Shown: one piece after another, positions 1 through 64,000 of the stretch
Layout of the letters: every line of letters starts with the position of its first letter
How positions within the stretch are numbered: the first letter of the stretch is position 1
From: Sedimenticola hydrogenitrophicus
GTDB lineage: Bacteria > Pseudomonadota > Gammaproteobacteria > Chromatiales > Chromatiaceae
Assembly: GCF_025175675.1 (NCBI RefSeq)
Contig: NZ_JANIOA010000008.1
Coordinates: forward strand, 62,001 to 126,000
Direction: 5' to 3'
Length of the DNA stretch: 64,000 nt
The notes under the pieces: generated by a model
The model's input: only the letters and a program-made list of their open reading frames with translations
The model's database searches: none
What the model was told of the DNA's origin: nothing
Made by a program: the position numbers and the translations under genes

Positions 1-436
1 CAGCACAACCGGCCGGACCGATCCGGGTCTGACCATCGGTCATCTGGCAAAGGCCGCCGGCGTCAACGTCGAAACCGTCCGTTACTACCAACGTATCGGC
101 CTGATCAGGGAGCCGCTTAAACCCGCCCAAGGCTACCGGCGTTACCCGGCTTCCCTGGCGGAGACCATTCGCTTCGTCAAACGGGCCCAGGAACTCGGCT
201 TCAGCCTCAACGAAATCACCGACCTGTTGTCCCTGAACGCCAGGAATTGCGACGAGGCGCGCGCAATTGCGGAACACAAACACGCGGTCATACAACAACG
301 CATCGACGATCTGAACGCCATCCAGCGTGAACTGTCCAGACTGATCAACGCCTGCAGGAAAAACGGCTCCGGTCAGGAACAGTGCGCGATCATCGCCACG
401 CTGAGCAAGACCACGGAATTTAACCCTGAAAGCTGA
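1..436 (+). CDS. merR: MerR-family metal-responsive regulator (5' end outside window)
   Basis: The reading frame is open from base 2 to a TGA at 434-436, so only the start is missing. It has the MerR helix-turn-helix (TIGHLAKAAGVNVETVRYYQ), the wing with GYRRYP, a long dimerisation helix, and a C-terminal metal-binding region. Cysteines occur in NARNCDEA, NACRKNG and EQCAII, which correspond by eye to the three Hg(II) ligands of mercury-responsive MerR. This makes a mercury sensor more likely than CueR or ZntR. No mer resistance gene follows downstream; a divergent mer operon could lie to the left of the window. The subfamily assignment rests on remembered sequences, so the exact metal is an inference. 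Confidence 0.85.
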   Translation, partial: STTGRTDPGLTIGHLAKAAGVNVETVRYYQRIGLIREPLKPAQGYRRYPASLAETIRFVKRAQELGFSLNEITDLLSLNARNCDEARAIAEHKHAVIQQRIDDLNAIQRELSRLINACRKNGSGQEQCAIIATLSKTTEFNPES

Positions 437-920
437 TTTGTACAGACCTGCAGTCTCTCGCTGGATGGTCGCCCCCACAGTCCGTCGTCAGTTCACGTAC
501 AGTACCTTTCCTTGCTACCAGCCAATCATGGGTGATCGCATGCTGGAGACAAAGACGATCCCTACTCCGACTCGATGGCAAACAAGCCTGAAAAGGCTTG
601 TAATTTCGGTGGCTTGTATTTCGCGTCGATACCCCTGAAAGATACCCTGCCCAGAAATACAAAAAAGGCTATATCCCTCCGATATCCGACGATCATCCCC
701 TGTTCGAATGGACGGCCGTCAATTGCCTTTATTACCAGCCTGACCTATATTCAAGACGTCCACAGGTTCAGCAAGCGGCAAAAGGTAGAGGTGCGCATCG
801 GACAGGTCCAGGGGCAGGTTGTGGTAGCGTATGGTAAGTCTGGCGGAACCCATTCCTTACGACACGCAGCGCGAACTTCCCGTGGTCGCTCCTACGATGC
901 CGGGCCATTCAGGCCGGTGG
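437..920. other. Intergenic stretch, no gene recognised
   Basis: About 480 bp between merR and the thioredoxin-like remnant. Short frames on both strands give no recognisable protein and overlap each other. A GTTCGAAT sequence near 694 resembles a tRNA T-loop, but its flanks cannot form a T-stem. The stretch may be a junction between two sequence segments. Confidence 0.5.
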
Positions 921-1176
921 GACTTCAGCCCGAACATCCCGACCAGCTCCTGGTACTTGTCCACCTCGACCCTGCCCATGCGGAACGCGCCGCTATACCC
1001 GGTCGCCAATTTTTAAGCAGCGGACCCAGTGTCTTGCACGATCCGCACCAGCTGGCCGAGAAGTCGAGCAGTACCGGCGTGCTCAGCGAAGCTTGCAGCA
1101 CCCCGGTGTCGAAGGTGGCCGGGTCGGCCTCGAATACATGCGCTTGGCTGGTGACGGCGTTCACGCGTTTCTCCAT
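921..1176 (-). pseudogene. Frameshifted, truncated thioredoxin-like (YbbN/CnoX type) gene
   Basis: Read from an ATG at 1176 on the minus strand, the protein begins MEKRVNAVTSQAHVFEADP and reaches a thioredoxin active site, LLDFSASWCGSCKTLGPLLK. It then leaves frame in an A-rich run near 1014-1018. The adjacent frame continues the family pattern (KLATGYSGAFRMGRVEVDKY, ELVGMFGLKS). Homology then stops, before the expected Val-Pro-Thr segment. The N-terminus resembles the thioredoxin domain of the co-chaperone YbbN. The gene therefore has one frameshift and lacks its C-terminal half. A sequencing error could explain the frameshift but not the truncation. Confidence 0.75.
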
Positions 1177-1299
1177 GGGGCTGGAATCCAGATTTGGAAC
1201 ACCGCCGAGCCTATCAAGGGCGGGCATCAAGACCATGCAAACAACGTGTGATCGGAACAATTTCCAGCGCGAGGGTCCCGGACTTGCGAGAATCCACCG

Positions 1300-1962
1300 A
1301 TGAGTACGTCGGCCCGATGCAAGCCTGCCCCGCCTGGGCCTGGGCCTGCGCCTGGAGCGCAGGGGATCGGTATCTGCGAGTACTGCGATACGGTCTACCG
1401 GCAGCGGGAGCCGCGGCTCAACCAGGTAATCCGCTGCCCGTGTTGCGACGCGGTGCAGGCGCGACACCACGCTGTGGACATCGACGGCATGCTGGCGCTG
1501 GCGGTCGCCGCGCTGATCCTCTTTCTGATCGCCAACGTGTGGCCGATCGTCACCTTGGGGCTCGGCGCCGAGCAGAACAGCGCAACGCTATGGGGCATGA
1601 TTATCGCGATGTGGCAGCACGGCGCCCAGCTAGTGGCGATGGTGGTAGCCGCCACGCTGTTCTTCTTTCCACTGAACAAGATGCTGATGCTTGGCTGGCT
1701 GCTGGCGTTCGCGCGCAGGGGTCGCCGAGCGCCCGGCTTTGGCCGGATGATGGTGGCATTACATTATCTGCAACCCTGGACCATGAGCGAGGTGTTCGTG
1801 CTGGGCGCATTGGTGGCGATCGTCAAGGCGCGCACCTATTTCGACGTGATGCCGGAGCCGGGCATCTATGCCTATGGCGCGCTCACCCTGCTGATCACCG
1901 CGTTCTCCGGCATCGACCTGCGGCGGCTGTGGGACGACACCGCGGAAGGGAGTGCGCAATGA
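1300..1962 (+). CDS. pqiA: PqiA family membrane protein, first half
   Basis: A 220-aa protein equivalent to the N-terminal half of E. coli PqiA. It starts with a zinc-ribbon-like pair of CxxC motifs (CEYC and CPCC), then four likely membrane segments (LALAVAALILFLIANVWPI, a second near LVAMVVAATLFFF, one near MSEVFVLGALVAIV, and a last ALTLLITAF). PqiA is the inner-membrane part of the PqiABC system, which spans the envelope and is linked to lipid transport and membrane-stress tolerance. The gene overlaps the next one by ATGA (1959-1962), so the two are translationally coupled. The split of PqiA into two cistrons is the notable point here. Confidence 0.85.
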   Translation: MSTSARCKPAPPGPGPAPGAQGIGICEYCDTVYRQREPRLNQVIRCPCCDAVQARHHAVDIDGMLALAVAALILFLIANVWPIVTLGLGAEQNSATLWGMIIAMWQHGAQLVAMVVAATLFFFPLNKMLMLGWLLAFARRGRRAPGFGRMMVALHYLQPWTMSEVFVLGALVAIVKARTYFDVMPEPGIYAYGALTLLITAFSGIDLRRLWDDTAEGSAQ

Positions 1963-2582
1963 GTGCTTTGCCGCGCGCGCATGAGCTGGGCCTGATCGCC
2001 TGCCACGTCTGCGGCCTGGTGTGCCGCGAGCCGAACTTCTCGCCCGCAGCGTGTCCACGATGCGGGTCGGGTCTGCGTCGGCGCAAGACAGCCAGCTTCA
2101 TGCGCACCTGGGCGCTGTTGATTGCCGCCTTCATCCTCTACATACCGGCCAACGTGTTGCCGATCATGCGTACCGTCAATGTCGGCGACGTGGACGACAA
2201 CACCATCATCAGCGGTGTGGTGGAGCTGTGGATGCAGGGCTCTCCCAGCCTCGCGTTGATCGTGTTCGCCGCCAGCATCGTTGTGCCGGTGCTGAAATTC
2301 TTCGTGCTGGCGCTGCTGCTGGTCAGCACCCGCCGCGACAGTGACTGGGCGATGCACCAGCGCGCCGCGCTGTATCGCCTGGTCGACTTGATCGGCTACT
2401 GGTCGATGCTGGATGTGTTCGTGGTAGCGCTGCTGACCGCACTGGTGCGCTTCGACGTGTTGAGCCGGGTCGAGCCGCTGCCCGGCGTGGTATTTTTCGG
2501 GCTCACCGTGATACTAACCATGTTTGCTTCGATGAGCTTCGACCCGCGTCTGCTGTGGGACGCCAGGAAGAATCATGACTGA
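1959..2582 (+). CDS. pqiA: PqiA family membrane protein, second half
   Basis: A 207-aa protein starting MSALPRAHELGLIACHVCGL at the ATG that overlaps the previous stop. It has its own CxxC pairs (CHVC and CPRC) followed by about four membrane segments (TWALLIAAFILYIPANVLPI onward). It is homologous to the first half and to the C-terminal half of E. coli PqiA. The longer open frame that begins further upstream (1194) is only the unused frame beneath the first half. The gene overlaps pqiB by 8 bp (2575-2582), so the whole operon is tightly coupled. Confidence 0.88.
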   Translation: MSALPRAHELGLIACHVCGLVCREPNFSPAACPRCGSGLRRRKTASFMRTWALLIAAFILYIPANVLPIMRTVNVGDVDDNTIISGVVELWMQGSPSLALIVFAASIVVPVLKFFVLALLLVSTRRDSDWAMHQRAALYRLVDLIGYWSMLDVFVVALLTALVRFDVLSRVEPLPGVVFFGLTVILTMFASMSFDPRLLWDARKNHD

Positions 2583-4221
2583 TCCACCGAATTCGAACCC
2601 GCCGCCGGCGGAGGATCTTCCTGAGCCGGTCGTGCAGCACCGGCACATCAACGTCTCGCTGATCTGGGTGGTGCCGGTGCTCGCCGCGCTGGTCGGGCTG
2701 TCGCTGGTGGTCAACAACTGGCTGCAGGCCGGGCCGCAAATCAGCATCACCTTCACTACCGCCGAGGGGCTGGAGGCGGGCAAAACCCCGGTGAAGTACA
2801 AGAGCGTGGTGATCGGCAAGGTCACCCGGATCAGCCTGAGCGAAGACCGCCGCAAGGTGCGGGTGGAGGTGGCGCTGGAAAAGAGTGCCGCCGGCTTCGC
2901 CACCTACGACGCACGCTATTGGGTGGTCCGTCCGCGCATCGGTCTGGGTGGCATCTCCGGCGTGGATACCCTGTTGTCGGGCACCTTCATCGGTGCCGAC
3001 GTGGGCAACTCCAACCAGGAGAAATACCAGTTCCAGGGCCTGGAGACCCCGCCGGCGGTGCTGCATGGGGCGCCGGGCAAGAGTTTCGTGCTGCACAGCG
3101 GCGACCTCGGCTCGCTGGATATTGGCTCGCCGGTGTACTACCGGCGAATCCAGGTGGGCCGCGTGGTGTCCTACCAGTTGAATCCGGACGGCAAGAGCGT
3201 CTCGCTGCGGATCTTCGTGGACGGACCCCATGACCGCTACGTAACCACCGTGTCGCGCTTCTGGAACGCCAGCGGGGTCGACCTGTCGCTCGGCGCCAAC
3301 GGGCTCAAGCTCAATTCGCAATCGCTGGCGACGGTGTTCGCCGGTGGCGTGGCGTTCCAGGAACCGCCCGGCCCGCACCCGAGCACGCCGGCGCCCGAAG
3401 ATGCCAGCTACCGGCTGTTTAACGACCAGGTCGCCGCCCTGGCGCCGCCGGACGGTCCGCCACGCTACATCCGCATGCGATTCAACCAATCGCTGCGCGG
3501 GTTGGCGGTGGACGCACCGGTGGAATTTTTCGGTATCGACATCGGCAAAGTGGTCTCGATCAATCTGGATTATGACGAGCAGGCCGAGCGCTTTCCGGTG
3601 ACGGTGGGCGCGGTGATCTATCCGCAGCGGCTGGGGCATGCCTACGACAAGCTGGTCGAACTGGCGCGCGCCCAGGGCGGTGATGCCGACCTCGGGCAGA
3701 TAATGCGGACCCTGGTCAGTGACGGCCTGCGCGCGCAGGCACGCACCGGCAACCTGCTTACCGGGCAGCTGTACATCGCCATGGACTTCATCCCGAAGGC
3801 GGACAAGGTGGACTTCAACACCAGCGCCACGCCACTGGAGATACCGACCGCGCCGGGCAGCTTCGACAAGCTGCAGGAGCAGTTGGCCGACATCGTCACC
3901 AAGCTGCAGAAGGTACCGTTCGACAGCATCGGACAGAACCTGGACCACTCGCTGGCCGATCTGGATCAGACGCTGAAACAGCTCAACGAAGAGGTGCTGC
4001 CGGAGTTCAAGCAGACCCTGGGCACGGCCGGAAACGCGCTATCCGCCGATTCGCCGCTACGGCATAACCTGGGCGGTACCCTGCAGGAACTCGAGCGCAT
4101 GGCACGGTCGCTGCGGGCCTTGTCCGACTACCTCAGCGGCCACCCGGAGGCGCTGATCCGCGGCCGCCGCGACGATCCCGCGCCGATCCCGCCGGCAGCC
4201 TCACCAAGGAGCAAGCCATGA
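2575..4221 (+). CDS. pqiB: PqiB, MCE-domain lipid-transport protein
   Basis: A 548-aa protein with one N-terminal membrane anchor (LIWVVPVLAALVGLSLVV, about residues 28-45) and repeated MCE domains. The first has the typical TFTTAEGLEAGKTPVKYKSV pattern; further ones begin near residues 160 and 290. The C-terminus is a helical, coiled-coil-like tail (about residues 430-520) rich in L, Q and D. In E. coli, PqiB forms hexamers with a long needle that bridges the periplasm. The length matches the family (about 545 aa). It lies between the PqiA genes and PqiC, overlapping both, which fixes its identity. Confidence 0.93.
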   Translation: MTDPPNSNPPPAEDLPEPVVQHRHINVSLIWVVPVLAALVGLSLVVNNWLQAGPQISITFTTAEGLEAGKTPVKYKSVVIGKVTRISLSEDRRKVRVEVALEKSAAGFATYDARYWVVRPRIGLGGISGVDTLLSGTFIGADVGNSNQEKYQFQGLETPPAVLHGAPGKSFVLHSGDLGSLDIGSPVYYRRIQVGRVVSYQLNPDGKSVSLRIFVDGPHDRYVTTVSRFWNASGVDLSLGANGLKLNSQSLATVFAGGVAFQEPPGPHPSTPAPEDASYRLFNDQVAALAPPDGPPRYIRMRFNQSLRGLAVDAPVEFFGIDIGKVVSINLDYDEQAERFPVTVGAVIYPQRLGHAYDKLVELARAQGGDADLGQIMRTLVSDGLRAQARTGNLLTGQLYIAMDFIPKADKVDFNTSATPLEIPTAPGSFDKLQEQLADIVTKLQKVPFDSIGQNLDHSLADLDQTLKQLNEEVLPEFKQTLGTAGNALSADSPLRHNLGGTLQELERMARSLRALSDYLSGHPEALIRGRRDDPAPIPPAASPRSKP

Positions 4222-4820
4222 TTCCGCGTTGGCAATCGTTTCTTGTGATTGGCGCACTGACTCTTGGCCTGGCGGCCTGCGCCTCGCCACCGATAAACTA
4301 CTACACGCTGGTGCCGGTAGCGACTGGATCGGCGTCGGACGTGGCCGTGCCGGTGCCGTTCGAACTGCTGCCGGTCGGCGTGCCGGCCCAGGTCGACGTG
4401 CCACAACTGGTGATCCGGCAGGGCGGCCAGGATGTGGTCGTGCTCAACGGCGAACGCTGGATCGCACCACTGGCCAACGAGGTGCACGCCGCACTGGCCG
4501 CGCACCTAGCCGATGCGTTGGGCTCGCAGGACCTCAGCGGCCTGCCGGGCAGCGACCAGTCACGGTTGCGGATCAAGCTGGACCTGCGCCGTTTCGATTC
4601 GATCGCTGGCCAGGCTGCGCTGATCGATGCGGTATGGAGCGTGCGCTCGCTCAAGGGCGGCGCAGCGGTGACCTGCACCAGCCGGTTGAGCGAACCGGTC
4701 GGGCCGGGCTACGACGCGCTGGTGCAGGGCCACCAGCAGGCGATTGCCCGGCTGGCCGACGAGGTGGCCGACGTGGCCCGCGCCGTCCACGCCGACCGGA
4801 CGCCGAGCTGCCCGGAGTAG
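4218..4820 (+). CDS. pqiC: PqiC, outer-membrane lipoprotein of the Pqi system
   Basis: A 200-aa protein with a lipoprotein signal, ALTLGLAACASPP, where LAAC is the lipobox and Cys15-17 would be lipidated. The mature part starts INYYTLVP, the usual beginning of the PqiC/YmbA domain (ABC-type transport auxiliary lipoprotein). It completes the pqi operon and shares ATGA with the pqiB stop. PqiC is thought to receive the PqiB needle at the outer membrane. Nothing unusual is seen in the sequence. Confidence 0.9.
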   Translation: MIPRWQSFLVIGALTLGLAACASPPINYYTLVPVATGSASDVAVPVPFELLPVGVPAQVDVPQLVIRQGGQDVVVLNGERWIAPLANEVHAALAAHLADALGSQDLSGLPGSDQSRLRIKLDLRRFDSIAGQAALIDAVWSVRSLKGGAAVTCTSRLSEPVGPGYDALVQGHQQAIARLADEVADVARAVHADRTPSCPE

Positions 4821-5091
4821 GTCGTTAGTAGCCTCTTCGGAATAGATTTTCAAATGTCGCCTTTGGGAGCAAAGGGCACGAAGAAAATAAACCATGCATC
4901 TTGGCGTCATTGCGAGCGTATTCTTTGTAGCCCTGAACTTTAATCCTGGGTACCGATTTTATTCCTCGGATGCAGGTCGGATTAACTGGTCGCCTGGATG
5001 GAGCCCGATCCACGGGAGCCAGGCAAGCGCACCGACCCATAGGGGCGGAATCCGGGGGCATTGTCTCCAACCTGTTCCCTGGTCCCTGACA
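4821..5091. other. Intergenic gap at a possible segment boundary
   Basis: About 270 bp between the convergent pqi operon and the FNR-family gene. It includes CGTCATTGCGAGC (4909-4921), a string often found in dispersed bacterial intergenic repeats. No convincing small gene or terminator is seen. Confidence 0.4.
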
Positions 5092-5832
5092 TCACAACCG
5101 GGACACATACTCCTTGCCGGAAACGGCAAGATAGCGCAGTTCGGCCATATCCAGCAGGGCTATCCCGCGTCCCTTAACCTCGATCAGCCGCGCATCGATC
5201 AGGCGCTTCAACACCCGGCTGAGGGTCTCCTGGGCCATGCCGAGATGACAGGCGATATCGCTGCGGCTCATTCTCAGCTCAACTCGCGGCGCCGCGCCTT
5301 TGTCCATCTCCGGCAGCCGCCGGCACATCTCCAGCAGAAAATCGGCCACCCGGGCGTCACTGTGCATCCGGTGGCGGTATAACGACGCCTGGAGCAGCGC
5401 CTGCTCGGAGGCAAATGCCTGACCGATGGATTGGATCGCCTGCAGGTTGTCCTGCGAGCGGCCAAGCAGCAGGCGGCGGGGCAGTCGGCACAACTGGCAG
5501 TCCATCGTCGCCATGGCGCGTGCGCGTTTCATGTCGTTATTGAACAGGCTGCGGGTACCGAACAGCTCGCCAGGCAGGCGGAAGCTGGCCCACTCCAGAT
5601 CGCCGGACCGCTCGCTGATCCGGATACAGCCGCTGCGAACCACATAAACCGTGTCGGGAGAAAATTGCAGGCCCTGGCGCACCACGTGCAGCGCCTCGCC
5701 TTCGGAAGCACGCCCACCGTAGGGACAGATGGCATTCAGCGGACAGGATTCCGCCTGTATCATACCGCTTCCGATGTCGGCACAACCGGCATCACTTGAC
5801 CTGCACAGGGTTAAACAGGGACTTGGCAGCAT
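5092..5832 (-). CDS. FNR/CRP-family transcription regulator
   Basis: A 246-aa regulator. An open frame begins 16 codons earlier, but the ATG at 5832 is preceded by a strong ribosome binding site, AAGGAGGTG, 7 bases upstream, so I take that start. The N-terminal cysteines (CLTLC, GCAD, ESCPLNAICPYGG) and the later MDCQLCRLP resemble the iron-sulfur ligands of FNR. A cyclic-nucleotide-binding-like beta roll follows, then a C-terminal helix-turn-helix (MSRSDIACHLGMAQETLSRV) close to that of FNR/ANR. It lies directly downstream of, and in the same direction as, the iodate-reductase-like operon, whose promoter carries FNR-like boxes. An oxygen sensor is the best guess, but Cys spacing differs from E. 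coli FNR, so DNR or another subfamily is possible. Confidence 0.85.
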   Translation of the reverse strand: MLPSPCLTLCRSSDAGCADIGSGMIQAESCPLNAICPYGGRASEGEALHVVRQGLQFSPDTVYVVRSGCIRISERSGDLEWASFRLPGELFGTRSLFNNDMKRARAMATMDCQLCRLPRRLLLGRSQDNLQAIQSIGQAFASEQALLQASLYRHRMHSDARVADFLLEMCRRLPEMDKGAAPRVELRMSRSDIACHLGMAQETLSRVLKRLIDARLIEVKGRGIALLDMAELRYLAVSGKEYVSRL

Positions 5833-5909
5833 CGGTTTCACCTCCTTTTTGGTTCCTCTTTTCACGGCGGACTTCACCATGACAAGCGGAACAACGACGC
5901 CATGTACAG

Positions 5910-5957
5910 GTACTCTGTCAAGATGATATTGATGTCAATATCATCTTGACAGAGTAC
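5910..5957. promoter_or_regulatory. Perfect 48-bp inverted repeat (23-bp arms, 2-bp centre)
   Basis: The arms 5910-5932 and 5935-5957 are exact reverse complements around a central TG. The site lies between the stop of the molybdoenzyme gene and the start of the FNR-family gene. It is not followed by a T tract on the minus strand, so it is not a textbook terminator. A cruciform operator, an RNA-stabilising 3' stem or a bidirectional terminator are all possible. A second, weaker hairpin of 7-bp arms (AGGGGCG/CGCCCCT) follows at 5959-5982. Confidence 0.8.
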
Positions 5958-6008
5958 AAGGGGCGACCCAAAGGCCGCCCCTGTATCCTAGGTTGATAAC
6001 ACGCCGGA

Positions 6009-8702
6009 TCAGACGATATTGCGAGGCGCGAAGGACATGGAGCGGAACTCGCTCTTGTACTTCGACTCGCCGATCTTCTTCACCCGGGCCACACCCATCT
6101 TGTAGTTGTAGTTGCCGCTGATCTGGTCAGGCACGCGACCCTGCAACGCATTACTGGGCTGGCTGGTATTGATGAAGTAAGAGTACATGGTCCCCTTCTT
6201 CACATGCGGCGTCACAATGGCAACCGCGGTTACCGCCGCTTTGTTCAGCTCGATCCAGCCGTTTTTCAGCAGCTCGGCGAAGTTGAAGTCAGCGCCGTGC
6301 ACGCCCTTGATGGTCTGGCGGAAGTTCGGCACCCGGTCGGAAAACAGGAGCAGTTGATCGCCCGACTCGATACCGCGTGCGGCGGCATCATCCGGGTGGA
6401 TCTCGGTCCAGTTCTCCGGCCAGCGCTGGGCAATATAGGCCCGCCGGTCCACGTCATCAAAGCCGGACTGCCAGACTTCGTTGATGCGGCCATTAGTGTG
6501 CCAAAGTTCGTCCTCTTTCGGTTTCATCCACTCCCAGTAATCGGAGAACAGATCCCACGGATGTTTCTGGATGTTCACCTTGCCGGTCTGTGAATTGAAG
6601 TGCGTGCCCTTCTTGTTCACCATGTTGGCACCGGTTGTCCGCCCCTCGGCTACCATCTGATCTTCTGTCACAGTGGTATCGTGCAGACGTTTGGTACCCA
6701 GCAGCTCGCCGGTTTTGTAGTTGTAGAAGGTCGGTCCCTGGATACCGGTGGTGCCCAACTCACGCAACTTCTCATGCAGGGTCTTGCCCTCCGCATGGGC
6801 GGCCACCTTGATCATGTGGTAGGCCTTGCGGTTGCCGCGGCTGTAACGGGAAGACTCCTCGCACACCTGATTGGCGTCCTTCCAGTCAAAACCGTCGAAG
6901 CCCATGCGTTTGCCGAGTTCCGCCATGATCCACCAGTCCGGCTTGGCATCGCCCGGGGCGTCGTAGAACTTGGAGTAGAGCCGCAGGCGACGCTCACCGT
7001 TGGCGCGGATGAAGTCCGACTCGCCCCAGGTGGCCGCCGGCAGCACGATATCCGCGAAGCGGGAGCCGATCGGATCACGCAGGTAGATCTCCTGGTTGAG
7101 CACCACGGTACCACCGGAATCGGCACGCGCCTTCAGGGTATCGATGATCTCCTGCTTGTCGAAGGATCGGACCTGGTTCGGATTGTTGGTGACCAGTTCC
7201 TCGAACTTGGCGTTGAGACCGCCCGATCCGCACATGGACTGGATCCAGGTGGTGCCGATGACATGGGCAAAGCGGGTATGACCGGAGTAGAAGTAGCGGT
7301 CACAGTCCAGCGCCTGACGCCGACGGCCCGGACGCTTCTGGGCCGACTTGTTGCGCGGATAGCTACCACCGCCGGTACCGCCACGCTGGTGGCCACCCAG
7401 ACGACCGACAACCTGACCCGGCCGGCCACCTGCGCCACAAATGGTCGCCAATGAACTCACTACATTGGTATTGCCGGTATTGTTGGACCAGTAGAATCCC
7501 TTCTCGATAGCGAACGAGGTCTTCATCCGGCTGCCGTCCGCCTTCGGCTTGGCCAACATCTCCGCCGCCTTGTAGATATCGGCGGGATCGATATTGGCGA
7601 TCTGGGCCGCGACCTTGGGATCATACTCTTTCTGCGCCAGGTTCCACTTCTTGTAGTCCTCGAAGCCCTTGGTCTGGAATTTGCCCCAGGTCGTACGCCA
7701 CTGCCAGGGGGTATTGCGGGTGCCCTGGCCAAAGCCGGAGTCGGACTCCCACTTGTTGTTGACCCATTTCTCGATCCACGCCTTGTCCTCCCAGCCGTTC
7801 TCCAGGATGACCCGGGCGATGGCCCCCATAACCGGCACGTCGGTGCCGGGGTCGATCTGCAGGAACAGGGCGTTGCCGCGGCTCTTGGCATAGGCGATGC
7901 CGGCGGTTTCACGCACGTTGATCCAGACCGTCTTCTGCCCGGCATCGATCGCCGGTTTGATATATTGGGTGAACAGGATGGTCTTGGTCTCGTAGGGATC
8001 GGTACCACAGATCATCAGCGACTCGGCCGAACTCCAATCCTGGTAGGAGGGACCGAAGTTATCGAAACCGGCGTCACGGAATCCCGGCGTGGAGGTTACA
8101 TCAGCCGGCGTGTCGTGGTAGGTGAAGTTGGGCGTCTTCATGTGGCGAAGCGCAAACTTCTTGATGGCATAGGTGTTCTCGATGTACTGGTAGGAATAGG
8201 TCTTCATGCCGTAGGCATTGACACCATGCTTGTTCACCACATGCTTCATCACCTCGGTGGCCACATCCAGGGCCATGTCCCAGGAGACCGGCTGCAGGGT
8301 GCCGTTGATGCGAATCATCGGCGACATCAACCGATCCTTGGTCGGTTTATCCGGGTTGTAGACCTTCTCGGCCAGGCAACCGCCGCGAATGGAGGAGTCA
8401 CCGGCCAGGTTGACCGCCTTGGCATCCTTGTCCGGAATGATCACCACATTGTGCGGACGACCGTCATGCATCACCACGTTGTGCTGGGTGGGGGCTACCC
8501 AGGCCTGCAGCGGGCCGGACGGGAAGCTCACCTTCAGGGCGTTCTCATGCGCCTGGTCACCGCCATCCGGGGTACCCACCGGCCAGCGGTAGACCTTGTA
8601 GCCGCAGGCCACGATGCAGTAGTCGCAGCAGGTGGTCAGCACCTCCGCGTTCACCGGAGGCAGAGGCGTCTTGTCCTCGGGAAGATAGTACTTGCTAGAC
8701 AT
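6009..8702 (-). CDS. idrA: Iodate-reductase-like (AioA/IdrA family) molybdopterin catalytic subunit
   Basis: An 897-aa molybdopterin enzyme of the arsenite oxidase branch of the DMSO reductase family. The N-terminal motif TTCCDYCIVACGYK supplies C-x2-C-x3-C, and the fourth position is Ser (GDSSIRGG), as in AioA, which fits a [3Fe-4S] cluster. LGGHQRGG and TNGRINEVWQ match family signatures. There is no signal peptide; export would be with the Tat-signalled Rieske partner encoded just upstream. By eye, the region equivalent to the AioA substrate His/Glu (around YHDTPADVTSTPGFRD) lacks both residues, while the Arg-x3-His pair is kept. Together with the two adjacent di-haem peroxidase genes this supports iodate reductase over arsenite oxidase. 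It is last in the operon, 2 bp after the Rieske gene. Substrate is inferred. Confidence 0.85.
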   Translation of the reverse strand: MSSKYYLPEDKTPLPPVNAEVLTTCCDYCIVACGYKVYRWPVGTPDGGDQAHENALKVSFPSGPLQAWVAPTQHNVVMHDGRPHNVVIIPDKDAKAVNLAGDSSIRGGCLAEKVYNPDKPTKDRLMSPMIRINGTLQPVSWDMALDVATEVMKHVVNKHGVNAYGMKTYSYQYIENTYAIKKFALRHMKTPNFTYHDTPADVTSTPGFRDAGFDNFGPSYQDWSSAESLMICGTDPYETKTILFTQYIKPAIDAGQKTVWINVRETAGIAYAKSRGNALFLQIDPGTDVPVMGAIARVILENGWEDKAWIEKWVNNKWESDSGFGQGTRNTPWQWRTTWGKFQTKGFEDYKKWNLAQKEYDPKVAAQIANIDPADIYKAAEMLAKPKADGSRMKTSFAIEKGFYWSNNTGNTNVVSSLATICGAGGRPGQVVGRLGGHQRGGTGGGSYPRNKSAQKRPGRRRQALDCDRYFYSGHTRFAHVIGTTWIQSMCGSGGLNAKFEELVTNNPNQVRSFDKQEIIDTLKARADSGGTVVLNQEIYLRDPIGSRFADIVLPAATWGESDFIRANGERRLRLYSKFYDAPGDAKPDWWIMAELGKRMGFDGFDWKDANQVCEESSRYSRGNRKAYHMIKVAAHAEGKTLHEKLRELGTTGIQGPTFYNYKTGELLGTKRLHDTTVTEDQMVAEGRTTGANMVNKKGTHFNSQTGKVNIQKHPWDLFSDYWEWMKPKEDELWHTNGRINEVWQSGFDDVDRRAYIAQRWPENWTEIHPDDAAARGIESGDQLLLFSDRVPNFRQTIKGVHGADFNFAELLKNGWIELNKAAVTAVAIVTPHVKKGTMYSYFINTSQPSNALQGRVPDQISGNYNYKMGVARVKKIGESKYKSEFRSMSFAPRNIV

Positions 8703-8704
8703 GA

Positions 8705-9289
8705 TTATGACTCCTGGGATTCCATCAGGTTTTGATTACGGCCAAACAGCAGACCCATGACACCGACGGCGTAGATGTCATCGCCATCCAGTTCCAGCAG
8801 TACCTGGGGAATGCTCTGGTAGGCCTGGCCCGAGACGATGATGCCGTGGCGGGTCAGGTCGTAGGTGGAGAGGTGCAGCGGGCACTGGCCCAGTACACGG
8901 TGCTCACCGACCGCCTGATACTTGCCATTCATGAATCCGCCCTGATGGGTACAGAGATAACTGAACGCCACCACATCGCGCTGCGGACCGATACCGCCGC
9001 CCGCTTTGGCCCCATCCATCTTGACCACGAAGCACTGGGAGTTCTGGTTCTTGTCGGGATAGTTGAAATCCAGCGGCGTGTTCTCCTTCAGCTGGCTCAG
9101 TTTGCCGATGTGCTGACGCGGATAACCCACCACCCGGGCCTTGGCATGGGCCTCGCCCGGAAACAGGTTGAGTGAGATGGTACTGACCGCGGCCGCCGTG
9201 GTGCCGGTGTACATCAGAAACTGACGGCGGTTGAGCATGCACTGGGCGTGCCCGGCGGCTGTCTCGTCTTTTTTGATTAATTCAGACAT
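8705..9289 (-). CDS. idrB: Rieske iron-sulfur small subunit with Tat signal (IdrB/AioB type)
   Basis: A 194-aa protein with a twin-arginine signal (NRRQFLMYTG, about residues 21-30), followed by a hydrophobic stretch and AHA cleavage-like site. The Rieske [2Fe-2S] ligands are visible as CTHQGG and CPLHLSTYD. In this family the Rieske subunit carries electrons between the molybdenum subunit and a c-type cytochrome, and its Tat signal exports the complex. Its ATG shares bases with the stop of the upstream peroxidase gene (TAATG), and it ends 2 bp before the catalytic gene. CAGGAG near its end is the ribosome binding site of the next gene. Confidence 0.9.
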   Translation of the reverse strand: MSELIKKDETAAGHAQCMLNRRQFLMYTGTTAAAVSTISLNLFPGEAHAKARVVGYPRQHIGKLSQLKENTPLDFNYPDKNQNSQCFVVKMDGAKAGGGIGPQRDVVAFSYLCTHQGGFMNGKYQAVGEHRVLGQCPLHLSTYDLTRHGIIVSGQAYQSIPQVLLELDGDDIYAVGVMGLLFGRNQNLMESQES

Positions 9290-10527
9290 TACTTTGCCTC
9301 CTGTGCCGCTTCGAGCTCGGCACGCGTAAACAGTGGCGCGTATTCGGGCAGCGCGGGCTTCTCGGTGGTGATAGGATCACCCGAGAAGGACTCCAGGAAT
9401 GCCACCAGATCCGCCTTCTCCTGATCGGTCAGACCCAGGGGCTTGATCAACTTGGACTTGTTCTCGGCGAACTGGGTGGTGCGACCCTCTTCATCGAAGC
9501 CGCCCCGGTTATAGAACTCGACCACATCCTCCAGCGTGTAGAGGATACCGTTGTGCATGTAGGGCGCGGTATGGGCGGTATAACGCAGGGAGGGCGTACG
9601 GAACTTGCCCTTGTCCCACTTGTTCTTGCTGCGGTAGTAGAAGCCCCAATCCGACTTGGCGGTGCGGTACCCCTCCTCGGTCTGGCCCTTGGCGTACTGC
9701 TCGTAACGGAAGGTGATCTGCGCCAACCCATCCTCTTCCCAACGTTTGTTGGCCGGCACGCCGATGTTGTGATAATCCATATCCGATGCCATGGCACCGT
9801 TATGGCACTGGATACAACCCGCTTTGCCCTCGAACAGCGCCTTGCCACGCACCTGCTCCGCGCTCAATGCCGCCTTGTCGCCCTGCAGGTATTTGTCCAG
9901 CGGGGTGTCGCGCTGTACCAGGGTGGTCTCGTAGGCCGCGATGGCCCGCCAGACGTTCTCGATCAGCGGCCATTCGTCACCGAACACATCCTTGAAGCGT
10001 TTGCGGTACTCGGGAATCAACGCCAGACGCGCCTCCATGATGTCGCTCTCGCCGTTGCCGGCCACGCCACCAGTGGCGGCGGACTTGGCCTGTTTCTCCA
10101 GAGAACTGGCGGAACCGGCCCAGAACAGGCGGGGATAGTAGGCGCTGTTGATAATGGTCTGGCTGTTGCGCCAGTGCACGGTGCCGGGATAGCCGCGGGA
10201 GAAGTCTTCCGCCCAGGCCCAGCCCTGCTCCGGTTCATGACAGGTGGAACAACCGGTGGAGGCGTCACCGCCCACCCGGGGATCGAAGAACAGCAGTTTG
10301 CCCAACTCAGCCTTGTCCGGCGTGGTCAGGTTATCCGCTGCCTGGGGCGGCGGGCCGAGCGGCGCCAGGGGCGCGAAGGCCGCCTGTTCACTCTTGGCGA
10401 GCATCGCCTTGCCCACCGGCGCCATCGTAGCGGCCTCCTGCTTGCTGGCCTGGGCATTACAACCGGCCAATAGCACGGTCGATACAGCGGCGGCCACCAA
10501 GGTAGGAGCAAATTTCATCTTTCTCAT
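9289..10527 (-). CDS. Di-haem cytochrome c peroxidase-like lipoprotein (IdrP type)
   Basis: A 412-aa periplasmic protein. The signal sequence ends in the lipobox VLLAGC (Cys about residue 23), so it is probably membrane-tethered. Two haem c sites, GCSTCHEP and GCIQCHNG, and the MHNGILYTLEDVVEFYNRGG region place it in the MauG/bacterial cytochrome c peroxidase family. In the iodate reductase locus two such proteins (IdrP1 and IdrP2) are thought to remove peroxide or hypoiodous-acid-type intermediates formed near the reductase. It follows the other peroxidase gene by 15 bp. Which of P1 or P2 it corresponds to cannot be decided by eye. Confidence 0.88.
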   Translation of the reverse strand: MRKMKFAPTLVAAAVSTVLLAGCNAQASKQEAATMAPVGKAMLAKSEQAAFAPLAPLGPPPQAADNLTTPDKAELGKLLFFDPRVGGDASTGCSTCHEPEQGWAWAEDFSRGYPGTVHWRNSQTIINSAYYPRLFWAGSASSLEKQAKSAATGGVAGNGESDIMEARLALIPEYRKRFKDVFGDEWPLIENVWRAIAAYETTLVQRDTPLDKYLQGDKAALSAEQVRGKALFEGKAGCIQCHNGAMASDMDYHNIGVPANKRWEEDGLAQITFRYEQYAKGQTEEGYRTAKSDWGFYYRSKNKWDKGKFRTPSLRYTAHTAPYMHNGILYTLEDVVEFYNRGGFDEEGRTTQFAENKSKLIKPLGLTDQEKADLVAFLESFSGDPITTEKPALPEYAPLFTRAELEAAQEAK

Positions 10528-10542
10528 GACTCTCTCCTCAAC

Positions 10543-11649
10543 TCAGTTACGGACCTGGGTCCAGTTGTCGATGGCCGGATACTCAGCCGGATACTCACCC
10601 TTCCAGACATACTGGTCGCTGGTGAGCTGATCGCCGGAGAGGGCCTCCAGGAAGGCCACCAGGTCCTTCTTTTCCGCCTTGCTCAGCTGCAACGGTTTCA
10701 GCAGCGGGCTCTTGTTGCGGTCCTTGCCGCCGCCCTGGTTGTAAAACTCCACCACCTCGGCCAGGGTGTTGAGGGTGCCGTTGTGCATGTAGGGCGCGGT
10801 GTACTTCAGTTCACGCAGGCTGGGGGTGATGAACTTGCCCATGTCCTTCGGATCCAGGGTGATGTTGAGGTAGCCCGGATCGCGCTTGAGCGCCATATAG
10901 TTGGGAATGCCCTGGAACATGGTGAAGGCGACAAAGGCCTGGTGGTTCATCGGGTCCAGGAACACGTCGAGGTTCTCCGGCACGCCGGTGTTGTGCGGTT
11001 TCTGGTCGCTGAGCAGCGGGCCATTGTGGCACTGGATACAGCCCGCCTTGTCCTTGAACAGGGCCATGCCACTCTTGGCGGAAGCGGACAGCTTGCCGCT
11101 GTCGAAGGGCGCATTCCGCGAGGTCAGGCTCTTCAGGTACTCGGGGATCATGCTGCGGGCGCCGCCGTTGCTCGGCTCGTTCTTTCCGGCCGCCTTGAAC
11201 ATCTCCACATAGACCGGATCCTGCTTCAACCGCTCCTGCATGATGCGCATGTCCATGTTCATGATGTAATCCTCGGTGATCATCTCACGGGTCACATCAT
11301 TCAGGTCGGTGCCGATGCGGCCGTCATGCAGCCACACCTTCTTGTAGGCCGTGTTGATCACGCTCGGCGCGTTACGGAAGTTGCCGTTACCGGGATAGCC
11401 CGGCGACAGCGCCTCCTTGCTGCCAAAGCCGTTTTCCGGCGCGTGGCAGGTGGAACAGGCGATACCGGCATCACCGGAAAGCCGCTTGTCGAAGAACAGC
11501 CGCTTACCCAGTTCGGCCTTGGCCGCATCCACTTTCAATGCAGGCAGGGGACCGATATCCGGATACTCGCCCGCTTGCGCGCTCACTGCCACACCCAGCC
11601 CCATCACCGCGGCCAGGAGAGCACGCCCGTTCGTGACTCGTACACCCAT
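10543..11649 (-). CDS. Di-haem cytochrome c peroxidase-like protein, first gene of the operon
   Basis: A 368-aa protein with a cleavable signal peptide (RALLAAVMGLGVAVSAQA, about residues 8-26). It has two haem c motifs, ACSTCHAPENG and GCIQCHNG, and the family segment MHNGTLNTLAEVVEFYNQGG. It is related to, but clearly different from, the lipoprotein encoded next. A ribosome binding site GGAGG lies just upstream of the ATG at 11649 (minus reading ACCTGGAGGAATTCC). It is the promoter-proximal gene of the four-gene operon, so the peroxidases are made first, then the Rieske and molybdenum subunits. Confidence 0.88.
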   Translation of the reverse strand: MGVRVTNGRALLAAVMGLGVAVSAQAGEYPDIGPLPALKVDAAKAELGKRLFFDKRLSGDAGIACSTCHAPENGFGSKEALSPGYPGNGNFRNAPSVINTAYKKVWLHDGRIGTDLNDVTREMITEDYIMNMDMRIMQERLKQDPVYVEMFKAAGKNEPSNGGARSMIPEYLKSLTSRNAPFDSGKLSASAKSGMALFKDKAGCIQCHNGPLLSDQKPHNTGVPENLDVFLDPMNHQAFVAFTMFQGIPNYMALKRDPGYLNITLDPKDMGKFITPSLRELKYTAPYMHNGTLNTLAEVVEFYNQGGGKDRNKSPLLKPLQLSKAEKKDLVAFLEALSGDQLTSDQYVWKGEYPAEYPAIDNWTQVRN

Positions 11650-11790
11650 TGGAATTCCTCCAGGTCAATTATTGCTTTGCCGGTTATTTCAGCTGCGAAC
11701 CATCGCACCTGAACTTTTTAATAAACCGACGGTCTGAAACGCGCTTAGTGTTTTGCAGTTTTCAGGCCACATTTTTTGTGGTAATTATTT

Positions 11791-11836
11791 TTGTTATTAA
11801 TCAAGTTGTTATATGCTACGCGATGATTCTGATCAA
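11791..11836 (-). promoter_or_regulatory. Putative FNR-dependent promoter of the idr-like operon
   Basis: Minus-strand TTGATCAGAATCAT (11836-11823) matches the FNR box TTGAT-N4-ATCAA with one mismatch. TAATAA at 11799-11794 lies 33 bp from the box centre, the spacing of a class II FNR promoter with the box near -41.5. A second box, TTGATTAATAACAA (11804-11791), also with one mismatch, overlaps the -10 region. The predicted start of transcription is near 11787, giving a leader of about 138 bases. Anaerobic induction is an inference from these matches. Confidence 0.6.
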
Positions 11837-12304
11837 TATTTTTTGGGTGTGGGATTGAATGAACTGTTCCATGTGCAGGGATGTAAAAACCGGAAAGTTC
11901 ATTTTGTTCAAACAACGGGAATCGTGGAATACAGCGCTGGTGTTCTGGAAGAGGCGGTCATCCGCGTGGGCACAAAACCGCGCCCACCCTACAAGGCTTC
12001 ATCCAGGCCACGGGGCTGAGGTAGGATGCTGGTGAGGCACGAACCGCATCAATTTCAGTGCCTGCGACCGATGCGGTTCGCAAGCTCACCAGCATCCTAC
12101 AGAACAGCACAATTTTTGTGCCCACCTGCTGCGTCGATGCGAGCCCTTAATACAATCTGTGTTCATCCGTGTGGATCAGTGGTTCGGAAAGAGGCGGCCG
12201 CGCTGTTCCCCCGTTACCGGTACCACCCATAGGGCGGGCCGTGCCCGCCGACGGCGCCCACGGGGCGCCCTATGATCGGTTTTCAGGATGGAGCACGAAC
12301 AGCG
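11837..12304. repeat. Intergenic region with 80-bp palindromic repeat (12021-12100)
   Basis: GTAGGATGCT at 12021 is mirrored by AGCATCCTAC ending at 12100, with GAACCGCATC/GATGCGGTTC inside. A second copy in opposite orientation lies at 13257-13336, so the two flank the SCO gene. A GTGGGCACAAAACCGCGCCCACC-like hairpin lies near 11967-11990. No gene is seen. Confidence 0.75.
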
Positions 12305-12940
12305 TCACTCGTTGGCGAGCAGATAACGGACCGCTTCGAGGATCACCGGGGACGGGGTGGCGTGGGGAAAGATAAATCGCAGGATGCCCTGCCGGGAGAC
12401 CAGATAGATCACCGACGAGTGGTTTACCGCATAGCCGAAGGATGAGCCCTCCAGCTCCACCTGGTAATAGCGGGCACCGTATTGTGCCGCAACCTGCGCC
12501 ACTGCCTCCGGACTTCCGGTGATGCCGGTAATTTTCTCATGGAAATAGTCGGCATACTCATCCAGCACGGCAAAGGTGTCACGCTCCGGATCGACACTGA
12601 CAAACAGTCCCTGCACCTGGGACAATTCGGCCTCGTCCAGACCATTCAGCACCTGGGTCATGATAGAGAGCGAGGTGGGGCAGACATCCGGGCACTTGGT
12701 GTAGCCGAAGTAGAGCAGCACCACCTGGTCGCGGAAATCCTTCAGGGCGATGGGTCCGCGACTGGAGTCGAGCTGGAAATCACCGCCGACGGGAGCCTCG
12801 CTGATCTGCGGTGCGTCTTGGGCCGAGGGGAAACCCTCCGCCATTACCGTGGCGCTCCAGAACGAGATAAAAAGCACGATCAACGGCAGTGTAGGGCGAG
12901 CACGCTTTTTCTGCCCACGCGGTTCATTCAACCCCCACAT
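12305..12940 (-). CDS. SCO1/SenC-family copper chaperone
   Basis: A 211-aa protein with an N-terminal membrane anchor or signal (LPLIVLFISFWSATVMA, about residues 18-34) and a thioredoxin-fold SCO domain. The copper ligands are present: CPDVC (in FGYTKCPDVCPTS) and the distant His of VNHSSV. SCO proteins deliver copper or act as thiol reductases during assembly of copper oxidases. Here the nearest respiratory proteins are c-type cytochromes and a CydA-like protein, none with an obvious copper centre; the cupredoxin-like protein at 21988 is a possible client. It is separated from the cytochrome cluster by about 450 bp of repeats. Confidence 0.9.
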   Translation of the reverse strand: MWGLNEPRGQKKRARPTLPLIVLFISFWSATVMAEGFPSAQDAPQISEAPVGGDFQLDSSRGPIALKDFRDQVVLLYFGYTKCPDVCPTSLSIMTQVLNGLDEAELSQVQGLFVSVDPERDTFAVLDEYADYFHEKITGITGSPEAVAQVAAQYGARYYQVELEGSSFGYAVNHSSVIYLVSRQGILRFIFPHATPSPVILEAVRYLLANE

Positions 12941-13398
12941 GATTCATCTCCTGTCATTGATGCGGTCATCCGTGTGCCGTGTCGATACAACGGGACCGTT
13001 ACGGGTGCAATAGCCAGCAAATGTAGGATGGATAAGCCGGTAGGCGCATCCACCAACTAATCCGACCTGCGTCCGTGGAATAAAATCAGTTCCCCGGATT
13101 ATTAAAGAATACTCTCGCAGAGACGCCAAGAGCGCCAAGATTGATAGCGAGTTTTCTTTGCGCTCTTGGCGTCTCTGCGAGATATATCAGTGCTACGGTG
13201 GATGCGCCTACCGGCTTATCCACCCTACCAACTGGGCTCAAAAACCGTTCCGTTCCGTAGGATGCTGGTGAGCTTGCGAACCGCATCGGTTGTGGGCATC
13301 GAAATTGATGCGGTTCGTGCCTCACCGGCATCCTACATCTGGATACAGTAACCAGTCACGGGTCAGGCACAACAAACGTGCCCACCCCGCGCGGGCTC
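12941..13398. repeat. Nested palindromic repeats between SCO and cytochrome genes
   Basis: Three palindromes are nested or adjacent. Outer arms GTAGGATGGATAAGCCGGTA (from 13023) and its near reverse complement (ending 13228) enclose an inner stem, CTCGCAGAGACGCCAAGAGC (from 13114) with its partner ending at 13181. The 80-bp element at 13257-13336 is an inverted copy of 12021-12100. No gene is seen. Confidence 0.8.
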
Positions 13399-15831
13399 TC
13401 AGCGCTTCTTGCGCTGTACCGATACCAACCAAAGTCCGGCGAGAAAAATCAACAGGGCAATACCGATGGGCAGTCCATAAACCTTGTAGACATCCATCTC
13501 CGGCGGCAGGAACAGCCAGTACCAGGTACTCAGGGTGTGCTTTGACCCCACCTCCCCGTTGCTGCCATCCCAGTTGGCGAACGAGACCGGCATGAACTGC
13601 CCTTCCTGGAATACCATGTCGCCATTCCCCGCATCCCTGGGCCGCTTCATCAGCACACGCCACTTGCCGTCCTGCCAGGCACCTTGCGCCGTGAACGAAC
13701 CATCGGCATCACGCGGTTTCAGCTTTTTATCCGGCCCACTGCCCTCCAGGAGCATGCCCACGGCATCCCGCGCCGGTTCCACGCTGCCCGCGTTCCAGTA
13801 CCAGATGGTGGTATTGCGCTTGGCGTCGCCGTGCCGATAGAGCGGTTTCTCCACCATGGGCGCGGAGAGGTACCCATCCTCACGGGGGAACTGGATGGCG
13901 AAGGCATCCGGGTGCATTTCAAGATTCTCGTCCTGCAGCTCGGTGAAATACTCGATACCCGGACGGCTCTCGGTGCGGTCATCCATCTCCAGCAGGAAGG
14001 CGATCTCCTTGTCGTCGTAGAGCGCCCGCACTGTCACCGCATCATTCAGTGGGGTGAACAGACGATCGGCTTTGATGATATTGGGCACCAGCTGCAGCGT
14101 GACCGCCGGCGCCTCCGACCAGCGCTGATCGTCCAGCGTGGCCGGCACGCCACCTGCCACCTTCATGCCCGCCACCACCGGACCATCCTTCGGCTGTACC
14201 GTGGTTTCACGCAGACTGTAGACATAGTTGGCGATATGCCAGCGGTCCTCCAGGCTCACCGGGTCCTTGTTGCCCTCTTCCACCGCGCGATGCGCAGGCA
14301 TCGGGGTGCCGGGAATACCAATGGAGAGCCGGGTGTAGATATTGCGGATGGTGGTCTCGCGTGACTTCTCGCCTTTCACCCGTGCCTCGGTAGCCCGCCA
14401 GGTCCAGGGCTTGGTCAGGTCACGCGGCCAGATGCGGTTGCCCCAGTCATCCTGCAACTGCTTGCCGGACATGATGTTACCCCGCCCAGTATTGCCGTGG
14501 CACTCGGAACAGGACTTTTCGAAGGCAACCTTGCCCTTGGCCAGGGACTCTTCGGAATAGGTGATCTGTCCCTCCTGCGGTTCCTGGTCGGTGATCACCC
14601 GGAAATCGCTTTTCGTATAGCGGCCCTCGTCATCGAACGCTGCTTCATCGGCGCCCTCCGGCGGCCAGGCCGAGGTGAAATCAAAGCCCTTGATCACCGG
14701 CAACAGGCTGCGGATCTGATCATCCGTCATCATCGAGCCCCAGCCGGGCATGCCGGTTCCGGGCAGGCCGTATTTGATCGTGTCAAACAGATCCTCATCC
14801 CTGGGCAGGGTGGTGCCGGGCGTCGTCTTGTACTTGAACAGGGCCAGACTGAAGTCGCGGGGCTTGGGGTACATACGCTCCGCCGCGATACCATCACCCA
14901 TGCCCTGCTCGCCATGGCACACCTCGCAGCGGAATTGGTAGAGCTCCTTGCCCTTTATGCCCGCCCGCTTTGCCAGCACCTTGTCCTTCATCCCGGTAAC
15001 GGTCTTTGAAACCGCCGGATCCCAGATACGCGGCACCTGGCCGTTGTAATCAAACAGGAAGGTGATGACGTTCCAGACATCCTGCTCCTTGAGCATCTCA
15101 TGCCATACCGGCATGGCCGAGTTCCATGGCGTACCCTCTTTCGGCAGGCCCGGTCCACCCGTGGTGATACGCCAGAACAGGAAGGACTCCTGCAACTGGG
15201 GAATAATGGTGGCGTCCTGGAAATTGATCGGCTGCGGATTGAATCCGGCCGCATAGTGTCCCTTGCCATCCAGCAGATCGCCATGACAGTAGAAGCAGTT
15301 CTGGTAATAGACATCCCGGCCGGCGGTGACCGCCGCCTGATATTTCTCCCATCCCGCCTCTTCATCCCGGGCCAGGGTCTGGAGGATCTCTTCCCTCACC
15401 GGGTTTTCCAGTGTCCCCAGGTCAAAGGTCTTGTTGAACACCTTGACCGACGCCGGCGGCGCCGGATGCACCTGGCGCAACTCCACGGGGGCATCACTGG
15501 TGGGCAACACCATTCCATATACGGTATAGCCGACAATGGCCGGGACCAGCAACAGCAACGACCAGCGCACCAGCGCCTTGCCGTCATCACGCAAGGTGGA
15601 AAGTATCGGCGCCTTGAATTCAACCCAGCGACTGTCATCAAAGGCGAAATAGAGCAGCACGGCAATCACGGTGATCACCATGTACTGCACCATCAGCGTC
15701 TTCGGCATCAGTGCCGAGTGCGCTTCGCCGGTCAGCAGATTGATCAGGACAAAAATATTATCGAACAGTAGATAGGCGCCGATCATGACCAGCACGGCCT
15801 GCCAAAAGGCAGGGATTCTGATTGCATTCAC
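13399..15831 (-). CDS. Membrane tri-haem cytochrome c with ethylbenzene-dehydrogenase-like haem domain
   Basis: An 810-aa protein of unusual architecture. Three membrane helices (about residues 8-32, 45-63 and 88-108) are followed by three cytochrome c domains with CFYCH (179-183), CEVCH (302-306) and CSECH (441-445). Next comes a domain of about 200 residues (565-770, GVPATLDDQRWSEAPAVTLQ onward) like the haem-b-binding gamma subunit of ethylbenzene/DMS dehydrogenase, and a C-terminal membrane anchor (about 783-803) ending QRKKR. It is probably a large periplasmic electron conduit. Its start overlaps the previous gene's stop, so it belongs to the CydA-like cluster. The EB_dh assignment is from pattern only. 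Confidence 0.8.
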   Translation of the reverse strand: MNAIRIPAFWQAVLVMIGAYLLFDNIFVLINLLTGEAHSALMPKTLMVQYMVITVIAVLLYFAFDDSRWVEFKAPILSTLRDDGKALVRWSLLLLVPAIVGYTVYGMVLPTSDAPVELRQVHPAPPASVKVFNKTFDLGTLENPVREEILQTLARDEEAGWEKYQAAVTAGRDVYYQNCFYCHGDLLDGKGHYAAGFNPQPINFQDATIIPQLQESFLFWRITTGGPGLPKEGTPWNSAMPVWHEMLKEQDVWNVITFLFDYNGQVPRIWDPAVSKTVTGMKDKVLAKRAGIKGKELYQFRCEVCHGEQGMGDGIAAERMYPKPRDFSLALFKYKTTPGTTLPRDEDLFDTIKYGLPGTGMPGWGSMMTDDQIRSLLPVIKGFDFTSAWPPEGADEAAFDDEGRYTKSDFRVITDQEPQEGQITYSEESLAKGKVAFEKSCSECHGNTGRGNIMSGKQLQDDWGNRIWPRDLTKPWTWRATEARVKGEKSRETTIRNIYTRLSIGIPGTPMPAHRAVEEGNKDPVSLEDRWHIANYVYSLRETTVQPKDGPVVAGMKVAGGVPATLDDQRWSEAPAVTLQLVPNIIKADRLFTPLNDAVTVRALYDDKEIAFLLEMDDRTESRPGIEYFTELQDENLEMHPDAFAIQFPREDGYLSAPMVEKPLYRHGDAKRNTTIWYWNAGSVEPARDAVGMLLEGSGPDKKLKPRDADGSFTAQGAWQDGKWRVLMKRPRDAGNGDMVFQEGQFMPVSFANWDGSNGEVGSKHTLSTWYWLFLPPEMDVYKVYGLPIGIALLIFLAGLWLVSVQRKKR

Positions 15832-16664
15832 TGTTTCTTCTCCGCCAACAACTTCACGATCATCTCCAACTCCCTGACCGTCATCTTTTCCGCAAAATCA
15901 CCCGGCATGGCAGCGGGGAAGCCCTCCGCGATCACCGCATTGGGATCGATAATACTCTGCCGGATCTCTCCTTCGTTCAGACGGGCACCCACGTGGCCCA
16001 GACCCGGCCCCACCAGGGTATCGTCATTGTCCAGGGCATGGCATGCCGTGCAGGTATACTTGGCCACTGCCTCTTCCCCGCTGGCTGCCGGCGCCGGTGC
16101 GGCGCCAGCCCCTCCCGGAGCGGCGTCACTTTTCGCCACTTCCGCCGCCGCATCGGGTGAGGGCAGCACTACCGTGACCTCGTTTCCGTCCTTCGCCTGC
16201 AGATAGGCGATAATGGCGTCCACCTCGATGTCGCTCAGCTGGATCGGTGCCTTATCGACGGCCGGCATGGGCGACTCGGCGTCATCACTTCCCTTCTTGC
16301 CCCAGCCGGCTACCACGTAGGCGCTTGGTTCGAGCATCGACTCCAGGATATAGGAAGCCGCATCGGTCGCCTTGCCCTGGTAGCGCTCATCGGCCAGCCG
16401 TTCCGTCGTAATGGCGACCATGTTTGTGCCCTGCACATCCGGTGCCCGACCCAGGGGTGCCGGTTTGTGGCAGAGTGTGCAAGTGCCCTTGTTGTTGAAC
16501 AGATCCTCGCCCATGGCGACAAAGTCATCCATGGTCAACGCACTGAGATCCACCTTGACATCCACCGGTGCGTCGCCCTCTACCTGGGGCAGCATATTGG
16601 CCACGCCGGTAAACACCAGGGTCAGCCCAAGGCTGAAACCCACTGTCTTGATCAATACACTCAT
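15828..16664 (-). CDS. Di-haem cytochrome c, membrane-anchored
   Basis: A 278-aa protein with an N-terminal signal or anchor (VGFSLGLTLVFTGVANML) and two haem c motifs, GTCTLCHKP (about residues 60-67) and YTCTACHAL (about 203-210). The two domains are joined by an Ala/Pro-rich linker (GGAGAAPAPAASGEE). The C-terminal domain carries the usual PGDFAEKMTVRELEMIVKLL ending, with an upstream MPGDF supplying the likely Met ligand. The gene overlaps the CydA-like gene by 4 bp and the tri-haem gene by 4 bp. It is the likely electron donor to, or acceptor from, the CydA-like subunit. Confidence 0.88.
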   Translation of the reverse strand: MSVLIKTVGFSLGLTLVFTGVANMLPQVEGDAPVDVKVDLSALTMDDFVAMGEDLFNNKGTCTLCHKPAPLGRAPDVQGTNMVAITTERLADERYQGKATDAASYILESMLEPSAYVVAGWGKKGSDDAESPMPAVDKAPIQLSDIEVDAIIAYLQAKDGNEVTVVLPSPDAAAEVAKSDAAPGGAGAAPAPAASGEEAVAKYTCTACHALDNDDTLVGPGLGHVGARLNEGEIRQSIIDPNAVIAEGFPAAMPGDFAEKMTVRELEMIVKLLAEKKQ

Positions 16665-18598
16665 GCCACTCCCTCCATCGCCGCCGCGCGAACAGGCACC
16701 GGCTGTCTGCTGCTGCCGAGATTGGCGATCCAGAACATGAACAGGACGAACAGCAGGAACAGCACGGTCACGATGGTGATCATATTGCCGGCATAACCGA
16801 TGGTCGGGATGAAGTTATCTGGCGAGTTATCCTGCATCACCGTATAGACATGCCAGTGGGTCTTGACCGAGGAGCGCACATAGCCCATCAGCCCCATCAA
16901 CCAGGTAAAGGCGATGGGCAGCGCAAACAGGGCGTACTGGGCGCGATCGGGAATCCGACCCCAGTGTGACGGCAGGGTCCTGGCGCCGCGGAACATCAGG
17001 CTGTCGATCACGATACCGGAGATGATGACCACCAGTGTGGAGGCGACCTGCGCCACCGAGGAGCCCACCTTGTAGACCGTATTGGTGAAGTAACCGAAAT
17101 AGATCCCGAGGAAGATGACATTCAGGATCGCCACCACATAGATCGCCACCAGCAGCGCATTGCCGACGGGCGCCCAGGAGACGGTCGCCACCTTATCCGA
17201 CCGCCGGTAGAGCTGGAACGAGAGGAAGGTGACGATCAGCATCAGGTTCACCGCGATGTTCTTCGCCGGCATGATGCCGAGAGGACCGAGGTAGTGATGA
17301 TGGCTGCCGCCCAGCGCGGCGATCTCCGATGCCGACAGCAGCAGCGTATGGGGCGTTACCCAGATGAGGAAACAGACCACCAGGATCAGGGCGATATACT
17401 TGATCAACCACTGATAGCGAGACGAGCCCTCGGTGCGCGACATACCGGCCCAGAGGTAGTAGTTGGCCGCCAGCAGGATGGTGCCGATCAGCACCGCCTG
17501 AACGATAAACAGCCAGGCCAGGATACCGCCCATGGCGGTGATGCCCATCTGCTGTGAGTAGGCGTAGATCTCCGCCATCAGCCAGTAGCCGGCAAACGGC
17601 AGCGGCAGGAAAGCCAGCAGGGCAATGAAATTGGAGGTATAACCCATCCAGTCATAATGCGCCCGTTTTGCCGGATCCCGGGTGCTGAGGAATTTGAAGG
17701 CCGCGTAGGCACCCACGACCGCGCCGCCAAAGGCGATATTGGCGATAAACCGGTGCAGGTTGATCGGGTTCCACAACGGCCCCTTCATCACCTCCCAGAT
17801 ATTACCGACAATCGCCCCCACTTCATTCACGCCGGAGGGCGCCATCATAAAGGTGGCCCAGGAGTTGGCCATCACCATGATGGTCATACCGGCACCATTG
17901 AGCAGCAGACCCAGGGTCAGGTGCAACCATTTCAGGTTGCCATAACGCATGGCGTTCCAGCCGTAGTAATAGGTGTAGAGGAAAAAGCTCTCCAGGAAAA
18001 AGAGCCCGGCGTAGACGATCCACTGGGCGCCGAACACCCGCATCATGTAGCCCATGAAATCGGGATAGAGCACAAACAGGGCCAGCGCCAGGGTGCCGCC
18101 AAAAATCGCGGTAATGGAGAAGCCGGTAAGGCTGATCTTCATGAACTCATGCGCCATGTCGTCATAGCGCTCGTCACCCGTGGACTGCCCCACCAGTTCG
18201 ATAATCAACACAAACAGCGGCACCGCCAGCACCAGGGCACCGAAGAAGAGATGCATCTGGGCCAGAATCCACACCACGGCGCGACTGCTGACGCCGATAT
18301 CGGGATAATCCTTGCGCGTCGGACGCGGCGCCACGTAGACCGGCGCCTCCTCGGTCGCCACCTCCGCAACCGGTTCGGTTTCCGGCGCGGGCTCGCCCTC
18401 GACCCACACCTGACCCACCGGAGCGATCCGTTGCGCGACGCTCTCGCCGCCCGTGTCCTGGGCCGCCTGCACCATTGCACTCAGCGAGAACCCAAGCAAC
18501 AGGGTCAGCAGCATGGCAACCAGCGACGGCTTCCAGCACGACCTGCCGGAAGCAAAATCATTTCTATACATCATTGAAAAAACCCCGGTTCTCTTCAC
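16661..18598 (-). CDS. CydA-like (cytochrome bd superfamily) membrane subunit without CydB partner
   Basis: A 645-aa protein with an N-terminal signal-like helix, a Glu/Pro-rich linker and about 14 membrane helices. SSRAVVWILAQMHLFFGALV matches the CydA helix carrying His19, FFLESFFLYTYYYGW matches the FFLES segment, and NLHRFIANIAFGGAVVGAYA matches the His186 helix. By eye, the position of E. coli Glu99 is not acidic, while Glu107 is kept. The long periplasmic quinol (Q) loop of CydA is absent. No CydB gene is nearby; instead two c-type cytochromes follow. This suggests electron exchange with cytochrome c rather than quinol. Start: GTG at 18598 overlaps the stop of the 48-aa gene (GTGA); ATGs at about codons 9-10 are alternatives. 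Confidence 0.8.
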   Translation of the reverse strand: MKRTGVFSMMYRNDFASGRSCWKPSLVAMLLTLLLGFSLSAMVQAAQDTGGESVAQRIAPVGQVWVEGEPAPETEPVAEVATEEAPVYVAPRPTRKDYPDIGVSSRAVVWILAQMHLFFGALVLAVPLFVLIIELVGQSTGDERYDDMAHEFMKISLTGFSITAIFGGTLALALFVLYPDFMGYMMRVFGAQWIVYAGLFFLESFFLYTYYYGWNAMRYGNLKWLHLTLGLLLNGAGMTIMVMANSWATFMMAPSGVNEVGAIVGNIWEVMKGPLWNPINLHRFIANIAFGGAVVGAYAAFKFLSTRDPAKRAHYDWMGYTSNFIALLAFLPLPFAGYWLMAEIYAYSQQMGITAMGGILAWLFIVQAVLIGTILLAANYYLWAGMSRTEGSSRYQWLIKYIALILVVCFLIWVTPHTLLLSASEIAALGGSHHHYLGPLGIMPAKNIAVNLMLIVTFLSFQLYRRSDKVATVSWAPVGNALLVAIYVVAILNVIFLGIYFGYFTNTVYKVGSSVAQVASTLVVIISGIVIDSLMFRGARTLPSHWGRIPDRAQYALFALPIAFTWLMGLMGYVRSSVKTHWHVYTVMQDNSPDNFIPTIGYAGNMITIVTVLFLLFVLFMFWIANLGSSRQPVPVRAAAMEGVA

Positions 18599-18741
18599 TG
18601 CGCTGGACTCAAGTCCATATTCAGCGGCAGCCCCTGAATACTCATCACAAAATGGTCAAGTCCATAGAACGCGGCCAGGACCACCACAAAAGCCATGACA
18701 GTCGCCGCAACGACCATCCCTCTCTGCATATTTTTATCCAC
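18595..18741 (-). CDS. 48-aa single-helix membrane protein, probable small subunit
   Basis: A short gene starting at GTG 18741 with a strong ribosome binding site, AAGGAGG, 5 bases upstream. The protein has one membrane helix (MVVAATVMAFVVVLAAFYGL) and the short tail LPLNMDLSPAQ. Its TGA overlaps the GTG start of the CydA-like gene, so the two are translationally coupled. Small single-helix subunits (CydX, CcoQ) accompany many terminal oxidases, and that is the likely role. No family is recognised. Confidence 0.75.
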   Translation of the reverse strand: MDKNMQRGMVVAATVMAFVVVLAAFYGLDHFVMSIQGLPLNMDLSPAQ

Positions 18742-18760
18742 GCAACCTCCTTAACTGTGC

Positions 18761-18916
18761 CTAACCGTGCTGAACAACCACACCGCCGGAGTAGATCAGC
18801 AGCCAGTAGAAGAAAACCAACAAGGCCAGCAGCGTGGCGAGAAACAGTTTTGGCCCCCAGGCTTTTTTTCCTGGATCCCGGACGGTTTCACTATGCTCAT
18901 CAGGTGCACGATTCAT
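18761..18916 (-). CDS. 51-aa single-helix membrane protein, first gene of the cytochrome cluster
   Basis: Starts at ATG 18916 (MNRAPDEHSETVRDPGKKAW) and ends at TAG 18761. It has a hydrophilic N-terminus followed by one helix (LFLATLLALLVFFYWLLIYS). The next gene starts 19 bp further on. GGGG lies about 8 bases before the start as a modest ribosome binding site. It is the first gene of the minus-strand operon. It may be a second small subunit or an assembly factor; no family is recognised. Confidence 0.65.
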   Translation of the reverse strand: MNRAPDEHSETVRDPGKKAWGPKLFLATLLALLVFFYWLLIYSGGVVVQHG

Positions 18917-19235
18917 TTTTTCCCCAGCCACACCACAAAGGTGTTTTCGAATATCTGTTTATGTGAAGCTCCCAAGGCCAGAGCAAAATGCAGGCCAACA
19001 AAACAGACGCCAGACAACCAAACCGAAGAAAACAGCTGATCCCACGGCTAACCCTTGATAACACTGCAACTAGCGCGCAACCGGAAAGAGCGCCCGGCAG
19101 ACGGGTATAACACCGGATCAACCGGTTTCAGGCGCAGGAGTACAGAACGAACTATTCACACGGCACTTTTCAATGGCATTTTTTATTCAACCGCACGCGG
19201 GGATGGTGACTATTGTGTTTTGGATAGCGGAACAG

Positions 19236-19252
19236 GTGAACACTTTGTTCAC
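19236..19252. promoter_or_regulatory. Palindrome GTGAACA-CTT-TGTTCAC, candidate activator site
   Basis: Two exact 7-bp arms with a 3-bp centre. It lies about 107 bp upstream of the plus-strand -24 element, a normal distance for an NtrC-type activator site. The activator encoded at the end of the plus-strand operon is the obvious candidate to bind it. Confidence 0.55.
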
Positions 19253-19277
19253 GCCATGCCGGATTTCCGGCCGCGAT

Positions 19278-19294
19278 TGAACAATTCGTGCCAC
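19278..19294 (-). promoter_or_regulatory. Weak sigma-54-like promoter, minus strand
   Basis: Minus-strand GTGGCACGAATTGTTCA has a perfect -24 element TGGCACG, but the -12 element has TC where GC is expected. If used, transcription would start near 19266, about 350 bases before the 51-aa gene. The poor -12 element makes this uncertain. Confidence 0.3.
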
Positions 19295-19356
19295 CCGAAA
19301 AGGATTGAAAATACCCACCACAGGCCGCGACCGCGGAATCAATCAACATTTTTCAA

Positions 19357-19373
19357 CTGGTACGATTAGTGCA
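19357..19373 (+). promoter_or_regulatory. Sigma-54 promoter of the HEAT/radical SAM operon
   Basis: CTGGTACGATTAGTGCA matches the consensus YTGGCACGrNNNTTGCW with two mismatches and correct GG-N10-GC spacing (GG 19359-19360, GC 19371-19372). Transcription would start near 19384, about 30 bases before the ATG at 19415. The operon encodes its own sigma-54 activator at 32170. Confidence 0.65.
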
Positions 19374-19414
19374 TTCTCACTGGGCAACTCAAACACCAGG
19401 ACATTTGCATTCCC

Positions 19415-21955
19415 ATGCCTTCATGCAACCAAACTGTCGAAGCACTGTGTGAACTCATTCAAACGGGCGATGAAGCAGACCGCTGCCATGCCATACGCGC
19501 ACTGGGCGCACTGAAGGCGGAGAGCGCCGTCACGCAGCTCATCCCCTATCTGCGGAACGAGGATATCGATGTCTGTGTCGATGCGGCGGACGCCCTGGGC
19601 AAGATCGGCTCAGCGGTCGCGGTTCCCGACTTGGTTGAAGCCCTGAACAACGAGACGGACGGCGAAATCTGTGCGTCGATAGCGGAGGCGGTCGGCCATA
19701 TCGGTGGAGAAGCTGCCATCCAGGCGTTACATCGAGTCATGAACCAGCGCCCGGAGGGGATGGAGTGGGAGAGTGACTGGGATCCCTGGTGGAATGTGCA
19801 ACTGGAAGCGGTAAAGGCACTGGGCAGATTGCGGGCGGAGTCCGTCGTCGATGACCTGGAAAGAATTCTTGACGACGAGAACGAGCAGGATATCGAGAAT
19901 GAAATCCTGCGCGCCCTGGCACAGATCCCAAATCGCGGGGTCGAAACGCTGATCGCCCGCCTGCAGAACAGCGAACGCCGCCCACAATCCCGTTATCGCG
20001 CCGCCCGGGCACTGCGATATGCCGAGCCCGATCAGGCGGTCAAGGCGTTGGGCCGGGCGCTGCAGGACAGTGAACCTGAGGTAAGGGCCGAGGCGGCCGA
20101 ATCCCTGGCGGCGCTCCATGCTACCCACTACCTGCGGGCACTGCTGCTGATGCTGCGTGACCCCGAGGAACGGGTCCGGGATGCCGCGATCAGGTCAGTC
20201 TTGCAATTGAGTGGAACGGGCTCCGCCGTCGACGGGCTCCAGGAGGCCCTGCTTCCCCTGCTGCGTGATCCCAGCAGTCAGGTGCGGCGCACCCTGATGA
20301 ACGCATTGATTCCAGTGGCCGGTGTCAATCCGTTGTCCGCACGGAACCTGGAGGCAGTCAGCGACAGCCTGATGGATGGCAGCGTGGAGACGGCCTCCGC
20401 GGCCGCTTCACTGCTGGGACACAATGGCGACACGGCGGCCGAGCCGACACTGCTGGTCATATTGCAGAATCGCGCGGGCCATCCGATGGTACGCCGCGAG
20501 GCGGCCCTGGCACTCGGCCGCATGGGATGCCTGACCGGGGAGACCGTTGAAATCCTCACCCAGTGCATCGGCGACCGGCAGCAACCCGTTCGGCTGGCGG
20601 CGCTCGCCGCCCTGATGGAGCTGGATAAAAACAGCGTATTATCCTCTGCTGAAGCGGAAGCGCATCCCCGTCCCCTGGAAATCATCATCTCCGCCGTCAG
20701 GGGCGAGATCACGCTCGCTCCGGATCGCCAGGAGATCCTTGAGAAACTGCAACAGACAGCCACCGCGGATGCCGACAGCCCCGCCATTGAGAATCCACAC
20801 AACGACGACGAGGCGGTGGACGCCGATCCACTGCGAGTGCCCGCGGATTACAATCCGGATGCCTATGCAACCGAAATTTCGACAGAAGACTCGGCAGCTC
20901 TGGAGGTGACGCAGGAGGTAACACCGGAGCCGCTCCCTGAAGTGCTGGCCGATTATATTCAGCCGCCCCCACCGACAGTCGATCTGCAGCTGCCGGAAAA
21001 GGCTGGCCGTATTGTCCAGGCCGGGGAAGTGAGGCAGGCGATCTCCACCCTGGATGCCATTGCCATGGACAATGTGGAGGTCACCCTGGGGATATCCGAG
21101 CCCGCGACGGAAACTGAAGCGGATGAAGAGACGCAGGAATTTCTGGCGGTGGTGGATGAAAACATCAATACCATGAAACGCCTTCGCTCACAGCGGAACA
21201 TTACACCGGAGCAGGATGTACGTCGCCTGGGGGCACGCATTCTCGCGGACAGCCATAGCAGCGATGCGGTCTCCGCACTTGTACAGGCTTTGAGTGACGA
21301 CGATAGTCTGCTGCGACGCGAAGCGGCCGATGCCATCGGCCTGATCGGCAGACGCAATCCCGCCACGCCGGGATTGATGGATGCGGTGGGCATCTTGATC
21401 ACCCAATTAACCGTCGGTGATATGGAACAAAGGGTCACCTGTGCCCGTGCCCTGGGAAACCTGGGCAACCGCGTCGCGCTCGCTCCGTTGATCGAAACCT
21501 TGCATGATGAAAATGCCAATGTACAGGTTCAGGCGATCGGCGCCTTGGCACAACTGGCTGTGCATGGAGCCGACCCGGACGAGGCGGATCATATGGTCAT
21601 CCGCAACATTCCACCCCTCGCCGTGGCCAGGAAGTTATTGGAAAAACTGGACAGTCCGGAAATGGCGGTTCGTGTGGCGGCATCACGCGCGCTGGGACCG
21701 CTTGTCGACAAAGCGTCTGACAAGACCTTTTCTAAAACAGCGGCGGCCAAAATAATCGACAGCGTGGCCAACTGGTCCGGCGAGGAGGCGCGGCCCATCG
21801 GCCAGGCGCTGCAGCTATTCGACTTTGATTTTTGTGCCGACCGGCTCCTGTGCCAGCTGAAATGTGCCGACAGCAGCCTCAAGCGCAGCGTCTACATCGA
21901 AATACTGGAAACATTATTGAATACAAACCCTCAGCAGCCCCAGCAGGCTGCCTGA
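19415..21955 (+). CDS. Large HEAT-repeat protein
   Basis: An 846-aa soluble protein with no signal peptide or membrane helix. It is built of HEAT/PBS-lyase-type repeats of about 31 residues, for example AVTQLIPYLRNEDIDVCVDA and AVPDLVEALNNETDGEICAS. Repeats cover about residues 5-440 and 600-840, with an acidic, less ordered linker between. HEAT arrays act as protein scaffolds; PBS-lyase relatives attach or remove bilins, so a tetrapyrrole-related scaffold role is conceivable given the downstream genes. It is the first gene after the sigma-54 promoter. The ribosome binding site is weak. Confidence 0.85.
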   Translation: MPSCNQTVEALCELIQTGDEADRCHAIRALGALKAESAVTQLIPYLRNEDIDVCVDAADALGKIGSAVAVPDLVEALNNETDGEICASIAEAVGHIGGEAAIQALHRVMNQRPEGMEWESDWDPWWNVQLEAVKALGRLRAESVVDDLERILDDENEQDIENEILRALAQIPNRGVETLIARLQNSERRPQSRYRAARALRYAEPDQAVKALGRALQDSEPEVRAEAAESLAALHATHYLRALLLMLRDPEERVRDAAIRSVLQLSGTGSAVDGLQEALLPLLRDPSSQVRRTLMNALIPVAGVNPLSARNLEAVSDSLMDGSVETASAAASLLGHNGDTAAEPTLLVILQNRAGHPMVRREAALALGRMGCLTGETVEILTQCIGDRQQPVRLAALAALMELDKNSVLSSAEAEAHPRPLEIIISAVRGEITLAPDRQEILEKLQQTATADADSPAIENPHNDDEAVDADPLRVPADYNPDAYATEISTEDSAALEVTQEVTPEPLPEVLADYIQPPPPTVDLQLPEKAGRIVQAGEVRQAISTLDAIAMDNVEVTLGISEPATETEADEETQEFLAVVDENINTMKRLRSQRNITPEQDVRRLGARILADSHSSDAVSALVQALSDDDSLLRREAADAIGLIGRRNPATPGLMDAVGILITQLTVGDMEQRVTCARALGNLGNRVALAPLIETLHDENANVQVQAIGALAQLAVHGADPDEADHMVIRNIPPLAVARKLLEKLDSPEMAVRVAASRALGPLVDKASDKTFSKTAAAKIIDSVANWSGEEARPIGQALQLFDFDFCADRLLCQLKCADSSLKRSVYIEILETLLNTNPQQPQQAA

Positions 21956-21987
21956 CGCTAACGGTCATTACGATCAGGAGAATCCGT

Positions 21988-22731
21988 ATGAAGAAGTTAT
22001 TACTTTCCCTCAGTGTCGCCACCCTCTGCACACTCCCGCTGGCGGCCCAGTCCGCGGCCTACAAGGAGGCTGCGGTCAGCGGCGGCGGCAGCATCACCGG
22101 CAAGGTCAAGTTTGCCGGCAAGGATGAGTCGGCCAAGAGCTACACCATATCCAAGGATAACGATGTCTGCGGCAACGGCAGCCGCGAAATCGATTTCGTG
22201 CGGGTAAAGGATGGCCATCTGTTGGACAGCGTGGTCTACCTGGATAAAGTGAAAGAGGGTAAGGCCTTCCCGGCGGAGGTTGCCGACGCCACGGTCACCC
22301 AGAAGGGGTGTGAATTCAGCCCGTTTCTTCAGGTGATGCGTAACGAAAATAATCTGGCGGCGGTGAATAAGGACCCGGTACTGCACAACATCCATACCTA
22401 TGAGTTGCTCACCGGCTCCTACACCGGCCCGAAAAAGACCCAGAGCAATGTCAGCCAGCCCGAACCCAACACCGTAACCAAGCAGGTGGACCTGAAAAAG
22501 GGACCGGCGATGAAGATCGAGTGCGATGCGCATGATTTCATGCACGGCTTTGTGTTTGTCGCCCAGAACCCCTACTTCGCCGTGGTCCAGGAGGATGGCT
22601 CGTTCACCATCGACAACGTACCGCCCGGTAAATACACCATCAAGGCGTGGCACGGCCTGCTGAAAAACCAGAAAGGCTCCGTCGAAGTGGCGGCCAATGG
22701 CACCGCGACCGTTGACTTCACGTTCAAATAA
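21988..22731 (+). CDS. Periplasmic cupredoxin-like protein
   Basis: A 247-aa protein with a signal peptide (KKLLLSLSVATLCTLPLAAQ, residues 2-21). The fold seems to be a plastocyanin-like beta domain: a GKVKFAG start, DNDVCGNG, NKDPVLHNIHTY, KIECDAHDFMHGFVFVAQNP, and a carboxypeptidase-regulatory-like end DGSFTIDNVPPGKYTIKAWH. The His and Cys in LHNIHTY and CDAHDFMHG could bind copper. Related proteins are often annotated as methylamine-utilisation-like or carboxypeptidase-regulatory-like. The ATG at 21988 has CAGGAG 7 bases upstream. A metal site is inferred, not proven. Confidence 0.7.
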   Translation: MKKLLLSLSVATLCTLPLAAQSAAYKEAAVSGGGSITGKVKFAGKDESAKSYTISKDNDVCGNGSREIDFVRVKDGHLLDSVVYLDKVKEGKAFPAEVADATVTQKGCEFSPFLQVMRNENNLAAVNKDPVLHNIHTYELLTGSYTGPKKTQSNVSQPEPNTVTKQVDLKKGPAMKIECDAHDFMHGFVFVAQNPYFAVVQEDGSFTIDNVPPGKYTIKAWHGLLKNQKGSVEVAANGTATVDFTFK

Positions 22732-22851
22732 ATGAGTGCAGCGCGGAAACAGAAATGGCAGCCCACCCCGCTGGATTATCTGGCCATGGTGGGGGGCGCC
22801 ATCAACGCCCTGGTGATTGCCGTCATCCTCGGTTACTGGCTTCTGCAATAA
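22732..22851 (+). CDS. 39-aa single-helix membrane peptide
   Basis: The ATG follows the previous stop directly (TAAATG). The product begins MSAARKQKWQPTPLDYLAMV and ends in one membrane helix (GGAINALVIAVILGYWLLQ). The basic N-terminus suggests it faces the cytoplasm. Tight coupling to the cupredoxin-like gene and a coding-like composition support it as real. No family is recognised; it may be a small anchor or subunit for the neighbouring proteins. Confidence 0.6.
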   Translation: MSAARKQKWQPTPLDYLAMVGGAINALVIAVILGYWLLQ

Positions 22852-22867
22852 CCACAGTTTGTAGTTT

Positions 22868-22900
22868 GGTATGCATTCCCACGCGGAGCTTGGGAACGAG
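22868..22900 (+). repeat. Dispersed repeat, GGTATGCATTCCCACGCGGA type
   Basis: The same string occurs inverted at 58328-58360 next to soeB, and partly at 58024-58046. It sits just upstream of the UspA/PCP_red gene. Confidence 0.7.
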
Positions 22901-22960
22901 AAAGTCCGCGGGACCTGCAAGTACATGAATCCGCCTTACCTGAATCCCGGAGCGATCCCG

Positions 22961-25207
22961 ATGAACGCACAGCCACAGCCACGTGATGACGCCACCCAAC
23001 CGCTGACGGCTTACAAAGCCATTCTGCTGGCCGTGGACTCATCGGATCACAGTAATCGCGCCACCCGGGAGGCGGTGGATCTGGCCTGCCGGTTCGGCAG
23101 CCGGCTGACTTCCGCACACGTCTACGCCGCCAAACTGCATGACCTGCGCTTTCGGCAGATGGAGGGTGGTCTCCCGGACCAGTTCCGGGAAGAGCAGGAG
23201 CTGGAACGGCAGCGCGACGTGCACGACTCGCTGATCACCAAGGGACTCTCCATCATCACCGACTCCTACCTGGATCAGGTGGACCGACAGGCGGCAGCTT
23301 CACAACTGACCATTCAACGGCGCTCGCTGGAAGGGAAAAACTACCGCGAGTTGTCCCGGGAGACCAACAGCGGCCGTTACGACCTGCTGGTGATGGGCGC
23401 CCTTGGTCTGGGTGCGGTCAAGGGCAGTCGCCTGGGCACGGTCTGCCAGCGGGTGACGCGGCGCAGCCAGATTGACACATTGATTGTCAAGCAACCGGAA
23501 CGCGCCCTCGGCGACGGTCCCATTGTGGTGGGCATCGACGGCTCGCCCAAATCCTATGGCGGCCTGTTGACCGCGCTTTCGCTTGCCGGCACCTGGCATG
23601 TTCCGGTCAAGGTGATTTCCGCTTTTGACCCCTATTATCACTACGTCGCCTTTAACCGCATTGCCGGAGTGCTCTCGGAAGAGGCGGGAAAAGTATTCCG
23701 CTTTCAGGAGCAGGAGAAGCTGCACGAGGAGATCATCGACTCCGGCCTGGCCAAAATCTATCAAGGTCATCTGGCCGTGGCCCAGGGTATCGCCAAGGAT
23801 TACGGCATGGAGATTGAGACCGTGCTGCTGGATGGCAAACCCCACGAGGTGATGCTGCGCTATCTGCAGGAGACCAACCCCTCGCTGCTGATTCTCGGCA
23901 CCACCGGCATTCATGCCGACGACGAACTGGACATCGGCGGCAATACCGAATATCTGCTCAATGACGCCCCCTGCGCGGTACTGCTCAGCCAGCAGACCTA
24001 CACACCCCGGCTCGACCGGCTGGCCGAGGTCACCACCTCCTGGACCCATGAGGCCGAACAGCGCATGGAGCGGGTCCCCTCCTTTGTCCGGCCCATGGCG
24101 AGGATGGCCATTCTGCGTTATGCCCAGGAGCAGGGGCATACCGTCATTACCGAAAGCATTGTCGAAGAGGCCACCGCGCAACTGATGCCCAACCACGCCG
24201 AGCAGGCGATGGAGGAGATTGTCGAGGCCTATGACAGCGGCAAACTCAAGCAAAATCCGACCGCGGAACAGGCCATGCGCTGGAGCGACGAGGCCACCCG
24301 CCTGTTGCTCACGGTCAAGGATCTCAGTCTGCGCGGCAATCTCAGTATGCGGGCGGAGAAGCGCGCCCGCGGCGAGGGCACGCGCCAGGTCGAGGCCGCC
24401 CATATCCGCCACTTTGTTGAGAATCAACCCGTTTCCGGAGCGGCACACGACCCAATCCAGCCCCCCTTGGATGAAGCCGTTGTCGCCCCGGATCATTCAC
24501 CCGCCGGCGACCTGACCTGGCAAACCGCCGCCCTGGCACGCCTGATGCGCGTGCCCGAGGGTTTCATGCGCGACAGCTCGAAGCAGCGTATCGAGGCGTA
24601 TGCCCGCCAGCAAGGTGCGGATGGGATCACCCTGGCCGTGGCTGAGGCGGGACTGGCCGAGGCGCGTTCCGCGATGATGGAGATGAACGTGGCTGATGAG
24701 AGACCACATGGGGAGAAACCACAGGGGGATAAGCCAAGCACCTGCCCCTTCGCCGGCGCCGGCGCCAATACCCAGCCTGGCCAGGCCGCTGCTCCGGCGG
24801 AGACCGCCAAACCGAACGTCCTGGAGTGGACCGCGGAGGCACGCGCCATGCTCGGCGGCGTACCGGTGGGATTCTGCCGGGACATGTCGGTCAACGCCGC
24901 CGAATCCATCGCCCGGCATAACGGGGTGCGGGTCATCGATGCCGCCTTCATCTCCCAGGTGCTGGAGACGATCAAGAACGGCTCGGAATCGGCCGGTACC
25001 AGCATGGCCTGGAGCGCGGAGGCCGAACAGCGCCTCAGCCGGGTGCCGGATTTCGTACGCGGCATGCTGGTACGCGAAATCGAGGATTGGGCCGGGCGCC
25101 AAGGCAAGACCACCATCGATCGGGAGGCAGTGGATGTGGTCAGGGCACAGTGGCAGGAGCGCGGCGCCTTCCATCTCGACCCGGCCGACCCGCGCAACAG
25201 TGGGTGA
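22961..25207 (+). CDS. Two UspA domains fused to five PCP_red-like repeats
   Basis: A 748-aa soluble protein. Residues 17-178 and 186-343 are two universal-stress-protein domains; GALGLGAVKGSRLGTV and LGTTGIHADDELDIGGNTEY are near their ATP-loop positions. From residue 358 on there are five repeats of about 45-50 residues with the pattern W-x-EA-x-x-R-L-x-R-VP-x-FVR (for example WTHEAEQRMERVPSFVRPM and WSAEAEQRLSRVPDFVRGML). This is the PCP_red pattern known from the C-terminus of the light-independent protochlorophyllide reductase B subunit. The fusion and the repeat number are unusual. The ATG at 22961 has GGAG 8 bases upstream; an in-frame ATG at 22925 is an alternative. A tetrapyrrole- or Fe-S-binding role is inferred. 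Confidence 0.8.
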   Translation: MNAQPQPRDDATQPLTAYKAILLAVDSSDHSNRATREAVDLACRFGSRLTSAHVYAAKLHDLRFRQMEGGLPDQFREEQELERQRDVHDSLITKGLSIITDSYLDQVDRQAAASQLTIQRRSLEGKNYRELSRETNSGRYDLLVMGALGLGAVKGSRLGTVCQRVTRRSQIDTLIVKQPERALGDGPIVVGIDGSPKSYGGLLTALSLAGTWHVPVKVISAFDPYYHYVAFNRIAGVLSEEAGKVFRFQEQEKLHEEIIDSGLAKIYQGHLAVAQGIAKDYGMEIETVLLDGKPHEVMLRYLQETNPSLLILGTTGIHADDELDIGGNTEYLLNDAPCAVLLSQQTYTPRLDRLAEVTTSWTHEAEQRMERVPSFVRPMARMAILRYAQEQGHTVITESIVEEATAQLMPNHAEQAMEEIVEAYDSGKLKQNPTAEQAMRWSDEATRLLLTVKDLSLRGNLSMRAEKRARGEGTRQVEAAHIRHFVENQPVSGAAHDPIQPPLDEAVVAPDHSPAGDLTWQTAALARLMRVPEGFMRDSSKQRIEAYARQQGADGITLAVAEAGLAEARSAMMEMNVADERPHGEKPQGDKPSTCPFAGAGANTQPGQAAAPAETAKPNVLEWTAEARAMLGGVPVGFCRDMSVNAAESIARHNGVRVIDAAFISQVLETIKNGSESAGTSMAWSAEAEQRLSRVPDFVRGMLVREIEDWAGRQGKTTIDREAVDVVRAQWQERGAFHLDPADPRNSG

Positions 25208-25227
25208 TTATCTTGTATAACCGCATC

Positions 25228-25434
25228 GTAACTACTCACGGGCTGATTGGCCTAACTTGCCGGCCTCGCGTGATGGCTTATCTCCTCGAATCCGGCCCCA
25301 TTTTCAGCGCCTGCCCAAACTCGCTTCGCTCAGACAAGGGCAGGCTTGAATCTGAAAAAGGGGCCGGATTCAAGGCGCCATCAAGATCGGCCAACAAGCC
25401 AGGCCAATCACTTACAGGCCGGGTGAGTAGTTGC
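25228..25434. repeat. MITE-like palindromic element, copy 1
   Basis: Ends GTAACTACTCAC and GTGAGTAGTTGC; imperfect terminal inverted repeats of about 40 bp (TGATTGGCCT/AGGCCAATCA inside) enclose a GC-rich centre with GGGGCCGGATTC. Related copies lie at 56357-56615 and, shortened, at 48740-48850. No coding capacity. It lies between two genes of the sigma-54 operon. Confidence 0.8.
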
Positions 25435-25464
25435 ACCTTGTCGCGTACGTTGGGTTAAACGCGC

Positions 25465-27588
25465 ATGCATGATCTTTACCTGATCGCCATCAACCTGACC
25501 CGGCGTTGCAACCTGGCCTGTGAGCATTGCTATATGAATGCCGATGGCCGCGCCAGCGATGCCGGCGAGCTCGGCACCGCCGAGGTGACGCAACTGCTCG
25601 ACGAGATTGCCGCGCGCGGCACCGAGACCATGGTGGTGCTGACCGGCGGCGAACCGCTGCTAAGACGCGACCTGGAACGGCTGGTGACCTATGGAAGCCG
25701 ACTGGGACTGGCCATGGTGGTGGGCACCAATGGGGTGTTGTTGAACGAATCCCGGGTGGTATCACTGAAACAGGCCGGCGTCATGGGCATCGGCATCAGT
25801 CTCGATTCACTGGAGCCCGACAGCCACGACCGCTTCCGCGGCTGTAACGGCAGTTGGGAAAAGACCCTGGCTGGCATGGACTTCTGCCGCCGGCATGAGG
25901 TGCCGTTTCAGGTCCATTTCTCGGTCACCGACCAGAATGCCCACGAGGTGCGGTCGATGATCGATTTCACCCGGGCGGCCGGCGCCCATGTGCTGAACAT
26001 CTTCTTCCTGGTCTGCACCGGGCGCGGCGAGTCCATGTCCGATATCTCGCCGGCCCGCTACGAAGCGGTGCTGAACGAACTGGTCGAGGCCCAGGCCAAC
26101 ACCCCCGAACTGCTGATCCGCGCCCGTTGCGCCCCGCATTTCAAGCGCGTGGCCTATGAGCACAACCCGGACTCCCCCTTGACCCGGGCCCAGGGCTACG
26201 AGGGGGGGGGCTGTCTGGCCGGCATTCACTACTGCCGCATCACCCCGGAGGGCGCGGTGACCGCCTGCCCCTATATCCCGGATGAGCAGGGCAATATCCG
26301 CCAGGAGAGTTTCTGGCGGATCTGGGATCACGCACCGCAAATGCAATCGCTGCGCCAGCCCGCGCTGACCGGCAAATGCGGCAAATGCGAATACCGCAAA
26401 CTCTGCGGCGGCTGCCGCGCCCGGCCGCTGGGTATCGCCCGCGCGGCGGAACCGATGGCGTTACCGTCCGATGCGACAGAGTACCAACTCCTCACCACCG
26501 AGCAGCTCGGGCATGGCGAGGCCTTGATGCGGGCCGATCCCTGGTGCGGGCACTACCCGACCGGCAAGGCGTTGATAGAACCCCTGAACGAGAGCGGGCC
26601 TACGACCATAAGCTGGTCTCCCGAGGCGGAACAGCGCCTGGCCCGGGTCCCCGGTTTTTTGCGCAAGATGGTGCGCAAGCGGGCCGAGGCCCATGCCGTG
26701 GAACAGGGGGAATCGCAGGTCACGGTGGCGCACATGAGCGCCCTGGCGGCCAAACGGTTTGGCGACAACATGCCCGCACGGCCAACCGCTTCCGGGGATC
26801 AGGCTACTCCTGGGAATCAGGCCTCAGGGGAGACCCCCCCGGAGTCGCCGTTACGGCGGTTGGCCTGGACCGCCGAGGCGACGGAGTATCTGCAACAAAC
26901 CCCCACCTTTCTGCGCGAGGGGGTGTTTGCCGTGGCGGAGGATGTCGCCCGCCAGGAGGGCCGGCTTGAGGTCAACATCAACCTGCTGCGGCGCCTGGAA
27001 GCGGAAGACGATCCGGCGCGCACGCTGTTCTGGGAGGATCAGGCGGAGGAACTGCTGGAGGTGGTGCTGGCCGGCCGCGCCCCGCAGGTGGCGCTGTTCG
27101 TTCGACCCAGTATGGAGGCGGCCGCCGAGCGGGAGGCCAAACGCCGCGATTCGATCGTGGTCAACGAGGCCGACGTGGCCGTGGTGATCGCCACCGACAT
27201 GGCCGGCGTAGAGTGGGACGCGGATGCCCTGGCGCGGGTCGAATCGGCACCGGATTTCGTCCGCGGCGGGATCAAGAAGGCGGCCGAGTTCGGCGCCCGG
27301 CGCGAGGGGCTAAGCCGGATCACCGCCGAGGATCTGACCCGGTTCCGCAACCGCGCGATGATGCGCGCGGTGCGCCGCATGAAGGGCTTCGGCATGGCCG
27401 ACCTCGACTTTGACGCCTTCGCCATCGCCCGGGAGCGGGTACCCCGGCTCAAGGGGAATGAACAGGCCGTGAAGCGCTTCCAACAGATCCGCTCCTATGT
27501 CGAATCGAAACAGGCGCCCGATGGCGGTGGCCTGGGGCTGCTGGACCGTGATCTGCTGGAGCGGATGCGGGCCGAGCTGAGACGCTGA
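25465..27588 (+). CDS. Radical SAM/SPASM enzyme fused to about four PCP_red-like repeats
   Basis: A 707-aa protein. The radical SAM cluster motif is C15-x3-C19-x2-C22 (RRCNLACEHCYMNADGR), followed by the TGGEP SAM-binding motif. The SPASM region (about residues 250-320) has GGGCLAGIHYCRITPEGAV, TACPYIP and GKCGKCEYRKLCGGCRARP, close in style to NirJ and AhbD of haem d1 and alternative haem synthesis. Residues 385 to the end hold about four PCP_red-like repeats (WSPEAEQRLARVPGFLRKMV, WTAEATEYLQQTPTFLREGV, a weaker one, and WDADALARVESAPDFVRGGI). The gene is followed by a HemY-like oxidase gene 8 bp on. Modification of a porphyrin or a peptide is likely; the substrate is unknown. Confidence 0.85.
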   Translation: MHDLYLIAINLTRRCNLACEHCYMNADGRASDAGELGTAEVTQLLDEIAARGTETMVVLTGGEPLLRRDLERLVTYGSRLGLAMVVGTNGVLLNESRVVSLKQAGVMGIGISLDSLEPDSHDRFRGCNGSWEKTLAGMDFCRRHEVPFQVHFSVTDQNAHEVRSMIDFTRAAGAHVLNIFFLVCTGRGESMSDISPARYEAVLNELVEAQANTPELLIRARCAPHFKRVAYEHNPDSPLTRAQGYEGGGCLAGIHYCRITPEGAVTACPYIPDEQGNIRQESFWRIWDHAPQMQSLRQPALTGKCGKCEYRKLCGGCRARPLGIARAAEPMALPSDATEYQLLTTEQLGHGEALMRADPWCGHYPTGKALIEPLNESGPTTISWSPEAEQRLARVPGFLRKMVRKRAEAHAVEQGESQVTVAHMSALAAKRFGDNMPARPTASGDQATPGNQASGETPPESPLRRLAWTAEATEYLQQTPTFLREGVFAVAEDVARQEGRLEVNINLLRRLEAEDDPARTLFWEDQAEELLEVVLAGRAPQVALFVRPSMEAAAEREAKRRDSIVVNEADVAVVIATDMAGVEWDADALARVESAPDFVRGGIKKAAEFGARREGLSRITAEDLTRFRNRAMMRAVRRMKGFGMADLDFDAFAIARERVPRLKGNEQAVKRFQQIRSYVESKQAPDGGGLGLLDRDLLERMRAELRR

Positions 27589-27596
27589 GGAAAATC

Positions 27597-29021
27597 ATGG
27601 CGAACCCCCAAGTATTGATTATCGGCGCCGGCATCTCCGGACTCTCGACCGCCTGGTGGCTGGCGCGGCAAGGCATCGCCGTTGAAGTCTGGGAAGCGGA
27701 CGGCCGTCCCGGCGGCAAGATCCGCAGCACCCATGAAGCGGGCTATCTCACCGAACGCGCCGCCGGGCTGCTGGTCAACTTCCGCCCGGAGATCGACCGG
27801 CTGGTCGATCAGTGTGGTCTTGCCGGGTCCAAACGCACCCGGCCGGAAGACCTCAATCGCTATGTGGTGCACCGGGGCCGCCTCACCGCCGTGCCGATGC
27901 AAATCGCCGGCCTGATCCACTCACCGCTGTGGAGTTGGCAGGCCAAGCTGCGCCTGCTGGCGGAGGGATTCATCCCCCGGGGCGAGCAGCCGGACGAGAG
28001 CGCCAGCCGGTTCATCACCCGGCGCCTGGGCCGCGAGGTATTGGAAACGGCGTTCGATCCTTTCATTGCCGGCACCCTGGCCTCCGATCCGGCATTGGCC
28101 GAGGCCCGATCGGTGCTGCCCCGCCTGACCGCCCTGGAACAACGCTACGGCAGTATCACCCTGGGCGTGCTGATCAACAGCCTGCTGAAAAGGAAAAAAC
28201 GCCGGACCAACAGCGCCGACACCTTCTCGTTCCAGGGCGGCATGTCCGAGTTAACCGACCGGCTGAGCCGCGCGCCGGGGGTCAGCATACGCTATCACAC
28301 GCGGGTAACCGGGATCGAACCCGCCGGGCGTGGCTGGCGGGTCACCGCCCGCTCGGGTATGGGTTCGGGCAGGGCCACGCACACCCGCCAGGTCTCCCAA
28401 CTGGTGATCACCATACCCGCCGATAGCGCCTCGATGCTGCTATCCGATCTGGACCGGCCATTGAGCGGCTTGCTGTCGCAAATCCACTATGCCCCGGTCT
28501 CCATCGTGCATCTCGGCATGGATGAACGCCAGGTGGGACACCCCCTGGACGGCACCGGTTTCCTGGTCCCGGGGAAGGAAAAACTGGGTTTTAACGGTAA
28601 TCTGTGGATGAGCCGCCTGTTTCCCGGCCGTGCCCCCGAGGGCAAGACACTGCTCACCAGCTATCTGGGCGGAGCGCGCCAGGCCGACAGCATCGGCTGG
28701 AGCGATGAGCGGATAGTCAGCCTGCTGCTCGGCCAGCTGTCGCCGCTGATCGACCTGCAAGGTGAAGCGGATTACATCCGCGTCGACCGTCATCCCCGGG
28801 GGCTGCCGCTCTATCATGGGCAACATCAGGCCCGGGTGGAGGCCATACGCGCGCGCCTGTCGAACCACCCGGGACTCCACTTGACGGCCAACTACCTGGA
28901 TGGCGTCTCGGTCCGGGACCGGATTTTTCAGGGGAGCAGAACGGCCCGGGCGATCCTGGAGAGCCTGCCGCGGGCCACCCTGCAACAGGCCATTCAGACA
29001 ACCCACGCCTTGACGGCATAG
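27597..29021 (+). CDS. HemY-like protoporphyrinogen/porphyrinogen oxidase
   Basis: A 474-aa flavoprotein. The FAD dinucleotide fold is IIGAGISGLSTAWWLARQG with a following EADGRPGGKI. FDPFIAGTLASDPALAEARS and FSFQGGMSELTDRLS match the protoporphyrinogen oxidase (HemY/PPOX) family. In haem synthesis this enzyme oxidises protoporphyrinogen or coproporphyrinogen. Its place after a radical SAM/PCP_red gene and opposite a CydA-like cluster suggests a specialised tetrapyrrole step rather than general haem synthesis. It starts 8 bp after the radical SAM stop, with GAGG just before. Confidence 0.88.
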   Translation: MANPQVLIIGAGISGLSTAWWLARQGIAVEVWEADGRPGGKIRSTHEAGYLTERAAGLLVNFRPEIDRLVDQCGLAGSKRTRPEDLNRYVVHRGRLTAVPMQIAGLIHSPLWSWQAKLRLLAEGFIPRGEQPDESASRFITRRLGREVLETAFDPFIAGTLASDPALAEARSVLPRLTALEQRYGSITLGVLINSLLKRKKRRTNSADTFSFQGGMSELTDRLSRAPGVSIRYHTRVTGIEPAGRGWRVTARSGMGSGRATHTRQVSQLVITIPADSASMLLSDLDRPLSGLLSQIHYAPVSIVHLGMDERQVGHPLDGTGFLVPGKEKLGFNGNLWMSRLFPGRAPEGKTLLTSYLGGARQADSIGWSDERIVSLLLGQLSPLIDLQGEADYIRVDRHPRGLPLYHGQHQARVEAIRARLSNHPGLHLTANYLDGVSVRDRIFQGSRTARAILESLPRATLQQAIQTTHALTA

Positions 29022-29246
29022 CGACCCGGCAGGCATATAATGAAACTGACGACGCCAATCAGGCGACAGCAATTAATTTGGCTCCTCCGCGCAATCCGTG
29101 GATGGATATATCTCTCGCCAAGAGCGCAAAACACGCAAAGTTTGCAGAGAATGATTGGTTCTCCTTGGCGTTCCTGGCGTCTTGGCGAGAGAAAATGTAT
29201 TCCCTACGCACCCACGGATGCTTCGGACGGAACATTAATTTAAATC
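29022..29246. repeat. Gap with 80-bp palindrome (29112-29191)
   Basis: CTCTCGCCAAGAGCGCAAAA at 29112 is mirrored imperfectly by CTCCTTGGCGTTCCTGGCGT and TTGGCGAGAG ending about 29191. It is the same type as the inner stem at 13114-13181. It could form a hairpin in the operon transcript. Confidence 0.75.
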
Positions 29247-29579
29247 ATGACCGCACCACAGGTTTTAGACAATGCACAACAACCGCCCTTCCGGCCGTTA
29301 CGGCTGGTGGCGGTGGTGCTGTTGATCCTGCTCGGCATCTCCGGCGCCGCCCAATGGTACTCCCGCAACGTCACCCTGCCTCGCTATTGCGAGGATCCGG
29401 CCACGGTGCTGGAACGGGTACACCGGCTGCTGACCGAGGCGCAACCGGCGGGGGAAGGGGACCGCAAACCCTACATCATCGCGGCGCGGCTTACCTTTCT
29501 GATCCCACGGGGCCATGATGAGCCGCTGACCGCTTACCTGAACCGGCTGCAGAGGCATATGGAGCAACAATGCCGATAA
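29247..29579 (+). CDS. 110-aa membrane-anchored protein of unknown function
   Basis: One membrane helix at about residues 19-36 (LRLVAVVLLILLGISGAAQW) followed by a periplasmic domain of about 70 residues with two cysteines (YCEDP and the C-terminal QQCR). It overlaps the sensor kinase gene by 10 bp, so it is in the same operon. It could help the kinase sense periplasmic conditions; no family is recognised. Confidence 0.75.
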   Translation: MTAPQVLDNAQQPPFRPLRLVAVVLLILLGISGAAQWYSRNVTLPRYCEDPATVLERVHRLLTEAQPAGEGDRKPYIIAARLTFLIPRGHDEPLTAYLNRLQRHMEQQCR

Positions 29580-32173
29580 CCCCGCCCATGCCGCAGTCAC
29601 GCCTGAGCCTGCTGAAAGGGTTCGCAGGCATTTTCATGTCGCTCTTGCTGATGCTGGGAATAGTCGGTTCGATGCACTATTACACCTACTACACCACCGA
29701 GCGCAGCAATCGTGAAGCCAGCGAAAACCTCAATGTGGACCTGGCCCGACGCATGATCGTCAGCGATATCTCCAGCGTGGCCAGCGATCTGATGTTTCTG
29801 GCCCGGCATGTCGAACAGCAGGGGCTGTTGCAGGCACCGCGGCACGTCCTGGAACAACGTGTTGCCCTGGAGTTCTCCGTCTTTGCCGAAGAAAAGGGAC
29901 TGTTCGATCAGATCCGTTATCTGGACAGGAAGGGCCGGGAGGTTGTGCGGGTCAACTACAATGGCGGACAGCTGCGCACCGTGCCCCGCGATGAGCTCCA
30001 GAACAAGGCGGACCGCTACTATATTCGGGATGTAATGAGCCAATCACGCGGCGGACTCTACCTCTCGCCACTGGATCTCAATATCGAAGATGGAAAAATA
30101 GAGTACCCGTTAAAACCGATGATCCGTTTTGCCACCCCGGTATTTGACGATGCGGGGGTAAAACAGGGCGCCATCATGCTCAACTATTTTGGTGACCGGC
30201 TGATCGGCAACTTCACTCAGGCCGCGGCCAATATTGCCGATCATGTCGTACTGGTGAATGAGCAGGGCTATTGGCTGAAAAGCCTGAACCGAAAAGATGA
30301 GTGGGGCTTTATGTTCGGCAGCGACAAGACATTCGCCACCGAACAGCCACGCGCCTGGGATATCATCCAGCGATCCGAGAGCGGCCAGTTCCAGACATCC
30401 GCGGGACTCTTTACCTTCCACACCGTTTCACCGCTCAGCGTGGCCAGGCAAACATCCCAATCCGGCAGTCCAGTGGTCCAGAGCAATCCCCCGGGCCACT
30501 GGAAAATCATTGCCCAGGTCTCTTCCCGTGAACTGTCGGCGACGCTGCCGTTTTTCATCCAGCAGCATCTGGCGCTCTATCTCGGCATGCTCGGGCTGAT
30601 CATCATCAGCGCGTTGTTTCTCGCCCACTCACAGTACCACCACCGGCGCACCGATGCCCAACGTGAGTATGAACAACGATTCCGCCATACCCTTGAAAAT
30701 ATCGAATTGGTGGCGGTTGCACTGGATCGCCAGGGCCTGATCACCTTCTGTAATGACTATTTTCTGCGCCTTACCGACTGGAAACGCAAGGATGTCATTG
30801 GCAAGACATGGATAGAGGCCTTTGTCCCGGACGAATTTAAAGCCGAGATGCTGGGCATCATCGACCGGATGCGCCATCCCGAGCAATTCCCACCCCGCTA
30901 TGAGGGCCGGGTGCTGGCCCGTGACGGCAGTCTGCTGCTGATCGCCTGGAACAACACCCTCTCCTACAGCCCCGCCGGGGCGGTGATCGGCGTAACCGGT
31001 ATAGGTGAGGACATCACCGAGCAACGTCGTTCCGAAGAAGAGTTGCGCAAACTGAACCGTGCGGTGGAACAGAGTCCCAGTGTTGTCATGATCACCAACA
31101 GGCAGGGGCTGATCGACTATGTCAATCCAAAGTTTACCGAGGTGTCCGGCTATACCCGGGAAGAGGTGGTCGGCAGAAACCCACGGATTCTGAAGTCCGG
31201 AGAAACCAGCAAGGCCGAGTATAAAAATCTTTGGGCAACGGTCTACCGGGGCGAGGAGTGGCGGGGCGAATTCCATAATCGCCGGAAATCGGGGGAGCTC
31301 TATTGGGAGAGTGCCACTATATCCGCTATTCGAAATCCCGAAGGTGAAATCACCCACTTTCTTGCCGTCAAAGAGGATATTACCGAACATAAGCGGCTCG
31401 AAGCGGAAGTTGAGGAGCGCAATCGTGAGCTGTCCAAAAACCAGGCGCTGGCCGCCATGGGGCGCATGGCCAGCATGATCGCCCATGACCTGCGCAATCC
31501 CCTCTCCTCGGTGAAGATGACGCTGCAGATCCTGGGCAAACAGAACGGAGACCAAGCACTGGCGGAGACGGACGAATTGCGCCAGATCTCGCTGGAGCAG
31601 ATCCGCTACATGGAGGAGATCCTTTCCGACATGCTCACCTATTCAAAACCCGATGCGCTGAACCCGGAATGGATCACCATCGATCGGGTGATCGATATGG
31701 CGATCGGCCTGTCACAGCGCAAGATCGAGGAGTACGATGTCCAGGTTTCAACCCAGTATCATCCGGGCCTGCCGACCCTTTATGGTGATGCCACCAAACT
31801 CCGCCAGGTATTCAGCAATCTCATTACCAACGCCGCCCAGTCGACCGATGGCATCCACAGGCCCCGGGTGGCCATTGACGTCATGGTGGAATTGGGCGTA
31901 AGCGGCACCTGTATCCGGGTGGATATCTGTGACAACGGCAATGGAATTGATCTCGAGGAACGGGAACGGCTGTTTGAGCCATTCTTCACCACCCGAACCA
32001 AGGGAACGGGGCTCGGTCTGGCCATTGTCAAACGCATCCTCGATCAACATCAGGCCGCCATTGAACTCCTGCCCAATGAACCGCAGGGCACCCGGGTCAG
32101 CGTGGTATTACCCATTTCACCGAATTCCATTCAGCATGATGAAGAGCAATCAGCGGAGAACAGCCCGGCATGA
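29570..32173 (+). CDS. Membrane sensor histidine kinase with two PAS domains
   Basis: An 867-aa kinase. Helices at about residues 14-40 and 335-358 bracket an extracytoplasmic Cache-like sensor of about 290 residues (motifs RYLDRKGREVVRVNY and KADRYYIRDV are typical). Two PAS domains follow (about 365-485 and 490-610, the second with NRRKSGELYWESATISAIRN). The HisKA motif is MIAHDLRNPLSSV with the phospho-acceptor near His639, and the ATPase has DNGNGID and GTGLGLAIV. The next gene encodes its partner and overlaps by 4 bp. The signal sensed is unknown. Confidence 0.92.
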   Translation: MPITPPMPQSRLSLLKGFAGIFMSLLLMLGIVGSMHYYTYYTTERSNREASENLNVDLARRMIVSDISSVASDLMFLARHVEQQGLLQAPRHVLEQRVALEFSVFAEEKGLFDQIRYLDRKGREVVRVNYNGGQLRTVPRDELQNKADRYYIRDVMSQSRGGLYLSPLDLNIEDGKIEYPLKPMIRFATPVFDDAGVKQGAIMLNYFGDRLIGNFTQAAANIADHVVLVNEQGYWLKSLNRKDEWGFMFGSDKTFATEQPRAWDIIQRSESGQFQTSAGLFTFHTVSPLSVARQTSQSGSPVVQSNPPGHWKIIAQVSSRELSATLPFFIQQHLALYLGMLGLIIISALFLAHSQYHHRRTDAQREYEQRFRHTLENIELVAVALDRQGLITFCNDYFLRLTDWKRKDVIGKTWIEAFVPDEFKAEMLGIIDRMRHPEQFPPRYEGRVLARDGSLLLIAWNNTLSYSPAGAVIGVTGIGEDITEQRRSEEELRKLNRAVEQSPSVVMITNRQGLIDYVNPKFTEVSGYTREEVVGRNPRILKSGETSKAEYKNLWATVYRGEEWRGEFHNRRKSGELYWESATISAIRNPEGEITHFLAVKEDITEHKRLEAEVEERNRELSKNQALAAMGRMASMIAHDLRNPLSSVKMTLQILGKQNGDQALAETDELRQISLEQIRYMEEILSDMLTYSKPDALNPEWITIDRVIDMAIGLSQRKIEEYDVQVSTQYHPGLPTLYGDATKLRQVFSNLITNAAQSTDGIHRPRVAIDVMVELGVSGTCIRVDICDNGNGIDLEERERLFEPFFTTRTKGTGLGLAIVKRILDQHQAAIELLPNEPQGTRVSVVLPISPNSIQHDEEQSAENSPA

Positions 32174-33555
32174 GCAAAATCCTTGTTGTCGATGACGACG
32201 TAGCCAGCTGCCGGACACTGCAGGTTCATCTGCGCAACCAGGGACATGACGTGGAGATCGCCCACAGTGTCGACCAGGGTCTTGCGGCGGCGGAGACCAA
32301 ACCCGACCTGGTCATTCTGGATATCCGCATGCCTGGCCGTTCCGGACTGGAGGGCATTCCCGATTTCAAAACCGCCCTGCCCCAGGCCAAGATCATCATG
32401 ATCACCGCCTTCCACGATATGGAGAGCACCATCGAGGCGATGCAGAGCGGGGCGGATGATTATATTCACAAACCGATCGATATCGACGAACTGGAAAGTG
32501 CCATCGCCAAGCTGATGGTACCGGTCCAGGAGAGTGAAAATCTGTTGCCCGCTCATATAGGCGATACCAGCAGCCTCTCCATGGTCGGGCGCAGCCGGGG
32601 GATGAAAGAGGTATTCAAGACCATCGGCATGGTGGCAAAAAGCCCGGCCACGGTACTTATTACCGGCGAATCCGGCACAGGCAAAGAGTTGGTGGCACGC
32701 GCCATTCACCGTTCGGGAGAGAACCCGGGTGGTCCCTTTGTCGCTGTCAATTGCGCGGCACTGGTGGAAACCCTGCTCGAATCCGACATGTTTGGCCACG
32801 AGAAGGGGGCCTTTACCGGTGCGGTCGGCCGGCAGGAAGGTAAATTTTCCCTGGCCAGGGGCGGTACCATCTTTCTCGATGAGGTGGGTGAGATGTCCCC
32901 CGCCATGCAGGCCAAGCTGCTGCGGGTGCTGCAGTACAAGGAGTACACCCCATTGGGAGCAAAACAGGCCCAGACAACCGATGCGCGAGTCATCACCGCC
33001 ACCAATGTCAATCTCGAGGAAGCCGTGAAGGCCGGTAAGTTCAGGGAGGACCTCTATTACCGGCTACAGGTGGTCAACATCCATCTGCCACCCTTGCGGG
33101 AACGAAAAGAGGACCTGATGGACCTGATCCAGGTGCTGCTTGGGCGTATCAACAAGGAACTGCATCGGAATGTGACCCACATTTCCCAAGAGGTGCTGGA
33201 TTGCCTGGAACGCTATGACTGGCCGGGCAATGTGCGGGAACTGGAGAATGTGCTGATGAAGAGTATCGCCCTCTCGCATGGCGATGCGCTTTCCCGCGAC
33301 CTGCTGCCTCCGCCGCTGGATAACCTGTCCCGAAAAGACCACAATAACCATGCGAAAGCCCCGGCGGATCAAAGCCTTGAAGAGATGGAGGCAACCCATA
33401 TAGCCAGGGTCCTGGAGGCAACCCAATGGCACAAGGGTCGGGCCTGTGAGATTCTCGGGATCTCCCGTCCACGTTTGCGAAGGATGATAAGGCACTACCA
33501 ACTGACCCCTCCGGAACATATCGTGATTGAGCGGGAAGAGGAGGATTTTGAGTAA
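32170..33555 (+). CDS. NtrC-family sigma-54 response regulator
   Basis: A 461-aa regulator with a receiver domain (phospho-acceptor Asp51 in LVILDIRMPG), an AAA+ domain with Walker A GESGTGKE, the sigma-54 contact loop GAFTGA and GGTIFLDEVGEM, and a C-terminal Fis-type helix-turn-helix (GRACEILGISRPRLRRMIRH). It should activate sigma-54 promoters when phosphorylated by the kinase encoded just upstream. The promoter at 19357 and palindrome at 19236 are plausible targets. It closes the plus-strand operon. Confidence 0.93.
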   Translation: MSKILVVDDDVASCRTLQVHLRNQGHDVEIAHSVDQGLAAAETKPDLVILDIRMPGRSGLEGIPDFKTALPQAKIIMITAFHDMESTIEAMQSGADDYIHKPIDIDELESAIAKLMVPVQESENLLPAHIGDTSSLSMVGRSRGMKEVFKTIGMVAKSPATVLITGESGTGKELVARAIHRSGENPGGPFVAVNCAALVETLLESDMFGHEKGAFTGAVGRQEGKFSLARGGTIFLDEVGEMSPAMQAKLLRVLQYKEYTPLGAKQAQTTDARVITATNVNLEEAVKAGKFREDLYYRLQVVNIHLPPLRERKEDLMDLIQVLLGRINKELHRNVTHISQEVLDCLERYDWPGNVRELENVLMKSIALSHGDALSRDLLPPPLDNLSRKDHNNHAKAPADQSLEEMEATHIARVLEATQWHKGRACEILGISRPRLRRMIRHYQLTPPEHIVIEREEEDFE

Positions 33556-33642
33556 ACCGGCCGGTATCTCTCGGCGGGGAATCCTCTATACTTTATTACC
33601 CGGGGTCGTCAACCCGATCATCAACTTGAGAGAGGAATGATT

Positions 33643-34077
33643 ATGAATGCAGCCTGGGTAGTAGTTGCTGACACAAGCCGTGCAAGAATCTTCTCCGTGG
33701 AAAATGCCTTCAGCCCCCTGGTCGAGATCCAGACCCTGGATCACCCGGAGGCGCGGCTGCATGCCGGCGATCTGGTGACCGACAAGCCGGGCCGCGATCG
33801 CAATTCCGGTCCGCGCAGCCATGACATCGGCGATGCGGACGAGGCGAAACACGACGAAGCGGTACGCTTCGCCCACCAGGTCTGTGCCGCCCTGGAATCC
33901 GGTCGTGCCCAGGGCCATTTCAACAAGCTCCATGTCATCGCCGCACCCAGCTTCCTCGGCCTGCTGAGAAAGCAGCAACCGCAACCGCTGCAGAAAATGG
34001 TTGCTACCGAAATCTCCAAGAACCTCACCGCCCACGACGTTGAGACCATCCGCAAGAACCTGCCCCACCGACTCTAG
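33643..34077 (+). CDS. Host attachment protein-like (Host_attach family)
   Basis: A 144-aa protein starting MNAAWVVVADTSRARIFSVE, the usual start of this family. GPRSHDIGDADEAKHDEAVRFA and LHVIAAPSFLGLLRKQ are further family features. The ATG at 33643 lies 7 bases after AGAGGA; an ATG two codons earlier is too close to it. The family is related to archaeal release-factor-like folds, was named for plant attachment in Agrobacterium, and has no settled function. Confidence 0.85.
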   Translation: MNAAWVVVADTSRARIFSVENAFSPLVEIQTLDHPEARLHAGDLVTDKPGRDRNSGPRSHDIGDADEAKHDEAVRFAHQVCAALESGRAQGHFNKLHVIAAPSFLGLLRKQQPQPLQKMVATEISKNLTAHDVETIRKNLPHRL

Positions 34078-34671
34078 GCAGTCGCACGTACCGGCCGTGG
34101 CGCACCGGTTGTCCCGCCACGGCCATTCGCGATTATCCCGTCATCAAGAGTCACGCCTCGCCGGCGTAGGTGAAACCGGCGTCCTCGACCGCCTGCTTGA
34201 CCAGGTTGTCATCCTCCACCCCGGTCACCGTCACCAGCAACGGGGCGCCACGCATCAGGGTGATGCCGGCGGTGGCATGTAGTGGTGGTGGTGGTTGCAT
34301 GGGCGTAGCGCTACCTAAAGGGGCCATCGGCCCGGGAATGACCGGGCCAGGTAATAATCGGTTAAGTGCATCAGGACTACCTAATGCAATCTTCCCCGCT
34401 TCGACCCTGTGCGCGCCATAATATTCCGTTTCACGCACCGCTCCGAAGTCGCATGGACCGCATCAGGAGGGCAAAGCAAAAAAGAAAAAGTAATAGTACA
34501 AACGTCTTATTTTTTGCGGTCAAAACTGTTCTGCATCTGGCTCGATCCGTATCGACAGAGTATACTGATGATTCTATTAAAAAATTAGATGACAGATCCG
34601 GGACCGGGTCAATGCGGTACAGCCGCGGACACTTCCCGGCAACCCAGACGCCTCGCTGAAGAACGGACAAT
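34078..34671. other. Gap holding a possible heavy-metal-domain remnant
   Basis: Apart from the short minus-strand frame at 34151-34438, nothing coding is seen. The last 200 bases are AT-rich and probably contain the sthA promoter. An inverted pair CCGTGGCG/CGCCACGG at 34097-34122 could be a terminator stem for the upstream gene. Confidence 0.4.
34151..34438 (-). pseudogene. Remnant with C-terminal heavy-metal-associated (CopZ-like) half
   Basis: The last 40 residues, including LLVTVTGVEDDNLVKQAVED and AGFTYAGEA, look like the C-terminal half of a heavy-metal-associated domain. The N-terminal part is a Pro-rich stretch (PGPVIPGPMAPLGS, MQPPPPLH) with no metal-binding CxxC. It is probably a broken metallochaperone gene, or an unrelated secreted peptide. 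Confidence 0.35.
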
Positions 34672-36069
34672 ATGACGCAAAAGCACTACGACACCCTGGT
34701 TATCGGCAGCGGTCCCGGCGGCGAAGGCGCCGCCATGAAACTGACCAAGTCGGGCCAGAAGATCGCCATTGTCGAGAAACACGACAAGGTCGGCGGTGGC
34801 TGCACCCACTGGGGCACCATCCCCAGCAAGGCGCTGCGCCACAACATCTCCATGATGGTGGATTACAAGCGCAACCCGCTGTTTCAGCACACCGTGGAAC
34901 AAGTTAACGTGGACTACCCGCGCATGCTGCGGGTGGCGGACTCGGTCATCCAGGAGCAGGTGAGCACTCGCTATCGCTACTACTCCCGCAACAACGTGGA
35001 TATCTTCTACGGAATCGCGACATTTGTTGACGAGCACACCCTGAACATCCTGCACTTCGACGGCTCCGCCGAACGGGTGACGGCAGATCATTTCGTGATC
35101 GCCACCGGCTCCTCCCCCTATCACCCGGAGGATGTCGATTTCTCCCACCCCCGGGTGCATGACAGCGACACCATCCTGTCACTGAAGCACACCCCGAAAT
35201 CCCTGACCGTGTATGGGGCGGGGGTGATCGGCTGCGAATACGCCTCCATCTTCTGCAATCTGGACGTCAAGGTGAACCTGGTGGACACCCGCGACCGCCT
35301 GCTCTCGTTCCTGGATGACGAGATCACCGACGCCCTCAGCTACCATCTGCGCAACCAGGGGGTGGTAATCCGCAACAACGAGGAGTACACCCGGGTGGAA
35401 GCGCTAGACGACGGCGTGGTGCTGCACTGCAAATCCGGAAAAAAGTTTAAGACGGACATCCTACTCTGGGCCAACGGCCGCTCCGGCAACACCAGCGGCA
35501 TGGGACTGGAGGAGATCGGCGTCCGCATCAACCACCGGGGGCAGATCGAGGTCAATGAAAAATACCAGACCGACCAGGCACATATCTTCGCCGCCGGCGA
35601 CGTGGCGGGACCGCCGGGACTGGCCAGCGCCAGTTACGACCAGGGTCGTTTCGTCGGCGCCCAGATCAGTGCCGGAAAGTGCGATTGGAGCCTGATCGAA
35701 CAGTTCCCCACCGGCATCTACACCAACCCGGAGATCAGCTCCCTGGGAAAAAGCGAGCGGGAACTAACGGAACAGCAGGTGCCCTACGAGGTGGGGCACG
35801 CCATGTTCAAGAGCATCGCCCGGGCACAGATCACCGGGCATACCGTGGGCATGCTGAAGATCCTGTTTCACCGCGAGACCTTCGAGATCCTCGGTATTCA
35901 CTGTTTCGGCGAGACCGCCGCGGAGATCATCCACATCGGCCAGGCCATCATGTCCCAGAAGGGGAGCGCCAACAGCCTGCTCTACTTTACCGAGACCACC
36001 TTCAACTACCCGACCATGGCCGAGGCCTATCGGGTGGCGGCACTGAACGGCCTGAACCGCATCTTCTAA
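34672..36069 (+). CDS. sthA: Soluble pyridine nucleotide transhydrogenase
   Basis: A 465-aa FAD protein. The N-terminus has [19 protein letters not shown] and [17 protein letters not shown]; the Thr in CTHWGT replaces the second redox Cys of related disulfide reductases, as is normal for SthA. The NAD-binding motif is [13 protein letters not shown] and the C-terminal interface has [16 protein letters not shown]. SthA transfers electrons between NADPH and NAD+ in the cytoplasm. Length matches E. coli SthA (466 aa). Confidence 0.95.
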
Positions 36070-36275
36070 CTCAAGTTTCGGAGTTCAGTTCCAGACACCG
36101 GGTGGGCCACCCCCTTGCCGGGACACGCTGTGAATACGTCCCTGTACGCTCGGCGTCGGCATGGCATCCTCGGCTCCGTAAACGGTACATCCCTGTACCA
36201 CTCCTCCTGCCTCCGATGGTCCCGGCAAGGGGGTAGCCCGCCCTGAACGACGCCTTTTGAACTCCGAAACTTGAG
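36070..36275. repeat. 206-bp palindromic element directly after sthA
   Basis: CTCAAGTTTCGGAGTTCA (36070-36087) is mirrored by TGAACTCCGAAACTTGAG ending at 36275. CCCCTTGCCGGGAC and GTCCCGGCAAGGGGG form a second stem inside. The centre (36164-36206) is shared with 44310-44352 and 56649-56691. It begins one base after the sthA stop and may act as its terminator. Confidence 0.85.
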
Positions 36276-36297
36276 TTCTAATCCCCCACCGGCTCGA

Positions 36298-37140
36298 TCA
36301 GGCGTCGATCCGCCGCAGCCGCCGGACGGCGCCGGGGTGCCCCTGGGCGGCCGCCTTGCGGTACCAGCGGATGGCCTGCCGCGGGTCCTGCTGGCCGCCG
36401 CGCCCGATGCGGAACATCTCCGCCAGATTGTACTGGGCCATGGGATCGCCGTGCAGGGCCGCCTCGCGGTACCAGTTGATCGCCTCCAGCGGATCCGCCT
36501 CCACGCCCAGGCCCTGGTCATACAGATACCCCAGGTTGACCTGGGCATAGCCGTAACCCTGCCGGGCCGCCAGGGTCAGCCAGTGCAGCGCCTGGGCATA
36601 ATCGCGCGCCACCCCGTCACCGGTGCGATACATATCCCCCAGGCAGTTGCGCGCCGCGGCATGCCCCTGCTCGGCCGCCCGGCGGTACCACTCTGCCGCC
36701 TGCGCCTGATTTCTCGCCAGTCCCAGCCCCTGATCATAACAGCGCGCCAGGCGGTACTGGGCCTCGGTATCGCCCTGCTCGGCCGCCTTGCGGAACCAGT
36801 GCACAGCCTGGCTGGGGTTGCCCTGAACGCCGATCCCCTCGTTGTAGAGCACAGCCAGGTTGTACTGGGCGTCCGCCAGTCCCTGGTTGGCGGCCCGCTG
36901 ATACCAGGCGACGGCCTTGGCGAGATCCCGGGCGATCCCTTCGCCCCGGTCGAACAGCACCGCCAGTCCATATTGCGCCTGGGCGTCACCCGCCTCGGCC
37001 AGCTGAGACCAACAACGGCAGGCCTCCTCGTAGGCGCGCCGCGCATAGGCGGCCACCCCCTGCTCATAAGAGGGTCCATCCTGCCGCACAACCGCAGGGT
37101 CATCCTCATCCCGTGATATGGAACGCCGCGGAGAGAGCAT
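36298..37140 (-). CDS. Sel1-repeat protein
   Basis: A 280-aa protein of about seven Sel1-type repeats of 36 residues (for example AQYNLAVLYNEGIGVQGNPS and AVHWFRKAAEQGD). There is no signal peptide (MLSPRRSISRDEDDPAVV), so it is probably cytoplasmic. Sel1 repeats are helical protein-binding scaffolds. The gene stands alone, convergent with sthA, and its partner is unknown. Confidence 0.88.
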   Translation of the reverse strand: MLSPRRSISRDEDDPAVVRQDGPSYEQGVAAYARRAYEEACRCWSQLAEAGDAQAQYGLAVLFDRGEGIARDLAKAVAWYQRAANQGLADAQYNLAVLYNEGIGVQGNPSQAVHWFRKAAEQGDTEAQYRLARCYDQGLGLARNQAQAAEWYRRAAEQGHAAARNCLGDMYRTGDGVARDYAQALHWLTLAARQGYGYAQVNLGYLYDQGLGVEADPLEAINWYREAALHGDPMAQYNLAEMFRIGRGGQQDPRQAIRWYRKAAAQGHPGAVRRLRRIDA

Positions 37141-37922
37141 CCCGGAAACTCCTTGAAGATTAAAAAACGGCGTAGTATCCCACGAAAAGCGGCGCGTTTC
37201 CCGCCCGGGATCATTTATCCAGCAATTCTAAATTTGCCGAGGCTTAGCCTCAGCATCTTTCGGCAGGGATTCATTTTTAGCCGCGAATGAACGCAAATAA
37301 ACTCGAATAAATTTACTACGATCCCCTCCGGTGGTTTGATGGGCGCCAGAGCGGTGAGGCATAGCGGGCAAATTAATTGATACCGAGCATAATGGGCGGG
37401 ACCCTGGAGAACCACGGATTCACACAGATAAACACGGATTCAGAATTCTGAGCCCTATCTGTGTGAATCCGTGTCCATCCGTGGTTCCTCACTAGCCGGG
37501 GCGGGGATAACGAAACGGCTATTGAAAGCCTTACTTGGAATTGCCGTCGTTTACCCGCCGGTTGCTGAAGATCCGAACGCGAGTACCAGTTATCCACAAT
37601 TCCTGTGGATAAGACTGTGGAAAAGTTGCTGATATCCGCCCGGACGGCCTGTCCGTCAAACTACAATATTAATTTGGGTAGTTTTTGTACAATTTTTAAT
37701 CCATATTAAAATCAAACAGTTATAACGAACACTCCGACAACCGGGAGGCCGGACCGAAAACCATCCTGAAAATTCTCAGCGATCCGGCACGGTGTTAGCA
37801 AACTCTCAAGCGGACAATGACTTAGCGACTAATCCAGACAAATATCACTCCCCGGATCCGGCCCGGGACGAAATCCTCACCCGGGGAAGCCACATCTGGC
37901 CAATCACTGGTAGAATAGCCGG
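37141..37922. repeat. Long intergenic region with palindrome (37409-37487) and AT-rich part
   Basis: GAACCACGGATTCACACAGA at 37409 is mirrored by TCTGTGTGAATCCGTG and CCGTGGTTC ending at 37487, with a GAATTC centre. The DnaA-box cluster at 37590-37624 and an AT-rich stretch (37660-37725) follow. No convincing gene is seen. Confidence 0.7.
37590..37624. other. Cluster of three DnaA boxes next to an AT-rich stretch
   Basis: TTATCCACA (37590-37598) and its exact reverse complement TGTGGATAA (37604-37612) are perfect DnaA boxes. TGTGGAAAA (37616-37624) has one mismatch. An AT-rich stretch begins about 35 bp further on. No dnaA, gidA or parAB gene is near, so this could be a DnaA titration or control site rather than oriC. 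Confidence 0.5.
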
Positions 37923-38366
37923 ATGTCACCGTCCGCAATCCCATTCTGGGCCCACAAGTCCCTCTCACAAATGACCCCCGAAGAGTGGGAGTCGCTGTGC
38001 GACGGCTGCGCCAAATGTTGCCTGCACCGCTTTGAAGATGAAGAGACCCGGGAGATTCAGTTCACCAACGTCTGCTGCCGTTATCTGGACCAGTCCGTTT
38101 GCCGCTGCAGCGACTATCCCAACCGCTCGATCAATGTGCCCGACTGCGTCAGCATCACCCTGGAGGTGTTGGAGGACCCCTACTGGCTCCCCGAGAGCTG
38201 CGCCTACCGGTTACTGGCGGAAGGGAAACCGCTGCCGGAATGGCATCCGCTGGTCTCCGGAACCGGGGAGACGGTCATCTACAGTGGCAATTCAGTGGGC
38301 GGACGGGTGATCAGTGAGCTGCAGGCCGACGACCTGGATCACCACATTATCGACTGGATCAGATAA
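37923..38366 (+). CDS. YcgN family cysteine-cluster protein
   Basis: A 147-aa protein. FWAHKSLSQMTPEEWESLCD and GCAKCCLHRFEDEET are the signature of the YcgN (UPF0260) family, with further cysteines in NVCCRYLD, VCRCSDY, PDCVSI and ESCAYR. They probably bind a metal or iron-sulfur cluster. The function is unknown. It is 21 bp upstream of the DUF3549 gene and in the same direction. Confidence 0.9.
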   Translation: MSPSAIPFWAHKSLSQMTPEEWESLCDGCAKCCLHRFEDEETREIQFTNVCCRYLDQSVCRCSDYPNRSINVPDCVSITLEVLEDPYWLPESCAYRLLAEGKPLPEWHPLVSGTGETVIYSGNSVGGRVISELQADDLDHHIIDWIR

Positions 38367-38387
38367 CCGCAGAGCGGCGAGACTCCC

Positions 38388-39446
38388 GTGGAACCGATCA
38401 GCACCATTACCGAATTCCTGGAAACCAGCGGCGCCCGACTGCGCTTTTTTGACATGGGGCGCCGAGTGGACAAGCTCCCCCGCGATCGCTTCCTGCAGTT
38501 CGAAAAGACCGAGATCCCCTACCCCTACCCGCTGCAGCGGCAGGCCTGGTTTGCCCTGCTGTTCCACGACAAAAGCGCTCGGCAGGAGCCGCTGATCTGG
38601 TTCCTGCGCCTGCCGCTGGACGAACAGGGCCGACTGCTGCAGGCGGCCCGCGACGATTTCATGCACCGCCTGATCGAGCGGATCGGCGAAAGGGTGCAGG
38701 CGGACAATGAAGATCAGCAACTGGATGCCGCGCTGCAGGACAACCCCTACAGCTTCAAGCCGAAGGAAGAGCGCATGGCGGTGTTCCATGCCCGGGTCTC
38801 CCGTCTGCTGAACGCCCCGCCCTCCCGCTTTTATGCGTATGCACAGCAGTACATTTCCGGCCAGCCCGGTTGGGAGCAGTGGTCCTTCGTCGGCTATCAG
38901 GGCATCGCCGATCTGGCGGCCCGGCTGGATCAGGATGACAACGAGACCGCCCTGGTCAAGGCCATTCCCGAGCTGCCGATCCAGCCCCTGGTCGCCCTCT
39001 GCCACTGCCTGGAGAATGAGACCACCTCCCCGGGAATAACCGAGGCCCTGCTCGACCGGGTCGTGCAGGAGCTGCAGCAGACCAACCCCGAACCCGGCCT
39101 GCTGGCGGCCGCCATCCGCGGCAGCGCCCGCTCCGCCGCGCCGGGGCCACAACGGACCCTGATCAAGCGGATTCTCTCCGCCCCGGCCGGCAACCATATA
39201 GAGATCCTGAGCGCCGTCTCCGGGCGCGCCTGGGAACAGCTGCTGGACGCCGAGCTGCGCCGGCTGTTTCTGGAGCGCCTGGCCGAGAACAGTGCCGGTC
39301 AGGAGGCGTTCAACCTCTGCATGGCCGATCTGCTCTACCTGCCGGGCATGCGCCAGCCGATCCTGGCCGCGGTCCGCGACCCCGGCCGTTCGGCACCGCT
39401 TTCGTGCGCGATCGGCGCCCTGTTCCAGGGTGTCACGCCGGGCTAG
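38388..39446 (+). CDS. DUF3549 family protein
   Basis: A 352-aa soluble protein whose start (TITEFLETSGARLRFFDMGR, RVDKLPRDRF) and later FEKTEIPYPYPLQRQAWFAL are typical of DUF3549, a family of gammaproteobacteria without assigned function. Length is as expected (about 345 aa). It has an alpha-helical C-terminal half. It probably shares a transcript with the YcgN gene. Confidence 0.85.
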   Translation: MEPISTITEFLETSGARLRFFDMGRRVDKLPRDRFLQFEKTEIPYPYPLQRQAWFALLFHDKSARQEPLIWFLRLPLDEQGRLLQAARDDFMHRLIERIGERVQADNEDQQLDAALQDNPYSFKPKEERMAVFHARVSRLLNAPPSRFYAYAQQYISGQPGWEQWSFVGYQGIADLAARLDQDDNETALVKAIPELPIQPLVALCHCLENETTSPGITEALLDRVVQELQQTNPEPGLLAAAIRGSARSAAPGPQRTLIKRILSAPAGNHIEILSAVSGRAWEQLLDAELRRLFLERLAENSAGQEAFNLCMADLLYLPGMRQPILAAVRDPGRSAPLSCAIGALFQGVTPG

Positions 39447-39727
39447 CCCACATAAGTCCACATAAGTGGGACGGAGTGCATCCTACACGCGTGCCCATCG
39501 GTATCTGTGGCTGAAGGGTAGGGACAGCAGGGCGGGAAAGAGTACCCTCTAGCTGAACGACGGAACCCGCAACCTCACCGCCACACCGCCACACCGCCAC
39601 ACCGCCACACTGCCACACCGCCACACCGCCACCAATCGCCGGCTAAAACCACAACAAAAACCAGTTAAATCAGTCAGTTCTGGCAAAAAATAATTTCGCG
39701 GCGGAAACCATGTCCTATGCTTAAGGT
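39447..39727. repeat. Intergenic gap with octamer tandem repeat (39576-39631)
   Basis: Seven head-to-tail units of CACCGCCA lie at 39576-39631; the fifth is CACTGCCA. The array length (56 bp) could vary between strains by slippage. AGTGGGAC and short inverted strings precede it. No gene is seen. Confidence 0.85.
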
Positions 39728-40138
39728 ATGTCACACCTTTATCTGTCCCAACACCTGCGCGATCAGCTGGGACTGCTGGCCAGTCTCGCGTATCCGCATG
39801 AGACCTGTGGCGTCCTGTTCGGCAAGCAGGTACAGGGACATATCTCGGTGCATAAAGTGGAGCAGGTGGCCTACCCGAACCAGATGGAAGGCGACTTTCA
39901 CCTGGAACTGCTCAACCAGCAGCAGCTTGACCGCAAAACCCGACAGCAGGGGCTGGAGATCGTCGGCATCTGGCGCGCCCTGCCGGACCACAGCCATGTC
40001 CCCTCAGAGAATGAACGGCACCTGGTCACCCCCGGCCACTCCTACCTGATCGCCTCCGTCACCCCGGGGGGAATCGCGGAGCTACGTTCCTGGCGTCTCA
40101 GCAGCAACCGGTTCGAAGAGGAGGACCTGGTCTCCTGA
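39728..40138 (+). CDS. JAB/Mov34-fold protein with lost metal ligands
   Basis: A 136-aa protein of the JAMM fold (LASLAYPHETCGVLFGKQ at the start, SYLIASVTPGGIAELRSWRL at the end). Active JAMM peptidases have H-S-H-P-D-H and a downstream S-x-x-D. Here the same place reads IWRALPDHSHVPSENERHL: both His of the HxH pair are replaced (Arg and Leu), and the Asp is Glu. The catalytic Glu near the start is kept (HETCG). It is therefore probably not an active zinc peptidase and may bind a partner instead. It is convergent with msrB. Confidence 0.8.
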   Translation: MSHLYLSQHLRDQLGLLASLAYPHETCGVLFGKQVQGHISVHKVEQVAYPNQMEGDFHLELLNQQQLDRKTRQQGLEIVGIWRALPDHSHVPSENERHLVTPGHSYLIASVTPGGIAELRSWRLSSNRFEEEDLVS

Positions 40139-40151
40139 CTTTCACCTGGGC

Positions 40152-40757
40152 TTACCGATCCCCCAGATAGGCCGGGTAGCCGGCGGCGACCAACTCCTCG
40201 CGGGGAATGAAGTGCAGGGCCGCCGAGTTGACGCAGTATCTGAGTCCGGTCGGCTCCGGACCATCGTTGAACACGTGGCCCAGATGGGAGTCGCCGTAAC
40301 GGCTGCGCACCTCGGTACGCGGCAGGATCAGTTTGAAGTCGATCTTCTCCACCAGGGCGTCCGGGGTGATCGGACGGGTAAAACTGGGCCAGCCGGTTCC
40401 CGACCTGAACTTGTCGCGGGAGGAGAACAGCGGCTCACCGGTCACCACATCGACATAGATCCCCTCGCGCTTCTCATCCCAGTAGGCATTATCGAATGGT
40501 TTTTCGGTGGCCTCCTCCTGGGTGACCCGGTACTGCAGCGGCGTCAGCTGCCGGCGCAGCTGGACATCCGACGGCTTCGCATAACGCCGGCCAGCTTCCG
40601 CGACGGCGGTCAGATCCCGCTTCGGTTCTTCGCCCCGGCTCTTCTCCAGGTAAGGGTCGCGATCCGCGTTGTCGCCAGGGAAGCTGTCGCTCCCCGCGTT
40701 CACCCAAAGGGTTGTGGCCACCGCGGCCAGGGCTATGCCCACCAGATATCCTCTCAT
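40152..40757 (-). CDS. msrB: Periplasmic peptide-methionine (R)-S-oxide reductase
   Basis: A 201-aa MsrB with an N-terminal signal ([20 protein letters not shown], residues 4-23), so it probably acts in the periplasm. The catalytic region [14 protein letters not shown] and the active-site Cys in [13 protein letters not shown] are present, as is [16 protein letters not shown]. The two CxxC zinc pairs of E. coli MsrB are missing ([11 protein letters not shown]), so it is of the zinc-free type. It repairs methionine oxidised by reactive oxygen or halogen species. A divergent LysR gene lies about 190 bp away. Confidence 0.92.
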
Positions 40758-40946
40758 CTCTCTGCTCCTTAGCGGATTGGTCGTCTGCTTACACAGACCC
40801 CGGCCGCGCCGGGTTTGTTTCAGCCGTTATAAAACCGTGACATTTCACCTTGCGAGCGGCAGGAATCCCACCGCCGGTGGCCGAATTGCATTCGATGCTG
40901 CGAAGTGTCATGCTCCGGAAAATCCCATTATTCCCGAGCCTTAGGC

Positions 40947-41798
40947 ATGGATATCGCACTGCTCAGAACTTTTCTGGAGGTGGCCAAGGTGCGCCATTTC
41001 GGCAAGGCGGCGGAGACGCTCTGCGTCACCCAGTCCGCCGTCAGCGCGCGCATCAAACAGCTTGAGTCGACCCTGGGCGTAGATCTGTTCATCCGCAAAC
41101 GCGGCGACATCCAGTTGACCCTCGCCGGCAACCGGCTGCAGCGCCATGCCGAGACCATCGTCAAGGGGTGGGCGCGGGCGCGCCAGGATATCGCCATGGA
41201 GTCCTCACTCTCCGACTCCATTGCCATCGGCTGCATGAATGACCTCTGGGACATTCTGCTGAAGGGGCTATGCCTGCAGCTGGCCCATCAGGCCCCGGAG
41301 ATGCTGCTGCAGGTGGAGATCCTGACCCGCGAGACCCTGGTGCAGCGACTCACCTCCGGTCTGCTCGATCTGGTGTTCATGTTTGAACCGCCGCAGATGT
41401 CCGAGTTGAGCATCAGCAAGGTGATGGAGGTCCCGCTGGTCATGGTCTCCTCCCGACAGGGGCTTTGCGCCGCCGATGCGGTACACTCCGGCTACACCCT
41501 GGTGGACTGGGGCAACAGTTTTGCCAGCCTGCACGCCGAATACTTTCCCGATGCGGCGGTGCCGATGATGCGCACCGGATCGGGCGGGCTGGCCTATGAC
41601 CTGATCCGGCAACAGGGCGGCACCGCCTATCTTGCCGAACAGATGGTGGCCGGGGCACTGGAACAGGGCCAGCTGTTCCGGGTCGCGGACGCACCGGTGA
41701 TCGAGCGGCAGGTTTATCGGGTCGTACGCCCCGAGAGCGAACACCGCAAACCGATCAGGAGCGCGCTTGCCTGTCTGCAGGCGGCGGGGGTCTGTTAG
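40947..41798 (+). CDS. LysR-family regulator, HdfR type
   Basis: A 283-aa regulator. The N-terminal helix-turn-helix (LLRTFLEVAKVRHFGKAAET, TLCVTQSAVSARIKQLE) and the VDLFIRKRGDIQLTLAGNRL segment are closest to HdfR of E. coli. The effector domain follows (VEILTRETLVQRLTSGLLDL). The start at 40947 (MDIALLRTF) fits other LysR proteins; the open frame reaches 14 codons further up. It is divergent from msrB and might control it. The inducer is unknown. Confidence 0.88.
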   Translation: MDIALLRTFLEVAKVRHFGKAAETLCVTQSAVSARIKQLESTLGVDLFIRKRGDIQLTLAGNRLQRHAETIVKGWARARQDIAMESSLSDSIAIGCMNDLWDILLKGLCLQLAHQAPEMLLQVEILTRETLVQRLTSGLLDLVFMFEPPQMSELSISKVMEVPLVMVSSRQGLCAADAVHSGYTLVDWGNSFASLHAEYFPDAAVPMMRTGSGGLAYDLIRQQGGTAYLAEQMVAGALEQGQLFRVADAPVIERQVYRVVRPESEHRKPIRSALACLQAAGVC

Positions 41799-42063
41799 TT
41801 TTCCAGGTAGCGGGTCCATCCCGGGGAATGGGGTCGGAGTCACGCTGCCCGGAGCAAGAAGAATTTCCCATCAAGGGAATGGGGTCGGAGTCAAGCCGCC
41901 CGAACAAGAAGAATTTCGCTTCGCCGGTGCGCGGCTTGACTCCGACCCCGGTGTGGTTTCGCGGATTTATAAACGATATTCGACCCTGGCTGGCTCATCA
42001 GGAAGGCTGATGGGATGGGTTGAAGATACCGGTACGACGAGGCGCGTACCGGCATCGCCGAAA
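41799..42063. repeat. Intergenic repeats with GGGGTCGGAGTCA motif (41825-41945)
   Basis: GGAATGGGGTCGGAGTCA occurs at 41825 and again at about 41877, with AAGAAGAATTTC after each. TTGACTCCGACCCC at about 41935 is the inverted form. Such strings often mark dispersed repeats of the REP type. A related GTCAAATTTGACTCCGAC string occurs at 62413-62438. Confidence 0.7.
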
Positions 42064-42252
42064 TCAGAAAAAATCCGACTGTTTATCGGTATTCCTGCGG
42101 GGACTGCTGGGTTTGCGCGCACCCTCTTTGTCACGCATCGTAGAGCGCTTGCTTCTGCCCCCATCACTCTGTTTACGGTTCTTATGATGCACTTTATCAG
42201 ACCATTCGCCGAGGTCGTCATCATAATCATCCCTATCGGAACGTCTACTCAC
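42064..42252 (-). CDS. 62-aa highly charged small protein
   Basis: Starts with GTG at 42252, with GGAG 9 bases upstream. The product is very hydrophilic (SRRSDRDDYDDDLGEWSDKV, then Lys/Arg-rich to TDKQSDFF). It is probably disordered and may bind nucleic acid. A second small acidic protein is encoded 190 bp downstream on the same strand. No family is recognised; it could be a chance frame. Confidence 0.45.
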   Translation of the reverse strand: MSRRSDRDDYDDDLGEWSDKVHHKNRKQSDGGRSKRSTMRDKEGARKPSSPRRNTDKQSDFF

Positions 42253-42439
42253 TGTCAGATCTCCAACAAATATTGGCTAGAAATTGATGGTCAGGTGATA
42301 TTTTTTACTGCGAAATGGATCGAAATAACAACTTAAAAATTTTATGGCATATTCAACGTGGCGGCCTGCTCCGGCTAATTAACCCTCTATATTCCAGGCC
42401 GGACGGGCGGCCAGACCGGCAGTTGGGCCGGCAAAACAG

Positions 42440-42625
42440 TCAATCAAAGCCATTGAAGTCGGGATCGCCCAACAGCTGTCGCAGCCGGCGCAGCTCCATT
42501 AGCTGCTCCACCCGGCGCCTTGCCTCCGGCGAACTCTTCTTCGTCTTTGATGAGATATATTCCAGATCGGACTCCTCCTCGGATTCCAGATCATCATCAT
42601 CCAGAACATCATCTACCGTATTCAT
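42440..42625 (-). CDS. 61-aa PA3496-like small protein
   Basis: An acidic N-terminal half (VDDVLDDDDLESEEESDLEY) is followed by a basic helix (PEARRRVEQLMELRRLRQLL) and the end GDPDFNGFD. This layout matches the PA3496 family of small proteins described as putative envelope-integrity proteins. The ATG at 42625 lies in a normal spacing from the trhP region. The function is unknown. Confidence 0.7.
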   Translation of the reverse strand: MNTVDDVLDDDDLESEEESDLEYISSKTKKSSPEARRRVEQLMELRRLRQLLGDPDFNGFD

Positions 42626-42789
42626 TCATGCCTAACTCACGCAAATAAAAGAGGCACAGTAATTACTCCCAGTGACCGGGAGAGGTAAAGTTAATATTTT
42701 TTGTCGTGAGGATGAAAATAATTGATCGATGGCCGCGCCATCGCGGCCTGCTTTCCGCGACCGGGGAGGTCCCATGACTGGGGCAATAT

Positions 42790-44112
42790 CTAGCCGATGG
42801 GGTGACCCTGCTCCTCAAGCAGGCGGGTGATGAGCCCCATCCGCACATCGTCCCGGGGCAGCCGGGCCTTGACCACATAGCCACCACCGGGGGCCTCGGT
42901 CATGGGATTGCCGTGCTGGTCCTCCAGCGCATCCAGGATGAACTGCCGGTTACCGGCCGGTGTCAGCAACTCCAGCCGGTCACCCACGGCAAACTTGTTC
43001 TTCACGTCCAGCCACACCTTGCCCTCCCCGGCATCCTCGGCCAGCACCTCGGCCACGAACTGCTGGCGGGCGCTACGGGAGGAGTTATCCCGGTAGGATT
43101 GCAGCTCCTGGCTTTCATGGCGCTGATAGAAACCGTCGGTATAGCCGCGACTGGAGAGATTCTCCAGCTCGCCCATCAGCTCGGGACGAAACGGCCGCCC
43201 GGCGACCGCGTCATCGATCGCCTGCCGGTAGATCTGGGTGGTACGGGCGGTGTAGTAGTGGGACTTGGTGCGGCCCTCGATCTTCAGGCAGTCGACCCCG
43301 ATCTGGACCAGCCGGTGAATATGCTCCACCGCCCGAAGGTCCTTGGAGTTCATTATATAGGTGCCCTGCTCATCCTCGAAGATCGGCATGTACTCCCCGG
43401 GCCGCTCCTTCTCTTCCAGCAGATAGACACTGTCGGCCGCCGGGTGGCGCGGCTGGCCCGACTGCGCCACCCCGGTCAGCTCTTCCCCCGCGGCGGTCTG
43501 CCCCACCTTGTACTCCCAGCGGCAGGAGTTGGTGCAGCTGCCCTGGTTGGCGTCGCGATGGTTGAAATAACCCGACAGCAGGCAGCGCCCGGAGTAGGCG
43601 ATGCAGAGCGCGCCATGCACGAACACCTCCAGCTCCATCTCCGGGCAGGCCTGGCGGATCTCCTCCACCTCATCCAGGGAGAGTTCCCGGGAGAGGATCA
43701 CCCGGGTCAGGCCCACCTGCTGCCAGAACCGGACCGAGGCAGCATTCACCGTGTTCTCCTGGACCGAGAGATGCACCGGCAGCTCCGGCCAGCGCTCGCG
43801 CACCAGCATGATCAGGCCGGGATCGGACATGATCAGGGCGTCCGGTCCCATGGCGACCACCGGCTCGATGTCCTGCATGAAGGTCTTCAGTTTCGCGCCG
43901 TGGGGCATCAGGTTGCAGGCCAGGAAGAACTGCTTGTCCTGATCGTGGGCCTCGGCGATGCCGATGGCCAGGTTCTCCTCCATGAAATCGTTATTGCGCA
44001 CCCGCAGGCTGTAGCGGGGCATCCCGGCATAGACCGCGTCGGCGCCATAGGCGAAGGCGTAGCGCATGTTCTTCAGGGTTCCCGCGGGGGAGAGCAGTTC
44101 GGGTCGTTTCAT
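42790..44112 (-). CDS. trhP: tRNA hydroxylation protein, U32 peptidase family
   Basis: A 440-aa protein very like E. coli YegQ/TrhP: RPELLSPAGTLKNMRYAFAY, GADAVYAGMPRYSLRVRNND, VFVHGALCIAYSGRCLLSGY and NQGSCTNSCRWEYKVG are near-identical family segments. The cysteines in these motifs bind an iron-sulfur cluster. TrhP takes part in prephenate-dependent hydroxylation of U34 in certain tRNAs. A C-terminal domain (about residues 380-440) is present as usual. Confidence 0.95.
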   Translation of the reverse strand: MKRPELLSPAGTLKNMRYAFAYGADAVYAGMPRYSLRVRNNDFMEENLAIGIAEAHDQDKQFFLACNLMPHGAKLKTFMQDIEPVVAMGPDALIMSDPGLIMLVRERWPELPVHLSVQENTVNAASVRFWQQVGLTRVILSRELSLDEVEEIRQACPEMELEVFVHGALCIAYSGRCLLSGYFNHRDANQGSCTNSCRWEYKVGQTAAGEELTGVAQSGQPRHPAADSVYLLEEKERPGEYMPIFEDEQGTYIMNSKDLRAVEHIHRLVQIGVDCLKIEGRTKSHYYTARTTQIYRQAIDDAVAGRPFRPELMGELENLSSRGYTDGFYQRHESQELQSYRDNSSRSARQQFVAEVLAEDAGEGKVWLDVKNKFAVGDRLELLTPAGNRQFILDALEDQHGNPMTEAPGGGYVVKARLPRDDVRMGLITRLLEEQGHPIG

Positions 44113-44548
44113 GGGCTAGAGGAATATCAGCATCGTTCGTGGGGCCGGTGGGGCGAACTATAGCGCAGAGCCGGACCCAGGACCAAAGGAACATGACCCC
44201 GCATTTGACGAGGTAAGGGCTCGCGCAAGAATAATTTCGCAGTACCGAGGACGTCACTGGGCCATGTCGGCAAGGCACGCTTTGCAGGCAATGGCCGCTC
44301 CCGGCCATCGCATCCTCGGCTCCGTAAACGGTACATCCCTGTACCACTCCTCATGGCCTCCGCGGCATAAGTCCATCCATGGACAAACCTGTTCCCTTGC
44401 CAAAAAGCGAAACGCCGCCGACGGGGTCCAGTGGCGACCGAATACCGGAACTTATTTTTTCGCGAACCCTAAGCCGATACCGCCGGTTAAAGTCTCGCCC
44501 CCCGCGGCCGCTAATGCCCTGTACCCCTTTCAGCCCCGGCGTTATGGC
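44113..44548. repeat. Intergenic region with dispersed repeat (44310-44352)
   Basis: The 43-bp string GCATCCTCGGCTCCGTAAAC and following (44310-44352) is shared with 36164-36206 and, inverted, 56649-56691. GCTCCCGGCCAT and CGCGGCATAAGTCC around it recur at 56450-56485 inside a MITE-like copy. The open frame of the next gene extends through this repeat but is probably not translated there. Confidence 0.75.
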
Positions 44549-47092
44549 ATGAACTGCAGTCAAGAAATCAGCACTGAATCCACCAGGAGTATCACGGTCG
44601 GCGACATCATCAGCCGGAAGATTCTCAACTGTCCGCCATCGACGCCGATTATTGAAGCCGCCGCCATGATGTGGCAGGCACGCTGCAGCGCCATTGTCAT
44701 CACCTACAACCAACTACCGCTGGGGATCTGGACCGAGGCGGACGCTCTGAAGCTGGACCTGACGGAGGATCAGCAGGCGGTCTATCAAGCGGTCTCCAGC
44801 GTCATGAGCCGACCGGTTAAGAGTATTGAACAGCACGCCACGCTGGAGAAGGCCGAACGGCTGCTGCAACTGGAACAGATCCGTCACCTGCTGGTCATCG
44901 ACCAGGATGCCCAGCCGGTGGGTCTGCTCAGTCAGAGCGACCTGATCCGCGCCCAGGGCGTGGAGCACGATCTGCTGTTGCGCAACATCTCCACCCTGTT
45001 GAAACGGCCACTGGTCATCCTCGAGGCGCATCTGTCACTCAACCAGGCGATCAAAAGGCTACGCGAAGTCGGGGTCGATGCGGCGGCCGTTTTCTATGCC
45101 GACGATGCGCCCTACGGCATCTTCACCGAGCGCGATTTCCTCAAGACCATCGCCACCCAGTGCACCAGCGCCTGTGTCGGCGAGGTGGCCAGCCGCCCGC
45201 TGGTGATGCAACCGGACCACCTGTCGCTGATGCAGGCACGAACCATTTTCGATCAGCAGGGCTTCCGCCACCTCGGCATTACCGGCGCGGGGGGCAAACT
45301 GGTGGGTATTCTCTCCTTTTCCGAGATTCTCACCGGTATCGATCACCGGCACGTGGACGACCTGCGCAACGCCCTGCGCGAGCGGCGCATTGCCCTGGAG
45401 CATTCGCAGGAGAACCTGCACCTGGCGCAGCAGGTGATCAGGGCCTCCCGCGACGGCATCATGGTGACCGACGCCAGGGGCTTCATCCAGTCGGTCAATC
45501 CGGCATTCACCCGGATCACCGGTTACAGCGCGGAAGAGAGTATCGGCAACACCCCGGCGTTGCTCAAATCGGGCCGCCACGACGCCGCCTTCTACCAGCA
45601 GATGTGGAGCGCCGTGCACAGCGATGGCTACTGGGCCGGCGAGGTGTGGAACCGGCGCAAGAATGGCGAGATCTATCCGGAGTGGCTGAGCATCAACGTC
45701 ATCCGCAATCATGAAGGCGAGATCACCAAGCTGGCGGCCATACTGTCGGACATCACCGACCGCAAGAAGAGCGAGGAGCAGATCAAGAACCTCGCCTTCT
45801 ATGATGTGCTCACCGGCCTGCCCAACCGGCGCCTGTTCAATGACCGTCTCACCGTGGCCATCGCCAACGCCCACCGCCACGACCACCTGCTGGGGATCGT
45901 GTTCATCGACCTGGACCTGTTCAAGCGCATCAACGATACCCTGGGACACGGCGCCGGCGACCAGTTGCTGGTGGAGGTGGCCCGGCGGATCCAGAGGGAA
46001 ATGCGCGAGGGCGACACCGCCGCCCGCATGGGGGGCGATGAATTCACCCTGCTGCTGCAGGAGATCGAGGACGCCGATGCCGCAGTGGCCATGGTGCATC
46101 GGATTATCGGCGCCATCGCCAAGCCGATTACCCTGGCCAACAACACGCTCTACATCACCGCCAGTATCGGCATCAGCATCTACCCCCACGATGGCAACAA
46201 CAGCGAGACCCTGATCCGCAACGCGGATACCGCCATGTACCGTGCCAAGGATGACGGCAGAAACAGCTACCAGCTCTACACCGCCACCATGAACGCCACC
46301 TCCCTGGAGCACCTGGCGATGGAGAGCAACCTGCGCAAGGCGATCAAGGAGCGGGAGTTCACCCTGCACTACCAGGCCAAGGTGCTGGCGGAGAGCGGCC
46401 GGATCACCGGCGTTGAGGCGTTGATCCGCTGGCAACACGCCGAACTGGGCTATATCGCACCCGCCCTGTTCATCCCGCTGGCGGAGAATATCGGCCTCAT
46501 CCCCGAACTGGGCGACTGGGTGCTGGAGACCGCCATCAACCAGTGCCGCGACTGGATCGGCAAGGGCCTGGGGGAGTTCCGTATCGCGGTCAATGTCTCG
46601 GCACGCCAGCTGATCCAGCCCGAATTCAGCGAGCGGCTGATCGGCATGCTACAACAGGCGCGGGTGGAGCCCCGCTACCTGGAGCTGGAACTGACCGAGA
46701 GCGCGGTGATGGAGCGTCCGCACGAAGTCATTCCCATGCTCACGGCCCTGAAGAGCCACGGCATCCATATCTCCATCGACGACTTCGGCACCGGCTACTC
46801 CAACTTCGGCTACCTGAAACGGCTGCCGATCGACAAGCTGAAGATCGATCTCTCGTTCATCCGCGATGTACCGACCAACCGGGATGACGCCGAACTGGTG
46901 GCGGCGATGATCGCCATGGCCCACAAACTGAGGCTGTCGGTGATCGCCGAGGGGGTGGAGAACCGGCAGCAGATCGATTTCCTCAAACAGCACCACTGCG
47001 ACGAACTGCAGGGCTACTTCATTACCCGTCCCCTGCCGGCCAAGTCCATCGAGCCGCTCCTGATTGCCGGCACCTTCGCACTGGATCGGTGA
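44549..47092 (+). CDS. CBS-PAS-GGDEF-EAL cyclic-di-GMP protein
   Basis: An 847-aa cytoplasmic signalling protein. Four CBS motifs (about residues 10-265, for example ISRKILNCPPSTPIIEAAAM) are followed by a PAS domain (about 280-400, ASRDGIMVTDARGFIQSVNP), GGDEF (about 410-570) and EAL (about 585-835). GGDEF is intact (RMGGDEFTLLL), and REGD five residues before it is an RxxD inhibitory site. EAL is intact (EALIRW), with DDFGTGYSNFGYL and later Lys/Glu residues. Both synthesis and breakdown of c-di-GMP are thus possible. The start MNCSQEIS at 44549 is chosen because upstream codons lie in a repeat; no clear ribosome site is visible. Confidence 0.88.
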   Translation: MNCSQEISTESTRSITVGDIISRKILNCPPSTPIIEAAAMMWQARCSAIVITYNQLPLGIWTEADALKLDLTEDQQAVYQAVSSVMSRPVKSIEQHATLEKAERLLQLEQIRHLLVIDQDAQPVGLLSQSDLIRAQGVEHDLLLRNISTLLKRPLVILEAHLSLNQAIKRLREVGVDAAAVFYADDAPYGIFTERDFLKTIATQCTSACVGEVASRPLVMQPDHLSLMQARTIFDQQGFRHLGITGAGGKLVGILSFSEILTGIDHRHVDDLRNALRERRIALEHSQENLHLAQQVIRASRDGIMVTDARGFIQSVNPAFTRITGYSAEESIGNTPALLKSGRHDAAFYQQMWSAVHSDGYWAGEVWNRRKNGEIYPEWLSINVIRNHEGEITKLAAILSDITDRKKSEEQIKNLAFYDVLTGLPNRRLFNDRLTVAIANAHRHDHLLGIVFIDLDLFKRINDTLGHGAGDQLLVEVARRIQREMREGDTAARMGGDEFTLLLQEIEDADAAVAMVHRIIGAIAKPITLANNTLYITASIGISIYPHDGNNSETLIRNADTAMYRAKDDGRNSYQLYTATMNATSLEHLAMESNLRKAIKEREFTLHYQAKVLAESGRITGVEALIRWQHAELGYIAPALFIPLAENIGLIPELGDWVLETAINQCRDWIGKGLGEFRIAVNVSARQLIQPEFSERLIGMLQQARVEPRYLELELTESAVMERPHEVIPMLTALKSHGIHISIDDFGTGYSNFGYLKRLPIDKLKIDLSFIRDVPTNRDDAELVAAMIAMAHKLRLSVIAEGVENRQQIDFLKQHHCDELQGYFITRPLPAKSIEPLLIAGTFALDR

Positions 47093-47219
47093 TCAGACTT
47101 CCGGTCTAGGATTGCGCGTAAAGTTATTGGGCCGCGGCTTTGTTCGGCGCCGGGTTTACAGTATTCTCCCCATTCAGAACAACGACTACCCCACAACCTT
47201 TGTAGCACCGGGCAGATCC

Positions 47220-48656
47220 ATGAGCAGCCGACAGACCCCCTTTGCAGATGATGCCGCCATCGTGGTACAGGCCCTGGCCGACTACATCCGTGAGTCGGCC
47301 GGGCAGGCGGCCCCGGTGATCCACCAGGAGTCCCTGGAGCGCTTGATCGATCAACTCGATCTGCGCCGACACCTAGCGCAGGGCGACCTGAGCGGAGAAT
47401 CCCTGAAACGGTTCGTCACCGACTACCTGGCGGCCACCACGCGCCTCCACCATCCCGGCTTTCTGGCCCATCAGGTGGCCGTGCCCCACCCCACCGGCGC
47501 GCTCGGCTCGCTGATCGACGGCGCCACCAACAATGCCATGGCCATTTACGAGATGGGTCCGGCGGCCGCCAGCATCGAATACTTCATGGTCAACTGGATG
47601 CTGGAAAAAATCGGCTGGCGCGGGGTGCCCAGCAACCGCCAGCTCGACCCGCAGTCGCTCCACGCCGGGGGCGTCCTGACCCATGGCGGATCGCTGGCCA
47701 ACCTCACCGCCTTGCTGGCGGCACGCAGTGCCCGGGTGCCGACGTTCTGGAAGAGCGGCAACCCCGGCAATCTGCTGGTGCTGGTGCCGGAGCAGTCGCA
47801 CTATTCGATGAAACGGGCGGTGGCCATCCTCGGCCTGGGCGAGGACAACTGTCTGACCCTGCCGGCCGATGCCGACGGCCGGGTGCTGCCCTCGGCGATG
47901 GAGCGGCAGATTAGCGAACTGCAATCCCGGGGCAAGCGCATCATGGCCATCGTCGCCAACGCCTGCGGCACCGCGGCCGGGCTGTACGATCCGCTGCCGG
48001 AGATCGCCGCCATCTGCCGCCGGCACGCCATCTGGCTGCATGTGGACGCGGCCCACGGCGGCGGCGCCCTGGTGTCGGACAAGCTGCGCCACCTGCTCGC
48101 CGGGATCGACCAGGCCGACTCGGTGGTCTGGGATGCCCACAAGATGATGTGCACCCCCACCGTCTGCGCCGGCGTGCTGGTACGCGATCACCGCCACCTG
48201 GACCACGCCTTCGAACAGGAGGCGAGCTACCTGTTGCACGCCAAGGACCAGCCCGGCTTCGACTTCATCTCGCGCACCGTGGAGTGCACCAAGGCGGGGC
48301 TGGGACTGCGCCTGTTCATGACTATTGCGGCGATGGGCGAGCAGGGGCTGGCGGGACATGTGGAGGGGCTGGTGCAGCGTGCCCGGGAGGCGGCCGAACT
48401 GATCACGGGCCGGCCCGGGTTCGAGCTGGCCATCCGCCCCGAGACCAATATCCTCTGCTTCCGGATCGACGGGGATGATCACATCCAACTGGAGATCCGC
48501 CGCCGGCTGCTGGAGCGGGGCGACTTCTACATCTCCTCCACGCTCTACAAGGGCCGTCGCTGGCTGCGCCTGGTGTTCATGAATCCGGCAACCAGCCTCA
48601 ACGACATCCGGACACTGCTGGATGAGATAACCGATATCCACTCGCGGATCGACTGA
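47220..48656 (+). CDS. PLP-dependent group II decarboxylase
   Basis: A 478-aa pyridoxal-phosphate enzyme of the glutamate/sulfinoalanine/diaminobutyrate decarboxylase family. HHPGFLAHQVAVPHPTGALG, GGVLTHGGSLANLTALLAAR and HVDAAHGGGALVSDKLR are typical, and the PLP lysine is in VVWDAHKMMCTP. The ATG at 47220 is preceded by GGCAGATCC, a weak ribosome site; the open frame reaches further up into the previous gene. Substrate (cysteine sulfinate, aspartate or diaminobutyrate) cannot be told by eye. A role in sulfur metabolism is possible. Confidence 0.88.
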   Translation: MSSRQTPFADDAAIVVQALADYIRESAGQAAPVIHQESLERLIDQLDLRRHLAQGDLSGESLKRFVTDYLAATTRLHHPGFLAHQVAVPHPTGALGSLIDGATNNAMAIYEMGPAAASIEYFMVNWMLEKIGWRGVPSNRQLDPQSLHAGGVLTHGGSLANLTALLAARSARVPTFWKSGNPGNLLVLVPEQSHYSMKRAVAILGLGEDNCLTLPADADGRVLPSAMERQISELQSRGKRIMAIVANACGTAAGLYDPLPEIAAICRRHAIWLHVDAAHGGGALVSDKLRHLLAGIDQADSVVWDAHKMMCTPTVCAGVLVRDHRHLDHAFEQEASYLLHAKDQPGFDFISRTVECTKAGLGLRLFMTIAAMGEQGLAGHVEGLVQRAREAAELITGRPGFELAIRPETNILCFRIDGDDHIQLEIRRRLLERGDFYISSTLYKGRRWLRLVFMNPATSLNDIRTLLDEITDIHSRID

Positions 48657-48739
48657 AACCGAGCGGCACCGGTGGCATAGCGCCGACCTGGGTGGCCGGT
48701 CCTCCTATCCGGTTACGCCAGGAGAGCTGCCGATGCCGA

Positions 48740-48850
48740 ATAACTACTCACCGGTCTCATAAGTGATTGGCCTGCCTTGCCGGCCTCACACGACGGCTTG
48801 TCTCCTCGAATCGGCCAACAAGGCAGGCCAATCACCCCGTGAGGTGTGAC
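48740..48850. repeat. MITE-like palindromic element, shortened copy 2
   Basis: Starts ATAACTACTCAC, then GTGATTGGCCTGCCTTGCCG and its partner AACAAGGCAGGCCAATCACC. The long GC-rich centre of copies 1 and 3 is missing, so this looks like an internal-deletion form. It lies between convergent genes and may act as a terminator. Confidence 0.75.
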
Positions 48851-48859
48851 GGTCCCAAT

Positions 48860-50704
48860 TCAATTAGTCGCCTTGATGGCCGCTTCAACTTCCGATTGGA
48901 GCGTCGCCGACAGCCCCTTATCCAGGGCCAGTCTGAAGTGCTTTTTCGCCTTCTCGTGATCACCCAGATCCCGCAGGGTCAGCGCCAGATGGTAATCGGC
49001 GCGTCCCGAATCGGTTATCCCGTCGGCCGCTTTGCTCAATGCGGTCTGGGCACTCTTGAGGTCGCCACTACGATACAACGCCCAACCCCAAAGGTCCTGG
49101 ATATACGGGGCATCCGGCAGTTCGGCATACACCTTCTCCGCCAGATCACGTGCTTTCTGGATATTCTGATTCATATCCAGCAGGTTGCTGGCCAGGTTAT
49201 CCATGGCCGCCAGGTAATTGGCATTCAACGCAAGGGCCGCTTCATATTGCCGATTCGCCATATCCAGCTGTCCGGCCGCCTGATACAGCGTACCCAGTTC
49301 GTAGGCCAATACCGCCTTAGTCGGATTCACTGCGGCACCCTGTTTCAGAATCTCTATGGCCTGGGAAAGTTTACCCTGATCAAACTGGACTCCGGCCAGG
49401 GCGATCCAACCTTTTTCACCGCTGGGATTTATGTCGATATACTGGCGCAGATAGCGAGTGGCGAGTGCGTAGTTCTTCTCTGCACGTGCCGCTTCCCCCC
49501 CGAGCAATAGGGCCGGCACATGCGGTTGCGGTCGATCAATCAAGGCGGCCAGGGTCTTCTGCGACGCCTGGATCCGTCCGCTTGACGCCTGCAGATCAGC
49601 CAGCCCGTATAAAAAATCATCATTATCCGGATATTTCCGTGTGGCCCGTTCCAACACATCAATGGCATAGTCATTCATGCGTTCGTTCAGCAACACCGGA
49701 ATCATGACCTGGAGGATACGTGCGGTGTCGGCTTCATCGACGATTTTCAACGCCAGCTCATATTCATCCATGGCCTTGATCACCTGCCCGGCCAACAAAA
49801 AGACCCTGGCCAGTCCGAACCGGGCATGGGCCTCGGCATCCGGTACGCGTTCCATCAAGCCTCGCGCCGCCGCCTGGGCCGCTTGTGTATCCTTTGTCAC
49901 TTCCGCCAGACCCATCTCCAGCTGAAACAGGTTCAACGGATTGCCCGCAACCAGCGGCCGCAGCGACGCGTCCCACTGCGCGGATTTCTTCGTTTCGCCC
50001 AGAGCCGCGTAGGACAGCGTCAGATACAGGGCCGCCTGAGTGGGATAGCGTTTGTTTGCAAGCTTGTCCGGGGACAACACCGGCGACAACAGATCGATAA
50101 TCGCCCGGTAGGCCTGTACCTGTTTATAGTTGCGGGCCAGATCTATATGGTAATCCTTCAGCCCGGCGATCTGGGCCGAAGGAAGCTTCTCCAGATAAAA
50201 AATGGCCTCCCGCGTGTCGCCCGACTGCTGCGCCAACCAGCCCAGATAGCGGTTGGCCAGGTTATCGTCCGGGGTTGCACGCACCACCTGCTGCAACAGT
50301 GTTCGGCCAATCTTAACGTCCCCGTTGAGAATCTTGGTTACACCATATTTGGTGATCACATCCGCCTTCACCGGAGGAAGTGCCATAAGCCGGCGGAAGG
50401 CCTCCTCGGCGGCCTTGAAATTTTTCATCATCATCAGGGAGATACCCGCCAGCTCAAGGGCATCCTTATCCTTGGGCCGTTGTGCCAGAATTCTGGCTAT
50501 CTGAACATTTGCCTCCTGTTGCTTGCCCGCCTGGATCAGCTGCACAATCTCCTGCAACTGACTGTCACGGATAATCGCCGGATTAGTGATGCTCAGCGAA
50601 TCAATTGCGGGGGTTTCCAGGGATGACGATTGTTCAATGGTGATGGCATGGCTCACCGGGGCCATGGATAACATGAGTACTACGCCCATAAACAACCGCA
50701 ACAT
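48860..50704 (-). CDS. TPR protein linked to PEP-CTERM export
   Basis: A 614-aa protein with a signal peptide (LRLFMGVVLMLSMAPVSHA, residues 2-20) and then about twelve tetratricopeptide repeats, for example AALYLTLSYAALGETKKSAQ and AVLAYELGTLYQAAGQLDMA. Periplasmic TPR proteins of this type accompany PEP-CTERM/exosortase systems. A PEP-CTERM protein is encoded two genes upstream. The ATG at 50704 has GAGGA 8 bases before it; an ATG ten codons upstream is less likely. No exosortase gene is in the window. Confidence 0.85.
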   Translation of the reverse strand: MLRLFMGVVLMLSMAPVSHAITIEQSSSLETPAIDSLSITNPAIIRDSQLQEIVQLIQAGKQQEANVQIARILAQRPKDKDALELAGISLMMMKNFKAAEEAFRRLMALPPVKADVITKYGVTKILNGDVKIGRTLLQQVVRATPDDNLANRYLGWLAQQSGDTREAIFYLEKLPSAQIAGLKDYHIDLARNYKQVQAYRAIIDLLSPVLSPDKLANKRYPTQAALYLTLSYAALGETKKSAQWDASLRPLVAGNPLNLFQLEMGLAEVTKDTQAAQAAARGLMERVPDAEAHARFGLARVFLLAGQVIKAMDEYELALKIVDEADTARILQVMIPVLLNERMNDYAIDVLERATRKYPDNDDFLYGLADLQASSGRIQASQKTLAALIDRPQPHVPALLLGGEAARAEKNYALATRYLRQYIDINPSGEKGWIALAGVQFDQGKLSQAIEILKQGAAVNPTKAVLAYELGTLYQAAGQLDMANRQYEAALALNANYLAAMDNLASNLLDMNQNIQKARDLAEKVYAELPDAPYIQDLWGWALYRSGDLKSAQTALSKAADGITDSGRADYHLALTLRDLGDHEKAKKHFRLALDKGLSATLQSEVEAAIKATN

Positions 50705-50736
50705 GTTGACGTCCTCTTGTGTGGTTCGATTCATCC

Positions 50737-51159
50737 CTACTGGCTGACGCCAAGGGAATATTCCAGGCGAATGGCTTCCGCATGGGTGTTATTCCACATC
50801 AGGCAGAGCACCTGGGACTCCTGGACCCGGTATCCCTTCATGTCGGGCGTGCTGCCGACCAGAGACGGACCAAAAAGATAAATGATCCTACCCAGCGTCA
50901 CGTCATGGTAGTGGACATTGAACTCGACATCCACGCTGGCATCGAATTCATAGTGTAACTGCTGGTTTGCTCTCACCAGGAGACACTCTTCATGCATCTT
51001 TCCCGGCATTATGGTTTTTTCAACCAGTTCCCCGCCCGCCCGCTCAATGGCTGAATGCTGGGCGGGATAGGCGAACAGGCTGATCAGCGCTCCCGCCATG
51101 AAAACCGTCGCCTGACTGCCACGCCAAGCTGCCATTGGATTATTATTATTGTGAGACAT
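50737..51159 (-). CDS. 140-aa exported or membrane protein of unknown function
   Basis: A hydrophobic segment at about residues 16-32 (ATVFMAGALISLFAYPAQH) acts as signal or anchor. The remainder looks like a beta-rich domain (ECLLVRANQQLHYEFDASVD, VEFNVHYHD), similar in feel to GOLD-type domains, and ends LEYSLGVSQ. It is 32 bp upstream of the TPR gene and on the same strand. No family is assigned with confidence. Confidence 0.65.
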   Translation of the reverse strand: MSHNNNNPMAAWRGSQATVFMAGALISLFAYPAQHSAIERAGGELVEKTIMPGKMHEECLLVRANQQLHYEFDASVDVEFNVHYHDVTLGRIIYLFGPSLVGSTPDMKGYRVQESQVLCLMWNNTHAEAIRLEYSLGVSQ

Positions 51160-51236
51160 GTGTAAAAATTATAGTCGGGAATTTTTATTGGACCAGCCAA
51201 ATCCCGCGCTTCCGCGAAGCATCTGTATCTGATATT

Positions 51237-51263
51237 AAAAAGGGACCCCATAAATGGGGTCCC
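51237..51263 (-). terminator. Intrinsic terminator of the PEP-CTERM gene
   Basis: Perfect 9-bp stem GGGACCCCA/TGGGGTCCC (51242-51250 and 51255-51263) with a TAAA loop, followed on the minus strand by five T. It lies about 40 bp after the PEP-CTERM stop and separates it from the 140-aa gene. Confidence 0.9.
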
Positions 51264-51301
51264 CGGGGTTTGCTCAACCAGGCATCGGATATGCAGCCTG
51301 A

Positions 51302-52501
51302 TCAATCCCGCCCACGCTGATTGAATCGCCAACCCAGTCCGGCCAGGCCAATACCCAACAGGAACAGCGTACCGGGAATCGGAACACCGGGTGGCGGGGG
51401 CGGCGTCTGGCTACAGAGCGGATCACTCAGACTGTTGCAGAGATTGATCGTCAACAGGCCGAAATCACCCACACTGGCGGAATCAAAGGCGCGCGCCTGG
51501 ATGAGGTACTGTCCCGGCGCATAACCGGTGGTATCCCAGCTCAGCAGTTGAGTCGCCGTATTAAAGGTCGGCAACGCGTTGATGAAGCCCGCGCCGAGCA
51601 CCAGCACCGGATCCCAGGTTCCCGGCGGGCCGAGCAGGGCGCCGTCTTCCGGGTCGGTGGCGGTGAAGGTATGCAGAATGGGTCCGGGACCGACCAGGGC
51701 ATTGATCACCATATCATCCACCATCGGTGCCTGGTTGGCGGCGGCATCCACGCCGTCGAACATCCAGTCGAACTCCACCATGGAACCGTCACTGGCGATA
51801 ATGTTGCCGCTGAAGGCGGCGTCGGCACCCACATTCTGTCCACCCAACGAAGTGTTGTCGGTGATCTGGGCGCGGTTGGCATCACCGATAATGGTCATCT
51901 GGCCGGTGGTGGTGTTGACGGTGAAGCCCGGCACCTGCGAGTTGATATTCAGATTCAGGTCCTGGTTGTAGCTCAGGGCCAGGGCATCCGGAGAGGTGGC
52001 GTTGAGCCCCTGAGAATAGTCATTGCCGGCGAGGCGACTCACCTCGGGCTGAATGGTGCCGAAATCGAAATTGATCGGCGCGGCATCGTTACCGTCCCAG
52101 TTGATGGATGAGTTGAGATCCCAGGAACTCTCAATCCAGTTGGCCAGGCTGCCGGCGGTGGCCACCCGGCAGCAACTGCCCGCGGTGATATTCAGGACGC
52201 CCTGGGTGACATTGCTGATATCGACGGTGTAGACCGTGGTCTGCTTGTCATAACGCGAATCCGAGGTGTCCGTGACTGCACTTTGAAACGTCATGCCACC
52301 GACACCGGTGACCGTCGGTGTATTGGACTCGACAGTGTTCTTGCGCCAGAAGGTGGTCTGCACAACCGTCAATATGCCGTTTTCAATCGTTGGTATCATG
52401 GCGCCGCCGCGGAAATGGGACGCCTCCGCGGTGATGGCAGCGGTCCCCAGCGAGGCCGCGATCGCCGCGCATGCCAGGGTTTTGCGAAATGTCTTATTCA
52501 T
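51302..52501 (-). CDS. PEP-CTERM sorting-domain secreted protein
   Basis: A 399-aa exported protein. The signal peptide is TLACAAIAASLGTAAITAEA (residues 8-27). The body is beta-rich, with Asn/Asp/Thr-rich stretches and an Ig-like or cadherin-like segment (VDDMVINALVGPGPILHTFT, ATDPEDGALL). The C-terminus is a sorting tail: Pro-rich QTPPPPPG, VPIPG in place of the usual VPEP, the helix TLFLLGIGLAGLGWRF and basic NQRGRD. Exosortase would process it; none is in the window. Its role is probably extracellular matrix or surface. Confidence 0.88.
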   Translation of the reverse strand: MNKTFRKTLACAAIAASLGTAAITAEASHFRGGAMIPTIENGILTVVQTTFWRKNTVESNTPTVTGVGGMTFQSAVTDTSDSRYDKQTTVYTVDISNVTQGVLNITAGSCCRVATAGSLANWIESSWDLNSSINWDGNDAAPINFDFGTIQPEVSRLAGNDYSQGLNATSPDALALSYNQDLNLNINSQVPGFTVNTTTGQMTIIGDANRAQITDNTSLGGQNVGADAAFSGNIIASDGSMVEFDWMFDGVDAAANQAPMVDDMVINALVGPGPILHTFTATDPEDGALLGPPGTWDPVLVLGAGFINALPTFNTATQLLSWDTTGYAPGQYLIQARAFDSASVGDFGLLTINLCNSLSDPLCSQTPPPPPGVPIPGTLFLLGIGLAGLGWRFNQRGRD

Positions 52502-53130
52502 TATCTCCCTCCGGGATTACCCTTTATTACGCCGTTTCACTGAGCCGCATCGGAAGCAGCCATAACCGATAAGACGATTCCTGGATAATCCAGAAATTCC
52601 TCGATGCGGTTATCTTAAGCATTTTTGGTGCCATTGATTCTAATGCGAATACATCGCATTGTTTTTCAATGTAATTAAGCAGTTCATACTATGTTTAAAT
52701 TCTTTATTGCGAGTTCACATTGTAAAATTTGCCGACAATGGACTCCCTAGGCTTCAATTGCGCAACCACGGCGTGGATACCAACCTCGATTCCGTGGTAA
52801 TCCAGCCCTGTCCCGTACCGGCTTTGTTGGCGGCGGACACCATCCACGAACCGGAGCTCACAAGCACCTGGACACCTCAAAAACAGTTCATCAGCGAGGA
52901 GAAGACAAACAATGGCTGAAGGAGCGGCGCTCCGGCGTGCAGCGGGCCAGGTGGAACCCGCTCGACAAGGAACGCGATCTGATCCGGGTGCATATTGATC
53001 CGGTTCAACTGGATTCGAAGGAAGATGGACGCATCGTTTGTCGGACGGAGCGCGTGGATTTCCGCGGCAAGGCTCTCTTTAATGACCGGCTCGGCCGATG
53101 GGTGTATAAGGAGGCAAACGGCGAGGGACC
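52502..53130. other. Intergenic region with an unassigned open frame
   Basis: The AT-rich part (52590-52740) probably holds the promoter of the PEP-CTERM gene. From about 52895 to 53127 one plus-strand frame has coding-like composition (WLKERRSGVQRARWNPLDKE, LIRVHIDPVQLDSKEDGRIV) and runs into the start of the exonuclease gene. It has no good start and no recognised family, so it may be a gene remnant. Confidence 0.35.
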
Positions 53131-53625
53131 ATGCTACCGGCGATCATCGATATTGAAGCTTCCGGGTTCGGGCGTGACAGCTATCCGATAGAGGTGGGCG
53201 TGGTGCTCCCTGACCGGCGCAGTTTCTGTCATATCATCCGGCCGGCAGCGCACTGGACCTTCTGGGACAAAAGCGCTGAAGCGGTGCACGGCATCTCCAG
53301 GCGACTGCTGCTGGAGAAGGGTAGACCGCCCGCTGAAGTGGCCGACACGCTGAACCGGCTGCTCGGTGGCCGCACGCTCTATACCGATGCCTGGGGTCAT
53401 GACATCTCCTGGATCGGCAAGCTCTATGAGCTGGCAGGGGTACCACAACTGTTCACCCTGGACAGTCTGCGCAGCCTGATCAGCGAACAGCAGGTGGCAC
53501 TCTGGCACCCCACCAAGGAACAAGTGATCCTGGAGCTGAACCTGACCCGTCACCGCGCCAGCACCGACGCGATGATTTTACAGGAGACCTTCAGGCGCAC
53601 CCATGGCATCTGTGGCGAGGGTTGA
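53131..53625 (+). CDS. DEDD-type 3'-5' exonuclease-like protein
   Basis: A 164-aa protein of the DnaQ/RNase T fold. Acidic residues are at AIIDIEASG (D-x-E), at TDAWGHDI, and at HRASTDA (His-x4-Asp), consistent with the DEDDh type. HGISRRLLLEKGRPPAEVAD is the usual middle segment. It probably degrades single-stranded nucleic acid ends. GAGGG lies just before the ATG. Confidence 0.82.
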   Translation: MLPAIIDIEASGFGRDSYPIEVGVVLPDRRSFCHIIRPAAHWTFWDKSAEAVHGISRRLLLEKGRPPAEVADTLNRLLGGRTLYTDAWGHDISWIGKLYELAGVPQLFTLDSLRSLISEQQVALWHPTKEQVILELNLTRHRASTDAMILQETFRRTHGICGEG

Positions 53626-53753
53626 TCCGGCTACCCGTCCAACACGCCACAGACAGCGCCGCTTCGGCAACCTGGTAAAGAGACGCGCCCACCCGCCTGC
53701 CCGCCGGGTGAACGCCGCATCAACCACAAACACGACACAGGCAGCAGAATGCA

Positions 53754-54629
53754 ATGCGACCTTCCGACCTGATCCAGGCCCTGGCCGTGGTGGTTATCTG
53801 GGGATTCAATTTTGTGGTGATCAAGGTCGCGGTGACGGAAATCCCGCCGCTGGCCCTGACCGCGTTGCGTTTTGCCTTTGTCGCCCTGCTGGTCGCACCC
53901 TTTTTCCGCCCGACCCGCGCCCAGTTCAGCAGTATTGCCGTACTGGCCGCGGTGCTGGGCTTTGGCCATTTCGGCATGCTGTTTATCGGCCTGCGTGGTG
54001 CCGATGCCGCCACCACCGCGCTGATGATCCAGCTCGGTATCCCGTTCAGCGTCATCCTCTCCACCCTGCTGTTCGCCGACAGCCTGGGCCGGGTGCGTAT
54101 CCTCGGCATGGCCCTGGCCTTCTCCGGCGCCGCCCTGCTGGCGGGCGAACCAAAGGGCGGCACCCCCCTGGCGCTGCTCGCGCTGCTGGTCTCGGCCTTC
54201 TGCTGGGCCTGGGCCAACGCGCTGATCAAACGCCACAGCGAGATACACCCCCTGACGATCATCGGCTGGATGAGCCTGCTGGCCATTCCCATCCTGACCG
54301 GCGCCTCCTGGCTGTTTGAATCCGGACAATTGGCCGCCATCCAGTCCGCCCGCTGGGCCACTTGGGCGGCCCTCGGCTATATCGTCATCGGCTCCTCCAT
54401 CGTCGCCTACTATCTCTGGTATCGGCTGATCGCCCGCCTCAGCATCAACCAGGTGGTACCGTTCTCGCTCCTGGCGCCGCTGATCGGCGTGGCCGCCGGC
54501 ATCCTGATCCTGGATGAGGCATTTACCCTGTACAAGGCCATCGGCGGCACCCTGACCATCGCCGGGGTCAGCCTGATCGAGCTGCGCCAGGCGCGGCGGC
54601 GGAAGCAGGCGCTGACATCCGATTCCTGA
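53754..54629 (+). CDS. EamA-family (DMT) transporter
   Basis: A 291-aa inner-membrane protein with about ten helices in two EamA halves: VVIWGFNFVVIKVAVTEIPP at the start, ALTALRFAFVALLVAPFF, and in the second half GYIVIGSSIVAYYLWYRLIA and GVAAGILILDEAFTLYKAIG. These are typical of RhaT/EamA-type metabolite exporters, including amino-acid exporters. Substrate is unknown. Confidence 0.9.
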   Translation: MRPSDLIQALAVVVIWGFNFVVIKVAVTEIPPLALTALRFAFVALLVAPFFRPTRAQFSSIAVLAAVLGFGHFGMLFIGLRGADAATTALMIQLGIPFSVILSTLLFADSLGRVRILGMALAFSGAALLAGEPKGGTPLALLALLVSAFCWAWANALIKRHSEIHPLTIIGWMSLLAIPILTGASWLFESGQLAAIQSARWATWAALGYIVIGSSIVAYYLWYRLIARLSINQVVPFSLLAPLIGVAAGILILDEAFTLYKAIGGTLTIAGVSLIELRQARRRKQALTSDS

Positions 54630-54745
54630 CCGCCGCCAACCGCGGGTTTTGCCGCGCAGTCGCTTGACGGGTGCAATACTACCGGGATCACAGACAGCGG
54701 GGATGAATTCCTTATACTGGCCCCTCATTTCAGCGGACGTCGCCT

Positions 54746-55687
54746 ATGTTACGGACAGCACGAGAGTGGATTCTGGCCTTTGCAGCGGCCACTGCCGTCC
54801 TGCTTGGTTCGGTGCTGGGAGCGGCTGCGGCGCCGGCCGGCACCCAAGCGGCAGGAGAAACCCCGTTCCGTACCCTGGCCGCCGCGGTAGCCCAGGCCGG
54901 TCGGCTGGAACGCTACGACTTCGCCACCATCGCCCTGAACGAATTGGTCGCCGCCTACGAGAGCAGCTATCGGGAGAGCGCCGACGAGCAACACGACAAA
55001 CCGAAGGCACGACTGAAACTGGCGCGCTGGAGAAGGGAGTCGCAGGCATTTATCGATCAACTCAACGTACTGCGGGCCGCGGTCAGCGATCAAAGCCTGA
55101 TTGAGATTGAATCCAACCAGTCCGGTCCGCTGCTGCTGTTCATTGACAATGTCCCGGTGCTCATCAGCGGACCGGAAATCGCCAGGGCCGGGCTGATGGA
55201 ACAGCGAATTATGCAAGGCTACTGCCTGCTGCATGACTGCGCGCGCTACCACGCCACCCCGCCCACGCCAGTGCTTGCCGAGGTGCCCCGGGTTCGCGGC
55301 GGCTGGCACCTGCAACACCGCCAGGGGGCGATCTACGAGACCGCGGACGGGCTGATGTTTGTATTTCGCACCCTGGAGGACCGGGTGGAAAAACAGGCAC
55401 GTTGCGAGGCCATCGCCGCTGATTTACGCCTGCTCGTCGGCCACCTCCAGACCGCACGCCAGGCCGGACATGCCATCGACTGGCAGCAGCTGAGCATCGC
55501 CACCCTGCAAGACGGCATCACCGAACAGATCGTCATCAATGCCGCCGGGGTCTACCTGAATATGGATCTGGGATTCTTCGGCAACGGCAAGGAGCTGCTG
55601 TCGCCGTTTCGCGACTGGGTCCGCAAGCGGGTGGCCGGGGAGCCGGCCAGCGTCGTCATTACCGAGGCGGAGCAATTGATCCGCTAA
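54746..55687 (+). CDS. Exported protein of unknown function
   Basis: A 313-aa protein with a signal peptide (WILAFAAATAVLLGSVLGAA, ending near APAGTQA). The mature part is mostly helical at first (KARLKLARWRRESQAFIDQL), then has a segment IESNQSGPLLLFIDNVPVLI and one cysteine pair (YCLLHDC). No family is recognised. It lies alone between the EamA gene and the convergent gene at 55699. Confidence 0.7.
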   Translation: MLRTAREWILAFAAATAVLLGSVLGAAAAPAGTQAAGETPFRTLAAAVAQAGRLERYDFATIALNELVAAYESSYRESADEQHDKPKARLKLARWRRESQAFIDQLNVLRAAVSDQSLIEIESNQSGPLLLFIDNVPVLISGPEIARAGLMEQRIMQGYCLLHDCARYHATPPTPVLAEVPRVRGGWHLQHRQGAIYETADGLMFVFRTLEDRVEKQARCEAIAADLRLLVGHLQTARQAGHAIDWQQLSIATLQDGITEQIVINAAGVYLNMDLGFFGNGKELLSPFRDWVRKRVAGEPASVVITEAEQLIR

Positions 55688-55698
55688 CGCGATACACC

Positions 55699-56238
55699 TC
55701 AACCGCCCCCGAACAGGCTCTGCCGCAGCGACCGGGCCATGCCGGAGAGCTGCGATTCGGCACGACTGCTCTCCATGATCTCCGGCCACGCCAGGTGGGC
55801 CAGGTGAAAGGCGCTCTCCCCGTTCTCGACGTCCACCAATCGGAAGATGACGATGGACTCGCCCTTCAGGGAGCGACAGTTGATCAGCGACAGGGAGAGG
55901 CCGGCAAACCAGGCCGCCGTCTGCGCCATCAACGAGAGTCGCCGGTCACCCTGAAACGGCGGGGTGTGGGAAAAGTCGGTGATCAGCGCGCTCAGCTGTT
56001 CCGCCAGGTTGAGCAGCTCTTCACCTTCGGTGTGTTTCACGCGACGGGTTATCTGTTCCAGGCTGGAGCGCTGGATCACGGAGAAGAGCAACAGCCGGGT
56101 GTGATCGTCGTAGATATAGATGGAGGTCCCGCCCACAGCATCCGCATCGAGCCGGGTCGGCATCCATCCCTTGGTCAGCAGTTTTTGATCGTAATCCTTC
56201 CTTGCCTTGTATTTGCAGAAATCAGCGACGTTGCCCAT
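55699..56238 (-). CDS. 179-aa cytoplasmic protein of unknown function
   Basis: Starts MGNVADFCKYKARKDYDQKL with a preceding GAGGTG near 56245. It has no signal or membrane helix; SIYIYDDHTRLLLFSVIQRS suggests a beta-rich core. It ends SRAESQLSGMARSLRQSLFG. It is convergent with the exported protein gene, with 11 bp between the stops. No family is recognised. Confidence 0.65.
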   Translation of the reverse strand: MGNVADFCKYKARKDYDQKLLTKGWMPTRLDADAVGGTSIYIYDDHTRLLLFSVIQRSSLEQITRRVKHTEGEELLNLAEQLSALITDFSHTPPFQGDRRLSLMAQTAAWFAGLSLSLINCRSLKGESIVIFRLVDVENGESAFHLAHLAWPEIMESSRAESQLSGMARSLRQSLFGGG

Positions 56239-56746
56239 TGATACACCTCAGGTGACCGCTTCATTACCTTAAGGGTAGTTTAACCCCCCGGGAGTAACAA
56301 GCTTCCTTTGGAATGATTATCCGATCGCCAGGGGTCTCCAATTTAATATTGCCGGGGTAACTACTCACGGGGTGATTGGCCTGCCTTGTTGGCCTCACAC
56401 GATGGCTTGTTTCCGCGAATCCAGCCTCATTTTCAGCGCCTGCCCAAGCCGCTCCCGGCCATCCCTGGCCTTCGCGGCATAAGTCCTTCCCTGGACAAAA
56501 CTCGCTTCGCTCAAACAAGGACAGGCTTGACTCTGAAAAAGGGGCCGGATTCGAGGCGCCATCAAGATCGGCCAACAAGGCAGGCCAATCGCTTATAGAC
56601 CGGGTGAGTAGTTACTTGCCGGGTAAAGCTGTTTCAGTTTTGTAGGGTGAGGAGTGGTACAAGGATGTACCGTTTACGGACCTGAGGATGGCATGCGCTG
56701 TCGCTTGCCCACCCGACAAAAGTATTTTATCAAATTGAAGTGGTAC
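56239..56746. repeat. Gap with MITE-like copy 3 (56357-56615) and inverted 43-bp repeat
   Basis: Copy 3 has ends GTAACTACTCAC (56357) and GTGAGTAGTTAC (56615), perfect 12-bp terminal inverted repeats, with the fullest centre of the three copies. The 43-bp repeat, inverted relative to its copies at 36164 and 44310, follows at 56649-56691. No gene is seen. Confidence 0.82.
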
Positions 56747-57727
56747 TCAGGCCATCGACTGGTAATAGATATTCTGTGGATGCTTGGCCTCGGCAAAGAA
56801 GTACCAGCGCTCGGCAATCAGTCCCAGGTACTGCAGGGCGAATGCGGCGATCGGCAGCGAGGGGGACTCCAGGCTGTAGGCGCTGGCAATCAGCGCCACC
56901 GGCAGCGGAAACACCGCCAGCAGAAAGAACCAGCGGATCAGTCGCAGCGCCCCCGGGGTGCGGCCGTGGAAAAACTCCCGGGTATTGAAGGCACCCCCCA
57001 TGAAGCCCTGGCTCAGCTGTTTCATATTGGGATGGCGCACCCCGATCGCGGTGCGCAGCCCGTACCTGTTGCGTAGCGCCCGGTTACGCGCCAGGGAGGC
57101 GCCGCGGGAGCCGGCACCGAGCAGGGTGAAGACCATCGCCCAGCTACTGAACAGGGGGACCAGGTCGGCGCCGATGTAGGCGGAAAATGCCGCGGCGAAC
57201 ATAAAGCCGGAGGCCAGCCCGAGCAGGGTGTAGTTGAGCACCGTCAGCGGGGTGTGCCACTCCTGGAGAAATTTGAGGCTGGCATAGATCATGGCGGTGC
57301 AGACGAACAGGGCGAAGGCGACGATACTGGCCAGCAGGCCGATGATCAGGGACAGATCCACCGGCAGGGTCTCCGCCACCAGGAACAGCGGAGCGGTCCA
57401 GCCGAAGTAGTGCACGACGCCATAGAGGAACACCAGCAGCATGAACAGCGGCAGCACGATCACCTCGCGCGACAGCCAGGAGGTGCGCCACTGGGTGACC
57501 GCGCGCCAGGCACGCTCCGGCCGTCCCAGGTGAAACACCGAGGCAACCAGGCCGAGGAGCAGGAACAGCAACGACAGGAGACTGCCCACGGCGTGGAAGC
57601 CCTGGCTCTCCTGGACCGGTATCAGGTCGGCCAGGGCGTACACCTGGCCGGTGAACAGGGCCAGGAACAGACCCTGTCCGATACCGATCAGGGTGGTGAG
57701 AAAAATTACCGAAAATGCCGGATGCAT
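56747..57727 (-). CDS. soeC: Sulfite dehydrogenase membrane anchor (DmsC/SoeC type)
   Basis: A 326-aa inner-membrane protein with about eight helices, of the DmsC/NrfD-like anchor family: FSVIFLTTLIGIGQGLFLAL at the start, LLGLVASVFHLGRPERAWRA and WRTSWLSREVIVLPLFMLLV are typical of SoeC/DmsC. It would pass electrons from the SoeAB complex to the quinone pool. It lies 635 bp downstream of soeB, much further than usual, with repeats in the gap. Confidence 0.9.
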   Translation of the reverse strand: MHPAFSVIFLTTLIGIGQGLFLALFTGQVYALADLIPVQESQGFHAVGSLLSLLFLLLGLVASVFHLGRPERAWRAVTQWRTSWLSREVIVLPLFMLLVFLYGVVHYFGWTAPLFLVAETLPVDLSLIIGLLASIVAFALFVCTAMIYASLKFLQEWHTPLTVLNYTLLGLASGFMFAAAFSAYIGADLVPLFSSWAMVFTLLGAGSRGASLARNRALRNRYGLRTAIGVRHPNMKQLSQGFMGGAFNTREFFHGRTPGALRLIRWFFLLAVFPLPVALIASAYSLESPSLPIAAFALQYLGLIAERWYFFAEAKHPQNIYYQSMA

Positions 57728-58362
57728 CGTTTTATCCTATTTCCTGATTTGCTCTTCTGCCGGCCCGCAATCCGTAGGTTGGGGCGAGCCTGCGAACCCC
57801 AACATGGCGCATTGACCGGACCTTCTTTCGTTGGGGTTCGCTCCACTCACCCCAACCTACGTGTGACACAGTCCTCGTTCCCATGCTCCGAGACTGTGAA
57901 AGAATTGCCAAATGACGCGAAAAGGGGGGTACCCAAACCCTTCCCGAGATGGCGATCGCCTCTCTACGGGCTTCTCAGGCGGTCAATTTTTTTGCCGCGT
58001 TGATCAGCCTGAATACTTTCACAGTCTCTCCGCGTGGGAATGCATACCCAACGCGTAAGGTAGGCGCGTAGTTCTGAGCCCACCTCATTCCCGTACCGCA
58101 CCGTCCGCGTGGGCTGAGCTGCAGATTTTTCGTCATTCCGGCGCAGGCCGGAATCCAGGAATACCGCCACCATTAAGCAGGCTGGATCCCGGCCTGCGCC
58201 GGGATGACGGTGGTTCTTGGCTTAAGTAAGTGCCATTCGGGTAGACACTAGTCTGAGCCCACCTCTTCCCATGCCACACCGTCCGCGTGGGCACAAAAAA
58301 CGTGCCCACCCTACCGACGATCCCGTCCTCGTTCCCGCGCTCCGCGTGGGAATGCATACCAA
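57728..58362. repeat. Repeat-filled gap between soeB and soeC
   Basis: Three palindromes lie here. GTAGGTTGGGGCGAGCCTGC (57774) is mirrored by TCACCCCAACCTAC ending 57860. CGTCATTCCGGCGCAGGCCG (58131) is mirrored by CGGCCTGCGCCGGGATGACG ending 58209; its partner copy is at 62243-62321. The 22868-type repeat lies inverted at 58328-58360, 3 bp from the soeB stop. ACTGTGAAAG/CTTTCACAGT forms a further pair (57892 and 58016). Confidence 0.85.
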
Positions 58363-59088
58363 TTACCAGGCCACATCGTCCAGGGTATCGCCCTGCTCGA
58401 TCGGCATCTCCACCTCTTCCTTGCGCAGCGGGTTATCCGCGCGGATCAGCTCGTCCTCGTGGATCTGCATCTGGCTGCGACGCCGCGGCAGGTAGTGGTT
58501 GGCCGGCTGGGTACCCCACTCCGGCTGCAGCTGGTAGCCGCCCTGTTCGCGGATCGCCACCGAGGCGGCCGAGTCGGGATCGTGAATATCGCCGAAAATG
58601 CGCGCCGAGGTGGGACAGGCCAGCACGCAGGCCGGCTTGCGCTCCGACTCCTGCAGGGTCTGGTCGGTGACCCGATCCACACACAGGGTGCACTTCTTCA
58701 TCACCTTGTTCTGGGCATCGATCTCGCGGGCGCCGTAGGGGCAGGCCCAGGAGCAGTATTTGCAGCCGATGCACTTGTCGTAATCCACCAGCACGATGCC
58801 GTTGTCCGCGCGCTTGTAGCTGGCCCCGGTGGGGCAGACCGGCACACAGGGCGGATCCTCGCAGTGCAGGCAGGATTTGGGAAAATGGATGGTCTCAGTA
58901 TGCGGAAAACAGCCCACCTCGTAGGTCTGCACCCGATTGAAGAAGACCCCGCTCGGATCGGCGCCATAGGGGTTCTCGTCCGGTAGCGGACCGGCCCAGC
59001 CGGAGCTGTTCCACTCCTTGCAACTGGTGACACAGGCGTGGCAGCCGACGCAGACATTCAGATCGATAACCAGTGCCAGTTGGCTCAT
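58363..59088 (-). CDS. soeB: Sulfite dehydrogenase iron-sulfur subunit
   Basis: A 241-aa ferredoxin-like subunit. Four cysteine sets for [4Fe-4S] clusters are visible: CVGCHACVTSC, CLHCEDPPCVPVCP, CIGCKYCSWACP and CTLCVD with CVLACP. The ATG at 59088 overlaps the soeA stop (ATGA); the longer open frame that starts at 59151 lies within soeA. It carries electrons from the molybdenum subunit to SoeC. It has no signal peptide, as expected for the cytoplasmic enzyme. Confidence 0.93.
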   Translation of the reverse strand: MSQLALVIDLNVCVGCHACVTSCKEWNSSGWAGPLPDENPYGADPSGVFFNRVQTYEVGCFPHTETIHFPKSCLHCEDPPCVPVCPTGASYKRADNGIVLVDYDKCIGCKYCSWACPYGAREIDAQNKVMKKCTLCVDRVTDQTLQESERKPACVLACPTSARIFGDIHDPDSAASVAIREQGGYQLQPEWGTQPANHYLPRRRSQMQIHEDELIRADNPLRKEEVEMPIEQGDTLDDVAW

Positions 59089-62009
59089 ACCTTGCTCCCC
59101 TTCTTCCTGCCCGGTTTTTTGCCCAACTGGCCGGCAAAAAACGCCTGCCAACGGCCGCGGCGAACCTTCTGGCCCGGCAGGGGTTTCATCACGCTGAACT
59201 GGGGTAATGTCAGCGCCGGTTCATCCGCGCCCGCCTTGTAGATCTTCACCCGCACGTCGAACCAGGCCGCCTGGCCGGTGACCGGGTCGGAGTTGGAGAG
59301 GTGTTCGCCCGACTCGCAGGGCGGCAGCTCCTCCGGGATCAGGTGGTTGAGCAGAAAGCCCTTCTGCGACTCGTTGGCGTTGGGCGCCAGGCCCCAGGCG
59401 CCGGCCGCCTTGCCGATGGCGTTCCAGGTCCAGACCGTGCCCGGCTCCACCGCCTCGGAGTAACGGCACATGCAGCGCACCTTGCCGGTGGGCGACTCGA
59501 CCCAGATCCAGTCGCCGTCGTCGATCCCCTTGGCGTGCGCCAGGATCGGGTTGACGAACAGATAGTTATGGGTATGGATCTGCCGCAGCCAGGCGTTCTG
59601 GGAGTCCCAGGAGTGGTACATGGCCATCGGCCGCTGGGTCAGGGCATTCAATGGATACTCGTGGGTATCCACCAGGCGTGACAGCAGCGGCTCGCTGTAG
59701 AACGGCAACGGATCGAAGTGCATTTCGATACGCTTGCGCAGCCGCTCCGGCGGCTGGCGCCCCTTACCCTTACCCTGGGCGGCGAGGCGGAACTTCTGCA
59801 GCACCTCGGAGTAGAGGTGAATGGTGATCGGCTCGGCGTAGCGGATCATGCCGTGGTTGCGCGCCCAGTGCAGGTAGCCCTTGTTCCAGTTGCGCATGTA
59901 CTGGTAGGACTTGGGCAGCTTGTAGTGGTAGTAGCAGTCGTTCTTCTGGTACATCTCCCACTGCCGCGGGTTGGGCTCGCCCTTGAGGAACTTCTCGCCG
60001 CCCTTGCCGCGCCAGCCGGCCAGAAAGCCGATACCGGAACCGGGCGAGGTCTCGTAATTGGTGATGAAATCGGGATAGTCGCGGTATTTGCGCTCGCCCT
60101 TCTCATTGATGAACGCGGGCAGCTTGAGGCGGCTGCCCAACTCCACCAGCACCTCCTGGAACGGCTTGCATTGACCGGTGGGCGGCACCACCGGGATACG
60201 CACCGAGTCCACCGGCCCCTCGAACTCGGAGATCGGCCGGTCCAGCATGGAGAGGGCGTCGTAGCGCTCCAGGTAGGTGGTATCGGGCAGCACCAGGTCG
60301 GCGAAGGCCACGGTCTCCGACTGGAAGGCGTCGCAGACGATCAGGAACGGGATCTTGTACTCGCCCTGCTCGTCCTTGTCGGTGAGCATGTGGCGGATCT
60401 GCTCGGTGTTCATGGAGGAGTTCCAGGCCATGTTGGCCATGAACAGCAGCATGGTATCGATGGAATAGGGGTCGCCGCGCCAGGCGTTGGTGATGGCGTT
60501 GTGCATCAGCCCGTGCACCGACAGCGGGTACTCCCAGGAGAACGCCTTGTCCAGGCGCACCGCCTCGCCCTGCTCGTCGACGAACAGGTCTTCCGGCTTC
60601 GCCGGCCAGCCCAGCGGCATGCCATCCAGCGGCGTGTTGGGCTTGACCGCGTCGGGTGAATTCGGCGGCTTGGGGCAGGGCGGAATCGGCCGCGGGAACG
60701 GCGCCTTGTGGCGGAAGCCGCCGGGCCGGTCGATGGTGCCGAGCAGGGTCATGAGGATGCTCAGGGCGCGGATCGACTGGAAACCGTTGGAGTGGGCGGC
60801 GATGCCGCGCATGGCGTGGAACGCCACCGGGTTGCCGGTGATCGACTCGTGCTCGTTCTCCCAGCTGTCGGTCCACTGGATCGGCAGTTCGATCTTCTGG
60901 TCGCGGGCGGTGACGCCCATCTCGTGGGCCAGGCGGCGGATGGTGGCGGCCGGGATACCGGTAATCCCCTCGGCCCACTCCGGGGTGTACTCCTCCAGCC
61001 GATCCTTGAGCAGCTGGAAGGCCGGTTTCACCTTGGTGCCATCTTCCAGCCGGAACGACCCCAGCAGCCGGGGCTCGGTACCAGGGGTGTGAGTGGAGAT
61101 CTCCTTGTCCAGATCGCGATCCCACCAGAGCTTGTTCTCGGGATCGAAACAGCCCTCCTCCACGTGCATCTCGAAACGGGAGAAGAGACCGTGATCATCG
61201 CGCCGGGGATCGTCCACCACCAGTTCGGCGGCATTCGAGTACTGGATCAGGAATTCGCGATCGAACAGGCCCTGGTTGATCAGTTCGTGATTGATGGCCA
61301 GGATCAGTGCGCCGTCGGTGCCCGGCTTGATCGGCACCCACTCGTCGGCAATCGCCGAATAGCCGGAGCGGATCGGGTTGATGGAGATGAAGCGGCCGCC
61401 ACGCCGTTTGAATTTCGAGATGTGGATCTTCAACGGGTTGGAGTCGTGATCCTCGGCGGTGCCGATCATCACAAACAGCTTGGCCCGCTCCAGGTCCGGC
61501 CCACCGAACTCCCAGAACGAACCGCCGATGGTATAGATCATGCCGGCCGCCATGTTGACCGAACAGAAGCCGCCGTGAGCCGCGTAATTGGGCGTGCCGA
61601 ACTGCTTGGCGAACAGACCGGTAAGGGCCTGCATCTGGTCCCGGCCGGTGAACAGGGCGAACTTCTTCGGGTCCTCGGCGCGGATCCGCGCCAGCCGCTC
61701 GCTGATCATCTCGAACGCCTGTTCCCAGGAGATCTCCTCGAACTCGGAGGTGCCCCGCTCCGCACCCTGCCGCCGTAACAGGGGTTTGGTGATACGCGCC
61801 GGCGAGTACTGCTTCATGATGCCGGAGGAGCCCTTGGCGCAGATCACCCCCTGGTTGTGGGGATGGTTGGGGTTACCCTCGATGTGGCGGATCTGGCCGT
61901 CGCGCAGCGTCACCCGGATACCGCAACGGCAGGCGCACATGTAGCAGGTGGTGGTCTTGACCTCCACACGGCCCAGGTCGTTGTCGGATTGGGTGGTTGG
62001 ATCTTGCAT
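59085..62009 (-). CDS. soeA: Sulfite dehydrogenase molybdenum subunit
   Basis: A 974-aa molybdopterin-guanine-dinucleotide enzyme of the SoeA/PsrA branch. The cluster motif TCYMCACRCGIRVTLRDG is followed by ICAKGSSGIMK with the fourth Cys. There is no Tat signal, so the enzyme is cytoplasmic, as SoeA is. SoeABC oxidises sulfite to sulfate with electrons to quinone in sulfur oxidisers. I choose ATG 62009 (MQDPTTQSDN, with GGGA upstream); an ATG at 62015 or the frame start at 62084 is possible. Polysulfide reductase is the main alternative. Confidence 0.9.
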   Translation of the reverse strand: MQDPTTQSDNDLGRVEVKTTTCYMCACRCGIRVTLRDGQIRHIEGNPNHPHNQGVICAKGSSGIMKQYSPARITKPLLRRQGAERGTSEFEEISWEQAFEMISERLARIRAEDPKKFALFTGRDQMQALTGLFAKQFGTPNYAAHGGFCSVNMAAGMIYTIGGSFWEFGGPDLERAKLFVMIGTAEDHDSNPLKIHISKFKRRGGRFISINPIRSGYSAIADEWVPIKPGTDGALILAINHELINQGLFDREFLIQYSNAAELVVDDPRRDDHGLFSRFEMHVEEGCFDPENKLWWDRDLDKEISTHTPGTEPRLLGSFRLEDGTKVKPAFQLLKDRLEEYTPEWAEGITGIPAATIRRLAHEMGVTARDQKIELPIQWTDSWENEHESITGNPVAFHAMRGIAAHSNGFQSIRALSILMTLLGTIDRPGGFRHKAPFPRPIPPCPKPPNSPDAVKPNTPLDGMPLGWPAKPEDLFVDEQGEAVRLDKAFSWEYPLSVHGLMHNAITNAWRGDPYSIDTMLLFMANMAWNSSMNTEQIRHMLTDKDEQGEYKIPFLIVCDAFQSETVAFADLVLPDTTYLERYDALSMLDRPISEFEGPVDSVRIPVVPPTGQCKPFQEVLVELGSRLKLPAFINEKGERKYRDYPDFITNYETSPGSGIGFLAGWRGKGGEKFLKGEPNPRQWEMYQKNDCYYHYKLPKSYQYMRNWNKGYLHWARNHGMIRYAEPITIHLYSEVLQKFRLAAQGKGKGRQPPERLRKRIEMHFDPLPFYSEPLLSRLVDTHEYPLNALTQRPMAMYHSWDSQNAWLRQIHTHNYLFVNPILAHAKGIDDGDWIWVESPTGKVRCMCRYSEAVEPGTVWTWNAIGKAAGAWGLAPNANESQKGFLLNHLIPEELPPCESGEHLSNSDPVTGQAAWFDVRVKIYKAGADEPALTLPQFSVMKPLPGQKVRRGRWQAFFAGQLGKKPGRKKGSKV

Positions 62010-62502
62010 GGGCATTCCCGAATTCAAGGTATGATAAAAATCATTAATTAATCTTATTCTAATATTCGCTTTGTTGCGCTGCAACTGCAGGGTTGTTTAT
62101 GGAGACATGGAGTGAGTGAATGGCCCAAAAGGATTTACCCTACCTTATAATTCATGGGTTTATGGAACGAATCAGCGGACACGGAACAGGGATTTAGCAT
62201 AGCGGGCGGAGTCAAATGGCACTTACTTAAGCCAAGAACCACCGTCATCCCGGCGCAGGCCGGGATCCATATCCACCAATGGTGGTCGCTTCTCTGGATT
62301 CCGGCCTGCGCCGGAATGACGATCCACTTACTTTCACGGGAATAGACTGCCTAATTAAGTGCCATTCAGGTCAGAGTCAAATTTGATCAAGGAAATGGGA
62401 CATTTTATACGCCACTGTCCATCAAATTTGACTCCGACACCATCACGCATTCCCGGCAGATTGGTCACGCATCCCCTGCAGACGTGGTTGTGCGCCACAG
62501 GC
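62010..62502. repeat. soeA upstream region with REP-like palindrome (62243-62321)
   Basis: CGTCATCCCGGCGCAGGCCG (62243) is mirrored by CCGGCCTGCGCCGGAATGACG ending 62321. With its flank GGCACTTACTTAAGCCAAGA (62219) it is an inverted partner of 58131-58235. CAAATTTGAC strings at 62388-62432 form another inverted pair. The AT-rich bases 62035-62070 likely hold the soeA promoter. Confidence 0.8.
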
Positions 62503-63006
62503 CTAATAAGGCACCTGGGGACCACGCCAATCTGGTCCGATCGGCCTCGCACGGGCAATGGCAGCATCGGCGGAACCCCAGCCCTCACAACGGGTAGCCC
62601 CCTTACGACCCCGCCAGAAGTTGAGCCACCCCTTGCACAGGGCGTAGAAGTGGAAAAAACGCAGCGCCATACGACGCTGGCCGGATCGCAGCGGCTCGCG
62701 GCTGCAGATCAGCTTGTCGTCATACATGAAGCGCTCCGAAAGCCCGATCGCCCCCCAGGCCCGTACCCGGGTATGTGTTCCAAGGGGCAGGCGGGGACCC
62801 AACACCACCGCGTCCAACAGATCTCCCTCCCCGCCGATATAGCCGGGAACACTACCGTAGTTGAAGGGGCACGGCAGTGGCGACACAAAATCAATATGCC
62901 CGCTGCTCCCACGCTTGAGAAAGCTGCCACGGGGGATCTCTATCACTACCTCCACCTCGGGAGGGTCCGCGGAAGGGTTCGCGTGTCGATTTTCAAGTGT
63001 TTGCAT
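62503..63006 (-). CDS. Inorganic pyrophosphatase, family I
   Basis: A 167-aa protein. VEVVIEIPRGSFLKRGSSGH and the active-site stretch CPFNYGSVPG, then GDLLDAVVLGPRL, match family I pyrophosphatases, which hydrolyse pyrophosphate to phosphate with Mg2+. The C-terminal third (FHFYALCKGWLNFWRGRKGA and beyond) differs from E. coli Ppa and is Arg-rich. The ribosome site is weak. It lies convergent with nothing and divergent from the MHYT gene. Confidence 0.82.
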   Translation of the reverse strand: MQTLENRHANPSADPPEVEVVIEIPRGSFLKRGSSGHIDFVSPLPCPFNYGSVPGYIGGEGDLLDAVVLGPRLPLGTHTRVRAWGAIGLSERFMYDDKLICSREPLRSGQRRMALRFFHFYALCKGWLNFWRGRKGATRCEGWGSADAAIARARPIGPDWRGPQVPY

Positions 63007-63186
63007 ACTTTAGAGGATAGCGGATATCCCCTGGCCGACAGGCCTGCCCTCGAGGCAGGTGACACTGAAGTGGCCTCAACCGGTCCGTGCCGGTTGCTAG
63101 TCGTCTGGACTACTGCTTTAGATCAAGTACAAATCGGATCCGCTGAACTACCCTGACCTTGAGACGGAACCTATTCAGGAGTAATC

Positions 63187-64000
63187 ATGCAGGCCTTGCA
63201 AGGGGGTTACAACTATCTGCTGGTAGCCCTTTCCGTCATGGTAGCGATTGCATCCTCCTTTGTAGCCCTGACCAGCGTCACCCGGATCTATGCAACCACA
63301 AACCGCAAATGGGACGTCATCTGGATCGCGGCCTTTGGGCTCAGCCTGGGGTCCGGTATCTGGGGCATGCATTTCATCGGCATGCTGGCATTCCATCTGC
63401 CGATCCCGGTTCACTATGACACCAGCCTGACACTGCTCTCCCTGATCCTGGCGGTAATCGTCTGTTCCCTGGCCGTCATTCCCATCCGTTCAGGCCAGGC
63501 GATCAATCCGGCAAAAGCGGTTCAGCTGGGCGCCATCGTGGGCTCCGGCATAGCCGGCATGCACTACACGGGCATGGCCGCCATGGTGCTGAATGCGCGC
63601 ATGCAGCACGACTTGCCCATCGTCCTGCTGTCGGTGGTCATCGCCGTGGTAGTCTCGTCCATCGCCCTGTTGCTGATCAACCACTTCCGTGGTTCACCGA
63701 CGTTCCACCAGTTGCGGCTGAAAATCATCGCCGCCATCATCATGGGCATTGCGGTGGCATCGATGCACTACACCGCCATGCTGGGGGTGGATTTCTATCC
63801 GGCCGGCGTTGACACAACTTTTACAGATTACCTCGACACCGACCTGCTGGCGGCCATGGTGATCGTCATTGTCTCACTGATCCAGGGCGGCATATTTACC
63901 ACTACCCTGCTCGATGAATCCCATGAACTGACGATCAAGCGGGCCGAAACGGCCTCCGCGCTCTATGACGTGCTGGCGGTTGCCCATGGTGGCAGGCCGC
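63187..64000 (+). CDS. MHYT-domain membrane sensor (3' end outside window)
   Basis: The open frame continues past the window end. Seven or so helices carry three MHYT-type motifs: WGMHFIGMLAFH, AGMHYTGMAAMV and ASMHYTAMLGVD. This domain is thought to sense gases through a bound metal. Such proteins usually continue with PAS, GGDEF/EAL or kinase domains; the last visible residues (LTIKRAETASALYDVLAV) start a cytoplasmic helix. AGGAG lies 6 bases before the ATG at 63187. Confidence 0.9.
   Translation, partial: MQALQGGYNYLLVALSVMVAIASSFVALTSVTRIYATTNRKWDVIWIAAFGLSLGSGIWGMHFIGMLAFHLPIPVHYDTSLTLLSLILAVIVCSLAVIPIRSGQAINPAKAVQLGAIVGSGIAGMHYTGMAAMVLNARMQHDLPIVLLSVVIAVVVSSIALLLINHFRGSPTFHQLRLKIIAAIIMGIAVASMHYTAMLGVDFYPAGVDTTFTDYLDTDLLAAMVIVIVSLIQGGIFTTTLLDESHELTIKRAETASALYDVLAVAHGGRP

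Follow-up and report, generated by a model that had tools for sequence, protein, structure and literature searches.

A PCP_red-repeat, radical SAM and HemY gene trio as a candidate tetrapyrrole-tailoring unit beside a bd-like oxidase

Genes of the locus

The genes described here lie in a window of 64,000 nucleotides, the whole stretch of Sedimenticola hydrogenitrophicus DNA that was analysed. Three of them form a trio on the plus strand. The first encodes a protein with two Usp domains, five PCP_red repeats and a CPF motif, called Usp-PCP below (22961-25207; Pfam, with the start at 22961 taken from an orthologue alignment). It is followed by the gene of an AhbD/NirJ2-like radical SAM/SPASM protein whose C-terminal part has four PCP_red repeats (25465-27588), assigned by Pfam, NCBIfam and cysteine spacing, and, after a gap of 8 bases, by that of a HemY-type FAD-dependent porphyrinogen oxidase (27597-29021; TIGR00562). 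On the same strand, the trio is preceded by a HEAT/PBS-lyase-repeat protein (19415-21955) and a periplasmic CarboxypepD_reg/cupredoxin-like protein (about 21988-22731), both recognised by Pfam and present as neighbours in 41 and 44 of 80 named loci, respectively; the start (MKKLLL) and the copper site of the latter were judged by eye. The HEAT protein was considered as a bilin lyase and rejected, its NCBIfam CpcE score of 93.9 (of 330) being taken as generic HEAT similarity. Downstream of the trio, and also on the plus strand, are a small single-TM protein of ~100 aa (29247-29579; a neighbour in 45 of the 80 loci), a PAS histidine kinase (29570-32173) and an NtrC-type (sigma-54) response regulator (32170-33555), the last two identified with Pfam.

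The minus strand carries the CydA-like membrane protein (16661-18598), which is the presumed client of the trio. Two short single-TM peptides, tmA (18761-18931) and tmB (18595-18741), come before it, and similar peptides were detected in 38 and 34 of the 80 named loci (E up to 0.05). Beyond the CydA-like gene are a dihaem cytochrome c with two CXXCH motifs (15828-16664), a trihaem cytochrome c with three CXXCH motifs fused to an EB_dh domain (13399-15831) and a SCO1/SenC copper chaperone (12305-12940), all from Pfam. A linked neighbour, still on the minus strand, is an idrABP1P2-type cluster of a molybdopterin/Rieske enzyme and two dihaem peroxidases (6009-11649; Pfam, TIGR02693 and synteny). 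Its molybdoenzyme scores 385.8 bits with TIGR02693 (arsenite oxidase type; cut-off 359.05), and its genes follow the order idrA-idrB-idrP1-idrP2, which the accessible text of PMC8692401 gives as a feature of iodate reductase clusters.

The earlier note had placed the set opposite the CydA-like cluster across a shared control region. The opposed strands are as stated, but the PCP genes do not adjoin that region directly: the plus-strand genes bordering it are those of the HEAT and then the cupredoxin-like protein, the PCP genes and HemY being the third to fifth, and tmA and tmB sit between the region and the CydA-like gene on the minus strand. As to shared control of both operons, a search of the whole window for sigma-54 promoters gave 4 near-matches against 2.58 expected and none within the shared region, so that no claim on the control of the operons is made.

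Domain make-up of the encoded proteins

The repeats were expected in the earlier note to match PF08369, on pain of refutation, and they do. The whole genome contains seven PF08369 matches, six of them over the Pfam cut-off, and every one lies inside this window; a hidden photosynthesis cluster, of which PCP_red might have been a sign, is rejected on the same ground. The repeats of Usp-PCP span 24041-25153 (24041-24181, the degenerate 24281-24421, 24518-24661, 24827-24970 and 25010-25153), as obtained by converting the residues found with our own profile to window positions, four of the five agreeing with PF08369 matches. Those of the radical SAM-PCP protein are at 26614-26754, 26866-27006, 27094-27195 (degenerate) and 27214-27354. 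In order, the own-profile scores are 77.3, 18.0, 69.1, 72.2 and 76.8 bits for Usp-PCP and 75.7, 69.4, 11.1 and 67.8 bits for the radical SAM-PCP protein. The seven clear repeats score high because the profile was built from them, and the control of 400 shuffled tails (top score 6.1) is informative on the two degenerate ones, which at 18.0 and 11.1 bits exceed it. The earlier count of "five and about four" repeats therefore stands, each protein having one that is degenerate.

PCP_red occurs in other settings as well. In two other genomes its fusion partner matches Fe_bilin_red below the threshold, which lends slight support to a tetrapyrrole reading. Standalone PCP_red proteins of 57-58 aa were seen at three loci (L139, L140 and L141), of which that at L141 comes after a B12-dependent ribonucleotide reductase and that at L140 stands among unrelated genes; the question of function is not decided by these.

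Both of the fusions described earlier are borne out. The Usp domains of Usp-PCP score 117.1 bits over two stretches, and the Radical_SAM and SPASM domains of the second protein 80.9 and 29.3 bits, all over the Pfam cut-offs. The linker of Usp-PCP contains a CPF motif (24743-24751, plus strand), which we take to be a possible haem-binding Cys-Pro motif; it is present in 62 of the 83 family members that are 450 aa or longer, with a background of 0.018 per 700 aa. Among the NCBIfam models, the radical SAM part scores highest with NirJ2 (301.8), followed by AhbD (282.9); neither score reaches the equivalog cut-off of 500, and that with the NirJ model is only 157. In the accessible text of PMC10452713, the AhbD motif comprises a radical SAM CX3CX2C and an eight-Cys SPASM domain with spacing limits. 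Of 82 relatives no shorter than 380 aa, 77 show this spacing (69 of the 74 that are distinct). None of the cysteines is missing from the window protein, but a 26-residue insertion widens its last gap to 43, over the published 17-35.

The third protein of the trio is HemY-like, as had been claimed, with a TIGR00562 score of 238.3 bits (cut-off 97.85), and GxGxxG, the FAD motif, is found near the start of 73 of 77 relatives. HemJ is present in this genome, as it is in the three congeners without the set, and the set HemY is thus additional here; for that reason we did not keep the idea that it is no more than the protoporphyrinogen oxidase of this genome. HemJ was found in 10 of 14 set genomes tested and is absent from four (G029, G007, G068 and G034), to which that rejection does not extend and in which HemY may be the ordinary oxidase.

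The CydA-like protein matches PF01654 with 76.6 bits (cut-off 26.2) and has 12 hydrophobic segments by a crude hydropathy count, the first of them signal-like. The positions of E. coli CydA His19 and Glu107 are kept in 51 of 51 ungapped CydA-like sequences, and that of Glu99 is Tyr in all 51. The mapping of the E. coli haem ligands is reliable in the first half only, and an apparent loss of Glu445 was not used. A profile alignment with 5doq, read by eye, appears to set window His282 on a conserved His.

Distribution of the set and of the CydA-like gene

Co-occurrence of the set with the CydA-like gene, which the earlier note had made a test of its proposal, is strong in the family, in the class and among the named loci. 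Among 96 genomes of the family, the radical SAM-PCP gene is present in all 19 that have the CydA-like gene, and the latter in 19 of the 21 that have the former (Fisher 3.7e-18). In 369 genomes of the class, 14 contain both genes, the single totals being 17 and 16 (Fisher 1e-20). The flanks of the 80 named loci include Usp-PCP in 77 and HemY in 71, and the CydA-like gene is found in the genomes of 75; two of the other five (L116 and L068) may be contig breaks, and the remaining three stand as apparent exceptions. Two genomes, G288 (97% complete) and G188 (90%), have the CydA-like gene and no PCP_red match. Within the family, HemY over the cut-off is found in 20 of 21 set genomes and in 1 of the 75 others, and four set genomes carry another, higher-scoring HemY on a different contig.

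The set and the CydA-like block appear to be partly independent in descent, judging from distance correlations without species-tree control: 0.47 to 0.62 between set and block, 0.77 and 0.87 within the set and 0.91 within the block. In one genome (G012), the CydA-like gene is 57% identical and has neighbours of the Gallionella type, and a Sedimenticola-type pair of Usp-PCP and radical SAM-PCP lies on another contig. The set occurs in many chemolithotrophs, among them Sedimenticola, Thiodiazotropha, tubeworm symbionts, Gallionella, Thiomargarita and Mariprofundus. Among plasmids, 37 records were retrieved, each with an identity under 60% and a query coverage short of 80%, and no description of the set was found in the open-licence literature searched.

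Proposed function and related systems

By combining the gene content, domain make-up, cysteine motifs, co-occurrence and gene order described above, it is possible to propose that Usp-PCP, the AhbD-like radical SAM-PCP protein and HemY form a dedicated tetrapyrrole-tailoring unit for a cytochrome-c-fed bd-like oxidase, a reading to which we give a little less than an even chance. The near-constant co-occurrence suggests that the bd-like protein uses a specially made haem. HemY would aromatise a porphyrinogen, and the radical SAM enzyme would attack the propionate side chains of an iron-porphyrin in the way that AhbD attacks those of coprohaem. Holding the tetrapyrrole or passing it on might fall to the PCP_red repeats of the two proteins, together with the invariant histidines and the Cys-Pro motif of Usp-PCP, and the product would be loaded into the haem sites of the adjoining CydA-like protein. 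That protein would be supplied with electrons by products of the adjacent genes, the c-type cytochromes and the periplasmic molybdoenzyme. The earlier suggestion of a special haem for the CydA-like complex is thus strengthened in its link to tetrapyrroles, by the AhbD-type cysteine spacing and by a HemY that is additional to HemJ here; as to which tetrapyrrole is made and how it is delivered, we infer the steps just given.

The same enzyme types would fit a second route to ordinary haem b that feeds the haem-rich cluster, in which HemY would produce coproporphyrin and the AhbD-like enzyme, once iron had been inserted, would turn coprohaem into haem b. Many haem proteins are encoded in the cluster, and the four HemJ-less genomes are in line with such a route, but HemJ in the other ten, this genome included, makes protoporphyrin possible there without the set HemY. 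As this route also leaves the nine PCP_red repeats and the tracking of the CydA-like gene unexplained, we consider it rather unlikely. The set might instead serve the periplasmic molybdoenzyme (iodate reductase-like or NXR-like) or the respiratory island as a whole, the link to the CydA-like gene being indirect. The loci often contain such an enzyme, either idr-like or type II DMSO-reductase-like: IdrA is present in 19 of the 21 family set genomes; outside the family, 12 class genomes have both the set and the CydA-like gene, and IdrA occurs in 9 of them, while in the other three (G109, G215 and G435) the set adjoins a type II DMSO-reductase-like operon. The molybdoenzyme is almost as tightly associated, so that the CydA-like link alone is not the whole story. 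However, G012, in a search for the idr type, has the set and the CydA-like gene without IdrA, G045 and G085 have IdrA without either, and two types of molybdoenzyme stand beside the set as against one type of CydA-like protein. Service to the molybdoenzyme or the island as such is accordingly regarded as improbable.

Two further explanations move away from haem synthesis. Peptides are the substrates of many SPASM enzymes, and the radical SAM/SPASM protein could be a protein or peptide maturase for which the Usp and PCP_red parts are scaffolding; tmA and tmB are nearby, and 13 of 15 sequences match the GeoRSP maturase model (best 1.1e-57) and 2 of 15 WgkB (best 6.1e-43). Against this, NirJ2 and AhbD match all 15 with better best E-values (8e-96 and 7.5e-94), and a porphyrinogen oxidase gene accompanies most of the loci, which leaves a maturase very improbable. 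Little can be said for a regulatory or stress set, in which Usp and PCP_red would sense haem or redox state for the adjoining kinase and regulator, and we give this the least weight. The Usp domains and the CPF motif would suit such a sensor, and kinase and NtrC-type regulator matches are found in the flanks of 44 and 39 of the 80 loci, but Gallionella-type loci (L078, L083, L100 and L102 among them) have the trio without that kinase and regulator, and two of the three trio members are enzymes.

Returning to the tailoring unit, a more specific form of it is put forward tentatively, as possible rather than expected: the trio may make an undescribed haem, for example chlorin-type or propionate-modified, with PCP_red repeats carrying it as a general module for the handling of tetrapyrroles, and may install it in a cytochrome-c-linked bd-like oxidase serving the high-potential molybdoenzymes of sulfur and iron oxidisers. 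If so, this would be the first case, to our knowledge, of a cofactor pathway dedicated to a bd-type oxidase, and PCP_red, known from chlorophyll synthesis, would have a role outside photosynthesis. E. coli bd is not known to need such genes for its haem d, a point against the tailoring unit. It would be unexpected for a bd-type oxidase to have maturation genes of its own, and such genes make the delivery of a special haem a question for gene deletion. The set may also be a marker for a way of respiring that relies on high-potential donors or acceptors, and the OR-N oxidases of nitrite oxidisers are open to the same approach.

Several known systems resemble parts of the locus. The iodate reductase cluster idrABP1P2 has the same gene order and families as the neighbouring cluster, which is here a linked neighbour outside the trio and is not found in some set genomes, G012 and G001 among them. 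The CydA-like protein shares PF01654, the His19 position, adjoining c-type cytochromes and, in some loci, a second CydA-like copy with the OR-N-like CydA proteins of the cytochrome bd superfamily; the likeness is one of features, and no OR clade is assigned. The accessible text of PMC10839748 and PMC12342949 mentions no dedicated haem enzymes. AhbD, the haem synthase of the sirohaem-dependent pathway, has in common with the radical SAM-PCP relatives the full eight-cysteine SPASM motif and its spacing, but the protein described here is below the equivalog cut-off, bears PCP_red repeats and is encoded beside HemY in a respiratory cluster of a proteobacterium. NirJ2, which with NirJ represents haem d1 synthesis, gives the highest NCBIfam score of the radical SAM part, yet one below 500, and no nir genes were found among the 20 window proteins scanned with Pfam. 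The set HemY exceeds the TIGR00562 cut-off, as expected of HemY and the coproporphyrinogen oxidase CgoX, and differs in being an extra enzyme beside HemJ here and in occurring, within the family, almost only in set genomes. The likeness to BchB/ChlB of DPOR is limited to the C-terminal PCP_red domain: Pfam detects no nitrogenase-like domain before the repeats, which are in tandem here and fused only to Usp or radical SAM/SPASM domains.

Association of the trio with the CydA-like gene

The genome holding the window measures 4.7 Mb. The plus strand encodes, in order, a HEAT-repeat protein, a periplasmic cupredoxin-like protein, the trio (a Usp protein and an AhbD/NirJ2-like radical SAM protein, both with PCP_red repeats, and a HemY-type oxidase), a small membrane protein, a PAS kinase and an NtrC-type regulator. 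Outward from the shared control region, the minus strand encodes two very short single-transmembrane peptides (18595-18741 and 18761-18931), then the CydA-like protein, a dihaem cytochrome c, a trihaem cytochrome c carrying an EB_dh domain, and SCO1. The genes beyond SCO1, for two dihaem peroxidases, a Rieske protein and a molybdoenzyme, match idrABP1P2 in content. Matches were obtained in 419 stretches, 414 of which encode relatives, and the best 80 of the 414 loci were analysed. The peptides, with counterparts in 34 and 38 of these 80, respectively, are possible small subunits of the CydA-like complex. In the Thiotrichaceae and Thiomargarita loci L123 and L124 the trio is reordered (radical SAM, small membrane protein, Usp-PCP), with no HemY found in the flanks.

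Among 96 genomes of the family, the radical SAM-PCP gene is present in 21 (E <1e-60) and the CydA-like gene in 19, all 19 being among those 21. The two genomes having the former without the latter are G025 (84% complete) and G013 (40% complete), in which the radical SAM-PCP gene is in two fragments; the G053 gene is 45% identical. In 369 genomes of the class, with E limits of 1e-60 and 1e-40, the genes occur in 17 and 16 genomes, respectively, and together in 14; outside the family, counted by genus, they occur in 12 and 11 with 10 shared, in a test over the sample's 272 genera. The three class genomes with the radical SAM gene only are G358, a fragment, and G144 and G386, which were rejected as true members of the set, being 35-36% identical and devoid of PCP_red. 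Neither G188 nor G288, which have only the CydA-like gene, yielded a PCP_red match.

The CydA-like gene lies in the flank of 42 of the best 80 of the 414 loci and elsewhere in the genome for 33 of the remaining 38; the flanks also contain Usp-PCP in 77 cases and HemY in 71. Of the five loci for which it was not found, the L116 contig stops right behind the pair of small peptides encoded ahead of CydA-like and the L068 contig starts within Usp-PCP; no explanation was found for L072, L080 and L087. Many relatives are incomplete metagenome assemblies, and such absences are therefore weak evidence. The genome and locus samples overlap and are thus not independent.

The set and the CydA-like gene are best read as two mutually dependent blocks rather than one frozen block. 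Their orientation is divergent in 32 of the 42 loci and the same in 10. Distance correlations, made without species-tree control and with some genomes included twice, are 0.87 and 0.77 within the set and 0.91 for CydA-like with its cytochrome; for the set with CydA-like they reach only 0.47 to 0.62. The blocks are split in G012, where one contig carries CydA-like with Gallionella-type neighbours and HemY, and another carries a Sedimenticola-type pair of Usp-PCP and radical SAM-PCP. The G188 contig has the HEAT, cupredoxin and small membrane protein genes with the trio missing between them, and PCP_red was found nowhere in this 90% complete genome.

Molybdoenzymes beside the set

IdrA, the iodate-reductase-type molybdoenzyme, occurs in 22 of the 96 family genomes, including 19 of the 21 with the set (it was not found in G012 and G001); the three genomes that have it but not the set are G018 (33% identical), G045 and G085. 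Outside the family, 9 of the 12 class genomes with both genes have a match of 50 to 75% identity. The search of 16 genomes gave nine positives, the negatives being G109, G215, G435, G288, G188, G012 and G001. Instead of IdrA, G109, G215 and G435 have a type II DMSO-reductase-like operon near the set, with a large subunit of 1176-1182 aa. Operons of this type (large subunit ~1180 aa) lie near the set at L132:8426-15296, L133:5038-11893, L134:6531-14210 and L117:1576-6783, and in L132-L134 near CydA-like as well; the L117 enzyme is the same as that of the three genomes. By size and make-up only, we take it to resemble nitrite oxidoreductase, and the operon may encode an enzyme of that kind; a Tat-like signal is visible by eye on the L134 large subunit, and TIGR03479 scored far under its cut-off.

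A second idrABP1P2-type cluster, accompanied by kinase and regulator genes, is located just before the window (G000:C111:55526-58216 and L145:7527-13131), ~12 kb upstream of the window's own cluster (6009-11649). The two are 89% (IdrA), 98% (IdrB), 86% (P1) and 96% (P2) identical, and the second looks like a duplication. The idrABP1P2 genes are described as iodate-reduction genes in a paper that mentions Sedimenticola thiotaurini (PMC8692401), and PMC11445184 calls it unclear what idr does in aerobic bacteria. In Gallionella-type loci (L100:5885-7636 and relatives) a beta-propeller protein that weakly matches cupredoxin lies near the set; its C-terminus appears CuA-like by eye, and the protein resembles nitrous oxide reductase.

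PCP_red repeats and the radical SAM enzyme

All seven genome-wide matches to PF08369 fall inside the window. A profile built from the seven clear repeats assigns five repeats to the Usp protein and four to the radical SAM protein, and its two weakest hits (18.0 and 11.1 bits) exceed the top score from 400 shuffled tails (6.1), which bears out the count in the earlier note. The following observations, few and weak, point towards tetrapyrrole handling. Eight histidines of the Usp protein are shared by all 25 aligned sequences, and 62 of 83 Usp-PCP family members carry a CPF motif; Cys-Pro motifs are able to bind haem. Proteins of ~320 aa with a C-terminal PCP_red occur in four other family genomes (L142:4984-5928, L143:4929-5903, L144:5028-5975 and L146:4248-5243), and the two of them scanned with Pfam match Fe_bilin_red, a bilin reductase model, with scores of 24.3 and 20.4 bits that fall short of its cut-off of 31. 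Elsewhere (L141:1212-4273), a small standalone PCP_red protein is encoded after a B12-dependent ribonucleotide reductase and a TSCPD protein.

The radical SAM protein is predicted to work as an AhbD-type enzyme by its cluster ligands, yet its model scores keep it from being classed as AhbD (NirJ2 301.8 and AhbD 282.9, neither reaching the cut-off of 500). Each of the 15 sequences scanned is matched by the two models with an E-value no worse than 1e-40 (best 8e-96 and 7.5e-94); the peptide-type models GeoRSP and WgkB match 13 (best 1.1e-57) and 2 of them. The full SPASM motif published for a subset of AhbD proteins is CX20-33CX17CX36-37CX2CX5CX2CX17-35C (PMC10452713). Among 82 relatives with a length of 380 aa or more, 77 satisfy these limits together with the radical SAM motif, or 69 of 74 when identical sequences are counted once. 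With a stricter radical SAM motif search and a looser last gap 76 fit, 70 of them with exactly 27-17-36-2-5-2-17 spacing; the other six relatives are two N-terminally cut fragments and four with a longer start or other spacing. The window protein keeps all the motif cysteines, its last gap being stretched to 43 by a 26-residue insertion.

A proposed modified haem for a bd-type protein

HemY exceeds its family cut-off in 21 of the 96 family genomes, namely 20 with the set and G040. It does not always adjoin the set: in G012 it is next to CydA-like, on a separate contig, and G072, G025, G046 and G086 have an extra, higher-scoring copy on another contig. The main rival explanation is that the trio constitutes an additional pathway to ordinary haem b. 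In a review (PMC7242693) AhbD is said to convert two propionates into vinyl groups; cytochrome bd is not named in the text consulted. HemJ was found in 15 of 19 genomes searched: all five without the set, including the three congeners G003, G061 and G095, and 10 of 14 with it, the window genome among them. HemY is thus additional to HemJ in the window genome. In G029, G007, G068 and G034, the set genomes in which HemJ was not found, HemY could be the ordinary oxidase.

Beyond the gene facts, which alone are established, we propose the following process. HemY and the AhbD-like enzyme would make a modified iron-porphyrin, the PCP_red repeats and the Usp protein would bind it or pass it on, and it would finish in the CydA-like protein.

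This presumed client is assigned to the bd superfamily via PF01654, and some genomes have a second copy. All 51 ungapped sequences conserve the residues corresponding to E. coli His19 and Glu107 and have Tyr at the Glu99 position; the second half of the protein is unalignable. Use of cytochrome c by the OR-N bd-like oxidases is considered likely, though experimentally unconfirmed (PMC10839748). The window CydA-like protein is tentatively taken as a relative of these oxidases, as described in PMC10839748 and PMC12342949.
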